The translations under genes were made by a program, and so were the position numbers. Shown piece after piece: positions 1-64,000 of a DNA stretch of 64,000 nt. The notes below the pieces were generated by a model, which was not told the DNA's origin, made no database searches, and saw only the letters and a program-made list of their open reading frames with translations. This stretch comes from Persicaria tinctoria (lineage: Eukaryota > Streptophyta > Magnoliopsida > Caryophyllales > Polygonaceae): the NCBI GenBank assembly GCA_037127255.1, contig JBANSL010000003.1, positions 45,505,314 to 45,569,313 of the forward strand, written 5' to 3'. Position 1 is the first letter of the stretch, and every line of letters begins with the position of its first letter.

Positions 1-186
1 CAAAACAAATAGAAGTTTAATAGGTGGGTGGCATTTTGAAAATAAATCTAATTTATGGGTGATTTTTGTAATTTGTAATTTTTATGGATGGTTATGTAAA
101 AATTAGACTAATTTATGGGTAATTATACGTAATTTACTCCCAAAAAAAAGAGGATTTTTATTTTATAAAAGCTAATGACAAGACAA
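1..186. other. AT-rich intergenic stretch, unassigned
   Basis: I see no gene here. The stretch is AT-rich and carries two imperfect copies of a phrase like aatttatgggt (near 48 and 109). This could be the edge of a small transposon or a diverged upstream part of the LINE that becomes readable further right. Confidence 0.4.
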
Positions 187-407
187 CTAAACCAATATTG
201 TTCTCTTTACAAAATAATTAAGAATTTGACCAAAATCTCTCAATGGAGGCTCCTATAATTCAATCGAATGCATACGTACAACTCTCTAAATAACTCATAC
301 AGGTTGACAAAGACATTATGAACCTTCAAAGTAGACTACCCTGGGGATCAATCTCAGACTAGGAGTTATCAAAACTTGAAAGACTAGAAAATAAAAAGAG
401 ACAACTA
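187..407 (+). pseudogene. LINE fragment, segment just upstream of the reverse transcriptase (piece 1 of 3)
   Basis: On the plus strand, one frame read from about 244 gives a charged, helix-like stretch (for example KLERLENKKRQL, ending at 407) interrupted by stops. This resembles the linker between endonuclease and reverse transcriptase in plant L1-type ORF2. The same frame continues after the Helitron at 14844 and again after element A at 45423, so the three segments are one LINE broken by insertions. The upstream limit is unclear. Assignment to LINEs rests on the continuation rather than on this piece alone. Confidence 0.55.
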
Positions 408-2117
408 TCTATATAAACTCTTAATTTAAAATAGTTTAGGATAATGTGTCAATTTTAGAGGCAATTTATGAGTCTTTACCAATCATTATTTTATTTTTTT
501 TGCCATTTTTCTTTGATTTTCTTTAATTTTCCTTTTTTCTTCTTTTTCCTTTAATTTTATTTTTTTCTTTAATTTTACTAACTATCTATATAAACTCTTA
601 ATTTAGAAGAGTTTAGGATGATATGTCAATCTTAGAAACATTTTAGGAGTCTTAACCAATCTTTTTTTTTTGCCATTTTTCTTTGATTTTCTTTAATTCT
701 CCTTTTTTCTTCTTTTTCCTTTAATTTTATTTTTTCTTTAATTTTACTAACTATCTATATCTATATATATATAATCTATATCTATATACACTCTTAATTT
801 AGAAGAGTTTAGGATAATGTGTCAATCTTAGAGGCATTTTAGGAGTCTTAACCAATCATTATTTTTTTTTGCCATTTTTCTTTGATTTTCTTTAATTCTT
901 CTTTTTTCTTCTTTTTCCTTTAATTTTATTTTTTCTTTAATTTTACTAACTATCTATATCTATATCTATATAAACTCTTAATTTAGAAGAGTTTAGGATG
1001 ATGTGTCAATTTTAGAGGCATTTTAGGAGTCTTGACCAATCTTTTTTTTGCCATTTTTCTTTGATTTTCTTTAATTCTCCTTTTTTCTTCTTTTTCCTTT
1101 AATTTTATTTTTTCTTTAATTTTACTAACTATCTATATCTATATATATATAATCTATATACACTCTTAATTTAGAAGAGTTTAGGATAATGTGTCAATCT
1201 TAGAGGCATTTTAGGAGTCTTAACCAATCATTATTTTTTTTTGCCATTTTTCTTTGATTTTCTTTAATTCTCCTTTTTTCTTCTTTTTCCTTTAATTTTA
1301 TTTTTTCTTTAATTTTACTAACTATTGGGCTTAATTCAAAACATAAAATTAATAATAAGAAAATATAAAATAAATATTACTAATCTATATCTATATCTAT
1401 ATCTATTCTCTATATAAACTCTTAATTTAGAAGAGTTTAGGATGATGTGTCAATCTCAGAGGCATTTTAGGAGTCTTGGCCAATCTTTTTTTTTTTACCA
1501 TTTTTCTTTGATTTTCTTTAATTCTCCTTTTTTCTTCTTTTTCCTTTAATTTTATTTTTTATTTAATTTTACTAACTATATATATCTATATCTATATATC
1601 TATACAAACTTTTAATTTAGAAAAGTTTAGGATTATGTGTCAATATTAGAGGCATTTTAGGAGTTTTGACAAATCATTTTTTTTTTTTTGCCATTTTTCT
1701 TTGATTTTCGTTAATTCTCCTTTTTTCTTCTTTTTCCTTTAATTTTATTTTTTCTTTAATTTTACTAACTTCTATATCTATATAAACTCTTAATTTAGAA
1801 GAGTTTAGGATAATGTGTCAATATTGGAGGCATTTTAGGAGTCTTGGCCAATCTTTTTTTTTTTTTTTGCCATTTTTCTTTGATTTTCTTTAATTCTCCT
1901 TTTTTCTTCTTTTTCCTTTAACTTTATTTTTTCTTTAATTTTACTAATTATCTATATCTATATAAACTCTTAATTTAAAAGAGTTTAGGATGATGTGTTA
2001 ATCTTAGAGGCATTTTATGAGTCTTGACCAATCATTTTTTTTTTTGCCATTTTTCTTTGATTTTCTTTAATTCTCCTTTTTTCTTCTTTTTCCTTTAATT
2101 TTATTTTCTTTAATTTT

Positions 2118-2123
<6 letters not shown>

Positions 2124-2177
<54 letters not shown>
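2124..2177. repeat. TA dinucleotide microsatellite
   Basis: An uninterrupted TA run replaces the tatctatatctata start of one array unit. Similar expansions at 2424-2473 and about 12702-12772 sit at the same place in their units. Confidence 0.9.
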
Positions 2178-2179
<2 letters not shown>

Positions 2180-2418
2180 CTATATACATTCTTAATTTAA
2201 AAGAGTTTAGGATAATTAATGTGTCAATCTTAGAGGAATTTTAGGAGTCTTGACCAATTTTTTTTATTTTTTTTTTGCCATTTTTCTTTGATTTTCTTTA
2301 ATTCTTCTTTTTTCTTCTTTTTCCTTTAATTTTATTTTTTTCTTTAATTTTACTAACTGTTGGGCTTAATTCAAAACATAAAATTAATAATAAGAAAATA
2401 TAAAATTAATATTACTAA

Positions 2419-2423
<5 letters not shown>

Positions 2424-2473
<50 letters not shown>
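2424..2473. repeat. TA dinucleotide microsatellite
   Basis: A TA run lies just before tctattctctatatc, at the junction between the 90-bp extra segment and the next array unit. Confidence 0.9.
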
Positions 2474-2475
<2 letters not shown>

Positions 2476-2734
2476 ATTCTCTATATCAACTCTTAATTTA
2501 GAAGAGTTTAGGATGATGTGTCAATTTTAGAGGCATTTTAGGAGTCTTGACCAATTTTTTTTTTTTTTGCCATTTTTCTTTGACTTTCTTTAATTCTCCT
2601 TTTTTTCTTCTTTTTCCTTTAATTTTATTGTTTCTTTAATTTTTCTAACTATCTATATCTATATCTATATAAACTCTTAATTTAGAAGAGTTTAGGATAA
2701 TGTGTTAATCTATATAAACTCTTAATTTAGAAGA

Positions 2735-5700
2735 GTTTAGGATGATGTGTCAATCTTAGAGGCATTTTAGGAGTCTTGACCAATCTTTTTTTTTTGCCAT
2801 GTTTCTTTGATTTTCTTTAATTCTCCTTTTTTCTTCTTTTTCCTTTAATTTTATTTTTTCTTTAATTTTACTAACTATCTATATCTATATATATATAATC
2901 TATATCTATATACACTCTTAATTTAGAAGAGTTTAGGATAATGTGTCAATCTTAGAGGCATTTTAGGAGTCTTAACCAATCATTATTTTTTTTGCCATTT
3001 TTCTTTGATTTTCTTTAATTCTTCTTTTTTCTTCTTTTTCCTTTAATTTTATTTTTTCTTTAATTTTACTAACTATCTATATCTATATAAACTCTTAATT
3101 TAGAAGAGTTTAGGATGATTTGTCAATCTTAGAGGCATTTTAGGAGTCTTAACCAATCTTTTTTTTTTTGCCATTTTTCTTTGATTTTCTTTAATTCTCC
3201 TTTTTTCTTCTTTTTCCTTTAATTTTATTTTTTCTTTAATTTTACTAACTATCTATATCTATATATATAATCTATATCTATATACACTCTTAATTTAGAA
3301 GAGTTTAGGATAATGTGTCAATCTTAGAGGCATTTTAGGAGTCTTAACCAATCATTATTTTTTTTTGCCATTTTTCTTTGATTTTCTTTAATTCTTCTTT
3401 TTTCTTCTTTTTCCTTTAATTTTATTTTTTCTTTAATTTTACTAACTATCTATATCTATATAAACTCTTAATTTAGAGGAGTTTGAGATGATGTGTCAAT
3501 CTTAGAGGCATTTTAGGAGTCTTGACCAATCTTTTTTTTGCCATTTTTCTTTTATTTTCTTTAATTCTCCTTTTTTCTTCTTTTTCCTTTAATTTTATTT
3601 TTTCTTTAATTTTACTAACTATCTATATCTATATATATATATAATCTATATACACTCTTAATTTAGAAGAGTTTAGGATAATATGTCAATCTTAGAGGCA
3701 TTTTAGGAGTCTTAACCAATCATTATTTTTTTTTGCCATTTTTCTTTGATTTTCTTTAATTCTCCTTTTTTCTTCTTTTTCCTTTAATTTTATTTTTTCT
3801 TTAATTTTACTAACTATTGGGCTTAATTCAAAACATAAAATTAATAATAAGAAAATATAAAATTAATATTACTAATCTATATCTATATCTATATCTATTC
3901 TCTATATAAACTCTTAATTTAGAAGAGTTTAGGATGATGTGTCAATCTTAGAGGTATTTTAGGAGTCTTGACCAATCTTTTTTTTATACCATTTTTCTTT
4001 GATTTTCTTTAATTCTCCTTTTTTCTTCTTTTTCCTTTAATTTTATTTTTTATTTAATTTTACTAACTATATATATCTATATCTATATAATCTATATCTA
4101 TATATCTATACAAACTTTTGATTTAGAAAAGTTTAGGATTATGTGTCAATATTAGAGGCATTTTAGGAGTTTTGACAAATCATTTTTTTTTTGCCATTTT
4201 TCTTTGATTTTCGTTAATCCTCCTTTTTTCTTCTTTTTCCTTTAATTTTATTTTTTCTTTAATTTTAGTAATTTCTATATCTATATAAACTCTTAATTTA
4301 GAAGAGTTTAGGATAATGTGTCAATATTAGAGGCATTTTAGGAGTCTTGGCCAATCTTTTTTTTTTTGCCATTTTTCTTTGATTTTCTTTAATTCTCATT
4401 TTTTCTTCTTTTTCCTTTAACTCTATTTTTTCTTTAATATTACTAATTATCTATATCTATATAAACTCTTATTTTAAAAGAGTTTAGGATGATGTGTTAA
4501 TCTTAGAGGCATTTTAGGAGTCTTGACCAATCATTTTTTTTTTTTTGCCATTTTTCTTTGATTTTCTTTAATTCTCCTTTTTTCTTCTTTTTCCTTTAAT
4601 TTTACTAACTATCTATATCTATATATATATATAATCTATATACACTCTTAATTTAAAAGAGTTTAGGATAATTAATGTGTCAATCTTAGAGGAATTTTAG
4701 GAGTCTTGACCAATTATTATTTTTTTTTTTTTGCCATTTTTCTTTGATTTTCTTTAATTCTTCTTTTTTCTTCTTTTTCCTTTAATTTCATTTTTTTCTT
4801 TAATTTTACTAACTGTTGGGCTTAATTCAAAACATAAAATTAATAATAAGAAAATATAAGATTAATATTACTAATCTATATATTTATATATCTATTCTCT
4901 ATATCAACTCTTAATTTAGAAGAGTTTAGGATGATGTGTCAATCTTAGAGGCATTTTAGGAGTCTTGACCAATCTTTTTTTTTTGCCATGTTTCTTTGAT
5001 TTTCTTTAATTCTCCTTTTTTCTTCTTTTTCCTTTAATTTTATTTTTTCTTTAATTTTACTAACTATCTATATCTATATATATATAATCTATATCTATAT
5101 ACACTCTTAATTTAGAAGAGTTTAGGATAATGTGTCAATCTTAGAGGCATTTTAGGAGTCTTAACCAATCATTATTTTTTTTGCCATTTTTCTTTGATTT
5201 TCTTTAATTCTTCTTTTTTCTTCTTTTTCCTTTAATTTTATTTTTTCTTTAATTTTACTAACTATCTATATCTATATAAACTCTTAATTTAGAAGAGTTT
5301 AGGATGATTTGTCAATCTTAGAGGCATTTTAGGAGTCTTAACCAATCTTTTTTTTTTGCCATTTTTCTTTGATTTTCTTTAATTCTCCTTTTTTCTTCTT
5401 TTTCCTTTAATTTTATTTTTTCTTTAATTTTACTAACTATCTATATCTATATATATAATCTATATCTATATACACTCTTAATTTAGAAGAGTTTAGGATA
5501 ATGTGTCAATCTTAGAGGCATTTTAGGAGTCTTAACCAATCATTATTTTTTTTTGCCATTTTTCTTTGATTTTCTTTAATTCTTCTTTTTTCTTCTTTTT
5601 CCTTTAATTTTATTTTTTCTTTAATTTTACTAACTATCTATATCTATATAAACTCTTAATTTAGAGGAGTTTAGGATGATGTGTCAATCTTAGAGGCATT

Positions 5701-8700
5701 TTAGGAGTCTTGACCAATCTTTTTTTTGCCATTTTTCTTTTATTTTCTTTAATTCTCCTTTTTTCTTCTTTTTCCTTTAATTTTATTTTTTCTTTAATTT
5801 TACTAACTATCTATATCTATATCTATATATAATCTATATACACTCTTAATTTAGAAGAGTTTAGGATAATATGTCAATCTTAGAGGCATTTTAGGAGTCT
5901 TAACCAATCATTATTTTTTTTTGCCATTTTTCTTTGATTTTCTTTAATTCTCCTTTTTTCTTCTTTTTCCTTTAATTTTATTTTTTCTTTAATTTTACTA
6001 ACTATTGGGCTTAATTCAAAACATAAAATTAATAATAAGAAAATATAAAATTAATATTACTAATCTATATCTATATCTATATCTATTCTCTATATAAACT
6101 CTTAATTTAGAAGAGTTTAGGATGATGTGTCAATCTTAGAGGTATTTTAGGAGTCTTGACCAATCTTTTTTTTATACCATTTTTCTTTGATTTTCTTTAA
6201 TTCTCCTTTTTTCTTCTTTTTCCTTTAATTTTATTTTTTATTTAATTTTACTAACTATATATATCTATATCTATATAATCTATATCTATATATCTATACA
6301 AACTTTTGATTTAGAAAAGTTTAGGATTATGTGTCAATATTAGAGGCATTTTAGGAGTTTTGACAAATCATTTTTTTTTTTGCCATTTTTCTTTGATTTT
6401 CGTTAATCCTCCTTTTTTCTTCTTTTTCTTTTAATTTTATTTTTTCTTTAATTTTAGTAATTTCTATATCTATATAAACTCTTAATTTAGAAGAGTTTAG
6501 GATAATGTGTCAATATTAGAGGCATTTTAGGAGTCTTGGCCAATCTTTTTTTTTTTTGCCATTTTTCTTTGATTTTCTTTAATTCTCATTTTTTCTTCTT
6601 TTTCCTTTAACTCTATTTTTTCTTTAATATTACTAATTATCTATATCTATATAAACTCTTATTTTAAAAGAGTTTAGGATGATGTGTTAATCTTAGAGGC
6701 ATTTTAGGAGTCTTGACCAATCATTTTTTTTTTTTTTGCCATTTTTCTTTGATTTTCTTTAATTCTCCTTTTTTCTTCTTTTTCCTTTAATTTTACTAAC
6801 TATCTATATCTATATATATATATAATCTATATACACTCTTAATTTAAAAGAGTTTAGGATAATTAATGTGTCAATCTTAGAGGAATTTTAGGAGTCTTGA
6901 CCAATTATTATTTTTTTTTTTTTGCCATTTTTCTTTGATTTTCTTTAATTCTTCTTTTTTCTTCTTTTTCCTTTAATTTCATTTTTTTCTTTAATTTTAC
7001 TAACTGTTGGGCTTAATTCAAAACATAAAATTAATAATAAGAAAATATAAGATTAATATTACTAATCTATATATTTATATATCTATTCTCTATATCAACT
7101 CTTAATTTAGAAGAGTTTAGGATGATGTGTCAATTTTAGATGCATTTTAGGAGTCTTGACCATTTTTTTTTTTTGCCATTTTTCTTTGACTTTCTTTAAT
7201 TCTCCTTTTTTCTTCTTTTTCCTTTCATTTTATTGTTTCTTTAATTTTTCTAACTATCTATATCTATATCTATATATTCTATATCTATATAAACTCTTAA
7301 TTTAGAAGAGTTTAGGATAATGTGTTAATCTTAGAGGCATTTTAGGTGTCTTGACCAATCTTTTTTTTTTGCCATTTTTCTTTGATTTTCTTTAATTCTC
7401 CTTTTTTTCTCCTTTTTCCTTTAACTTTATTTTTTCTTTAATTTTACTAACTTCTATATAAACTCTTAATTTAGAAGAGTTTAGGATAATGTGTCAATCT
7501 TAGAGGCATTTTAGGAGTCTTGACCAATCTTTTTTTTTTGCCATTTTTCTTTGATTTTCTTTAATCCTCCTTTTATCTTCTTTTTCCTTTAATTTTATTT
7601 TTTCTTTAATTTTACTAACTATTTGGCTTAATTCAAAACATAAAATTAATAATAAGAAAATATAAAATTAATATTACTAATCTATATCTATATCTATATC
7701 TATTCTCTATATAAACTCTTAATTTAGAAGAGTTTAGGATGATTTGTCAATCTTAGAGGCATTTTAGGAGTCTTAACCAATCTTTTTTTTTTGCCATTTT
7801 TCTTTGATTTTCTTTAATTCTCCTTTTTTCTTCTTTTTCCTTTAATTTTATTTTTTCTTTAATTTTACTAACTATCAATATCTATATATATAATCTATAT
7901 CTATATACACTCTTAATTTAGAAGAGTTTAGGATAATGTGTCAATCTTAGAGGCATTTTAGGAGTCTTAACCAATCATTATTTTTTTTGCCATTTTTCTT
8001 TGATTTTCTTTAATTCTTCTTTTTTCTTCTTTTTCCTTTAATTTTATTTTTTCTTTAATTTTACTAACTATCTATATCTATATAAAATCTTAATTTAGAA
8101 GAGTTTAGGATGATTTGTCAATCTTAGAGGAATTTTAGGAGTCTTGACCAATCATTATTTTTTTTGCCATTTTTCTTTGATTTTCTTTAATTCTCCTTTT
8201 TTCTTCTTTTTCCTTTAATTTTATTTTTTCTTTAATTTTACTAACTATTGGGCTTAATTCAAAACATAAAATTAATAATAAGAAAATATAAAATCAATAT
8301 TACTAATCTATATCTATATCTATATCTATTCTCTATATAAACTCTTAATTTAGAAGAGTTTAGGATGATGTGTCAATCTTAGAGGCATTTTAGGAGTCTT
8401 GACCAATCTTTTTTTTATACCATTTTTCTTTGATTTTCTTTAATTCTCCCTTTTTCTTCTTTTTCCTTTAATTTTATTTTTTATTTAATTTTACTAACTA
8501 TATATATCTATATCTATATAATCTATATCTATATATCTATACAAACTTTTGATTTAGAAAAGTTTAGGATTATGTGTCAATATTAGAGGCATTTTAGGAG
8601 TTTTGACAAATCATTTTTTTTTTGCCATTTTTCTTTGATTTTCGTTAATCCTCCTTTTTTCTTCTTTTTCCTTTAATTTTATTTTTTCTTTAATTTTACT

Positions 8701-11700
8701 AATTTCTATATCTATATAAACTCTTAATTTAGAAGAGTTTAGGATAATGTGTCAATATTAGAGGCATTTTAGGAGTCTTGGCCAATCTTTTTTTTTTTTG
8801 CCATTTTTCTTTGATTTTCTTTAATTCTCATTTTTTCTTCTTTTTCCTTTAACTCTATTTTTTCTTTAATATTACTAATTATCTATATCGATATAAACTC
8901 TTATTTTAAAAGAGTTTAGGATGATGTGTTAATCTTAGAGGCATTTTAGGAGTCTTGACCAATCAATTTTTTTTTTTTGCCATTTTTCTTTGATTTTCTT
9001 TAATTCTCCTTTTTTCTTCTTTTTCCTTTAATTTTACTAACTATCTATATCTATATATATATAATCTATATACACTCTTAATTTAAAAGAGTTTAGGATA
9101 ATTAATGTGTCAATCTTAGAGGAATTTTAGGAGTCTTGACCAATTATTATTATTTTTTTTTTGCCATTTTTCTTTGATTTTCTTTAATTCTTCTTTTTTC
9201 TTCTTTTTCCTTTAATTTCATTTTTTTCTTTAATTTTACTAACTGTTGGGCTTAATTCAAAACATATAATTAATAATAAGAAAATATAAGATTAATATTA
9301 CTAATCTATATATTTATATATCTATTCTCTATATCAACTCTTAATTTAGAAGAGTTTAGGATGATGTGTCAATTTTAGATGCATTTTAGGAGTCTTGACC
9401 ATTTTTTTTTTTTTGCCATTTTTCTTTGACTTTCTTTAATTCTCCTTTTTTCTTCTTTTTCCTTTCATTTTATTGTTTCTTTAATTTTTCTAACTATCTA
9501 TATCTATATCTATATAAACTCTTAATTTAGAAGAGTTTAGGATAATGTGTTAATCTTAGAGGCATTTTAGGTGTCTTGACCAATCTTTTTTTTTTGCCAT
9601 TTTTCTTTGATTTTCTTTAATTCTCCTTTTTTTTCTCCTTTTTCCTTTAACTTTATTTTTTCTTTAATTTTACTAACTTCTATATAAACTCTTAATTTAG
9701 AAGAGTTTAGGATAATGTGTCAATCTTAGAGGCATTTTAGGAGTCTTGACCAATCTTTTTTTTTTGCCATTTTTCTTTGATTTTCTTTAATCCTCCTTTT
9801 ATCTTCTTTTTCCTTTAATTTTATTTTTTCTTTAATTTTACTAACTATTTGGCTTAATTCAAAACATAAAATTAATAATAAGAAAATATAAAATTAATAT
9901 TACTAATCTATATCTATATCTATATCTATTCTCTATATAAACTCTTAATTTAGAAGAGTTTAGGATGATTTGTCAATCTTAGAGGCATTTTAGGAGTCTT
10001 AACCAATCTTTTTTTTTTGCCATTTTTCTTTGATTTTCTTTAATTCTCCTTTTTTCTTCTTTTTCCTTTAATTTTATTTTTTCTTTAATTTTACTAACTA
10101 TCTATATCTATATATATAATCTATATCTATATACACTCTTAATTTAGAAGAGTTTAGGATAATGTGTCAATCTTAGAGGCATTTTAGGAGTCTTAACCAA
10201 TCATTATTTTTTTTGCCATTTTTCTTTGATTTTCTTTAATTCTTCTTTTTTCTTCTTTTTCCTTTAATTTTATTTTTTCTTTAATTTTACTAACTATCTA
10301 TATCTATATAAAATCTTAATTTAGAAGAGTTTAGGATGATTTGTCAATCTTAGAGGAATTTTAGGAGTCTTGACCAATCATTATTTTTTTTGCCATTTTT
10401 CTTTGATTTTCTTTAATTCTCCTTTTTTCTTCTTTTTCCTTTAATTTTATTTTTTCTTTAATTTTACTAACTATTGGGCTTAATTCAAAACATAAAATTA
10501 ATAATAAGAAAATATAAAATTAATATTACTAATCTATATCTATATCTATATCTATATCTATTCTCTATATAAACTCTTAATTTAGAAGAGTTTAGGATGA
10601 TGTGTCAATCTTAGAGGCATTTTAGGAGTCTTGACCAATCTTTTTTTTATACCATTTTTCTTTGATTTTCTTTAATTCTCCTTTTTTCTTCTTTTTCCTT
10701 TAATTTTATTTTTTATTTAATTTTACTAACTATATATATCTATATCTATATAATCTATATCTATATATCTATACAAACTTTTGATTTAGAAAAGTTTAGG
10801 ATTATGTGTCAATATTAGAGGCATTTTAGGAGTTTTGACAAATCATTTTTTTTTTGCCATTTTTCTTTGATTTTCGTTAATCCTCCTTTTTTCTTCTTTT
10901 TCCTTTAATTTTATTTTTTCTTTAATTTTACTAATTTCTATATCTATATAAACTCTTAATTTAGAAGAGTTTAGGATAATGTGTCAATATTAGAGGCATT
11001 TTAGGAGTCTTGGCCAATCTTTTTTTTTTTTGCCATTTTTCTTTGATTTTCTTTAATTCTCATTTTTTCTTCTTTTTCCTTTAACTCTATTTTTTCTTTA
11101 ATATTACTAATTATCTATATCGATATAAACTCTTATTTTAAAAGAGTTTAGGATGATGTGTTAATCTTAGAGGCATTTTAGGAGTCTTGACCAATCAATT
11201 TTTTTTTTTTTTGCCATTTTTCTTTGATTTTCTTTAATTCTCATTTTTTCTTCTTTTTCCTTTAATTTTACTAACTATCTATATCTATATATATATAATC
11301 TATATACACTCTTAATTTAAAAGAGTTTAGGATAATTAATGTGTCAATCTTAGAGGAATTTTAGGAGTCTTGACCAATTATTATTTTATTTTTTTTGCCA
11401 TTTTTCTTTGATTTTCTTTAATTCTTCTTTTTTCTTCTTTTTCCTTTAATTTCATTTTTTTCTTTAATTTTACTAACTGTTGGGCTTAATTCAAAACATA
11501 TAATTAATAATAAGAAAATATAAGATTAATATTACTAATCTATATATTTATATATCTATTCTCTATATCAACTCTTAATTTAGAAGAGTTTAGGATGATG
11601 TGTCAATTTTAGATGCATTTTAGGAGTCTTGACCATTTTTTTTTTTTTGCCATTTTTCTTTGACTTTCTTTAATTCTCCTTTTTTCTTCTTTTTCCTTTC

Positions 11701-12600
11701 ATTTTATTGTTTCTTTAATTTTTCTAACTATCTATATCTATATCTATATAAACTCTTAATTTAGAAGAGTTTAGGATAATGTGTTAATCTTAGAGGCATT
11801 TTAGGTGTCTTGACCAATCTTTTTTTTTTTGCCATTTTTCTTTGATTTTCTTTAATTCTCCTTTTTTTCTCCTTTTTCCTTTAACTTTATTTTTTCTTTA
11901 ATTTTACTAACTTCTATATAAACTCTTAATTTAGAAGAGTTTAGGATAATGTGTCAATCTTAGAGGCATTTTAGGAGTCTTGACCAATCTTTTTTTTTTG
12001 CCATTTTTCTTTGATTTTCTTTAATCCTCCTTTTATCTTCTTTTTCCTTTAATTTTATTTTTTCTTTAATTTTACTAACTATTTGGCTTAATTCAAAACA
12101 TAAAATTAATAATAAGAAAATATAAAATTAATATTACTAATCTATATCTATATCTATATCTATTCTCTATATAAACTCTTAATTTAGAAGAGTTTAGGAT
12201 GATTTGTCAATCTTAGAGGCATTTTAGGAGTCTTAACCAATCTTTTTTTTTTGCCATTTTTCTTTGATTTTCTTTAATTCTCCTTTTTTCTTCTTTTTCC
12301 TTTAATTTTATTTTTTCTTTAATTTTACTAACTATCTATATCTATATATATAATCTATATCTATATACACTCTTAATTTAGAAGAGTTTAGGATAATGTG
12401 TCAATCTTAGAGGCATTTTAGGAGTCTTAACCAATCATTATTTTTTTTGCCATTTTTCTTTGATTTTCTTTAATTCTTCTTTTTTCTTCTTTTTCCTTTA
12501 ATTTTATTTTTTCTTTAATTTTATTAACTATCTATATCTATATAAAATCTTAATTTAGAAGAGTTTAGGATGATGTGTCAATCTTAGAGGAATTTTAGGA
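2735..12600 (+). repeat. Higher-order repeats of about 2.2 kb inside the array
   Basis: Diagnostic variants recur at fixed long spacing. gccatgtttc occurs near 2797 and 4986 (about 2.19 kb). A gaggagttt variant occurs near 3476 and 5662. The tcaattttagatgcatttta variant occurs near 7130, 9370 and 11606 (about 2.24 kb). Blocks of roughly ten or more base units were therefore copied as a whole: one block twice (about 2735-4917 and 4923-7106), and a second block twice plus a partial third copy (from about 7107, 9347 and 11585). Confidence 0.8.
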
Positions 12601-12695
12601 GTCTTGACCAATCTTTTTTTTGCCATTTTTCTTTCATTTTCTTTAATTCTCCTTTTTTCTTCTTTTTCCTTTAATTTTATTTTTTCTTTAATTTT

Positions 12696-12701
<6 letters not shown>

Positions 12702-12772
<71 letters not shown>
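12702..12772. repeat. TA dinucleotide microsatellite
   Basis: The longest TA run in the window, again at a unit start in the array. The poly-YI reading frame that crosses it is an artefact. Confidence 0.9.
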
Positions 12773-12775
<3 letters not shown>

Positions 12776-14806
12776 CTATATACACTCTTAATTTAGAAGA
12801 GTTTAGGATAATGTGTCAATCTTAGAGGCATTTTAGGAGTCTTAACCAATCATTATTTTTTTTGCCATTTTTCTTTGATTTTCTTTAATTCTCCTTTTTT
12901 CTTCTTTTTCCTTTAATTTTATTTTTTCTTTAATTTTACTAACTATTGGGCTTAATTCAAAACATAAAATTAATAATAAGAAAATATAAAATTAATATTA
13001 CTAATCTATATCTATATCTATATCTATTCTCTATATAAACTCTTAATTTAGAAGAGTTTAGGATGATGTGTCAATCTTAGAGGCATTTTAGGAGTCTTGA
13101 CCAATCTTTTTTTTTTACCATTTTTCTTTGATTTTCTTTAATTCTCCTTTTTTCTTCTTTTTCCTTTAATTTTATTTTTTATTTAATTTTACTAACTATA
13201 TATATCTATATCTATATAATCTATATCTATATATCTATACAAACTTTTAATTTAGAAAAGTTTAGGATTATGTGTCAATATTAGAGGCATTTTAGGAGTT
13301 TTGACAAATCATTTTTTTGTTGCCATTTTTCTTTGATTTTCGTTAATTCTCCTTTTTTCTTCTTTTTCCTTTAATTTTATTTTTTCTTTAATTTTACTAA
13401 CTTCTATATCTATATAAACTCTTAATTTAGAAGAGTTTAGGATAATGTGTCAATATTAGAGGCATTTTAGGAGTCTTGACCAATCTTTTTTTTTGCCATT
13501 TTTCTTTGATTTTCTTTAATTCTCCTTTTTTCTTCTTTTTCCTTTAACTTTATTTTTTCTTTAATTTTACTAATCATCTATATCTATATAAACTCTTAAT
13601 TTAAAAGAGTTTAGGATGATGTGTTAATCTTAGAGGCATTTTAGGAGTCTTGACCAATCAATTTTTTTTTTGCCATTTTTCTTTGATTTTCTTTAATTCT
13701 CCTTTTTTCTTCTTTTTCCTTTAATTTTATTTTCTTTAATTTTACTAACTATCTATATCTATATATATATATAATCTGTATACACTCTTAATTTAAAAGA
13801 GTTTAGGATAATTAATGTGTCAATCTTAGAGGAATTTTAGGAGTCTTGACCAATTATTATTTTATTTTTTTTGCCATTTTTCTTTGATTTTCTTTAATTC
13901 TTCTATTTTCTTCTTTTTCCTTTAATTTTATTTTTTTCTTTAATTTTACTAACTGTTGGGCTTAATCAAAACATAAAATTAATAATAAGAAAATATAAAA
14001 TTAATATTACTAATCTATATATATATATATATTCTCTATATCAACTCTTAATTTAGAAGAGTTTAGGATGATGTGTCAATTTTAGAGGCATTTTAGGAGT
14101 CTTGACCAATTTTTTTTTTTTTTTTTTTGCCATTTTTCTTTGACTTTCTTTAATTCTCCTTTTTTTCTTCTTTTTCCTTTAATTTTATTATTTCTTTAAT
14201 TTTTCTAACTATCTATATCTATATCTATATAATCTATATCTATATGAACTCTTAATTTAGAAGAGTTTAGGATAATGTGTTAATCTTAGAGGCATTTTAG
14301 GTGTCTTGACCAATCTTTTTTTTTTTTGCCATTTTTCTTTGATTTTCTTTAATTCTCCTTTTTTTCTCCTTTTTCCTTTAATTTTATTTTTTCTTTAATT
14401 TTACTAACTATTGGGCTTAATTCAAAACATAAATTTAATAATAAGATAATATAAAATTAATATTAGTAATCTATATCTATATCTATTACTTTAATTGTTT
14501 TCTCAACCAATCTATATCTATCTCTATATAAAGTCTTAATTTAGAAGAGTTTAGGATGATGTGTCAATCTTAGAGACATTTTAGGAGTCTTAACCATTCA
14601 ATTTTTTTTTTGTCATTTTTCTTTGATTTTCTTTAATTCTCCTTTTTTTTTTTTCCTTTAAAATTAATATTAGTAATCTATATCTATATCTATATATATT
14701 ACTTTAATTGTTTACTCAACCAATGGGTTTAATTTAAAATATTTAATTATCTGAATTTTTACTATTATTTTATACTATTAATTTAACATATTTCGAAGAT
14801 TTCATT

Positions 14807-14843
14807 TATAAAAAATCGCTCCATGGCGCGAGGATTATACTAG
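14807..14843 (+). other. Helitron 3' terminus (hairpin plus CTAG)
   Basis: tcgctccatggcgcga can pair TCGC with GCGA. It is followed by ggattatactag and then the target T at 14844. The distance from hairpin to CTAG is typical of plant Helitrons. This is the only such terminus in the array; the roughly 70 upstream units show only 5'-end-like starts. Confidence 0.75.
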
Positions 14844-14963
14844 TTTGATTTCAATTATAAATTCTGAAAACAAAGAGTGAAGATAAAACATCTAAAATTA
14901 GTTGACAAAAATACAAAATATTACCAAACAATGGCTAAAATAAAAAAATTTCAGGTAAACAAC
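14844..14963 (+). pseudogene. LINE fragment, start of the reverse-transcriptase region (piece 2 of 3)
   Basis: The frame encodes KQRVKIKHLK and then DKNTKYY, matching the conserved run that precedes the RT domain in plant L1-type ORF2 (normally K-x-R-x-x-W-L-x-x-G-D-x-N-T-x-x-F). It has at least one internal stop. The frame enters from 407 across the Helitron and leaves into 45423 across element A. The last five bases, ACAAC, are the target duplication of element A. Confidence 0.75.
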
Positions 14964-15339
14964 TGTAACGGCCCGGGATTATGATTCCCGAGTTACGTTT
15001 CGAGGGATAAAACCCCTCGTTAGGATCTTGCGCTCCGAGTACAGGTTGAAGGTTTGAAATCGAAGACGTGCAGTTTAAAGTGGGATTTCGCACCCAAATC
15101 CGGAAGGTCCGTTGGAGACCCCGGGGTAAACCCTTGTACCTGTCCTAAGTCTACAACGCGGAAAATCCTTTATCATGCAAAGGGCATAAGTTCTGAAAAC
15201 GATACAACGGGCGCCACGGCAGAGCCGGGTCAAAACAGAGTACAAGTAGGGAGAAATCTCAAAAGCATGAATCTGGTGAAGTCAGGTTTCAAACACTCAC
15301 TCTCCGCCATATGAATGGACCCCGTCACCATAGCACAAA
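14964..15339 (-). repeat. Element A left LTR, outer part (first 376 bp)
   Basis: Nearly identical to 42321-42696 of the right LTR. It stops at ...tagcACAAA, where element B is inserted; the right LTR continues through the same point uninterrupted (ACAAAGTCAAGC at 42692). Confidence 0.9.
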
Positions 15340-18278
15340 TGTAACGGCCCAGAATTATGATTTCCGGGTTACGTTTCAAGGGATAAAACCCCTTGTTCGG
15401 ATCTTGCAATCCAGGTACGGGTCGAGGTTTTAAACTCATTTTAGGATTAGTGGAAAGAGGGATTTCAAACCCTAAAAACCTCGAAGGGCCGTTGGGTACC
15501 CTTGACCTGTCCTAAGACTATGTCGCGGAATCCATTTCAAACGAAAGTAAGGCGAAAACAGAGTAAAGATACAAGTGTCACGGAAGAACCGGTCAAAACT
15601 AAAGCATGAGTGTTTAATTACCATTTGCCGAGTTAGAATATTAGTCAGGTCCTTTGATTCGCCCAAGGGTTTCCCGTCACATAAGCATGGAGCAAACAAG
15701 ATCTGCAGAAATACCTTTAAAAGAAGAACGGGGAAAGGAGTCAGATCGAGCCACTCATGCGGGACCGGCAGTCCTCGCTGAGGCCACATAGTATGTGCTA
15801 TACCTAATAAAGATGCTCTAATGCAATACGAAAGTCAAACACACTAGCATGCTCCTAATTCATAAAATGTGCAAAAATACTGTAAAGGGCCCAAGACAAT
15901 GCCAACGGCATATCCCTCTCCTACTCCGCCCCCTTTTTCATGAGCGGACCTGGCCAGCACGGTACCCATTTCATCGTGGTGGTGCACGGACCACGGAATC
16001 ATCATATCATATCATCTCATCACTTGCCCGATGGTGCTGGGCTATAGTAATAATGACTCGATTGACTCAGGGTACCCGATGAGGCTGGGCTACCCTATGA
16101 CCCTAGAAAAGACTCTAGGACTATCACAGATAACGGCCGTTCTGTTTCAATCACATAAAGTAAACGGATGCTCAATCAATTAGTGCAACCTAAACATGAT
16201 ACTACATGGCATGCTTTGATGCATATGCAACACCTAACATAAAATGCAACAACAGGCATGAATGTCCAACCTGAGTAAGCCCCCTAGGGAACTTACCTGA
16301 AAGTGCAGAACAGCAAAATAACGCAAGCAAGGGCCCAAGTGCAAGTCCAACGCAATCCAACCGCAATACAAACCTATCATCAATCCATTTCCATAAGTCA
16401 CCGGACCAACATTCATACACACGAAACTCAAGTTCTCAACATCCTCAAAACAAATCGATGGTAAAACCATTTTCAAACTCCCTTCTCAAAACCAACATTA
16501 TTAAACCAAGTCAAACATTAAACACTTAAACCTTAAACCAATCTCTCCAAATCATTTTGTAGAAATAATTCCGGCATTTTGATTTTCAACAATAAATCAT
16601 TTAGGAGATAATTCCGGGAAAATTGAAAACCCTTTTAACTAGTTTATCAACCTAACAACACATCATCAATATGTTATCCCAAAATCCTCAAAAATACATA
16701 TTCCACAAAATGTCACTTTTAAAATAATTTTATAATCCATAGCATTTTCCGGAAAATATAACTCTCAAGACAAAATAATATAATAATACTAACAACAATT
16801 AACCATTAAAACTAATCGCATAATATAAGTGCTTCACGTAACCTAGATATGCATAACTAATTAAAACTAACAGTTAATAACAACAACACATAAAAACAGG
16901 CCCAATCCCATAATGACCCAGATCCGGCCCAAGAGGATGTCCAAAGGAATAAATGATTCAGATCCCCATCTTCTTCCTAACGACAGACGGATCTGTTGAA
17001 TCGGAAGGAAAGCCGGAGGAAGGAAAGAGAAGAGCTCGGTCTCCGGTGGTCCGTTCGACTCGAAACTTTACCCAGGTGATCGGAATAAGATTCCGACCAC
17101 AACCCGACCTCAAAGGAGAAAGAGAGACAAGAAATAGGAAGGGAAGAGCGAGCTTACAGTGAGGGCTGATTTCCGCCGGAGAGCGCATGATTAGTCCGAT
17201 GCGGCTGCGCTGGCTTCAATCGACGGGGAGGGAAGGCTGGAAACGGACCTAGGATGAAGGAAGGAGTAAGTAAAGGTGCATTTTGAGTTTCGAATCGGGA
17301 AAAACAAGACGGAAGCCAGACCGACCATTGTGCTCGGAACAGGGGGAAAAGAGGCTCGCGCGGCTCCGAGGGCTCCGGGAGGGCTTCGACGACGAGGGGG
17401 AAAGCTTCGGGAGCGCTCCTGGGGCTGCTGGTTGCTGCTGCTTCGAAGGGAAAGGACGACAGAGGTGGGACAGGGGAGTTCTGGCTGCTGTTAACAACGA
17501 CAAGGCGAAGAGAACAGGCGCGTTCTGGGCTCCTTTGGTGGCTGGCGGTGGCGCTCCGGGGACGCCGCTCACTGAAGGAGGAGGCTGGAAACGAGTGGCG
17601 GAGACCTGGATTGGCTCGGCCTTGGCCTGAAGAAACAGGGCTGCTATGCGGTTCTTGCTCGCGGAAATCCGGGAAGGGGCGGCGTCGAAAGCGAAAAGAG
17701 AAAGGGAGCAGGGAGGCTGTGGGTTTTGACAGTACAGAGAAGGGGAAAGAGGGAGAGATGTGTGGTTTGGTGGGTGAAAGTGAGGGCAAGGGAGCACATG
17801 TATGATGTATACAAAGGAGGAGGTTGAGAGTGAGGACCACACAGCTGTATTTGTAAATCGGAATTGCAGGAGAGAAGCTGGGATCTCCTCCACAGTCTGA
17901 TGCTCACCGAGAGACAGAATTAAAGAAAATAAGAAACCCACAAATTAGAGAATGGTTCCCCACTAAATAATTCAAAATAGCGGAAATAGACTCGAAACCT
18001 GTTCGCTCGACAAATCCCGACTAAATCAATTTAAATCAAATTCTCGAACCGAACAAATAATGGAACTAAGTCATACTATCAAAGTTCAGCACGCGGAAGC
18101 GAAAATAAATCCGACTAAAAGTCCATTTAAAAGAAATATATGCCGGAATCTTTTTTTTTTTTAAAAGATTTGAATAGAATAATCGCTCGAGGACGGTTAT
18201 TTCAGAAAGTTTCTAATCGAATTAAATAAAATTAGTCATAATAATAATATAATGATTTTTAAATTTACGGTCTTTACA
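15340..18278 (-). repeat. Element B 3' LTR, 2.94 kb
   Basis: Runs from TGTAACGG to ggtctttaca on the plus strand. It contains a GC-rich domain at about 16960-17840 inside otherwise AT-rich sequence. A 10-bp inverted pair, TCGAGGTTTT (15422-15431) and AAAACCTCGA (15475-15484), lies 82 bp in from the end; it is exactly where the duplicated terminus at 21185-21411 folds back. Long frames across the GC-rich part look compositional and are not called. Confidence 0.85.
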
Positions 18279-21168
18279 TTCATCCACCTCTAAAAACAAG
18301 TCTCGTCCCCGAGACTAAAATCATTCTAAAACATGGGGATGAAGTTTGAAATTGGTGAGTCCAAGGATCATGCCATTGATCCCGTAAGCATCTCATAGGT
18401 GCACCTATAAGGCCCTTACAGTACCTTCGTCATGATCATGATATCCCCAATGGGTCGTAATAAGTATGTGATATGGGCCCTTATCACATTCTTATCACAA
18501 TTTCTCGGTTATATCATAACTCGAAAGCATCATAACGAAAATCCCATTATGAAAGTCCAATAAGGTGTTGAAATAAAAGGTTGAACTTGAAATCCCTGAA
18601 ATTCTCGATAGTGTTTATCCCTTTAAAATCCAAGCTAGCCCTTTTCAAAACCGTTCACAATCTTCAAATCCAACTTCCAGGCAAGCAATTTCAGATCACG
18701 TGAGGTGGAATCATCCACCTCTAAGGGCTAATCCCATATTCTCTTCCTAGTTTCCAGAATCATTCCATCATCATTCTCACTCAACATGAACAAAAGTGAA
18801 TCAACTCATCAACTCATAGTATCACCCGCCACCTCTCATATGGCAGATCTCAACATTAATCATGATAATCGCAACCAATCGACATCTCAACCGCTTAACA
18901 TGTTTATCCATAACATAAATCATATCATCTCTTCAGAACATGCCAAAAGCAATAACAAAATCTCAACATCATACCATGAGTCACAAAGCATAACTACATC
19001 ATACTGAAGGCACCACAAGTGCATAATCGAATTATCATAACCTATCATGCAAGCACACATGTCAAGAGATCAATGGGCCAGATGTCACGGGGTTAGTAGG
19101 TCAGTACACTTCGAATTTCACGATCGCATGGCATCGCAATACAAGTAGATCCAGTCATAGCAGATTTACCATGCCAACATATCAACACAACAAGGTCATG
19201 CTATTATGAGTTAGAAAAAGAAATGTCTAACGATAAGTCAACCATCAAAAGACAGGCATATTCACCAAACATCATCTTAACTCATCACAATGTCATGTAA
19301 CGATCATTTAGAAGTCTGGTATCATTATCTCATATATACACATCATATTCATCATTTAATATATCCATAGTCATGCTTAACGATAATATATCATAATATC
19401 ATGCTTATCACCACATAACATAACATCATGCTCTCACATAATAACACAACATTATCTCATACATCATATCACAACACATCCTAACATTCTCCTAAAACAA
19501 CATAGTAGAACATCAATATATCATGATAACATTTGTGACTACCAGCTAGATTTCAATATTGCACAACAACATGTAATATTATGTAAGCAAGAAAATCCTC
19601 ACGTCATCACCACTCAAAATGAAACGCAATCCCCACTCGCCCGATTTCAAATTCCCAAATCAAAACCAGCCTCATTTAATTTCAGCAACATCAGCTCAAA
19701 TAATATCCCCTAAAGGAAGTCACAATCCATCTCGATACTCCAATCTCGCTCCCCATTCCACCAAGCACTCTCACTAGCCATCCACCTCTAAGAATCCAAC
19801 TCCTATCTCTAACATCACACCCGAGTACCCTCTCATATTATATCTTCACTTCTCTTAAGGCCATTTCTTACACCTCTCACACTGCTCAAGGTTTCACAAG
19901 CATCCTGCCCGGTCTGCTAACCACACATCTTCTCTAGAAATTCCTCGATCATCGCCTAGCCGACCTGTTCATAACCCTACCCTCACCCAAGATTCACCCC
20001 TAATCTCATCGGAACCACCCAAGCATTGCCTCTTATAAGTCTCAAACTCACTCGGTCTTACCTAAGCCACCATCGTTTTCCTGCAACTCGACCTTATAGC
20101 ACCATCGATCATCCTAACGACTCAAATCCCTTCACCACTTTCTTACCACTCCACAAAAGTATTTCACCCACAAGTTCAAAAGAAGGAATCATGGACATTG
20201 TTACACATAAGGACTACATCATCTTGACTAGCATCCATAACATCATGAGTTCATTATCAAGCATTGCAACTATGTCAAAAGTCTCAATTTACCGGCATGC
20301 TTAATAATTATTGCAAAACATCATATATGAGCATAGTCTAGCAAATTTCATCATAACCTTATCAGATAACAGTTCAGGTTCTCCGCAATTGCAATTCACA
20401 TTTTATAGGCAAAAAATTTAGATCATGCTTAGCAACTCATATTATCATCGTATCAAGACAGTATGTCACATTAGAATCGTAAGGCATCAAATCATATCAT
20501 CATAGACAACGGATAGTCAAGCAACATTCATGTGTTATGCGTATGCGAAATCATGATATGGCGTGGTGTGTGATCATGCGGGGTGCCAAGTTATACATCT
20601 ATGCAAGCACGAGAGGATATCATAGAGTAAGAGGGAACACTACTGAGCAACAACATGTAAGCACGCTAGGATTAACCATTACAGAAAGCAAGTCAATTAT
20701 CGAATTCAACATCAATTAATCCTGCATGAGTAAGACATGTTATGGTAATAGAAAGAGAGAAGAACCACACTATCAGGAACCTAGCTCGAGAGAGGATCAA
20801 CAACAATGCAGACAAGGTATAATTCACATGAGTAACAGCCAAGGATCCTACCTAACTCGCCACTCCAGCCACCTTGGTGCAATCTCCTTGGAGTCTTCCG
20901 GACCCTCTGTAAAGAACAAGCTAGTATTTTGCCTATCCATTCCCGACTACATCCAATAGGGATGGTATTACCGCCTTTTTACCCTTTCGTTCCCCATTTG
21001 TACGGTTTTCCTCTTTTATTACAAGTCGAGTTCATTACTTAGTCCAATTTCGGTTAGGCATCTTAAGTTCATTTTGCCCTTTTAAAACACTTTCAAATCC
21101 TTTGAAATTCATGGGCAGTTTTCCAAAACATTCACTCGACCCTTGTGTACCCGAATTGCACAACCTGA
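18279..21168. other. Element B internal region, non-coding
   Basis: About 2.9 kb rich in cat/atc trinucleotides with only short frames. The minus-strand PPT (agaggtggatgaa) abuts the LTR at 18279, and ctcggggacgaga follows in from it. The first 270 bp match element A from 24171 (shared phrases such as gatcatgccattgatcccgtaag). No gag, protease, RT or integrase motif is visible. Confidence 0.75.
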
Positions 21169-21180
21169 GCTCTGATACCA
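21169..21180 (-). other. Element B primer-binding site (initiator tRNA-Met)
   Basis: The minus strand reads TGGTATCAGAGC, the usual complement of the 3' end of plant initiator methionine tRNA. It lies four bases from the LTR terminus at 21185 and fixes the element's orientation. Confidence 0.9.
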
Positions 21181-21184
21181 TCTT

Positions 21185-21411
21185 TGTAACGGCCCAGAAT
21201 TATGATTTCCGGGTTACGTTTCAAGGGATAAAACCCCTTGTTCGGATCTTGCAATCCAGGTACGGGTCGAGGTTTTTAGGGTTTGAAATCCCTCTTTCCA
21301 CTAATCCTAAAATGAGTTTAAAACCTCGACCCGTACCTGGATTGCAAGATCCGAACAAGGGGTTTTATCCCTTGAAACGTAACCCGGAAATCATAATTCT
21401 GGGCCGTTACA
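21185..21411. repeat. Snap-back inverted repeat replacing the 5' LTR of element B
   Basis: Arms 21185-21276 and 21320-21411 are 92-bp inverted copies of the LTR terminus that appear perfect by eye. The 43-bp spacer (21277-21319) is the reverse complement of 15432-15474. The structure equals LTR positions 1-92 joined to the reverse complement of positions 1-145, sharing the 10-bp TCGAGGTTTT at the junction. The right arm ends exactly at the target duplication. Confidence 0.92.
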
Positions 21412-24170
21412 ACAAAATCAAGTAGTGTATCGGGTACCTGAAACTATACCACTAAGTCAGGCCAAGAGTCCGCCCACGGGTCCTCTGACCGCGCTGAGGA
21501 CATATAATACGCCTATACCTAGAATAAAGGATGCCTTCATGCATTACTGAAATATTAACCACACTATCATGTTCCTAATTCATATGTGCAGAATATTAAG
21601 TAAGGCCTTAACAAAGAATACCAAGTGGTATATCCCTCTTCTACCACCACCCCTCTTCCAAATAGGGTGGAGACTGGCCAGTTCGATACTGTAGCATATC
21701 AAATCTCATCATCATATCGCATCTCATGCTCATCTCGTATCTCATGCTCATCTCGTATCTCGTGATATATATATATAACTCAAGGAGGGCAACACCCGAT
21801 GAAACTGGGATGCCCTATGACCTTAGAAAGGACTCTAGGACTCACAGATAACGGCCGTTCTGTATTAAAACGCATACAGAATAAGAATGCTCATTCGTAA
21901 GTGCAATTCCTAAGCATGATACTACATGGCATGCTCTTATGCATATGAAACACCTACATACTATATGACACATCAGGCAGGAGGTACTGGTTACTGAGTA
22001 AGCCCCGGAGGTACTTACCTGGCTAGCAGACCGGCAACGGAACAATCCATCACACAGTATTCAGAATCACAGAGTATCACCTAGTACATAATGGAATATA
22101 CATAAGTCTACATTCAACTATTAAGCACTCAAGCACACCTCAATCAATAGAACAAGTAACATATTATGAAAGTCATTTCATCGCATCATCCACTCCTCAA
22201 GACCACATCGTTCTCCATAAATCATTCAACCAATTATGCATGTTCATATATGTCATTTCCGCATATACCTCAACGGTTCATCAAAATCATAAGACATAAT
22301 TTGTGTGATTTAAAATCCTACTAGATCGCCATAATTATCCAATATTTAATCTCATATAATAATTCACCACAAGTCATGCTATTAGTCGTACATATCATAC
22401 TATTAGTCAAACGAGCATATTATCATGCTAGTTAATCATCGAATAACTCTTATTCCCAAGTTAGTTTCAAAACCATTTCAAATTCCAGTTAAATAGTTAA
22501 GTATTCCGACCCTTGAAAATACTCGCCAAATTCCCTTTTAAATTTATTTATCAGATTACTTTCCAACCTTGAAATTCTTTTCAAAATTCATTATAAATCT
22601 TTAAGTCCCCGCATAATAGTATAGACATTTTAAACACCATTTATTAGCACACTTTTATAAAATATTCCCGAATCCCTTAAAGTCCAAATCATTTTTATTT
22701 AATAAACCAACCCTTAATAAATCTCTAAAATTAATACTTTATCTCTTAAATCCTCAAATACTATTATAATATATTTTAATTATCGCTAATTAGTTAAATA
22801 ATAAACGGATAACCCGAACCGTACCGAACCGAACCCGTATAAATAATCCCACCCGGTTCAATCAACAATTTCAATAAAATAAACTTAAGGGATGTGGGGC
22901 CCACGGGAGTCATCCCCTTCCTTCTTCCCCGGATTCAAAAGGAGAACATCTCGCCATAGCCTTGCTCCCGCTCCCGCCGGCAAGGATCGACGTCGAGCGC
23001 TTCTCGCCTGCTCGTCTGTTCGTCTGCTCGCCAGGACTCGCCCAGCAGCGCCCTCAGCTCAGCCTCCGATCGCGTCTGCGTCCTCACCGCTCTGCCTCGC
23101 CAGTTGCTGCTCGCTCACGTCCGCTCAGCCTCCTCGCTTGCTGGAGATCTCGCCGGAGGTTCCGAGCTCACCCGGCGCCCCGCACTCAGCTCACGCTCAC
23201 TCGACACTCGCCCACAGCCCAACCCAAGACATAATCGACTCGAAACAGAGGAGGGAAAGGCGGAAGCTTACCGAGGGAGTTCGCGTCTTCGGGGCATCGT
23301 CGGAGCTTATCAGAGGCTCGATTCACATCGTCGGATATGGAGGAATCTCGGGGTCATCCTAGGAAGGGTAAAGCAAGGTTAAAGAAGTGTGATACCATGG
23401 GATTTTGAACCGAATGAGAGATCGAACTCATCGAACTCGGAGGAGAAAACAGGGGAACGGAGAGGACGTCGGGGCTGCGCTCTCAGCCTTCGGGCTCTTC
23501 AGGGCGGCGTTGCTGCTCAGGGTGTCGAGGAGACATAGGACCTTCTGCTGGTGGCTCCAAGGGATGTCGAAGGTCGTGGTTGTGTTCTCGGGGAGGTACA
23601 GAATGAGGGTGACGAAGTAGATGGAGCCGTCGATGGTGGAAGGTGATGAAGATGGTGGCCACGATGATAGTGATGAAGGAGGAAGGTGGCGATGTGGTGA
23701 TGCGTGAAGGAGATGACGGTGATGGTGAATGAAAATGATGGGAAATGAGTGATCTGTAGGAGGTAGGGTGAGGTGAGGGAGTTGGTGATGACGATGAATG
23801 AAGCATGACAGGGTAAGGGGGTGAATTGAAGGGTATGGTGAGTGATGGGAGTGGGTGAGCATTGTGTGAAATTGGTTAAACCAATACCCGGAAATAAATC
23901 CCGAATACGCGGATTTTGAATTACGAAATTAGTTTCCGAAAGTTAGTTTCCCCGACTCTCGCTTTCTCGATCAATTAGATTTTTAAAATCGACAAGGATA
24001 TTGCCATCCGATAATTATTTTGAATTTTTGAGGTAAAAGGATGGCAATTATTCGTCAAATTTTATATTCCGGTCGGAATTCGCTAAACGAGTTTTAAAAC
24101 CGATTAAATTTCATTTTTAATTCTCTTTTTCTGAAAAAAAAATTAGGATTTTAAAATCCGAGCCTTTACA
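21412..24170 (-). repeat. Element A left LTR, inner part
   Basis: After the ACAAA duplication the sequence resumes the LTR of A and matches 42697-45417 nearly base for base, differing by small indels (for example an extra copy of atctcatgctcatctcgt near 21720-21765 and a 12-bp indel near 23140). It contains a GC-rich island at about 22890-23620. Ends agcctttaca next to the PPT. Confidence 0.9.
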
Positions 24171-25257
24171 TCATCCACCTCTAAAAACAAGTCTCGTCCC
24201 CAAGACTAAAATCATTTTAAAACAGGGGATGAAGTTTAAAATCGGTGAGTCCAAGGATCATGCCATTGATCCCGTAAGTACCTCATAAGTGCCCCTATGA
24301 GATTCTCACCGCATCGTTGTCATGATCATAATATCCCCGATAGGTCGTAGCGAGAATGTAATATGGGCCCTTACCACATCCTTACCTCGACTTCTCGGTT
24401 ATATCATAACTCGAAAAGCATTACCACATCTCCACTATGTCTTAGCAAACAATCAATAATGGCCTCCATAAAATGCATGTATCCACTTCGTGGGGTGTTA
24501 TAATTAAAACTAGAGTCACATTAGTTTCTTAAAATCCAAGTTAGTCTCTTTTGAAACACCAATCAAAATTTCAAGTTCATCGTTAGCCTAAATCATTTCC
24601 AACTTCTCAGTTCATTCTACCATCCACCTCTAAGGGCTTATCCTCTATTCTCTTCCTAGGTTCCAAGTCAGAATCAAATTCCAATACTCCAGCTTCCATC
24701 ATTTCTATCATAAAGGATCGTATATATAATAGCAATCATATCTCACGTTTAATAGCATGACATAAACACGTCAAGTACAGTCGTATACCATAATATATCT
24801 AGCATCGTATCGTCCATGGTAGGATTTATCACATCATCTCATAGAAGTGACATACTATATCAATCAGATTAGTCCGTCATATCAAACAGATAAGCACATC
24901 ATATCAATCAGGTAATCACGTCATATCAAATAGATAAACACATCATATCAATTAGGTAAGCACATCATACTCACGCTACTTCCAAGCTTCATCGCATTAG
25001 AGACAAACAAGTACTTCCGTACACTAGCATTCCATCGAGTTCAGGGGATAACTATGTTAGTACTAATAGTTCACTATTGTCAACGACAATACATCATATA
25101 ATCAACATCGTCTATAACATAGAATTCGCACCACATTCTGCCCCAAGTGAAGCGTACGTTAGATCACATCCTCGAAAGAATCTGCCTATAACTACCAATC
25201 ATGACAAGACACGACCACTACCCATCAACTCTAGCATTAAGATCAAATTCACCGAGG
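24171..25257. other. Element A internal region, 3' side
   Basis: Starts with the minus-strand PPT (tagaggtggatga) and ggggacgaga motif and is homologous to element B from 18279. No coding sequence beyond short frames. Interrupted at TCTAC by the copia element. Confidence 0.7.
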
Positions 25258-25768
25258 TCTACTGAAGGTTCGATAATATAAAAACAATGCAATAAGAAAT
25301 ACTCTAGAAGGGGGGTTGAATAGAGTATGCCCGTTTTTCGCAGAAAGTCTCAAGACTTTTGGAGCTTGTACCAAAACCTTTGAGATAAACCTGAATCACA
25401 AAGTTAAACAATTCGAACCAAGTGCGGAAATAAGGTAAAGCAATAAGTAAAGAACACGAGTAATTGTTTACGAGGTTCAGCGCAACTTGGCCTACGTCCC
25501 CGCCTAGGGTTCTTCCACAACCCTAGGATTCAAAGGCTTTATTGAATGCTTAGCTTAGGATCCTAATAGCTCACCGAGAAGCCTCTCTCCTATACAATTG
25601 CAATCTAGTCAACTCACGTTCCCTTGGAGTCCTAGACCAATCTAGAAGAGCCCCACCTCTCTCAGCTATCTAGTACAATCCTCTAACTCTCGCAAATCAA
25701 TAGCCTAGTGCAACTTCCCGAGTTGTAAACTCTCGAATAACACTTGAAATAAATATATCCTATAAGCT

Positions 25769-28700
25769 TGTTGAACAAAAATGCGCAATAATCATACAAC
25801 ACATTTTATTTGATTTTTAATATTTGAGTCCGACGCCTTTTGGTTATCCTCTTGATTCGAAGTCATATCGATACCAAGATTTGAGTGGTTTTGGTAATTT
25901 GGGTTGCACCCGAAATTTGACGGGTTGCCTACGTATCTCTTGGAAGAGAATCAAGCCTCACGTAGTTCAGAGTGGTTGGGTTTTGTGTTTGGTTTGGTTT
26001 GGTTTGGATTTGGTTTCGTTTTCTTATATGCATCATAGGATGAAGTTCAAGCCCACCTTCTAGGAAGGGTAGTTCGAACAACACTCCACCCGAGTGACCT
26101 GAGCCCACCTTCTCGGAAGGGTAACTCAAGTAACCCGCCTATCATTTGCATAGAAAACGATTTGGTGTGGTATTTGATTTGACTTAGAGGTTTGACTTAA
26201 GGGTCAATTTGGGGATGGTGAAATTTGATTTTGATTGTTGGTCGTGACCAAACTCGACGAGCGGAAGCTTTATATCGAGTTAGAACGGACACTTTGGTTT
26301 TGATGGAAGATTTAACATCTGGGACGACTAGAGTCGACAAATGAATTTGGAAAGATTTATTTGAAGGTTTGGACATGACTGGACTCGGTGAGAATTTGAT
26401 TTACACCGAGTTTCCTACGTATCCACTTGTTTAGTGGAATCAAGTCATCGTAGTTCTAAACGAAAAGAAATTCTGTATTTGGGTTTGATCATGGGATCAT
26501 TTGAGGGTGGTGATGGAACTCGATGAGCAGAAGCTTTGTATCGAGTCGGAATGGACCATTTAAATTTGTTTGATTTTGACCTCATATTCATTTAAAGGGA
26601 ATTTAGAGGTTGACGACTGTACCCGATATATTTTTAGAATTTAATATCGGGTTACCTACGTAGCCGATAGGAGGCTTCAAGTCTTTACGTAGTTCTAAAA
26701 GAAGAACAAATTTGATTTTATTTGTTTTTAACCTCATATTCATTTAAAGAGAATTTAGAGGTAGACGACTGAATCCGATATATATTGAATTTTAATATCG
26801 AATTTCCTACGTAACTCGTAAAAGAGTATCAAGTCTTTACGTAGTTCTTTTTGAACTGATTTATTTTTTGTTTCGGTGATTGAACCCGACGAGCTTTTTG
26901 CTTTATGTCGAGCTACCTACGTACCCGTTTGGACGGGATCAAATCTTGCGTAGTTCTGCCTGTTAAGCGAGTTTATATTTGGTGGAACTCGATTTGAGGT
27001 TTTGACTCCGTCTTTGTTTAAGAGCCGACTTGAGATTGACCCACTAGAATTAACCGGCCAAGAATTTTATAAGTCAAAATTTATAGACTTGAATTCTTAA
27101 CATGTGCCGATTATAATTCTCATATTTTAGTGGGTATGTTTTGCAATTAAGCAAATTTCTCAAATATGCTAAAAAGCATATACGGGTGTATTATATGTAT
27201 GTAAATTGTTGGCTGCAATCATTCTCCATGTGCCGGGTCCAATCATTTATAATTTTCATTTTGTAATTGTTTAAACCCATTTAATTTACTTGTGTAATTT
27301 TGCAGCAATAATGTTGTCCCGTGCTGTTGCTTTTGCTCAGCAATTGAGTTCGCTTTTTTCATCAGTACACCGCCATAGCCACACCTCAAAGAGAGGTCTC
27401 CAAATTAACCGACGGCCACACGCCCGTAAACGCCAAATTCAAGGGGGTTTCATGGGTAATTTCCTTGTGACGGGATCTGTAATTTGAACAACTCGAAGGC
27501 GGAGAGCATGGCTAAGCTTGTGAGATGGGACCCGATTGCAGCTAGGAGATTTTGGGGACCGTCGAGCCGATCACGGTAGTCTGTCCGCACAAGATGACTC
27601 GCGGCATACAACGCCTCTGTGACAGAGCCATAGAACAGCCCCTTTTCAGGTATGTGTGATCTCGTTCTACCCTCTGTCCCTCCCATTCTGCTCTCTAATT
27701 GCTGGATTGATTTCATCCCACTTGAGAGTTGAAACCTTCATTTGCTTAACTCTCTCAAGCCCCCTTTCATTTGATCCGATTTAGGCTTCGGAAAACGAAA
27801 ATTAGGGTTGTGTTTGTTGATTTGGGTTTCGGGAAAATTAGGGTTGATTTTGATAGCTTATAATTTGGGAATTTTTGGGTTTAGGACAGTTGAAGGAGGC
27901 TACAAGGGAGGCTAATTAGAGGCCCGGAGTGTCCCGACCTTGAGCGAAACCACGCAGCAAGGACTCACTTGAATCCTCCGTTGCGACCATACAATGCTAG
28001 AGGCGTCCTGAGCTTTGGCGTCCGAGCTCGGTAAGTAAAGCTCAACTTTGCCTTTGTTTCCTCTGAATCATGGTCTCAAACATATGTTGACTTTGATTTG
28101 TCTCAATTTCTCCCATGAACTCCAAATTTGTTTTTTTTTTTGCATTTTTCTTTTATGCTTTCCCTGGAATCCCTCTGAGATAGGCTTGATTCCTGTGGAT
28201 TTTGACATGGAGAATCTGATTTCCCATGTCCAGGATCAATTTGTGTGCCATTGAGCCCTTGGAAAATTCATCTCTCCTCATCTGCTGCTCATCTGGATTG
28301 CATTAGCTTACTTTGCAACTTGTTTTGGTTTGGGTTGAGGAAGCAGGAAGCACCATTTTTGTCCACAATTTTAGTTCTTTCCAGTTGCTGTGCTTGTGTT
28401 GTTTTACAAAACAGAACTTGTCCCATATTCAGTTTGTTTTTATGGAATTCGACATTTTCCTTGTTTATGAATTCCGAGTAAAATCCGGCAGCCTTTCGGC
28501 GCTATGAATCGATCCACGCCGGGATCGGGGTAGCGACGAGAGACTAAACTCTCGAGCCGCTAATGCTTCCGTTTGATTTCCGGTTTCGTTCATTTGTTTT
28601 TTTGTGCCTGCAGATAAAGAAGAAACAGCAAAGGTTAGGAGATGGATCTTCTACCTCTTGCAATAGAGGTATCTCTCTCTGCACTCCCTTTCTCCACTCT

Positions 28701-29296
28701 CTCTCCCTCGCCCTCTCTGTGTATTCTCTCTTTGCACTCCCTTTCCGCACTCACTCTTTCCACTCTCTCTTTGTTTTGGCGGTTGCAGGTTCACGCCTAG
28801 GAGTATGAACCAAGAAGAAGAAGAAAGAAGCCCTTCTGGAGAAAGAAGAAAGCCAACCGGGGAAAAGAAAGGAACAGGTTTACTGCTTTTGTTGATGTTG
28901 GGGGACTTTTGCTTCTTCTTTTTTTGTTGTGGTTGTAGGCGAATGCTTGGGAAAAAAGAAGATGAAACTGCAGCCAGACACTTTATGGAGGAATAGGGGC
29001 AGTTATCATTCACTTAGGCCACGAACACAAAATAACTGTACTTAGTTTTTTTTTGTTAACTGCACTTGTAACTAGGAATACAGTTACCACTTGTAACCTC
29101 CCATTTCAGCCTTTTGTTTTTTGATACATGTGGGCCTGACAGGATTGGGCTTACCATGGAATTGTTTTAGGTCCGATTTGGATTTGTAGACCTGTGTTTT
29201 AATTTGCGAAATTTTTACCACATTTTTTATAGAATGACTGTGATAAATTTAGTTATGCCATGAATAATAAAATTCATGAAATTTTACCCTCCAACA
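25769..29296. mobile_element. Nested LTR-like element (probable solo LTR), 3.5 kb
   Basis: Starts TGTTGAAC and ends CCTCCAACA, so the termini are TG...CA with a 5-bp inverted TGTTG/CAACA. AAGCT is duplicated at 25764-25768 and 29297-29301, and the other copia LTR has a single AAGCT at the same place. I find no PBS, PPT, internal LTR repeat or coding domain, so a solo LTR is the simplest reading; a non-autonomous LARD is the alternative. The left third carries repeated hairpin modules. 28560-29000 is rich in purine/pyrimidine tracts with intron-like tttgcag and gttgcag sites, but no convincing exon. Confidence 0.75.
25905..26957. repeat. Five repeated double-hairpin modules with conserved CCTACGTA...ACGTAG
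   Basis: CCTACGTA occurs at 25928, 26414, 26655, 26806 and 26916, each followed 24-27 bases later by CGTAGTTC. Between them lie a small variable hairpin and a conserved atcaa(g/a). Upstream of each is another hairpin whose right arm ends just before CCTACGTA. Stem sequences differ between copies but stay complementary. Related single hairpins are at 26251-26281 and 26518-26546. Confidence 0.8.
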
Positions 29297-29800
29297 AAGC
29301 TCACAGTGACTCTCAAAGGCTTTGAAATAAACAACAAACTCTTGAGGGCTTAGCAGAGAGACACTTGGAAGACAGATCGGTTGAATGAATGAAAGCTCAT
29401 GTGTAGCACTTGTGTATCTTCTGTCTTCTCCTTCCTTTCCTTTATAAAAGAGCATGGAGCGTGAGGATCTTCACCACCAGATCTCCAACGGCTCCTTCGA
29501 ATCAGTTTGATCTTCAATCTTCTATTTATGGACACTTTGAACGCCATGATCTATTTTGAACTGATCTCTTCAACATGTATAAGGAAGGATGTAATCTCGA
29601 ATATACTTCCTGAAATGGTTAGTCATACATATATATATATATAATATAATGGAAGTATATAAAAGATAAAATAATATACGAATAATTAAGATAGGTTTTG
29701 TATTTCATCAACTGTTAATGCTCCAAGGCCTTTGACACAAATATCCTGTCAAAGCCTTTGAAACATCTATTCCGATTTTCATCAAGGGAGGGAGTTATCA

Positions 29801-29813
29801 ATCTCCCCCTTGA
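29801..29813 (-). other. Copia polypurine tract
   Basis: The minus strand reads tcaagggggagat directly before the 3' LTR (TGATAACTCC). This is the usual copia PPT context and position. A second PPT-like run lies at about 30011-30025. Confidence 0.85.
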
Positions 29814-30010
29814 TGAAAGACAAAACCTATGCATCCCTGCAGCTTAGTCAAACAGATATATCATAAGGAAAATCGGACTAAGTACCTGCAAGGGTTAGAC
29901 AAATGTTGGATCAAATAATTTTAAAGAAAGAGAACATCCAACCGAAAACCATAAATAAAAAACCAAGGTCTTCCAAGACCTTTAAGCAGAGGTTTTCAAA
30001 GTCTAACGAT

Positions 30011-30025
30011 CATCTCCCCCTTTTT
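30011..30025 (-). other. Second polypurine-tract-like site
   Basis: The minus strand reads aaaaagggggagatg about 210 bp upstream of the 3' LTR. It is nearly the same as the terminal PPT and could prime plus-strand synthesis as an extra site. Confidence 0.5.
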
Positions 30026-30154
30026 GTCTTTCAACAAAGGGCGGAGGTAAAAACAGTCACCATAAATCCACCAAAAGTTTTGAAAAAAGTTTCCAACAAA
30101 CCAGCAAAGTATCAAGTTTTCAGGGGTGGGATAGGGGTGGGTTAAGGTTTAGGC

Positions 30155-31864
30155 TTAGTCATCCGGAGCATCATCAGTGAGCCTCGTCCACAGTCCTTCC
30201 AGCATCTTTGAAATCCCGCTCATCGTCGTCATCACCTCCTTCTGCAGCTCCTTAATATCCAGGCGAACTTCCTCCAAGCCCAACTCTAGGTTGTCCATGC
30301 GTTCATCGAAAGCTGGAGCAGTGGGAAAGGCTTTTGAAGGAGTGGCAAGACTCAAGGTCCCTTGGGGAGACCGAGTGATGCCAATCTTTTCAAGGCCTTT
30401 AGAGTCGAACTTACCCGTATGACGCAACTGTTCTTCATTTTTGACATCAATTCCAGAAGCTTTGAAGATAGGGGTCAAAAGGGTAGCAAAGGGGAGGGGA
30501 GAGCCTTTTCTGGCTTTTCTGGCATGAGCCATGGTTCCAAGGATAGTGTTGGCCAGATCAGGATCAAAGCCATTGAGAATGCGGTAGAGCAGTACCATGG
30601 CATTGTCAGTAAGGAGTGAGCCAGAGTTAAGACGGGGTAGGAGGCATCTAACCATGATGTTAAAGGTAATTTTTGCCTCAAGGGTTAGGGATGAGTGGGT
30701 GAGTTGCTTTGAGGTGCTGTTGGATGCTTCAGGTAGGAGATATTTGGCTCGGGCTAGGATGATGCAATTTTCTTTTGAGGGGTTTATTTTAGCGGGTGGA
30801 ACTGGTGTAGGTAAGCCTAGGGAATCTGCAAAATCATTGGAGTTGAGAGAGATTCTAACCCCTTTGACGACAGACTCCAAAGACCAACCATCAGTGTCGT
30901 TTTTGGCTTTTAGGTTAATGTAGAAAAGTCGGGTAAGCTCGGGGTAGTAAAAAGTCTCAAGGTTAAGAAGGTTCCAGGCTGGGGATTTTTTAAGGAGCTC
31001 AATGCAAGGTAACGTCAAAGCTTCAAAGAACTCAACATCTAAAAAATTAGAACAACTAATCTTACGAGTTCGAAACTCGTCTACCCACTTACCAGCAGTC
31101 TCAGCATCTTGAAACCAAGAGGAGGGCAAGGATTGATTTACCTGGATATAGGCCGGGGGGTCTGCATTCTTTTTGCGCGCAACTGTTGGAGCAGCTCTCT
31201 TGACAGGCGCTGCAAGACTCTTGACAGTGCCCTTCCTGGTGCGCTTGGGGGATGGAGGCTTGACAGGAGCAGGGGCTTTCCGCTTCTTCGGAGACGGGGG
31301 AGGAGGAGAAGGAGAGGGAGATTCTTCCTCCTCTTCCTCAGACCCCGAGTCCTCAGCGGACCCCGCGTCATCTCCTTCTGGTTCCTCGTCCTCTCCAGAT
31401 CCCTCTTGCTCCTCTTCTTCTTCTTCCTCAGGCTCCACCTCGGATGGAACCTCTTCGGCTTCGGCTTCCTTCCGAATCCGTTCAGCTTCTTCCTCGGCCT
31501 GTTTCTTAGCAAGTTCGGCCTCCTCATCGGCCTTTTTCTGCCTTAAGGCCTCCTCCTCGGCTTCTCTGGCAGCATCTCTTTCCAGGGCGGCATCAAGGTC
31601 GTCTTCCTCTTCTTCCTCGTCCTCTTCCTCAACCAAGATCTTTCTCTTCCCCTTTTGTTTAGCACTCAGGGGTTTCTTAGCAGCGCGCTTCTGAGAGCCT
31701 TTGGGAGCCGTGGTCGTGCTCGCCGTAATGGTGCTCTGGACAACGGCTGGGATGATGGCTTGAGTAGCAGGTTCGGGTGTGGGAGAGGTAGCAGTGGCCT
31801 GGCGTCCCTTGGGGGTGGCGCCAAGTCTTTTGGGAGTGACAACTTTCTTGGTTTTGGGTGCCAT
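30155..31864 (-). CDS. Envelope-like third-frame protein of the SIRE-type element (intact, 569 aa)
   Basis: A complete frame between RNase H and the 3' LTR, where SIRE-type copia elements carry an envelope-like frame. Visible layout: basic, Ala/Thr/Pro-rich N-terminus (1-75); very acidic, Glu-rich segment with helical AEEEA-type repeats (78-182); Ser/Pro and Lys-rich basic linker (183-232, for example SPKKRKAP); a globular part (about 240-500) containing YYPELTRLFYINL (306-318), a signature shared with plant retroelement envelope-like or putative plant transposon proteins; and a C-terminal coiled coil (about 522-562). I see no signal peptide or clear transmembrane segment, so a membrane-fusion role is not supported by sequence. 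It is uninterrupted although the neighbouring pol is broken. The Met start fits because stops precede it and the N-terminus is compositionally continuous. Function is unknown. Confidence 0.75.
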   Translation of the reverse strand: MAPKTKKVVTPKRLGATPKGRQATATSPTPEPATQAIIPAVVQSTITASTTTAPKGSQKRAAKKPLSAKQKGKRKILVEEEDEEEEEDDLDAALERDAAREAEEEALRQKKADEEAELAKKQAEEEAERIRKEAEAEEVPSEVEPEEEEEEEQEGSGEDEEPEGDDAGSAEDSGSEEEEEESPSPSPPPPSPKKRKAPAPVKPPSPKRTRKGTVKSLAAPVKRAAPTVARKKNADPPAYIQVNQSLPSSWFQDAETAGKWVDEFRTRKISCSNFLDVEFFEALTLPCIELLKKSPAWNLLNLETFYYPELTRLFYINLKAKNDTDGWSLESVVKGVRISLNSNDFADSLGLPTPVPPAKINPSKENCIILARAKYLLPEASNSTSKQLTHSSLTLEAKITFNIMVRCLLPRLNSGSLLTDNAMVLLYRILNGFDPDLANTILGTMAHARKARKGSPLPFATLLTPIFKASGIDVKNEEQLRHTGKFDSKGLEKIGITRSPQGTLSLATPSKAFPTAPAFDERMDNLELGLEEVRLDIKELQKEVMTTMSGISKMLEGLWTRLTDDAPDD

Positions 31865-32328
31865 GGAAGTAGTCGGATAGGGTTTCTTGAGAGGTGATTG
31901 AGAGGTTGAAGATGAAGAAGTGGAAAGGGTTTGGATAATTTCTGAGGTGTGGAGTAATCGGGTACAGGATTTGGTTTAAGTAGAGAGAGAGGGTGACGGA
32001 TTGATGGGACGGTTGAGAGTTCCAATGGGGGGAGGTAATGATACTTGCCAATTTAAAACCTTCCAAATTCAAATTTCAAATAATCCAAATAATTAGGAGG
32101 GAGATAACTGAAAAGATTTTGTTCCAAAAAAAAATATCTCCAACGGTTCAAGGATAAAAACGGATTTTTGAAATAATAAAAATAATTGATTAAATATCTA
32201 GGAAGATATTAACCAAAAATGTGTGATCCGATATATGTACTCCACTGTTCAGTTTGCAGACCTTGACATAACTCTCAAAGGTCTTGATACTGAGTGGAGT
32301 TTTATCTTTCGTAAAGGGAAAGCTCCCC

Positions 32329-33489
32329 CTACGAAAGTGCATCCTTGTTAAGCATCCCAATCTCTCGTCTAATGAAGGTGAAGCTGTCCTTTGCCAAAGG
32401 CTTAGTAAAGATGTCATCCCATTGATAATCAGTAGAAATAAAAGATATGGACACATCACCTTTTTCAACATGATCTCTAATGAAATGATGCCTTACATCA
32501 ATATGTTTGGTCCTTGAATGCTGAACAGGATTCTTAGTGATGGATATGACACTAGTATTGTCACACTTAATTGGGATACCTTTGAGGTTGATGCCAAGAT
32601 CTCGCATTTGTTGAGCTATCCAAAGGATTTGGGAGCAACAGGCTCCAGCTGCAATGTATTCGGCTTCTGCAGTGGATAGAGCAACTGAATTTTGCTTCTT
32701 TGAGTGCCAACTGATCAAGGATGCTCCTAAGAATTGGCAACATCCTGATGTGCTCTTCCTATCCACCTTGTAGCCTGCAAAATCTGCATCAGAATATCCA
32801 ATTAAAGTGAAATCCTTTTGCTTTGGGTACCATAGTCCAAGTTCCTTAGTGCCATTGAGATATCGAAAGATCCTCTTCACAGCCATGAGGTGAGATTCTT
32901 TAGGATCAGCTTGAAACCTAGCACACATGCAAACACTAAACATGATGTCAGGTCTACTAGCCGTGAGAAATAAAGATCCAATCATTCCTCGATACTCCTT
33001 TTGATTGACACTTATTCCAGTTTTGTCTTGATCTAGAGACAATGTCGAGCTCATGGGAGTCTTGGCTGCCTTGGATTGATCCATCTTGAACTTCTTCAAG
33101 AGATCCTTAGTGTACTTGCTTTGGTTGACGAAGATCCCTTTCTTGGATTGATGAACTTGTAACCCCAAAAAGAAGTTGAGTTCACCCATCAAGCTCATCT
33201 CAAATTCACTGCACATGATGTCAGAAAATTCCTTGCACAAAGATGTGTTAGTAGCACCAAATAATATATCATCAACATAAATTTGGATAACCAAGATGTC
33301 CTTTCCTTTGGTCTTGATAAAAAGAGTTTTGTCGATCAACCCCCTTTTAAAATCATTTTCTAAAAGATATTTAGACAAGCGCTCGTACCAAGCTCTTGGG
33401 GCTTGTTTCAAAACCATAAAGCGTCTTGTCAAGTTTGTAAACATGATTGGGGAATTCTGAGCTTTCAAAACCTGGGGGTTGAGCAACAT
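32329..33489 (-). pseudogene. Copia pol, C-terminal part: RT palm and RNase H
   Basis: 386 codons. Residues 28-36 (LKQAPRAWY) and YVDDILFG (71-78, with the two catalytic Asp residues) are RT motifs. RNase H follows with SDADFAG (D236), LSTAEAEYIA (E275), CDN (D310) and KHIDVRHHF (328-336), so its main residues are present. It ends near the usual copia terminus. It overlaps the upstream RT segment in another frame, so the break lies at about 33400-33420. The domain converts element RNA to DNA and degrades the template in the virus-like particle. Broken upstream, so not functional alone. Confidence 0.9.
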
Positions 33490-34498
33490 AAACTTCTTCC
33501 TCTAAGAAACCATTAAGAAAGGCACACTTGACATCCATTTGATATAACTTTATGCTCATGAAAGATGCAAATGCTAATAAAATGCGAATGGCTTCAAGCC
33601 TGGCTACGGGAGCAAAGGTCTCCTCGTAGTCAATACCTTCTTCTTGATTGTAGCCTTGGGCAACAAGCCTTGCCTTGTTCCTCACAATCTTACCATTCTC
33701 ATCCAGCTTGTTTCGAAATACCCATCGAGTGCCAATGACTGATTGATGCTTTGGTCTAGGCTTCAAAGTCCAGACTTTGTTCCTCTCAAATTCATTAAGT
33801 TCACTTTGCATAGCTATAATCCAGTCTGGCTCGTGAAGTGCCTCATTTACCTTCTTTGGCTCAATAAGAGAAACAAACGCGTTAAAAGCACAAAGATCTT
33901 TAAGTTTAGAAGGAGTTTGAACACTGAAAGTAGGGTCAGAAATGATATCCTTTAATGAGTGTGATGAGGAGTATTTGAATTTCCTTTTGCTAGTCTCAGC
34001 TCCTTGATTCGTCACACCATCAGGATTGATTTGTGGTACATCTGACTCCGTGGTCCTGTTAGATTCAGTTACAGCAGTTTCTGACGGCTCAACACTGTTG
34101 GATTGGACACCAAGGGCTTTGGATGAATCTTCAACACCTTGGGCCAATTCTTCAGTGTTAAGAATCGGTTCCTGCATGTTCCTTTTCTCTGTGTTCATGG
34201 TAGCAGCATCATCACCTTCCTCGTTCTCTTCATGGATATTAAGATCTATATCTGCAACACTTTCACTCAAAGCACCGTCATTGCATTCATCAAAAATAAC
34301 ATGTATACTTTCTTCAACAACCTGGGTCCTTTTATTGAAGATTCTATAAGCTTTGCTACTCGTGGAATAGCCAAGAAATATACCTTCATCACTACGCGCA
34401 TCAAATTTCCCAAGGTTTTCCATTGTTATGAACAAAACAAGTACAACCAAATGGTTTAAAATAAGATATAAGATGTTTGCGGCCTTTGAAAAGTTCAT
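33371..34498 (-). pseudogene. Copia pol, integrase C-terminus, linker and N-terminal RT
   Basis: 375 codons. Begins with the integrase tail motif [14 protein letters not shown] (32-45) and [11 protein letters not shown]. An acidic linker of low conservation follows (about 85-170). The RT start has [15 protein letters not shown] (226-240), [18 protein letters not shown] (274-283) and [12 protein letters not shown] (319-330, catalytic D322). The last roughly 12 residues diverge from the family because the frame shifts just before LKQAPRAWY in the next segment. It joins the upstream integrase segment by another frame change near 34400-34450. Confidence 0.88.
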
Positions 34499-35579
34499 AA
34501 GGAGTTTTCTTTAAGATGGAACGAATAAGACAACGATTTAAAATGTAGTTAGCTGTGTTAACAACTTCAGCCCAATAGGTTTTAGGTAATGCATTTTGTA
34601 AAAGCATAGTCCTGGCCATATCCTCTAAGGTGCGGTTCTTGCGTTCCACAACCCCGTTTTGTTGAGGTGTCCTAGGAGCAGAAAAGTTATGGGAGATGCC
34701 ATATTTAGCACAAAATAAATCAAATTGAAGTTGATCAAACTCCCTACCATGATCACTCCGAATATACACTATGGGCTCATTTCTTAAAGTTTGCAACTCC
34801 TTACAAAGTTTTGAAAACTCAAATAAGGCCTCTGATTTTTCTTTCAAAAATGCAACCCAAGTATATCTAGAAAAATCATCAACGATAACTAGCATGTACT
34901 TTTTACCATTGGGAGATTTGACTCGCATAGGACCACATAAATCCATATGTAAAAGTTCAAGAGGTCTAGAAGAACTTACAACCTTTTTGGGCTTGAAGGA
35001 GCTACGTGTTTGTTTACCTCGTGTGCATGCATTGCACATGTCAATACCTTTGAAGTCCATCTCAGGTAGTCCTCTTACAAGCCCTTTGGACACAAGCTTC
35101 TGTAGCGTATGTGGACTCACATGACCGAGTCTCTTGTGCCAGAGCTTTGGATCGTCCGTCAAAGCCTTTAGACAGGTTAAGCTTCCTTGTGCCACTTGAT
35201 CAACATTTACGGCGTATATATTGTTGTAACGATATGTAGTCAGAATAACTTCACCTGTATCATCTCTGCACACTATACATCTTTTCTTGTTAAATCTGAC
35301 ATTGTTACCACTATCACATAATTGAGAAACGCTAAGCAGATTATACTTTAAACCATTAACAAGATATACATTTTTAATACTATGGCCAGAATCACTTCCA
35401 ACACTACCAATACCAACAATGTCGCATTTCCCTTTGTCACCAAGAGTGATTGTTCCCGTGGATTGCTCCTTTAGATCATGAAAGAGAGAACTCTTCCCAC
35501 TCATATGCCTCGAACATCCACTGTCAATAATCCATTTGTGTTCTTTCACCTTGGTGATCTCCTGCAAGACAAACATCAA
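34401..35579 (-). pseudogene. Copia pol, protease and integrase
   Basis: 392 codons. WIIDSGCSRHMSG (16-28) is the aspartic protease active site of plant copia elements. The pre-integrase zinc finger has H148, H153, C182 and C185. The integrase core has D213 (HMDLCGP), D276 (IRSDHGREF) and E312 (NGVVERKNR), so the DDE triad is complete, with the conserved APRTPQQNG before it. The protease cleaves Gag-Pol; the integrase inserts the DNA copy and makes the 5-bp duplication seen here. The frame differs from both neighbours, so translation of a full polyprotein is interrupted. Confidence 0.92.
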
Positions 35580-36367
35580 CCTTTGTGGCTAGACCAATAA
35601 GCAAATTTGGATCCATTGTTGGGGTAAACCATATTTGGTAAAATAGTGCCTTTTGGAACCCAAACTTGTGTTATCCGTTCTTTTCTCAAATGAACAGGAA
35701 ATGTATTACGAATAATATATGGATCCTTTCTTCTATAAGGACAGGTCTCTTTTACATGTCCCTTTCTAGCACAATGGTGACATATAGGAGAGGTTCTGCT
35801 TCCTTTAGCCTTTACAAAAGTTGTAATGTGTTGCTTCTTTAAAAACTTTGGATTGTAACCAATACCACTTTTGTTTAGAGAGCTTTGTTGCTCACCCAAC
35901 ATCTTATCGAGAGTGCCTTTGGATTTGGTAAAACTTATGAGGGCTGTCTGTTGGTCTAGAATCTTATTATTCAGGGAGATCTTCTCGTTCTCTAAGTCAT
36001 GATGCTCATTTCTTAGAGAGGAGAGATCTTGCTTGAGTTCAGATTTCTCCGAGTCAAGCGTCTTGACTTTAATGTCAAGACCTGAATAAGAAGCTTCAAG
36101 ACCTTTGACCCTCATAGACAGATCCTTAATAGTTCTCACCTGGTCCACAGTTCTCTTAATAAGAATGTTAGTTTGGGCAATAAGCTTCTCTTCACTGGCA
36201 ATCATATTTGAAAGGAATTCCGATAATACCTCTTTTGGACTTTCCATAAGTTCTCTTACAGTAGCTTCAAGCTTTTCATCGTGGGATCCATCTTCTGAGG
36301 CCATAAGACAGATGTTGGCCTTCTCATCATCAGAGTCAGAGTCGGAATCACTCCATGTAGCCACCAT
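35576..36367 (-). pseudogene. Copia Gag C-terminal segment with coiled coil and second zinc knuckle
   Basis: 263 codons. Starts in an acidic Ser/Asp run (TWSDSDSDSDD) and ANICLMA, which in SIRE-type Gag follows the first zinc knuckle. A long heptad-like coiled coil covers about 40-165. A CCHC knuckle, CHHCARKGHVKETC, lies at 196-209. It overlaps the protease segment by 4 bp in a different frame, and the upstream gag frame stops 20 bp before it, so it is separated by frame changes on both sides. Likely part of the nucleic-acid-binding portion of Gag. Confidence 0.8.
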
Positions 36368-36386
36368 GGCTTTCTTCTTCCATTTG

Positions 36387-37373
36387 TCACCTCTTGGGCT
36401 GGCTCTTTGTCTTTTGAGGGCAGTCCTTCACAAGATGATCTGTTTCACCACATTCAAAACAAGACAACGGTTTAGTCTTCTTTTCATACTTGTTGTATTG
36501 AGGCTTACCTCGAAACTTTGAAGACTCTGATCCATCCTTGTTGTTGAATTGTTTCTTCATTTTGAGAATTCTAGCAAGGCCTCTTGTGATAAGAGCAAAA
36601 GGATCATCCTCATCGTCATCCTCATCTTCGGAATCAGATCCATCCTTGGGCTCATCCTTCTTAGACTTGAGTGCCAAGTTCTTAGTGCTTGTTGGAAGTT
36701 CTCCATCGTCTTCATTAAGGATCATCTCATGCGTGATCAGCTTTCCAAGAAGGTCATCAAGGGGTAGAGTGGTGAGGTCCTGGGCTTCCTCTATATCTGT
36801 TACTTTTGGAACCCATTTCTCCTTTGGAAGGCACCTCAGTATCTTCCTTACTTTCTCAACGTTGGTAAAGCTCTTGCCGAGAGAGTCAAGGTTGTTGGTG
36901 ACTTCTGTGAATCGTGTGAACATGGCCTTGATCGACTCATCAGACTTCATCTTAAAGAGCTCGTACTTTCGAAGGAAGATGCTGATCTTGGTGTCTTTTA
37001 CTTGGATCGTTCCTTCATAGGTGACGACCAACTTATCCCAAATCTCTTTAGCTGACCTACAAGAAGAGATACGGTTAAACTCATCAGTGCTAAGACCACA
37101 ATAAAGTAAGTTAATAGCCATGTAGTTCTTGGAGATGGTTTCAAGATCTGCTTGGTTGTATTCAGACTCCTTCTTTGCAATTTTGGTGTCATTTGGTCCT
37201 TCCTTCTCTGGAATCTTCGGACCATTCTCTATAATGTTCCAAAGCTCTAGATCTTGGTCTATAATGAACATCTTCATCAAAGATCTCCAGTGGACAAAGT
37301 TGTTTCCTACAAAGAGTGGCGGTCTGCTTGTGGACCTTCCCTGTGCAAATCCTCCGCTTGCTTCACCAGACAT
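36387..37373 (-). CDS. gag: Copia Gag, N-terminal and nucleocapsid part
   Basis: 328 aa. First Met follows the PBS by about 45 bp, the normal leader position. Residues 26-52 (WRSLMKMFIIDQDLELWNII within it) and SAKEIWDKL with KISIFLRKYELFKMK are typical of the UBN2/copia Gag domain. The fold ends at about residue 225. A charged, Asp/Glu-rich linker follows, then one CCHC zinc knuckle, CFECGETDHLVKDC (305-318). Gag forms the particle that packages element RNA. The frame ends shortly after the knuckle; in related elements Gag continues, so the end is probably premature, with the continuation in another frame at 36367. Confidence 0.88.
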   Translation of the reverse strand: MSGEASGGFAQGRSTSRPPLFVGNNFVHWRSLMKMFIIDQDLELWNIIENGPKIPEKEGPNDTKIAKKESEYNQADLETISKNYMAINLLYCGLSTDEFNRISSCRSAKEIWDKLVVTYEGTIQVKDTKISIFLRKYELFKMKSDESIKAMFTRFTEVTNNLDSLGKSFTNVEKVRKILRCLPKEKWVPKVTDIEEAQDLTTLPLDDLLGKLITHEMILNEDDGELPTSTKNLALKSKKDEPKDGSDSEDEDDDEDDPFALITRGLARILKMKKQFNNKDGSESSKFRGKPQYNKYEKKTKPLSCFECGETDHLVKDCPQKTKSQPKR

Positions 37374-37417
37374 GATCGAAAACTCACAAGATTGTTAGAT
37401 CAAAAACAGTGAGTAAA

Positions 37418-37429
37418 GCTCTGATACCA
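37418..37429 (-). other. Copia primer-binding site (initiator tRNA-Met)
   Basis: The minus strand reads TGGTATCAGAGC, two bases from the 5' LTR end at 37432. Confidence 0.92.
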
Positions 37430-37431
37430 AT

Positions 37432-38259
37432 TGAAGGTTCGATAATATAAAAACAATGTAATAAGAAATACTCTAGAAGGGGGGTTGAATAGAGTATGCC
37501 CGTTTTTCGCAGAAAGTCTCAAGACTTTTGGAGCTTGTACCAAAACCTTTGAGATAAACCTGAATCACAAAGTTAAACAATTCGAACCAAGTGCGGAAAT
37601 AAGGTAAAGCAATAAGTAAAGAACACGAGTAATTGTTTACGAGGTTCAGCGGAACTTGGCCTACGTCCCCGCCCAGGGTTCTTCCACAACCCTAGGATTC
37701 AAAGGCTTTATTGAATGCTTAGCTTAGGATCCTAATAGCTCACCGAGAAGCCTCTCTCCTATACAATTGCAATCTAGTCAACTCACGTTCCCTTGGAGTC
37801 CTAGACCAATCTAGAAGAGCCCCACCTCTCTCAGCTATCTAGTACAATCCTCTAACTTTTGCAAATCAATAGCCTAGTGCAACTTCCCGAGTTGTAAACT
37901 CTCGAGTAATAATTGAAATAAATATATCCTATAAGCTCACAGTGACTCTCAAAGGCTTTGAAATAAACAACAAACTCTTGAGCGCTTAGCAGAGAGACAC
38001 TTGGAAGACAGATCGCTTGAATGAACGAAAGCTCGTGTGTAGCACTTGTGTATCTTCTGTCTTCTCCTTCCTTTCCTTTATAAAAGAGCATGGAGCGTGA
38101 GGATCTTCACCACCAGATCTCCAACGGCTCATTCGAATCAGTTTGATCTTCAATCTTCTATTTATGGACACTTTGAACGCCATGATCTATTTTGAACTGA
38201 TCTCTTCAACATGTATAAGGAAGGATGTAATCTCGAATATACTTCCTGAAATGGTTAGT

Positions 38260-38304
<45 letters not shown>

Positions 38305-38461
38305 ATATAATGGAAGTATATAAAAGATAAAATAATATACGAATAATTAAGATAGGTTTTGTATTTCATCAACTGTTAATGCTCCAAGGCCTTTGACACA
38401 AATATCCTGTCAAAGCCTTTGAAACATCTATTCCGATTTTCATCAAGGGAGGGAGTTATCA
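37432..38461 (-). repeat. Copia 5' LTR, 1,030 bp, uninterrupted
   Basis: TGAAGGTTCG...GGAGTTATCA. Differs from the other LTR by scattered substitutions (for example caatgt versus caatgc) and a longer TA run at 38263-38300 than at 29629-29644. Confidence 0.93.
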
Positions 38462-38466
38462 TCTAC

Positions 38467-41400
38467 CAACTCAATTCACTACCAGTTCTAGGTACCATTG
38501 CATTCTGCTCACATACAACCTTCCTAGCCTCATAACTATTTGCAATCAAACCCAAACCAACTACTAGATATCCCAAATCATATACCCTCAAGCCATCTAA
38601 GGGCCAATCCAATTCGACATCCCGATCTCAATTCTCACCTTCCACTCGACCATCTAAACTATTTTTCGGAGTTCCCAATCACACGGTTTCCTGATTCGAC
38701 AAGCTTAACAACTCAACCAACTACCAAGACTCCATATATAACACGTCCTTGCCCTAGGGGTCCTCTATCAGTCCCATCTTTACCCTCTAATAGAAAATTC
38801 CGAGCCCTCAACTGAACCGTTCTCACGATTGATCTAGACACTTCTTAACAATCTCGCTTAATCTTTCTAGGCTCTTAAGACTCTACCTCAACATTGTCCC
38901 CCAAAGAGATCTCTCGAATCTCCTTGCTAGCCTGATCATATTCCACGCACCACTGACCACTCTCACTAACCATCCACCTCTAAGAATCCAACTCATACTA
39001 ATCATCTCACACCTGTAACTCTCGACCAACTCTAATGCAGAAATCCATCTCGTGCTACTCCCAATCACGAACTTCCAAGACCCTCATCACCAAAGCCTAT
39101 CCTCAAGGTGCAACCACTGATTTTACCTACTCATCCCATTCCATAACTCTCGAAACCAAAACCACTCATGACTCCTCAAGCTGACCTACCCTAGATCCTC
39201 TTCCCATCATTATCCGAATTTACCTTAAGTTACCACTCCTTAACCACGACCATTATCCCTAACGAAACCTTATGTCACCTTAACTCGAATTACCCATAAC
39301 ATTACAACTTGACCAATTCTCCCACGATTTTCCAACCCATAGGATTCCCACTGAACTCCTATGACATCCTCGTCTGAATTTCCTAAGCACCGCAACTTCC
39401 CCATCCTTCTAAAATCTCTTATTCTCTAGCGTCCTCAATACCTTCTGCTTTGCGTAGTTCCCAAATTCTACGATTCCTCATATGTTCCTTAATCGATCAT
39501 CCTTACGTTACCCAAACTCTGCTTCTAGGCTACCTAGACACTACCCTTAGCGCACCAACCCGTCTAATAGCACTTCCACTACAAGAACTCCTCGACCACT
39601 TCCAGCCTATCCAACCACCTCTAGAACTACGCCAACTGCCTATACTCACACCCACTCTTAAGGTCACCCTCATGGAACTAGTCTAGACCTACACTCCTAC
39701 CCTCCTATCCTAAACACTCACACCGCGCACCCACTACCTACCGACACTTCTAGCTAGGGCATCTCCCTCAAAATCTCGACATACTAGCCTCACTCCCCAC
39801 CTAAGACCTACCTCAAACCTCATTTATACTCATGAACCACTATCTTCGACACATCCCAACTCACTCGGCTCTACTCAAGCTAAAACATCATTCATGCACC
39901 CTATTTCACACAAACAATTACCCAATCCGAAGACCTTAATCCACCTGCCACTTTTTGACCCGTCTCACCGAAGAATTTCACGACTCAAGCTCAAGAAGAA
40001 AGCACCACCAGGCATATAACCCATAACCTACTCACCAGCAAGTCATTATACCAAGCAACAAGGCACATCATCATAGAAACAAGTTAGTCAGACAATCATT
40101 GCTACCAGTGCAGGACATCCGTCATCACACATTCAATTATGTCAGTTCTAGGCCTATCACACAACATCAATTCCGATTAGTATAGAAGAATCCACGATTT
40201 GAATTAAGAATGTTCTTCCTCGTGTCAACTGGGAGGAGCCTGTTCACGATTGCCATCTTTGAAGCATATTCGTCCTTTTTGCCATCGGTGGCGTTGTTCC
40301 TGGGACCTAGGGGTCAGGACCCATCACACTTCCGTTGCGCCGCTCTGGTGCCACTTGGTCGTTGGTCCTTTTTTGCATGTCGGTGCTCATCGAAGGATCG
40401 CAAGGGTTAGAAGTTGCGGGGATAGGGGAGAGACAAGGGCGGACGACACAACTTCCTTAAGAGTTCAGACATGGACCAGGACTAGGGACGACGAGACCAA
40501 GGAGAAGATCCTAACCCGAGAGTTACAACGATGCCCTTAGGGTATTCCATGAAGTTATAATTGTGGTACGTAGACACATAATAGTCACGAATATCATCAC
40601 ATCATTACACACTAACATGCACCTATCTCAAGGAGTAGCGATCTATGCATTCATAACATGTTCATCTCATCCACTTTACACGTTCACAGAAGAAGCTAGT
40701 AACCTATCATTTCATTCATTAATAATGCTTGATATACTAAGAACATACATGCACGAACGGATATGGGACATGCGTGGCATAAGTTGCATTAGTTTTAACA
40801 ACATCAAAGGACATTATATACATGACTAATCACTCAGTTAGATACACATAAGCAGGTCGTAATATCATGGTGCCAAGGCAAACACGCTAGGAGGTACCTA
40901 TCACATCATATACATCCATATTCACATAGTATGACAAGGACGACACATGATCATACGAGGGCCTATAATTGAGACATAACTCCTACATGATACTAGAAAT
41001 GTTCATTAAACATATACACAATCAACATGGTCTAATTAGATTAATTCAGCATGCTAGGACAATAATCTCATATATTAAACATACATGATACAATGAGAGT
41101 TGACCACACTACCATGGGCCTAATTCACGGGAAGACAATAATCATGGAAGTTCCATACATATGACACATACATCGCCTCATAAGAGCAACCGTGCAAGGT
41201 ACCCGGCAAGTCATGCTGAATTATACCAATATATCATGTCATGAAATCACAAAGAGGCTATCATTATAACTTGACAAAATTCTCTAAGGGCAATCACTGA
41301 ATCACCACCCAGGTTCCCCGTGGGACGCTAGTATGACTCGCTAGACACAAGGACATTCACGCCGTTTCCGAGAGAAGATGGTAGAATTTGTGTTTAGACT

Positions 41401-42304
41401 CTTTTGGCAAGGAGACATGGTTGACCATTACGAGACTCAAGAGGGATGACTCCATAAGATAACGCACTCCTAACTCGAAAGAATGTCGATAATCAACCTC
41501 AGGTAACCATCACATCATACACAATCCCCGAAAGTAGTTAGTTGACCGACCAAATTTCCCGCAGCGGATGTTGACATTAGGTATGAGAATTGATGGACAT
41601 CTATGGTTGAAATACAAATAGGACTCAAGCCAAGAGGAACGGACACTCTCAACCCTTACTAACTCATCCAAGTGCTTTGGTGGGACGGATGACAAAATCG
41701 GGATTATCAAGGGGGTTGTACTATGGAAGAACTATTCCGATAAGATAGAAAATATGATTACATAAGAACAAGGTTTCCTCCCGCTATCCCGTTTGCACAT
41801 ACAATCATTTAAGTGTTCAAGGTAAGGCATTCTTAGTTCGCTATCCTAAGCATAATAGCACTCAACACGAAAGCAATCAATAAGATTAATATGATCCTCT
41901 TCGAGGAGGATCGCCCTCGGGCCCAATTGCATATATGCATATATATATAAACGTAAGCATAGAGACGATCTATGCCGTTCTTCGAGGGACGACTGACCAG
42001 AGGGGCAAAACCTCACGACCTCCTAACTCAACACTCCAACCTCCGTGGTGTTCCTTGGAGTCTTCTAGGCCCATCTGTAAACAAAAGTTAGTATTTTGCC
42101 TACCGTTCCCCGAATTCTAAATCCATAAGGGATGTCTATCGCTTGAGTCTCTACCCACGAGATTATTTCCCCTTTATTCATTTTAGGTTTTAAGTCCAAT
42201 TAAATTCATTTTGCCCCTTATAGAATATTTTCCAAAACCATTTGAAAACGTTGGGCGATTTTCAAAACCTCTTCAACCTATTGTACTCAGATTGCGAAAC
42301 CTCA
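38467..42304. other. Element A internal region, 5' side, non-coding
   Basis: About 3.8 kb between the copia element and the PBS. C/A-rich on the plus strand with only short frames. Contains a ccatccacctctaagaatcc copy (38970) shared with element B (19778). A short stretch at 40200-40480 is GC-richer, but I recognise nothing in it. No gag or pol domain found, consistent with a LARD-like element. Confidence 0.6.
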
Positions 42305-42316
42305 GCTCTGATACCA
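42305..42316 (-). other. Element A primer-binding site (initiator tRNA-Met)
   Basis: The minus strand reads TGGTATCAGAGC, four bases from the LTR edge at 42321, the same spacing as in element B. Confidence 0.9.
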
Positions 42317-42320
42317 CCTT

Positions 42321-45300
42321 TGTAACGGCCCGGGATTATGATTCCCGAGTTACGTTTCGAGGGATCAAACCCCTCGTTAGGATCTTGCGCTCCGAGTACA
42401 GGTTGAAGGTTTGAAATCGAAGACGTGCAGTTTAAAGTGGGATTTCGCACCCAAATCCGGAAGGTCCGTTGGAGACCCCGGGGTAAACCCTTGTACCTGT
42501 CCTAAGTCTACAACGCGGAAAATCCTTTATCATGCAAAGGGCATAAGTTCTGAAAACGATACAACGGGCGCCACGGCAGAGCCGGGTCAAAACAGAGTAC
42601 AAGTAGGGAGAAATCTCAAAAGCATGAATCTGGTGAAGTCAGGTTTCAAACACTCACTCTCCGCCATATGAATGGACCCCGTCACCATAGCACAAAGTCA
42701 AGCAGTGTATCGGGTACCTGAAACTATACCACTAAGTCAGGCCAAGAGTCTGGCCGCGGGTCCTCTGACCGCGCTGAGGACATATAATACGCCTATACCT
42801 AGAATAAAGGATGCCTTCATGCATTACTGAAATATTAACCACACTATCATGTTCCTAATTCATATGTGCAGAATATTAAGTAAGGCCTTAACAAAGAATA
42901 CCAAGTGGTATATCCCTCTTCTACCACCACCCCTCTTCCAAATAGGGTGGAGACTGCCCAGTTCGATACTATAGCATATCAAATCTCATCATCATATCGC
43001 ATCTCATGCTCATCTCGTATCTCGTGATATATATAACTCAAGGAGGGCAACACCCGATGAAACTGGGATGCCCTATGATCCTAGAAAGGACTCTAGGACT
43101 CACAGATAACGGCCGTTCTGTATTAAAACGCATACAGAATAAGAATGCTCATTCGTAAGTGCAATTCCTAAGCATGATACTACATGGCATGCTCTTATGC
43201 ATATGAAACACCTACATACTATATGACACATCAGGCATGAGGTACTGGTTACTGAGTAAGCCCCGGAGGTACTTACCTGGCTAGCAGACCGGCAACGGAA
43301 CAATCCATCACACAATATTCAGAATCACAGAGTATCACATAGTACATAATGGAATATACATAAGTCTACATTCAACTATTAAGCACTCAAGCACACCTCA
43401 ATCAATAGAAAAAGTAACATATTATGAAAGTCATTTCATCGCATCATCCACTCCTCAAGACCACATCGTTCTCCATAAATCATTCAACCAATTATGCATG
43501 TTCATATATGTCATTTCCGCATATACCTCAACGGTTCATCAAAATCATAAGACATAATTTGTGTGATTTAAAATCCTACTAGATCGCCATAATTATCCAA
43601 CATTTAATCTCATATAATAATTCACCACAAGTCATGCTATTAGTCGTACATATCATACTGTTAGTCAAAGGAGCATATTATCATGCTAGTTAATCATCGA
43701 ATAACTCTTATTCCCAAGTTAGTTCCAAAACCATTTCAAATTCCAGTTAAATAGTTAAGTATTCCGACCCTTGAAAATACTCGCCAAATTCCCTTTTAAA
43801 TTTATTTATCAGATTACTTTCCAACCTTGAAATTCTTTTCCAAATTCATTATAAATCTTTAAGTCCCCGCATAATAGTATAGACATTTTAAACACCATTT
43901 ATTAGCACACTTTTATAAAATATTCCCGAATCCCTTAAAGTCCAAATCATTTTTATTTAATAAACCAACCCTTAATAAATCTCTAAAATTAATACTTTAT
44001 CTCTTAAATCCTCAAATACTATTATAATATATTTTAATTATCGCTAATTAGTTAAATAATAAACGGATAACCCGAACCGTACCGAACCGAACCCGTATAA
44101 ATAATCCCACCCGGTTCAATCAACAATTTCAATAAAATAAACTTAAGGGATGTGGGGCCCACGGGAGTCATCCCCTTCCTTCTTCCCCGGATTCAAAAGG
44201 AGAACATCTCGCCATAGCCTTGCTCCCGCTCCCGCCGGCAAGGATCGACGTCGAGCGCTTCTCGCCTGCTCGTCTGCTCGTCTGCTCGTCAGGACTCGCC
44301 CAGCAGCGCCCTCAGCTCAGCCTCCGATCGCGTCTGCGTCCTCACTGCTCTGCCTCGCCAGTTGCTGCTCGCTCACGTCCGCTCAGCCTCCTCGCTCGCC
44401 GGAGGTTCCGAGCTCATCCGGCGCCCCGCACTCAGCTCACGCTCACTCGACACTCGCCCACGGCCCAACCCAAGACATAATCGACTCGAAACAGAGGAGG
44501 GAAAGGCGGAAGCTTACCGAGGGAGTTCGCGTCTTCGGGGCTTCGTCGGAGCTTATCAGAGGCTCGATTCACATCGTCGGAGATGGAGGAATCTCGGGGT
44601 CTTCCTAGGAAGGGTAAAGCAAGGTTAAAGAAGTGTTCTACCATGGGATTTTGAACCGAACGAGAGATCGAACTCACCGAACTCGGAGTAGAAAACAGGG
44701 GAACGGAGAGGACGTCGGGGCTGCACTCTCAGCCTTCGGGCACTTCATGGCGGCGTTGCTGCTCGGGGTGTCGAGGAGACATAGGACCTTCTGCTGGTGG
44801 CTACAAGGGATGTCGAAGGTCGTGGTTGTGTTCTCGGGGAGGTACAGAATGAGGGTGACGAAGAAGATGGTGCCGGCGATGGTGGAAGGTGATGAAGATG
44901 GTGGCCAAGATGATAGTGATGAAGGAGGAAGGTGGCGATGTGGTGATGCGTGAAGGAGATGACGGTGATGGTGAATGAAAATGATGGGAAATGAGTGATC
45001 TGTAGGAGGTAGGGTGAGGTGAGGGAGTTGGTGATGACGATGAATGAAGCATGACAGGGTAAGGGGGTGAATTGAAGGGTATGGTGAGTGATGGGAGTGG
45101 GTGAGCATTGTGTGAAATTGGTTAAACCAATACCCGGAAATAAATCCCGAATACGCGGATTTTGAATTACGAAATTAGTTTCCGAAAGTTAGTTTCCCCG
45201 ACTCTCGCTTTCCCGATCAATTAGATTTTTAAAATCGAAAAGGATATTGCCATCCGATAATTATTTTGAATTTTCGAGGTAAAAGGATGGAAATTATTCA

Positions 45301-45417
45301 TCAAATTTTATATTCCGGTCGGAATTCGCTAAACGAGTTTTAAAAATGATTAAATTTCATTTTTAATTCTCTTTTTCTGAAAAAAAAAATTAGAATTTTA
45401 AAATCCGAGCCTTTACA
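42321..45417 (-). repeat. Element A 5' LTR, 3.1 kb, intact
   Basis: TGTAACGGCC...CTTTACA, followed by the ACAAC duplication. It provides the uninterrupted reference showing where element B entered the other LTR. A GC-rich island lies at about 44150-44830. Frames in that island (plus-strand 44150-44608; minus-strand 44674-45108) also occur in the other LTR, but recent LTR duplication explains their conservation. Confidence 0.92.
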
Positions 45418-46050
45418 ACAACTTCTTTATTGTTAACTAAAAATGGGTAATTATTAAGAGATCCACAATGAATATCGAAACAAATCATAGAGGAAATGAG
45501 TGAAAGATTTATTACCTAGCAAACAAATCTTATCCACCAAGACAGAATCAATAATATACAAACGCAAACTACACGTGAAGAAAATTTGATGCTTGTTAAA
45601 CCACTGAGTGACATAGAAATTGAAAACACAGTAAACAGTATGGTCGAAGATAAAACACATGTCCCAAATGGATATCCACCTGAATTCTATACTAAATATT
45701 TGCACATTATTGGGTCTTCTCTCTGCGAGACTATCGAAGATTTTTTCCACTTTAGAAGCATGCTTAAGAAATCAACCAAACTTTAATTTCCCTCGTACCA
45801 AAATGGGTAACCCCATGAACATCAATCAATAGAGGCCAATCAACCTATGCAACACGATTTATAAGGTAATCGCTAAAATTTTAGCAAACAGGCTTAAACC
45901 AATTATCCCCAAAATCATCACATATTTCACATATAAAAAAAAAGGAAAGAAGGGTTGGATGACATTAAAACTGGATATGAAAAAGGCTTATGATAAAATT
46001 AATTGGAATTATATTGAAGCAGTGTTAACAAAATTTGGATTCCACCATAA

Positions 46051-46596
46051 ATGGGTGAACTGGGTCATGACATGCATAACCATGCCACCACAACCTTTTC
46101 GCTGTTAGTAAATAACTTTTCGGGAAATCAATTAAGACCAAGTAAAGGAATTAAACAAGGGGGCCCACTAGCCCCATATATCTTTGTTATTATAATGGAA
46201 AACCTAACAAGAGGATTACATGCAGAAGCACTACTAAATGATTATTTAGTAGGAATCAAATTAACCAAGACGAGAACTCCAATTCCATTCCTTACCTTTG
46301 CAGTTGATACCATTATTTTTGCAGACGCCTCACACAAAAGCCTTCCTACTATCCAAAATATAATGAATAACTTCTCAAATCTCCCGGGGTTAACGATTCA
46401 CTACAACAAAAGCTTCCTTCAAGTTTCAGGAAATGTTAATATGGCATTAGCAAGATCTCTTGCACAACAAATGAAAATCACAATATCAAAAGCCCTGGAA
46501 AAATATCAAGGAATTCCTATTATCACCGGTGGAGTGAAAAAATGTGTTTTTGAGTCTTTTGGAACAAGCTACAATCGGAGCGATACACTCCATTGA
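46051..46596 (+). pseudogene. Longest open segment of the LINE reverse transcriptase (181 codons)
   Basis: Covers RT motifs B and C of the LINE. Residues 33-45 hold GIKQGGPLAPYIF. Residues 83-86 read FAVD where FADD is expected. The preceding motif A is in another frame, so the apparent Met at 46051 is not the native start. Past about residue 165 the sequence departs from the family. Confidence 0.75.
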
Positions 46597-47512
46597 TCGG
46601 CTGTGAAAATATATGTAAACCAAAGACTTAAGGAGGGCTTGGCTTAATATCAGTCTGCAAATGAAACTGTTATGGAAAATATATAAAGAGGAAAGCAATA
46701 TCTGGGTAAGAGAAATCAAGCGAAAGTATCTCCAGAATGAATCTATTAGGAAAAAAAAAACAAATCAAAACACATCCTACCAATTTGGAAGATTATCAAG
46801 TCTCCGTGAAAAATTCCATCAAGGCTTATTTTGGAGGGAAAGCTGTGAATGTTTGGTTAGCCAATTGGGTTCTTGATCAATCCTTGTCATCTTATCAAAA
46901 CCTCCATGACCTTGAAATGAAAGTTGCACACCTCATAAACAATGGAACCTAAAACTACTAAATTATATGTTTCCCCTAAATATTACTATAATTTTTTTTA
47001 AAAAAACCCTAAATATTACTATAAAAATAGTGAAAATTCAAATTCCAGATTGGGACACACCGGATAAGTTGATTTGGAAATTAAATTCTTGTGGAAATTT
47101 GACAACAAAATCTACTCGTAAAATAATAAGCCATAACAACAAAATGACATTGACCACAAGTGGATTTAGAAATTAAAGTTACCTCCTATAATACATAATC
47201 TAGTTTGGAAACTATCTATTAATAGGCTACCGACGAAAGCAAGACTAAATAAATATATCAATATATAGAGTTTCGTCCCAATGTTTTGTATGTAACTCTA
47301 ACGATGAAGATATCCATCATCTATTCATGCAATGCGGAGTTATCAATGGAATAATATCACACTATGAGCAAGAATCAGGGTGATCCTTCATAAACTGAAG
47401 AGGGAGACAACTAACTCTAGAAAGGTTATTAGATATCTGACACAACAATCCTCACTTTGAATATCTTTGTTTTATCTGGCAGACTGTTTGGGAAATCGAA
47501 AATAAAGTCATA

Positions 47513-47762
47513 CTCCCTCCGTTAAGAAAAACATGTCGCTTTAGGAGTAAAATCTTGTTAAGAACTTGTCGTTTTAGGTATTTTGGTGTTCACTTTCCAA
47601 AATTACCCTTGTCATGATTAGATGTTTGTTAGTTGTAGTTTTCAATAAAGTGGAAAAGTAAAGTAATAATTAGGGGTATAAGTGTATTTTTGTTTGCTTT
47701 TATTTGCTTTCTTAAATAATGTGCAAATGTCTAAAACGACATGTTTTAATTAACGGAGGGAG
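47513..47762. mobile_element. Stowaway-like MITE (Tc1/mariner type), 250 bp
   Basis: Terminal inverted repeats CTCCCTCCGTTAA and TTAACGGAGGGAG flanked by TA on both sides (47511-47512 and 47763-47764). Interior AT-rich, non-coding, with a complementary aaaacatgtcg / cgacatgtttt pair near the ends. The TIR and TA duplication match the Stowaway family. Confidence 0.93.
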
Positions 47763-48218
47763 TATTTGATAGTAAAAAGATGGAACCAATACACGAGTTA
47801 ATTCAAAGAATTTCCCTTAACATTAAGAACTAGAAGCTAACAAATAAAGAGGAAGAAACCACAAAAAATGCAATAAAAGACTAAAAGCTAAATGGAAGAA
47901 ACGAGAAAGGGCTATCTACAAAATTAATGTAGATGGCTCTGTGAATTCCATAGGCAATTGCTGAGTGGAGGGGGGGAGGGGTTCTCATCAGGGACTCGGA
48001 AGGTTGGGTTTTAGATACTTTTTAGTAGGAAACATGTTAATGCACAACTATCCAAACTTAGGCTTCGACCATCTATGTTGATATGCAGCTAGCAATAGCT
48101 AGAGGACTTTGAAAAGTTATAATTGAAGGGGACACTCTAGAAGTAATGAAGGCAATAAAAAATAAAGCCAATATCAAGTGGGAGATTATACGCTACTGGC
48201 AGGAGGTAAACCGTCGTG

Positions 48219-49699
48219 TGTAAACCTCGCCAAAGAAGTTCTCACACAAATAACTAAGTATAGCGATAAGTACATGGTCGATCCACAGGGAAATCTAAGA
48301 CTTAATCTAAAAGCTACTTTACCAAAAAGTGGGAAATAAACAAGTAAATAACAGAAATAGAACTAAAGATCAAGATTGCAATTGAAGTAACAAAGCATAA
48401 GAGTGATGGTTTTGATAACAAATCAGTGGAGAAAATAGTTCCACCTGCGCATTCATCGACATTGGTTGGCTTAATTGGTCCTAGACATAAACTCATATTG
48501 TATGATTCCTTTAACTTACATTCTTCCCATATTAGTTTGAATAGATTAAAGTGCAAAGAGCACAATTATTCCCTTACACCTTTATGCAACCTAAGCACGG
48601 ACAAAGATTTAACATAAATATAGCACAAGTTCCTAAGAATCTAGGCATATGAATAACACCAAGTATGCAAGGTAACTGATGTTTAAAACATATGTTGAAA
48701 TCTCTACTTAGTCATGATCAAACGAAGGCTCTCACAATCCTAAGCATGCTACTACGGAATTCATTCAATGGCGAAAGACCAAACACCTAGCAAGACACTA
48801 TTATAATGGCCAATCACAACAATATCGACAATATTCGCAAGAGAAATCAAAAGAACAGTAGGAAAAAACTAAGTTTAAGTCTCACAAACCACCAACAAAG
48901 TCTCTGAAACACAGGTGAAACAAATAACGAACTTAGCCACTCATAACGTACCTAAATCTCCTTCGAATTGATGGAAAAATAAACAAACTTGAATGGATGA
49001 TTGAACTACTGTAAAATATGATTCAAGTTCTGAGAATAAGCGTTCTCCTTGTCTAATTTCGTGCCTCCCCTTAATAGGAAAGAAGAGACCCCGAAAACCT
49101 AGATACTTTCTTTAAAGATAATGCAGAAATAATCCTAAAATAATATAAAATATCCTAAAATTATTAAAACTGAAAATAATAATAAATAAGTCTCAGAATA
49201 TATTCCTTAAACACTAAGGAATAAGTCTTCAAAAGATTGGATCAAATCTCCCACCGAAAAGATAGAATTTGGATCTCGAACTGATCTTCTCTGGATGAAC
49301 TCGCCGCCGCAATGAGGAACTCGCGGCCGCGACTCGAGCGATTCAGCAAACCCTATCGCGAGCATCTCTCCATGGGGAACTGGGCAATGTCGCAGGCGCG
49401 ACTTGGGACTCGCGGGCATGACTCATGACAGAACCGTGTGTTCTTGTTCTTCTTTCCTTGGCCTTTGTTTTCCAATGCTTCTTTTCTTCTTTTCTCTTCT
49501 TCTTCTTCACTCCATTAAGAACTTTCCCAAGCTAACCACAAATCGGATCTACGAACCTACATAAAACAATCGAAATGACGTAGTTTCCGAACTTTCCAAC
49601 CAAAAGAGAAAAATATGAAATTAACTCTAAAACCTAACCAAACAACCATAAAACACAACTAAAACTACTCTATAATGCCTATCTAAATATGCATTATCA
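48219..49699 (-). repeat. Athila-like 3' LTR, about 1.5 kb
   Basis: Minus strand begins TGATAATGCATATTTAG after the PPT and ends near ...GAGGTTTACA at 48219 (48217 is also possible). The minus-strand phrase ccctgtggatcgaccat close to the LTR end is typical of Athila-like LTRs. Confidence 0.7.
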
Positions 49700-49712
49700 A
49701 ACCCCCCCACAC
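49700..49712 (-). other. Athila-like polypurine tract
   Basis: The minus strand reads gtgtgggggggtt immediately before the LTR, preceded by gctcgaggactagcg, the usual context in Athila-like elements. Confidence 0.8.
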
Positions 49713-51046
49713 TTAAGCTTCGCTAGTCCTCGAGCAAACAATAAAAAACAACCTATACCTACGAGTTCATCATCCATGCAATAGCCTTAACCAAAAGCAA
49801 TATCAATATGAAATGGAGCACATGATCAAGCGAATAAACATCATAGCATGTATTTAGCGATCAAAGCATAAAAGTAGAAATCATCCAACCTCACATTGTG
49901 TTTCACTCATGCTCTCATGTGTTTAGGCTTTTAAGTTCAACTCTCAACTTAATCCTAAATGCACTAAGCTCAAAGACATTGGCAACAATATAATCAAATT
50001 TCCACCGAAATGCCATCACTTCCGGAAAAATAATAAAAATAAACAATTTGGCTCTAATTATTTCACTCTTTTTTTTTCTTTTCTTTTTTGGTTTTTCCAT
50101 TTTTTTTCTTTTTCTTGCTATGGTTTCTTTCGCCTTTGGTGTATTCCTTACACGAGTCGCAAACATAGGTGTCATGAATGACCCTGGTCTATCAACACCT
50201 CAACTTACTTGAATGAATTCCACTTGAACATCTTTTGACGCGAATTGCAAACATGGGTGTCATGAATGAACCCGGTTACTCAATCATCAAGCTTCCCTTC
50301 TTAGTGGATAGTTTTCAACACCGTTTTGTGCGAATCATACCTATGGGTGTCATGCATAGACCTGGTTACTAAGGGTATCAACCATTGCCACCTTATTTCT
50401 CTCACAAACTCACAAGCAACTAAAGCCAAATACATAACATAAAAGCATAAAATCTGGAAGCAACAAACATGTGAGTCGGTCTTGATAATAGCTAATGAAG
50501 TCAATATTAAGAGGTAGAAACATATGGAGAGTAAATCACACAATTAAGCAAATGAAATATAAATGAATCCAATAAGGCTAAAACAATCCCAAAAGGGTCA
50601 TGTTTTGTAGGATTTCAATCATACTTTAGCTTAATCATACATGCTTAATTACATCACCAATCACGCTCCATAAGAAAAACATTTTAGAACAATAAGGCTA
50701 AGCAATTCAAACTAATCGTAGGATTTACAAGTTCATGCCATAGGAATATGTAGAGTTTCACTAGCCGAGGTGGGTGTTTGAATAATAACATATATATTCA
50801 ATGCATGATATTTTTGAGATTTTTGGACATTTTCTATTTTTTTTCTTTGATTTTCTAATGCATAAATAAAAATAAAGACACTACTGAAATTGAAACATGA
50901 AATGCATACAAGAAATCGAAATATGACCTAAATAGACAAACTAAATCCCTCCCCCACACCTAAATATTTCATTGTCCTCAATGAAACATAAAAGACAACA
51001 AAATAAACAAAGAAACTCAAGGCGAAAGAAAAGGAAACAAACATGC
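49713..51046. other. Athila-like 3' non-coding region
   Basis: Long untranslated region between the last frame and the PPT, a known feature of Athila-like elements. Contains three minus-strand copies of a phrase like gggtcattcatgacacc, at about 50168-50185, 50248-50270 and 50340-50370. No coding signal. Confidence 0.6.
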
Positions 51047-51398
51047 TCACCGAAGTGGTGGCTGGGGTGGATAGCCTGGAATCTGCAATCCACGGAGCAT
51101 AGAGAAAATATCATCAAAACATGTCCTTTGGGCCTCTTGAGCAGCTCTAATCTCAGCATGAGAATCGTGCAGGACAACCAGTTGGCTATCAATGGAGTCG
51201 AATCGCTGAGCAACCGTACCAAAACTCTAATCGACAAATGTGAACCTCTGATCAACAACAACGAAATGTCGATCATTGGACTCCTCCATACGCATGTAGT
51301 TGCGAAGCATACCGCACTGGCTGTCGAAAACATCTGCTGCTGGTCCTGAATAAGATGGAAGAAACCCTCGAAGTACGCCTGAGATGGAAGCTCAGCGC
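51047..51398 (-). pseudogene. C-terminal end of the Athila-like second frame
   Basis: The minus-strand frame ending at stop 51047-51049 reads, near its end, HAEIRAAQEAQRTCFDDIF and then LRGLQIPGYPPQPPLR. It is open for about 50 codons upstream and has one internal stop before a stretch with MLRNYMRMEES. A Gln/Arg/His-rich helical tail is common at the end of Athila envelope-like or plant-transposon frames. The rest is lost at 51399. Function unknown. Confidence 0.5.
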
Positions 51399-53353
51399 TG
51401 ATGTCTCTAAAGTAGCCATGTATTTATGCATATTTTAGTTCCATATTCTCTACATTTTGCATATTTCGGGTTGGGAATATGTCGAATTTATGTAGTATAT
51501 GCTTATTTGTCAGAAATGGAGATCTACATAAGTTTCTGTTTAATATTTCAGAATATGGAACCATTTCGGGAGAAAATCAAGAAGCAAGAACCGGAGCTCA
51601 AAGTTACTCGACATCGACAAACCATAGTCGATCTCGACAAGCCATGTCTAGGCACACCAGGATCGAGGAGGACCATGCCGAGAAGCTGAAGACGAAGAAC
51701 CCGACTCCAAGCCTCTACTCGAGATCGAGTAACCAACTCGAGATCGACGAAGCACCACAGCCCATGCCCGGAGTCGAGGACAGCATGACCGAGGATGCCG
51801 AGGAAGAGTTACCCGACCTGACCTGGAAGCCGGACACCAAAACTCTAGATCGAGGACAATCCTCGATGTCGACAAAGGCTGAGAGCACTATGTCCGAAGC
51901 ATGTCGAGGGGAGTTGCTCGACAACACGAGGAGGCCAAGACGATGAGCCACCCAACTCGAGATCGAGTAATGTTCCTCGAGATCGACGACACCCAGGAGC
52001 CATGTCCGAGCCAGTTCGAGGAAGACCAACCCGAGACGCCGAGCTAGCCCAGTCGATGACACTTCTACTCGAGATCGAGTAAGTTTGGTCGAGATCGAGG
52101 AGCCGTGTCCGAAGCCGCGTTACGCGGTGAGCTGTCCGTGTCAAGCTGGGAATTCTTGGAGCCGAAGGAATCCGATTCTATCCAATTTGGCCGAGATCGA
52201 TCAACAACTATCCATGAAAGACAAGATCTATCAACAAGAAGATATTTACCTATTTTAGATTTAATTTCCCCTTTATAGATTTAATTCCTAAAATTGCATT
52301 TATTTATCATTAAGCTATAAATAGATAGATAGATATTTCTATCCTTGATTAGCAAGGATTAGAAAGCTATAAATAAAGCCCATGAGGCTGAGATTCTATC
52401 ATTCAATTTCAGTAGGAGAAGTAGTAGTAGAGAGAGAAAGGGAGGCCGAGTGGAGCAAAGGAGCGAGAGCAAGTTGGCTTTGTTCGGTTGTACTTTCTTC
52501 AGTTTGATTTAATGCAATTAGTTTCTTTTCATCAATCAATGTCGGAGGTTGGGATGAAGCGCGAGTAGTCCACCCACTTCTAGGGTTGGGGCGAGCCCGA
52601 CGATAGCCCTGCGTGCCTGAGGTAAAGATCCGACTTTTATCATATTTTAAGCATCTACTACTTGTTATCTGTTTATTACCCATCAAATGGAGGTCCATGC
52701 TAACAACTTGGATTGTAAACATAAAATCGGTAGAGACAATTAGGGTTTCTTGAAAGAGTTGTCTAATTGTTGGAAAAGGCGAAAGCTTGATCCTTTGATG
52801 CGATTCACATGATTATCTGTTTATTCTTGCCTTATGCATGCTTGGTTATCGTTGTTGCAAACCCCAATCTTGGAAGTCCTTTTTACATACAGTTTAGTTC
52901 GAATCCCCAAAGCCTTTGCATTTATTTTCTTTCGTTTTATTCTTTGTCTTCCTCGAGATCGACTAGCACTACTCGATCTCGAGCACTGATCTTCGACCCA
53001 AGTCGCTGTAGCTTTTGTGTCCAGGAACTCGACCAAGACAAACCGACGTCGACGAAGACCCAACTCGATCTCGAGTAAGGCTTTGTTGAGATCGACCACT
53101 ACCCTGTGCTTGCTGCTGCACTGTGTTCGACTGTCTGATCTTCTGTCGAGTTGCTGTACTCGAGATCTAGGACCACTGTTGTCGACCACTTCTGTGAGAT
53201 TCTCCGTTGCCTAGGATCCGCTGACACGCTTCCTCGTGGATCCATCCTGACTTCCCGCTGCTACATCAGGAGGAGGTCTTGTAATCATTTGCGTGGACAG
53301 AATCTGGTTTGATTTATATTTTATATTTTAAACTCGATTTCCTCCCTACAACA
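51399..53353 (+). repeat. Athila-like left LTR, 1,955 bp
   Basis: TGATGTCTC...CCCTACAACA. Two stretches (51600-52180 and 52950-53180) are crowded with TCGAGATCGA-type motifs. Frames crossing the LTR are compositional. Confidence 0.9.
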
Positions 53354-53356
53354 AAT

Positions 53357-53374
53357 TGGCGCCGTTGCCCGGGA
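53357..53374 (+). other. Athila-type primer-binding site
   Basis: TGGCGCCGTTGCCCGGGA, three bases after the LTR end. It differs from the usual Athila site (TGGCGCCGTTGCCGGGGA) at one position. Confidence 0.9.
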
Positions 53375-53436
53375 AGCTATAATTCGCGCCTTAGGTAGTT
53401 AGATCTGACATCTACTTTGAGTTACTTTACAGGTGT

Positions 53437-54471
53437 ATGCGCCGTTCTGGTCAACCATTTGAGTTTGACGGCTTAGACGAACCAGAGCGCCTTCTACACA
53501 TCAGAGCTAAACTACAAAGAGCCATGGCGGCTGCTGAGACACAGGAACAGCTGATACAGAGGCTTACAAGGGAACTGGCCACTAAAGATGCTGTCATCGC
53601 CGCTGAGAAAGCAGCAAGGGAACAAGCAGAAGCTGAGCTCTCCCAATATCCAACTACTGTAGAGGATTATATGCATCCAACTCTCGTCGTGCCTGAATCG
53701 GCGATTCTAATCCCTGTAAACTCTTTTGAAATTCGCACTCAATTTCTTATAGAGCGTAAAAATAATGCTTTTTATGGCAAATTTAATGAGTGTCCTCTTG
53801 AACATATTACCAATTTTTCTGACATGTGTCGAACTCTTGCTGAAGGTACTACTCTGAAATATGTCAAAATGAAGGCTTTTCGCTGGTCTCTCACTGGGCC
53901 TACACTGAAGTGGCTTGAAGGGCTGAAACCAAGATCACTCACAACATGTGCCCAAGTAGAGCAAGAATTTCTGAATAAATTCTTCCCACCCGCCAAGACA
54001 ACACTCCTCCACCAGAAAATCACCGCCTTCAAACAGAAGCCTGGGGAGCCGCTAGCAAATGCATGGGAACGCTATAAAGAACTGCTGCGATCTTGCCCTA
54101 CTCATGGACAACCACCCTACGTCATTCAGGAGATCTTCTTCAACTCTCTTGATCAAGTCACTAAGGACAGGATCAATCAGTACACTCGCTATGAGTATCT
54201 GACGATGCCACCAATCGACGCCTGGGGTGTGCTAGACAAGTTCACCAATTATGACAACAAATATGGGTCTACTGCAAACTATGAGGAGAACTCCTGTGCC
54301 AGGCCATCACCATTTATGCCACTCTATGAGCCAGCAAAGGAGATTGACCCAGATGTTAGGGAGCAGTTCTACAGAGACCAGAATCGCAAGCTCCTCAAGC
54401 AAGTCAAATATCTATCTATCTATCAATCAGCCTTGCATCGAATACAGATCACAGAGGCACACCACTACTGA
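53437..54471 (+). CDS. gag: Athila-like Gag, N-terminal 344 codons
   Basis: Starts 62 bp after the PBS. Residues about 20-75 are a coiled coil rich in Ala, Glu and Gln. The retrotransposon Gag domain spans about 98-260, with FEIRTQFLIER, KAFRWSLTGPTLKWLEGL and EFLNKFFPPAKT then AWERYKELLRSCPTHG, all close to Athila Gag. The last roughly 25 residues are out of register: a tatctatctatc run at 54410-54422 marks a probable slippage frameshift, after which the zinc-knuckle-like CIEYRSQRHTTTEC is read in another frame. Gag packages element RNA; with protease it could be mobilised by Pol from a relative. Family call is firm; a functional full-length product is unlikely. Confidence 0.85.
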   Translation: MRRSGQPFEFDGLDEPERLLHIRAKLQRAMAAAETQEQLIQRLTRELATKDAVIAAEKAAREQAEAELSQYPTTVEDYMHPTLVVPESAILIPVNSFEIRTQFLIERKNNAFYGKFNECPLEHITNFSDMCRTLAEGTTLKYVKMKAFRWSLTGPTLKWLEGLKPRSLTTCAQVEQEFLNKFFPPAKTTLLHQKITAFKQKPGEPLANAWERYKELLRSCPTHGQPPYVIQEIFFNSLDQVTKDRINQYTRYEYLTMPPIDAWGVLDKFTNYDNKYGSTANYEENSCARPSPFMPLYEPAKEIDPDVREQFYRDQNRKLLKQVKYLSIYQSALHRIQITEAHHY

Positions 54472-54771
54472 GTGCCCACACACTGAGCAAGTCAGAATGG
54501 CAGAGACACATGAAGAGGCAGCCTACGCTGGGGTCCCAATTGCTACATGGGAGATCAAAGGTTCTATCAACCACAGTGGAACCAAGGTCCTCCTAGGAAC
54601 CCCCCACCCTACAGAGCTCCAGGACATCCAGAAAGGGATCAAAAGAAAGATGATCTGCAGCTCATCCTTGAGGAGATGCGTCGGAATTAGGGCACCATCA
54701 ACAACCAGTTCCAGAACATCACTACAAAATTTGGAGAACTGGATATCTGGAAAAGAGGAATAGAGACCTAG
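54472..54771 (+). pseudogene. Athila-like Gag continuation with degenerate zinc knuckle
   Basis: Joins the Gag domain to the protease frame. One frame carries a degenerate CCHC knuckle (second Cys replaced by Ser, around 54430-54475) and another a Pro/Tyr-rich stretch near 54590. Stops at 54684 and 54769-54771 interrupt it. Confidence 0.6.
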
Positions 54772-56160
54772 ATGGGTCAAATCGCTGCACAGATCCCACG
54801 ACCATCCGGACAGCTCCCTGGGCAAACAGAACCAAATCCTAAGGGGAAGATCGGACACGTCGCAACTATCAAACTCAGAAGTGGGCATCAATTACACGAG
54901 CCAGAGGTCGGGAAACATCAAGACAAGGCAGAGCAGCAACTCGACATAGAGCAGACTCAACTCGATCTCGAGGAAACAGTACTCGACCTCGATAAAAAGC
55001 TGCTCGACACAGACCAAAAGCTGAGCTCGGACTCCACTGCGCAGCCCAGCAAGTCGAAATCGACCACCCAAGTCGATCTCGAGGAGCCTCTGGTCGAGAT
55101 CGAGGAACAGCAAGCCGACGTCGACGACTCTGCAATACCTCCGACGTCTGGTCTAGCTTCGAAGCAGAAAAAGCCACTGCCTTTCCCTTCCAAAGCACAG
55201 AAAGATCCCACTGCAGGTAGGTTTACCAGATTTGTTAATATGCTTCAAGAACTAAATGTTTCTATTCCTTTTATAGAAGCCCTACAAGAGATGCCTGGAT
55301 ATGTCAAATTTCTGAAGGAAATCCTGAGCAAGAAGCGATCCATCTCAGAGATCGCAGGCGAATGCAAAGTACTCCACTTCCTTGAAAAGAGACCTGACCC
55401 TGGTAAGTTTTCTGTTACTGTGGGTTTTGGACAATATAAATATGAGTCGCTATGTGATTTAGGAGCAAGTGTGAGCATCATGCCTTTATCAATCTGGCGA
55501 AAGGTCAAGATATGATGCATAGAGCCTGTGGATGCCAACCTATACATGGCAAACATTACAGTGGTCATCCCTACAGGTATAGTGGAGAATGTCCCCGTCC
55601 AGGTTGGTAAATTCTTTGTTCCAGCAGATTTCCTTATTATAGACTGTGTTGAAGATCCTACTAGCCCTATTATTCTTGGTAGACCATTCTTAGCTACTGC
55701 AGATGCCAGAATTAGTGTCAAGAATCGCTCGCTCACCTTCACCATAGGCGATGAGGTTTTGGATTTCTCTTTTGGCCCTACAAAAGAGGAAATTTCATGG
55801 CTGGAGGTAAAGAGCATCAGCAACCACGGGACCAAGCAAACAGCGGAGGAAAGCAACAGCACTGTACTCGAGATCGACCAAGCCAACTCGATCTCGACTA
55901 GGCTTCACCTCGATCTCGACCATGACTTGTCGACATCGACTTCCTCTGTTGAGCCACTGACTTACCCAGAGCTTAAGTATAGGGTCCCTGTACTCGAGGT
56001 CGACCAAACGTACTCGACATTGACAAGCCCCAAGCCCAAAGATTTTTGTTTTGAGTCCGAAAAGGTAAGCTCATGTATGAATTCTACTCCCCCTCAGTCC
56101 ATAAAGAAAATTATCAATAATTTAAAGGGAGGTAAGGCCCCGTGGCGAGAGAATCTGTGA
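54772..56160 (+). pseudogene. Athila-like protease region with expanded LDLE/VEIE repeats, one nonsense codon
   Basis: Open from 54772 to a TGA at 55513-55515, then open in the same frame to 56160. First part (247 codons): IKLRSGHQL (33-41) as in Athila Gag-Pro; a low-complexity segment (55-118) of LDIE, LDLE, VDLE and VEIE units encoded by TCGA-rich DNA; FTRFVNMLQELNVSIPFIEALQ preceding the protease; and CDLGASVSIMPLS (228-240), an aspartic protease active site with DLGAS. Second part: FFVPADFLIID and IILGRPFLATA, the conserved flap and C-terminal protease segments, then another TCGA-rich repeat tract (55865-56030). Pol does not follow. The single stop could be a mutation or a read-through site; I favour mutation. 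Confidence 0.8.
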
Positions 56161-58368
56161 AAGCTAAGAGCTGAAAGGAAGAAGAAGAAAGAGAAGGAAG
56201 ATGATGCAAGCAACCCCCTGTCAGCTGAGCTTGCATACTACCATCAGGACCTAGATGATCCAGGAGAAGGGCCAAGCATGAGCGGGCCCCACACTAATGG
56301 TCCTTGAGCGCAAACGGAGAAGTCGGCCTAACGACTCTAAAATCTAGAGCATGTATATAAACTTTATGAATTTTGGGACTTTTTGGTTTTTGGTTTTGGT
56401 TTTATGTCTTTTAGAATACTTCATGTGGATAGTCTTGTTTTTGTGTGCAATCTAACACTTTTAGGTCGGCAAGCATATAAGGATCGCGAAAAGTGGAATA
56501 AAGAAGTCCCTGAAAAACAGTCAGAATCGACGAAGGCCAAGTCGACGACGACGAGGAGGAGCAGCCCAGACACTCCTCGATATCGGGTAGGCCAACTCGA
56601 TATGGACTAAGCCACCAGAAGCTCCTCGACTTCAGAATCCACTGGACACAGAAAAGCTACTCGATGTCGAGTAAGGGTACTCGAGATCGACTAAAGAATA
56701 TTTCCTCGACCTGCACTGATTCGTCCTCCTCGATATGTTATCCTGTGAGTTTCTTCTTTTACTTTTGTTTTTATTTAATTTTTATACAGTAGGGACACTG
56801 TATATTTTAAGTATGAGGTGGGGGAAGAGCTCATTATCATTATTATATGTTTTAGTCTTGCTTTTTGGTTTTACATGGTGACATGGTGAAATTTTATGTT
56901 ATGCATTCATGTTTAAGTTTTATGCATTTTTATACTTTAGTCTTGTCTTTTTAAAAAAATAAAAAATAAAAAATAAAAAATAAAAAATAAAAAAATAAAA
57001 AAATGTCGAAAAGAGAAAAAAAAATGCATGTTTAATTTCTGCATTGTGTTAGTTTTTATACTAACTTAGATGTCCTATGATGATGAATAATGATTGACTT
57101 GATCATGTAAATCCTATGACATGTTTGGAAGGTTTAGCCTAAGTCCTCAAAATGGTTTTTATGTGGATTGTGAACTTGTGATGAAATTGAGCACATATGA
57201 TCCTAAGCTAAAGGTAAAATCCAACAAAAGTTGTCTTAGTGAGAATCTTGGCCTTATATGGAGAACATTAAAAATCCCTCTGCTTTCTTGAGTGCATTTA
57301 CTCTTCCTATGCATCTCTAAAATTTGTGATAGTTATTCAAAGCCAATTCATTTATATGTTTATGTTAATGAGAATTAAATGATGGAGGCACCTTTTAAGC
57401 TAATTTTATCCTCTCTTTACCTACCCTACATTATCCCTGCTTGAAGCTAGAACATTAGCCTGAGACTTTTAGTGTGAACTCCACAAAATTATCCTTAGCC
57501 AAATTGAGCCTGACCCCCATTTGGGAATTAAGACTTAGAGTTGGTTGAAATAATGGTTTGTGGAAGGAATGAGCTTATGTTGCATTTCAAGTAAGAAGGA
57601 TTTATGAACTTTATTAAGATATGGGTTGGTTTTATATTTTTATCTTGCTATGCATATTATGTAAAAGGACTTTTGGCTCACCCTGTAAATGCACCATTAG
57701 TCTTTATTTTCGTTTCGAAAAAAAAAAGAAAAAAAGAAAATCGAAAAAGAAGTTTATGTTTATGAATAAAGTGCATGAGCCAAATTTACCTCATTTCTTT
57801 CATTATTCGCAAGATACATATTTTGGAGAGGATGAGGAAGTTTGAAAGGTTACATACTTCATTGAGATAAATTGGAGAGTTTGGTTGACACATATAATTG
57901 AGAGTTATGGTTTGGTTGAGTTGGAAATTTAGGAGTCTTGATTCCCGAATTTTATTAAGCACCACATGGCCAAATAATTTCATACCCTTATATTTCTTAC
58001 CAAGCCCCATTACAACCCGCCGAATGGAATCTTCTTTGAAGACTTCTATTGAGCGAAGTCCTCCTGATAATTCTTATTGCATTTTCATAATTGGTTGCGA
58101 AGTGGATTCATATTTAAATTGCAATGTTTATGAGATTGTATATGGAATTGAGTTGAGAATTGATCTTCATAGCCTAAACACATTGAGAGTTGAGTGTAAA
58201 CACATTATCCCTGTGAGGTTGGATTTATATTGCCTATGCCTATGGATCGCTCATATATGTGTGATGACGTTAAATTCACATGTCTTACATTGCTACTACT
58301 TAAAATGTTGCTTTTGACGAAGGCGAAGACTTGAAGGATGTGTTGTAAGTCTTGGTTATTGTTTGGTT
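56161..58368 (+). other. Athila-like 3' non-coding region
   Basis: Follows the protease frame directly. It begins with a Lys/Glu-rich translated remnant (to about 56306), has more TCGA-rich motifs (56520-56740) and a purine-rich gaggtgggggaaga at 56816, then about 1.5 kb of AT-rich sequence. Part resembles the 3' region of the minus-strand element at 49713-51046. No gene seen. Confidence 0.65.
56952..57003. repeat. AAAAAT short tandem repeat
   Basis: Imperfect (a)5-6 t run in the Athila-like 3' region. No function inferred. Confidence 0.85.
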
Positions 58369-59756
58369 ATTGCTGAAATACACCAAATTATTTTTGGGAT
58401 ATTTCTTTAAATAATATTATACTATACTATGTGAATTTGGGAAACCAATAAATTCACATAAGATATATAATATAAATTAGAATAATTATATTATTCTAAT
58501 TTTATCGTCTAACCATTCTTGCTATTTAATTTATAAAGTTAAGTTAAATAATATTTTCTTTCCGCTAATATATATTTAATATATAGAGATGGATCCATAT
58601 ATATATGTATAATATATAGTCAAATATCTATTTTATTTCTTTCAAAAGGAAACCCAATAGAAAAGGCCTATTTTTCGACCCAATTTGTGTATTTGGATGC
58701 CCGGAATTTTCGGTCCAAAGATAAGCCCAGAGTATAATGGTTCAAAAGCCAAAAAGGCCCATTTTCTTTTTCTTTTGGATTGGCTACGGTAAAACAAGGG
58801 TGAAAGATGGAATTTTCTTTTCTTCTTTTACCTGTTTCTTCCAACGTGCATCTTCCTCGTAAGTTAAGATAACTAGTACAATCCCCGCGCGATGGCGCGT
58901 GCGCGAGGAAAAAAAAACCTATTATAAGGAGATGAAAAGAAAAAATAATGAAGAAATACAAATAGTGAATTATGTTGAGAAATATATGAATGGATGAAAT
59001 TGTTACGTTAGACTTCGTCCATATGATTTCTGGAAAAAAAATAGTTTTGTTATATGAGTGGATAAAGTTTTAACACAAAATTGTTTTTTCTGGTTAAAGT
59101 TTTAACACAAAAAATTAAGCATAGTGATTATTTGCAATCTGAGCCCATAAATAAATAAAAACATGATGATTAATTTACAACATATTCTAACTTTCTAATC
59201 ATAAGCATCACTTTCTTTGTTGTCCAGCAAAATAAGGTTTGTACTCGTTCCATCAAGAGCAGCCCTCTTTAGGGGTGCACTCCACAACCAAAACCCCTTA
59301 ATTCGTGCATGGCTTATGAGCTAAAGCAACCTGAAAACCACTGATCCTCCCAAGCAGTTGGTTTGTTCAATCACTATATAGCACACAAAGAATTGAAATC
59401 CAATCCAATTAAAGATTGAACATTCTTGTAGCTGATCATACATAGCATAATCGCGTATCTTTGGACTAAAATGTACTATTTCCTTCAATAAAACACCCAT
59501 AGATTCATACTGAGTTCATACTGAGCATGAACTCTAAAGCAATAAATTAGCATTGTTAAGTGTTAACATATTAAATTCACACTTTACATCGTAAGAATCT
59601 CAAATGAACAATCAAACAGCAAAGAAATTGGATTCAAAATTGAAAAATACATTATATTGAAACATCTCATTAGAAAAATACTTTCAACATTCCTAGCTAG
59701 GTGTACCAAGCAATGAGACACAGAGAGACAAAACGCTAAAGAAATTACCCTCAAAT

Positions 59757-59905
59757 CGGTGCTTGAAGACATAACAGCCCATTTGGGAAATCGCAGTTCT
59801 TGGTGTCGAGGTGAACGTCGGCAACCAACATCGTCTGGATGTCAGCCTCCTTCTGCGAGCTAGAGTTGGTCACGTTGGCGAGACCATGTTCCAGCTCCTT
59901 CTGAG
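59757..59905 (-). pseudogene. Captured exon-like fragment, source unknown
   Basis: Minus strand, after acceptor-like tctcag sites (near 59901 and 59931): open sequence with ELEHGLANVTNSSSQKEAD, then VADVHLDTKNC, ending in a stop at about 59757. Codon composition is coding-like against the AT-rich surroundings, but I do not recognise the family. Confidence 0.4.
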
Positions 59906-60042
59906 ATTTTTTTTTTGAAAGCGCTTTCTGAGATTTGACAACACAAATAGAGAAACAAAGATTGAGCATTTCCGTCAAAATCCACAAACAATTAGGGAAT
60001 TAATGTAAAGGATAAGGTAGATAGAGAAGGGAGAGACATACC

Positions 60043-60160
60043 TGATTGTGTAGGGCACGACTGAAGCAATTGTCGGCCTCAGCGCAATCATTAGCCTGGG
60101 AGGCCTTCTCTCCTTTCTCTGTGAGCTCGTAGGAAAACTCTAGAGACTTCGCAACATCTC
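60043..60160 (-). pseudogene. Captured TPR-like exon fragment, NASP-like
   Basis: Minus strand encodes SLEFSYELTEKGEKASQAND and then CAEADNCFSRALHNQ, followed by CAG|GTATGT, a good splice donor at 60042/60041. The pattern E-x-x-x-K-G then D-x-x-E-A-x-x-C-F-S-R-A-L matches the first TPR of plant NASP histone chaperones as I recall it. The left end of the exon is not certain. Not expected to make a functional protein. Confidence 0.45.
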
Positions 60161-60472
60161 GGAAAAAAGAGTCATGGTGGAGAAGGTTAGAGTTGTAGCC
60201 ATGGAGGAGAAGAAAGAATATCCCATATACCACATATATAGCCATGGCGGAGAAGAGATCAGTAGACAAAATCAAAAATTACATAAAGCAAATAAAGGGA
60301 AGCATGCAAAATCAATTCTACTAACTATTCGACTGAATATGTTGGTGATGAAACAGAGAGAAATTCATAGAATCACATATAGGGACGGTAGGAGATGTGA
60401 ATTCAAGGGACTAATTAATCGGGACCTATTTCAAAGAAAATGAGACGGACGCAAAAGGAACCATAGAACATA

Positions 60473-60553
60473 CATGGAGGAGGCAACGACGGAGGCGGCG
60501 GCGGCAACGACCTTCTTCTGAGAGGCTTTCTTCTTACTGGCGTCGGAAACCAT
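60473..60553 (-). pseudogene. Captured first-exon-like fragment, possibly from an ABCF (GCN20-type) gene
   Basis: Starts MVSDASKKKASQKK and continues with an Ala/Val-rich run, then a GTATGT donor-like site. Plant ABCF1-type proteins start with a very similar Lys/Ala-rich leader, so capture of that exon is plausible. The stretch is short and low in complexity, so the parent gene is uncertain. Inside the Helitron, same strand as the next fragment. Confidence 0.4.
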
Positions 60554-61019
60554 AGCTTCGACTTACAGTTATAGCCACCGCGGATATCCAATCAAGGAAG
60601 ACTTCCAAGCGTCCGAAGAGACGGTGGAGGACGAAAAAAAGGCAGAAGGAAATGGATCCCGATGAATTTAGGGATTTAGAGGAGAGGTGGGGAACAAAGC
60701 GAATGAGAGAGGGAGGAGTTGCGAACCCTAACGGCGGAGTAAGATTTGGGAAGGAAAGATACAGGGAAAAAATAATTAAAAGAGTAGAAAAAACAGGGTT
60801 GGCTGAAATAACTAAAATGAAGGAGAGTAAGACACCTCAGCAAACTCTTTTGTTTTAAAGTTATATATAGATATAGATTCCAAAGGGAATTATCTCCACT
60901 CTCAACCATCAGCCGAGATATCAGGGATTGAAACAGATCAACCCTTTTCTCCTTATCTGATTCGATTCAATCCCAGGCCTATATATATATATATATATAG
61001 AGGGGAGAGGTTCGTTAAT

Positions 61020-61520
61020 CATCATCAGTCACAAACCAGTCCTCCTCCTCTTCTCTTGAATCCACTGCGAGAGCAGCACCGTCTCCGACTTCCCTGAGCA
61101 CCGCCAGCGTCCTGGGCCGCCGGAACCGCAGCCACTGCCCCGCCTTGCCGGAAGCACGCCCAGGAGCAGAGTTCCGAGCCCCGCTGCAGCACCGTCGCCA
61201 ATCGCCTCGAGCTCACCCGGTCGATCGAGCCCAGTCGATCCCCACCGAGCCACTACAGAAGGTCGCCGAGCCGCTGCCTTGCCCGTCGCCATTACCGCCC
61301 GAGTTCTGGGATTGCCGGCTCTCGGATTTCCGCCACCATCACCGCTGTTGCCCCGCGACCACCATCGCGCCGCCTTCGACCCTTGCCCGAGCTCAGCCAC
61401 CGATCGCCGACGACCATCCCAGTCCGAGCGTCGGTCGTCGTCCCCAAATCGCCGTCTGTCGTGAGCCATTGCCGCCGAGAATCGTCGTTCGTCCTCGCCC
61501 CTGTACGTGAGTCGAAGAAG
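61020..61520. other. GC-rich domain of the solo LTR
   Basis: About 500 bp of strongly GC-rich, CpG-containing sequence between AT-rich flanks. Frames up to 184 codons occur on both strands, as expected for this composition, and none is recognisable. Possibly a transcribed leader region. Confidence 0.5.
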
Positions 61521-62428
61521 ACACTGAACTGGGTTTTCAATCTCTTTTGATTTAATTACAAAAGTATCCCTTGTTCTATACAATTTCCGCTTTTGGCCCT
61601 TAATTAATTATTTATTAAGTAAAGTGGCCAATATTTCTAAATTATTCAACTCTTGCCCATTTCAGCGACACCAAGAAATCTCGAAGCACTCACGCCGGAT
61701 CCCGCTCCCCGAGGAATTCATATTGGTATATAATATTTAACTTTATAAAATTAATTTAATTTTAAATTGAGTTAAGTAAAGTTAATTTCATAAAATATCA
61801 ATATTAATATCCCTTTTTCCGTTGGATTCGATAGGTGCTAAAATCCCGCCTGGTTGTCATCAGCTGATCATCGAAAGTCAAGGCAAGTAATTTCGTTCAA
61901 TGCCTTTTGCATGTTTCGTGATTTTCTTTTGGCGTGCCTTTTTATTCTGTGTCGAATGCGGCCTTGTGGCCAATTTCCTTGCCAGTTTTGATAAATTGCA
62001 TATATGTCTGCTTGATGTAATTTATCTCCTTATTCATAAATTGGCATGAGTATAAATTAATGGGCAATTTTTTATTTAATGTGATATGTGTATTAAATGT
62101 GTCATTTCTTTTATAACTCGAGATAAATAAAAATTGCCCATTTTCATCCTCCAAATTGCATGAAATTTTGTTTGTTTCCTTCATGCAAATTAATAGCATG
62201 TGATATTAAGATACTTTGAAATATCCGTGCTTGTACGTCCTTGTTGGTTTGATGTCGTTATTATGATCACCTAGTATAAACTAGTTATGTATGATAAGTT
62301 AAGATAGGCACCATGTGATGCTTAGGTACGATATGTTAAGATGTGCATCTCACGTGGTGCGAATTGACTTAAAGTCAGTGCGAGAGACCAATCTAAAAGG
62401 TTCCATGGAATATCTAGACTTCAAACCA

Positions 62429-62577
62429 TCTCAGGTCGCAGTCCTAGTTGAGTCTGGACCCGTGTCCATATTAGACTTCAAAGTCTCAGGTCGCAGTCCT
62501 AGTTGAGTCTGGACCCGTGTCCCTATTAGACTTTAAAGTCTCGTCGCAGTCGTAGTTGAGTCTGGACCCGTGTCACT
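62429..62577. repeat. Three tandem copies of a roughly 54-bp unit
   Basis: gtcgcagtcctagttgagtc recurs at 62435 and 62490, with a variant at 62543 (spacings 55 and 53), each followed by tggacccgtgtc and ttagact(t)(c/t)aaagtc. Inside the solo LTR. Confidence 0.88.
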
Positions 62578-63322
62578 ACATTTTTATATTGTGTTATATT
62601 TACATATATACATTATTGTGATTATTGAGATTATTAATAGGTGATCAATTCAGTTATATTATACTTCACTTTTACTCGACTACCGTTTTATGGTATCATC
62701 GATCCTCATGATCATCTGAGTCATGTTTGGAATTTTGCCTTTTTACCAGTTTCCACTTTAAATATTCGTGTCATCCCTTAACCTATGACATACCGTTTTA
62801 TGGTCACTGCATGGTTAAAGTCTGAACATTTTCCCCATCATTTGCTAGTCTTAATTGTACTAACCATCCTATTTATTGGATGGCTGGTGTCCTTCGTTCT
62901 CACGAAACACCAGGCCATATTCCACAGGTCTAGTGAGAGCAGCGGAGCAGGAAAGAGTTGAAGAGAGGACTATCATCAATGGACTTTCAAACTACAATTT
63001 TATACAATTAAAGTTTCCGTAATGCTACGCTGGTTTTAGTCACTTTGAAGTATATTTACACTTTATGGTTTTTGGTATATTAGTTATGTTGTTGTGATTG
63101 AATATTCCAAACTTTGATATTTAATTGACTTCCGTATTATTTTATTCAACTGCTTTAAGTATCATCTTGTTTATGGGAGCATGGTGACATGTCCCTATAA
63201 GCCTCAGGTGAATTCAAAGACATTAAAGTCTGCGGATTCACTGGCGCTGTAACGTCCCCTTGAGATTAAAAAGGGGGTGTTACAATTGCTTGAGGACAAG
63301 AAAGTCTAAGTATAGGGTGATT

Positions 63323-64000
63323 TGATGTCTCTAAAGTAGCCATGTATTTATGCATATTTTAGTTCCATATTCTCTACATTTTGCATATTTTGGGTTGGGA
63401 ATATGTCGAATTTATGTAGTATATGCTTATTTGTCAGAAATGGAGATCTACATAAGTTTCTGTTTAATATTTCAGAATATGGAACCATTTCGGGAGAAAA
63501 TCAAGAAGCAAGAACCGGAGCTCAACGTTACTCAACATCGACAAACCATAGTCGATCTCGACAAGCCATGTCTAGGCACACCAGGATCGAGGAGGACCAT
63601 GCCGAGAAACTGAAGACGAAGAACTCGACTCCAAGCCTCTACTCGAGATCGAGTAACCAACTCGAGATCGACGAAGCACCACATCCCATGCCCGGAGTCG
63701 AGGACAGCATGACCGAGGATGCCGAGGAAGAGTTACCCGACCTGACCTGGAAGTCGGGCACCATAACTCTAGATCGAGGACAATCCTCGATGTCGACAAA
63801 GGCTGATAGCACTATGTCCGAAGCATGTCGAGGGGAGTTGCTCGACAACACGAGGAGGCCAAGACGATGAGCCACCCAACTCGAGATCGAGTAATGTTCC
63901 TCGAGATCGACGACACCCAGGAGCCATGTCCGAGCCAGTTCGAGGAAGACCAACCCGAGACGCCGAGCTAGCCCAGTCGATGACACTTCTACTCGAGATC
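63323..64000 (+). repeat. Athila-like right LTR, first 678 bp (cut by the window end)
   Basis: Begins TGATGTCTCTAAAGTAGCC and matches 51399-52076 with few substitutions. Preceded by ttgaggacaagaaagtctaag and a weak PPT, tatagggtgatt. Confidence 0.92.

Follow-up and report, generated by a model that had tools for sequence, protein, structure and literature searches.

Retrotransposon copies with U5 at both outer ends in Persicaria tinctoria probably record inverted strand switching on minus-strand strong-stop DNA

Hairpin strong-stop DNAs are formed during the early reverse transcription of cauliflower mosaic virus. Like the structures described here, they are early hairpin products of reverse transcription in plants; they are not known to be integrated. 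Self-priming of strong-stop DNA is reportedly, according to their titles, the subject of Guo 1997, Driscoll and Hughes 2000, and Golinelli and Hughes 2001. In HIV-1, the self-priming of minus-strand strong-stop DNA and its suppression by nucleocapsid have been described (passages of PMC4668388), and in this TAR-linked reaction the strong-stop DNA likewise folds back and is extended on itself. Passages of PMC3141651 treat the product as aberrant and call its formation "a suicidal reaction", and self-priming products were not formed under the assay conditions given in passages of PMC5198506. Unlike in HIV-1, such products, or versions of them made from two molecules, form integrated ends in the elements reported here.

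Abnormal switching of reverse transcriptase has been inferred from the structures and duplications of the template-switch complex LTR retrotransposons of plants (Sabot and Schulman 2007, passages of PMC1950507). As described in these passages, the complexes are fusions containing three LTRs, whereas the switch described here inverts polarity and produces a 5' LTR with a U5-U5 organization. In HIV-1, 26 of 88 proviruses have asymmetric LTRs, 24 of them combining an intact 5' LTR with a partly deleted 3' LTR; a two-RNA model is offered for the asymmetry, and a figure legend names proviral inversions (passages of PMC9278108). These proviruses, too, are integrated with unequal LTRs; however, an LTR with an inverted U5 is absent from the descriptions in these passages. 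An integrated U5-U5 or palindromic-LTR element was found neither among the titles and abstract openings searched, which come mostly from outside subscription journals, nor in a scan of IMG/VR for the U5 terminus, which gave zero matches. The terms "self-priming" and "strong-stop" both occur in a paper on fungal Copia elements (PMC5445492).

The window is a 64,000-nucleotide stretch of the Persicaria tinctoria genome. It contains element B, a minus-strand copy of an LTR retrotransposon at positions 15340–21411, nested in the 3' LTR of the related element A. The 3' LTR of B (15340–18278, minus strand) is 2,939 bp long, with its U5 end at 15340 (TGTAACGG on the plus strand) and its U3 start at 18278 (TGTAAAG on the minus strand). 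The polypurine tract (PPT) AGAGGTGG (18284–18291, minus strand) is located 5 nucleotides before the U3 start. The internal region (18279–21184, minus strand) has a length of 2,906 bp, and no complete stop-to-stop frame longer than 109 amino acids lies inside it in the open-frame listing. Therefore, B is taken as non-autonomous, as judged from its reading frames. The primer-binding site (PBS) TGGTATCAGAGC (21169–21180, minus strand), which we take to be of the initiator-Met type, is separated from the LTR end by 4 nucleotides, AAGA.

B carries the marks of insertion by an integrase, with the PBS and PPT adjoining the LTR boundaries. The 5-bp duplication ACAAA is present at 15335–15339, next to the 3' LTR end, and at 21412–21416, next to the anomalous 5' LTR end. 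The host LTR of element A is split by B into a U5-side piece (14964–15339, minus strand), which includes the duplicated target at 15335–15339, and a U3-side piece (21417–24170, minus strand). The other LTR of element A, its 5' LTR (42321–45417), preserves the empty site with a single ACAAA at 42692–42696, and the joined flanks of B differ from it by two substitutions over the 60 bases shown. The clean duplication at two U5-type ends and the empty site, both read earlier from the sequence of the window, are thus confirmed. Element A is an ordinary insertion with ACAAC at both sides, and its LTRs differ at 50 of 3,096 aligned sites. A long array of diverged tandem repeats (400–14700) lies to the left of element A. 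Elsewhere in the window, a 3.5-kb insertion (25769–29296, TGTTGA...CCAACA) with an AAGCT duplication is located within an LTR of a copia-type element and looks like a solo LTR. A 569-residue-long frame (30155–31864) matching the Pfam family Transposase_32 (PF20167) adjoins copia-type pol frames on the same strand. Direct repeats at 51399–52076 and 63323–64000, which are 98.5% identical, flank a region with a Retrotrans_gag frame (53437–54471); the right copy is cut by the end of the window.

The standard layout of an LTR element has direct LTRs, with a U3 end on one side and a U5 end on the other; by contrast, both outer ends of B are U5. B also departs from the layout of the template-switch complexes, with their three LTRs and two internal regions, because it has one internal region and an inverted U5. 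Siblings of B were sought in the 1.68-Gb Persicaria tinctoria assembly, where 40 of 485 candidates were scored and the family counts are at least those given. Three of five sibling stretches (L008, L009, and L010) have a full 5' LTR with the outer U3 end TGTAAAG, and 5-bp duplications CTTTT, AATTC, and TCTAT, respectively. The other two (L011 and L012) have no outer U3 end of the 5' LTR inside the stretch examined and are left out of the intact siblings. Since the intact siblings have outer U3 ends, the U5 outer end of B is the anomaly.

The 5' LTR of B is 227 bp long and is composed of 92 nucleotides of U5 joined head-to-head to an inverted U5 that ends at ACAAA. The PBS-side arm (21185–21276, minus strand) is identical to 15340–15431 in 92 of 92 positions, and 21277–21411 is the exact reverse complement of 15340–15474. 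The alignment of the region 15340–15490 to 21185–21411 and to the reverse complements thus gives two exact pieces that explain all 227 bases, in agreement with the sequence-only reading of B as an element with a normal 3' LTR, PPT, internal region, and PBS, but with a 92-bp U5 terminus and its inverted copy in place of the 5' LTR. The flank-side inverted arm including the loop (21267–21411, plus strand) is the reverse complement of 15340–15484 and has the 10-bp pair in common with the PBS-side arm. Among exact inverted pairs lying within 5 kb of each other, the 93-bp arms of B are the longest in the whole window.

The switch occurred at an inverted pair with the first arm TCGAGGTTTT (15422–15431) and the second arm AAAACCTCGA (15475–15484), the latter of which would represent the 3' end of the switched minus-strand strong-stop DNA. 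The pair had been proposed as the fold-back point from sequence inspection, and it is indeed exact; no other 10-bp inverted pair is present in the terminal 400 nucleotides of the LTR of B. A homology of at least 10 bp occurs at random fold-back points in 31 of 200,000 draws. In the predicted fold of the 145-nucleotide strand ending at the pair, the 3' end is paired within the 10-bp stem, both in the minimum-energy structure and in the centroid structure. The stability of the whole fold is unremarkable (z −1.45; 14 of 200 shuffles are equal or better); the z-scores are −2.34 for the opposite strand and −1.85 for RNA. At position 15431, B has T and the U5 copies of the siblings first compared have C. 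These siblings carry TCGAGGTTTC at the pair, which is 9 bp instead of 10 bp long (shifted by one base in L011). The T is not private to B, being shared by five of seven further siblings, which were picked partly for matching the stretch around 15431. No TATA is seen by eye near the putative 3' end of the strong-stop DNA, and a transcription start exactly at 15484 is therefore unsupported; we attribute the stop to pausing, to a break in the template, or to the point in time at which the inverted pair can form.

What can be read directly in the DNA is the two-piece anatomy, the inverted pair, the U5 end on each side, the PBS, the duplications, and the fact that the pattern recurs; from these, we infer an order of events and its intermediates. 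It is highly probable that inverted strand switching on minus-strand strong-stop DNA generated a product with U5 at both ends, whose PBS was used for transfer and which was then integrated. The tRNA-primed strong-stop DNA would copy the U5 segment containing inverted pairs, and its 3' end would anneal by short inverted complementarity either to itself, in a snap-back, or to a second strong-stop DNA in the particle. Extension back through U5 and the tRNA-paired PBS would give a product with U5 at both ends and the PBS at its 3' end. This product would stand in for the PPT-primed plus-strand strong-stop DNA at the second strand transfer, and would serve for the completion of a minus strand that had been synthesized in the usual way from a different strong-stop DNA. 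The resulting cDNA would have a U5 end on each side, and integrase would join both to the target, generating the 5-bp duplication. The loop orientation in B is that predicted by a snap-back of minus-strand strong-stop DNA followed by transfer through the PBS, and a bypass of PPT priming in B is possible. The AAGA between U5 and the PBS is missing at the integrated U5 end of B, which indicates that its processing was that of an ordinary U5 end. Natural U3 ends and natural U5 ends both carry TGTAA, and this shared sequence may explain the acceptance of a U5 pair by integrase.

The 18-nucleotide junction string of B has two exact matches in the genome, and its reversed control pattern has one; a third place, which matches the string with one mismatch (L015), has no similarity to the element. 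A gapped junction pattern identifies the same two places, with none for its control. The second junction place (L023/L024; C19:19066261–19069721 of G000) is composed of a 3,334-bp LTR (19066261–19069594), AAGA, and a portion of the fold-back product that terminates with U5 at 19069721. GAAGG is present both before the U3 start and after the U5 end. The extension is identical to the first 122 bases of B in 122 of 122 positions, whereas the U5 region of the LTR at this locus is 95.9% identical to B, which suggests, as far as sequence comparison can indicate, that the locus was made from two different RNAs. Lacking an internal region, it resembles a solo LTR formed later from an element with extended LTRs. 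It is possible that the locus represents a second fate of the same hairpin DNA.

Facing U5 ends with total lengths of 141–437 nucleotides were sought by exact patterns in the same 1.68-Gb genome. The scans identified 11 distinct places at 141–201 nucleotides, six at 197–257, and two at 257–317, the last range being scanned with a slightly narrower pattern; the reversed control patterns for the 141–317-nucleotide ranges had zero matches. The exact-pattern scans for totals of 317–377 and 377–437 nucleotides gave zero matches. Ten of the 19 distinct places are U5-like: B, L027, L028, L029, L031, L033, L036, L037, L053, and L054. The remaining nine (L030, L032, L034, L035, and L038–L042) start with TGTAACAACC and were dropped from the counts by eye. 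The TGTAACAACC places include head-to-head repeats of constant length, 192 nucleotides in L032, L034, L038, L039, and L041 and 141 nucleotides in L035 and L040. Several look like copies of one repeat, and those of constant length are perhaps short elements with inverted ends that are unrelated to B. The sequence-only reading had placed B outside any known class; with nine more U5-like places in the genome, B is instead one of a recurrent kind.

The PBS is one-sided in nine of the ten U5-like places, with one changed base in L037, and is present on both sides in L028. Leaving B aside, eight places are one-sided; the far end was found in six of them, each with a matching 5-bp duplication: GTATT in L027, CCCAC in L029, ACTAT in L031, GAATC in L033, ATTTA in L037, and ATATA in L036, the last being the weakest because of its AT-rich surroundings. 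The genome search for further inverted-terminus members with target-site duplications, suggested along with the first description of B, thus adds six, and with B included the duplications match in seven of seven places where the far end was reached. The exact PBS-U5 junction string TCTGATACCANCTTTGTAACGGCC occurs 3,993 times in the genome (2,004 + 1,989), and its control does not occur. It is present in seven of the nine one-sided cases (B, L027, L029, L031, L033, L036, and L053); L037 and L054 differ from it by a base, and one side of L028 carries it. Within the length ranges scanned, the U5-U5 copies thus account for 7 of 3,993 exact PBS-U5 junctions, which is at least about 0.18%.

The recurrence bears on two explanations that place the anomaly outside reverse transcription. 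Fold-back palindromes are a known form of artefact, and the junctions here were read from the assembly alone. However, to produce this pattern, a fold-back read would need to have lost about 2.7 kb of the LTR while bringing the inverted U5 end precisely to the duplicated target, and this at each of seven loci; an assembly palindrome or library artefact is therefore rejected as extremely improbable. It is also very improbable that an ordinary B was inserted and that template switching during replication or repair later exchanged its 5' LTR for an inverted U5. The TGTAA common to U3 and U5 ends could serve as microhomology for the first jump, and a replication model for inverted amplification has been published (PMC4689423). 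Such a rearrangement would nevertheless take two jumps, of which the first must hit the LTR terminus exactly, and would have to recur at seven loci whose duplications still match, and the loop of B is wrongly oriented for a fold-back begun on the PBS side; it is rejected on these grounds.

The anomalous 5' LTR of each of the seven elements was compared with the 3' LTR of the same element. Two pieces account for 227 of 227 bases in B, 217 of 217 in L029, 155 of 155 in L033, 155 of 156 in L036, 173 of 173 in L037, 215 of 215 in L027, and 236 of 239 in L031. The PBS-side arm is the shorter one, the order expected of an intramolecular snap-back, in four of the seven: B (PBS-side arm 82–92 nucleotides, flank-side arm 135–145, shared pair 10 bp), L029 (91–97, 120–126, 6 bp), L036 (3–11, 145–153, 8 bp), and L037 (39–43, 130–134, 4 bp). 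The other three have the reverse order, with the long arm adjoining the PBS: L033 (144–152, 3–11, 8 bp), L027 (171–174, 41–44, 3 bp), and L031 (160–161, 78–79, 1 bp). In L033, L027, and L031, the strand from U5 copied at most 11, 44, and 79 nucleotides, respectively, before the switch, and the template reached 144–174 nucleotides. This arm order implies that the template of the switch was another molecule, and intramolecular snap-back as the sole route is ruled out by the long PBS-side arm in these three cases. The same 8-bp pair was used in opposite orders by L033 and L036.

The junction homologies of the set sum to 40, relative to a random mean of 5.0, and none of 100,000 draws reaches 40. 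The end-joining of unrelated fragments is rejected because random junction homology is too small for the set as a whole. Some of the switch points show weak pairing, the junction homology being 1 bp in L031 and 3 bp in L027. The longest inverted pair in the first 180 nucleotides of the LTR end was used by B and L036, and the longest available pair was not used by L027, L029, L031, L033, or L037.

The self-priming of minus-strand strong-stop DNA that had been proposed for B stands in part: the loop orientation and the stem-paired 3' end fit it, but L027, L031, and L033 need a second DNA. Snap-back and two-molecule switching are indistinguishable in B; snap-back is one of the routes, and the three cases with the reverse arm order require a switch from one DNA to another.

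Both arm orders, including that of the three elements with the long arm beside the PBS, could also be explained by a later switch. After a normal second transfer, the 3' end of the minus strand copying the 5' LTR would jump from the plus strand to a free minus-strand strong-stop DNA and run to its 5' end, giving the same sequence without a U5-U5 product serving as plus-strand strong-stop DNA. We consider this course of events unlikely, because such a switch would leave the PBS-side arm free to end at any point of the 2.9-kb LTR, whereas this arm is at most 174 nucleotides long in seven of seven measured cases. Furthermore, scaling from nine one-sided cases per 176 nucleotides gives about six matches at 317–437 nucleotides, where none was found. 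The longer arm is 126–174 nucleotides long in all seven elements, and this range, together with the zero matches at 317–437 nucleotides, argues against a switch during the later copying of the whole LTR. The lengths fit the derivation of both arms from a putative minus-strand strong-stop DNA of about 175 nucleotides, for which zero matches at 317–437 nucleotides would be expected. Inverted switching on strong-stop DNA is thus the reading preferred here.

Three U5-like places differ from the seven measured cases. L028 (G000:C11:5853606–5853823 and its flanks) is an inverted dimer with the PBS and internal sequence on both sides, 841 bp of which are 96.9% alike. Its fold region is the same as that of L029, and L028 may have arisen when a longer minus strand folded back. 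In L053 and L054, the switch is located close to one and the same GGTCCGTTGGAGACC loop, and both are outside the 4:3 count of arm orders; comparison of L054 with the LTR of element A (242/296) put the long arm on the PBS side, and the loop orientation read opposite. The arms of L054 differ at several bases, which indicates either a greater age of L054 or an origin from two RNAs. One stretch was examined for each far end: nothing of the family was present in that of L053, and that of L054 contained another LTR end followed by PBS-like sequence. Nesting is likely at these two loci.

Self-priming of strong-stop DNA has been treated as a dead end prevented by nucleocapsid; in the cases described here, what it yields, or a counterpart made from two molecules, has entered the genome repeatedly. 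Annotation software that searches for pairs of direct LTRs would probably classify these copies as truncated. The elements in which the PBS adjoins the long arm point to two strong-stop DNAs per particle, and the finding bears on the neighbouring question of minus strands begun on both RNAs. For HIV-1, initiation on the second RNA is given, citing others, as about three times rarer, and the frequency of plus-strand strong-stop DNA on both RNAs in vivo is called unknown (passages of PMC5651808). The chances appear evenly balanced that U5-U5 elements are a recurrent class recording strong-stop switching in the particle, in which reverse transcription starts on both packaged RNAs, each strong-stop DNA primes on the other or on itself at inverted pairs in U5, and a U5-U5 cDNA is accepted by integrase in vivo. 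The copies provide a countable genomic record of strong-stop errors and of the precise in vivo integration of U5-U5 cDNA. If this reading is true, counts of U5-U5 copies would be a measure of the failure of the nucleocapsid chaperone in natural populations.
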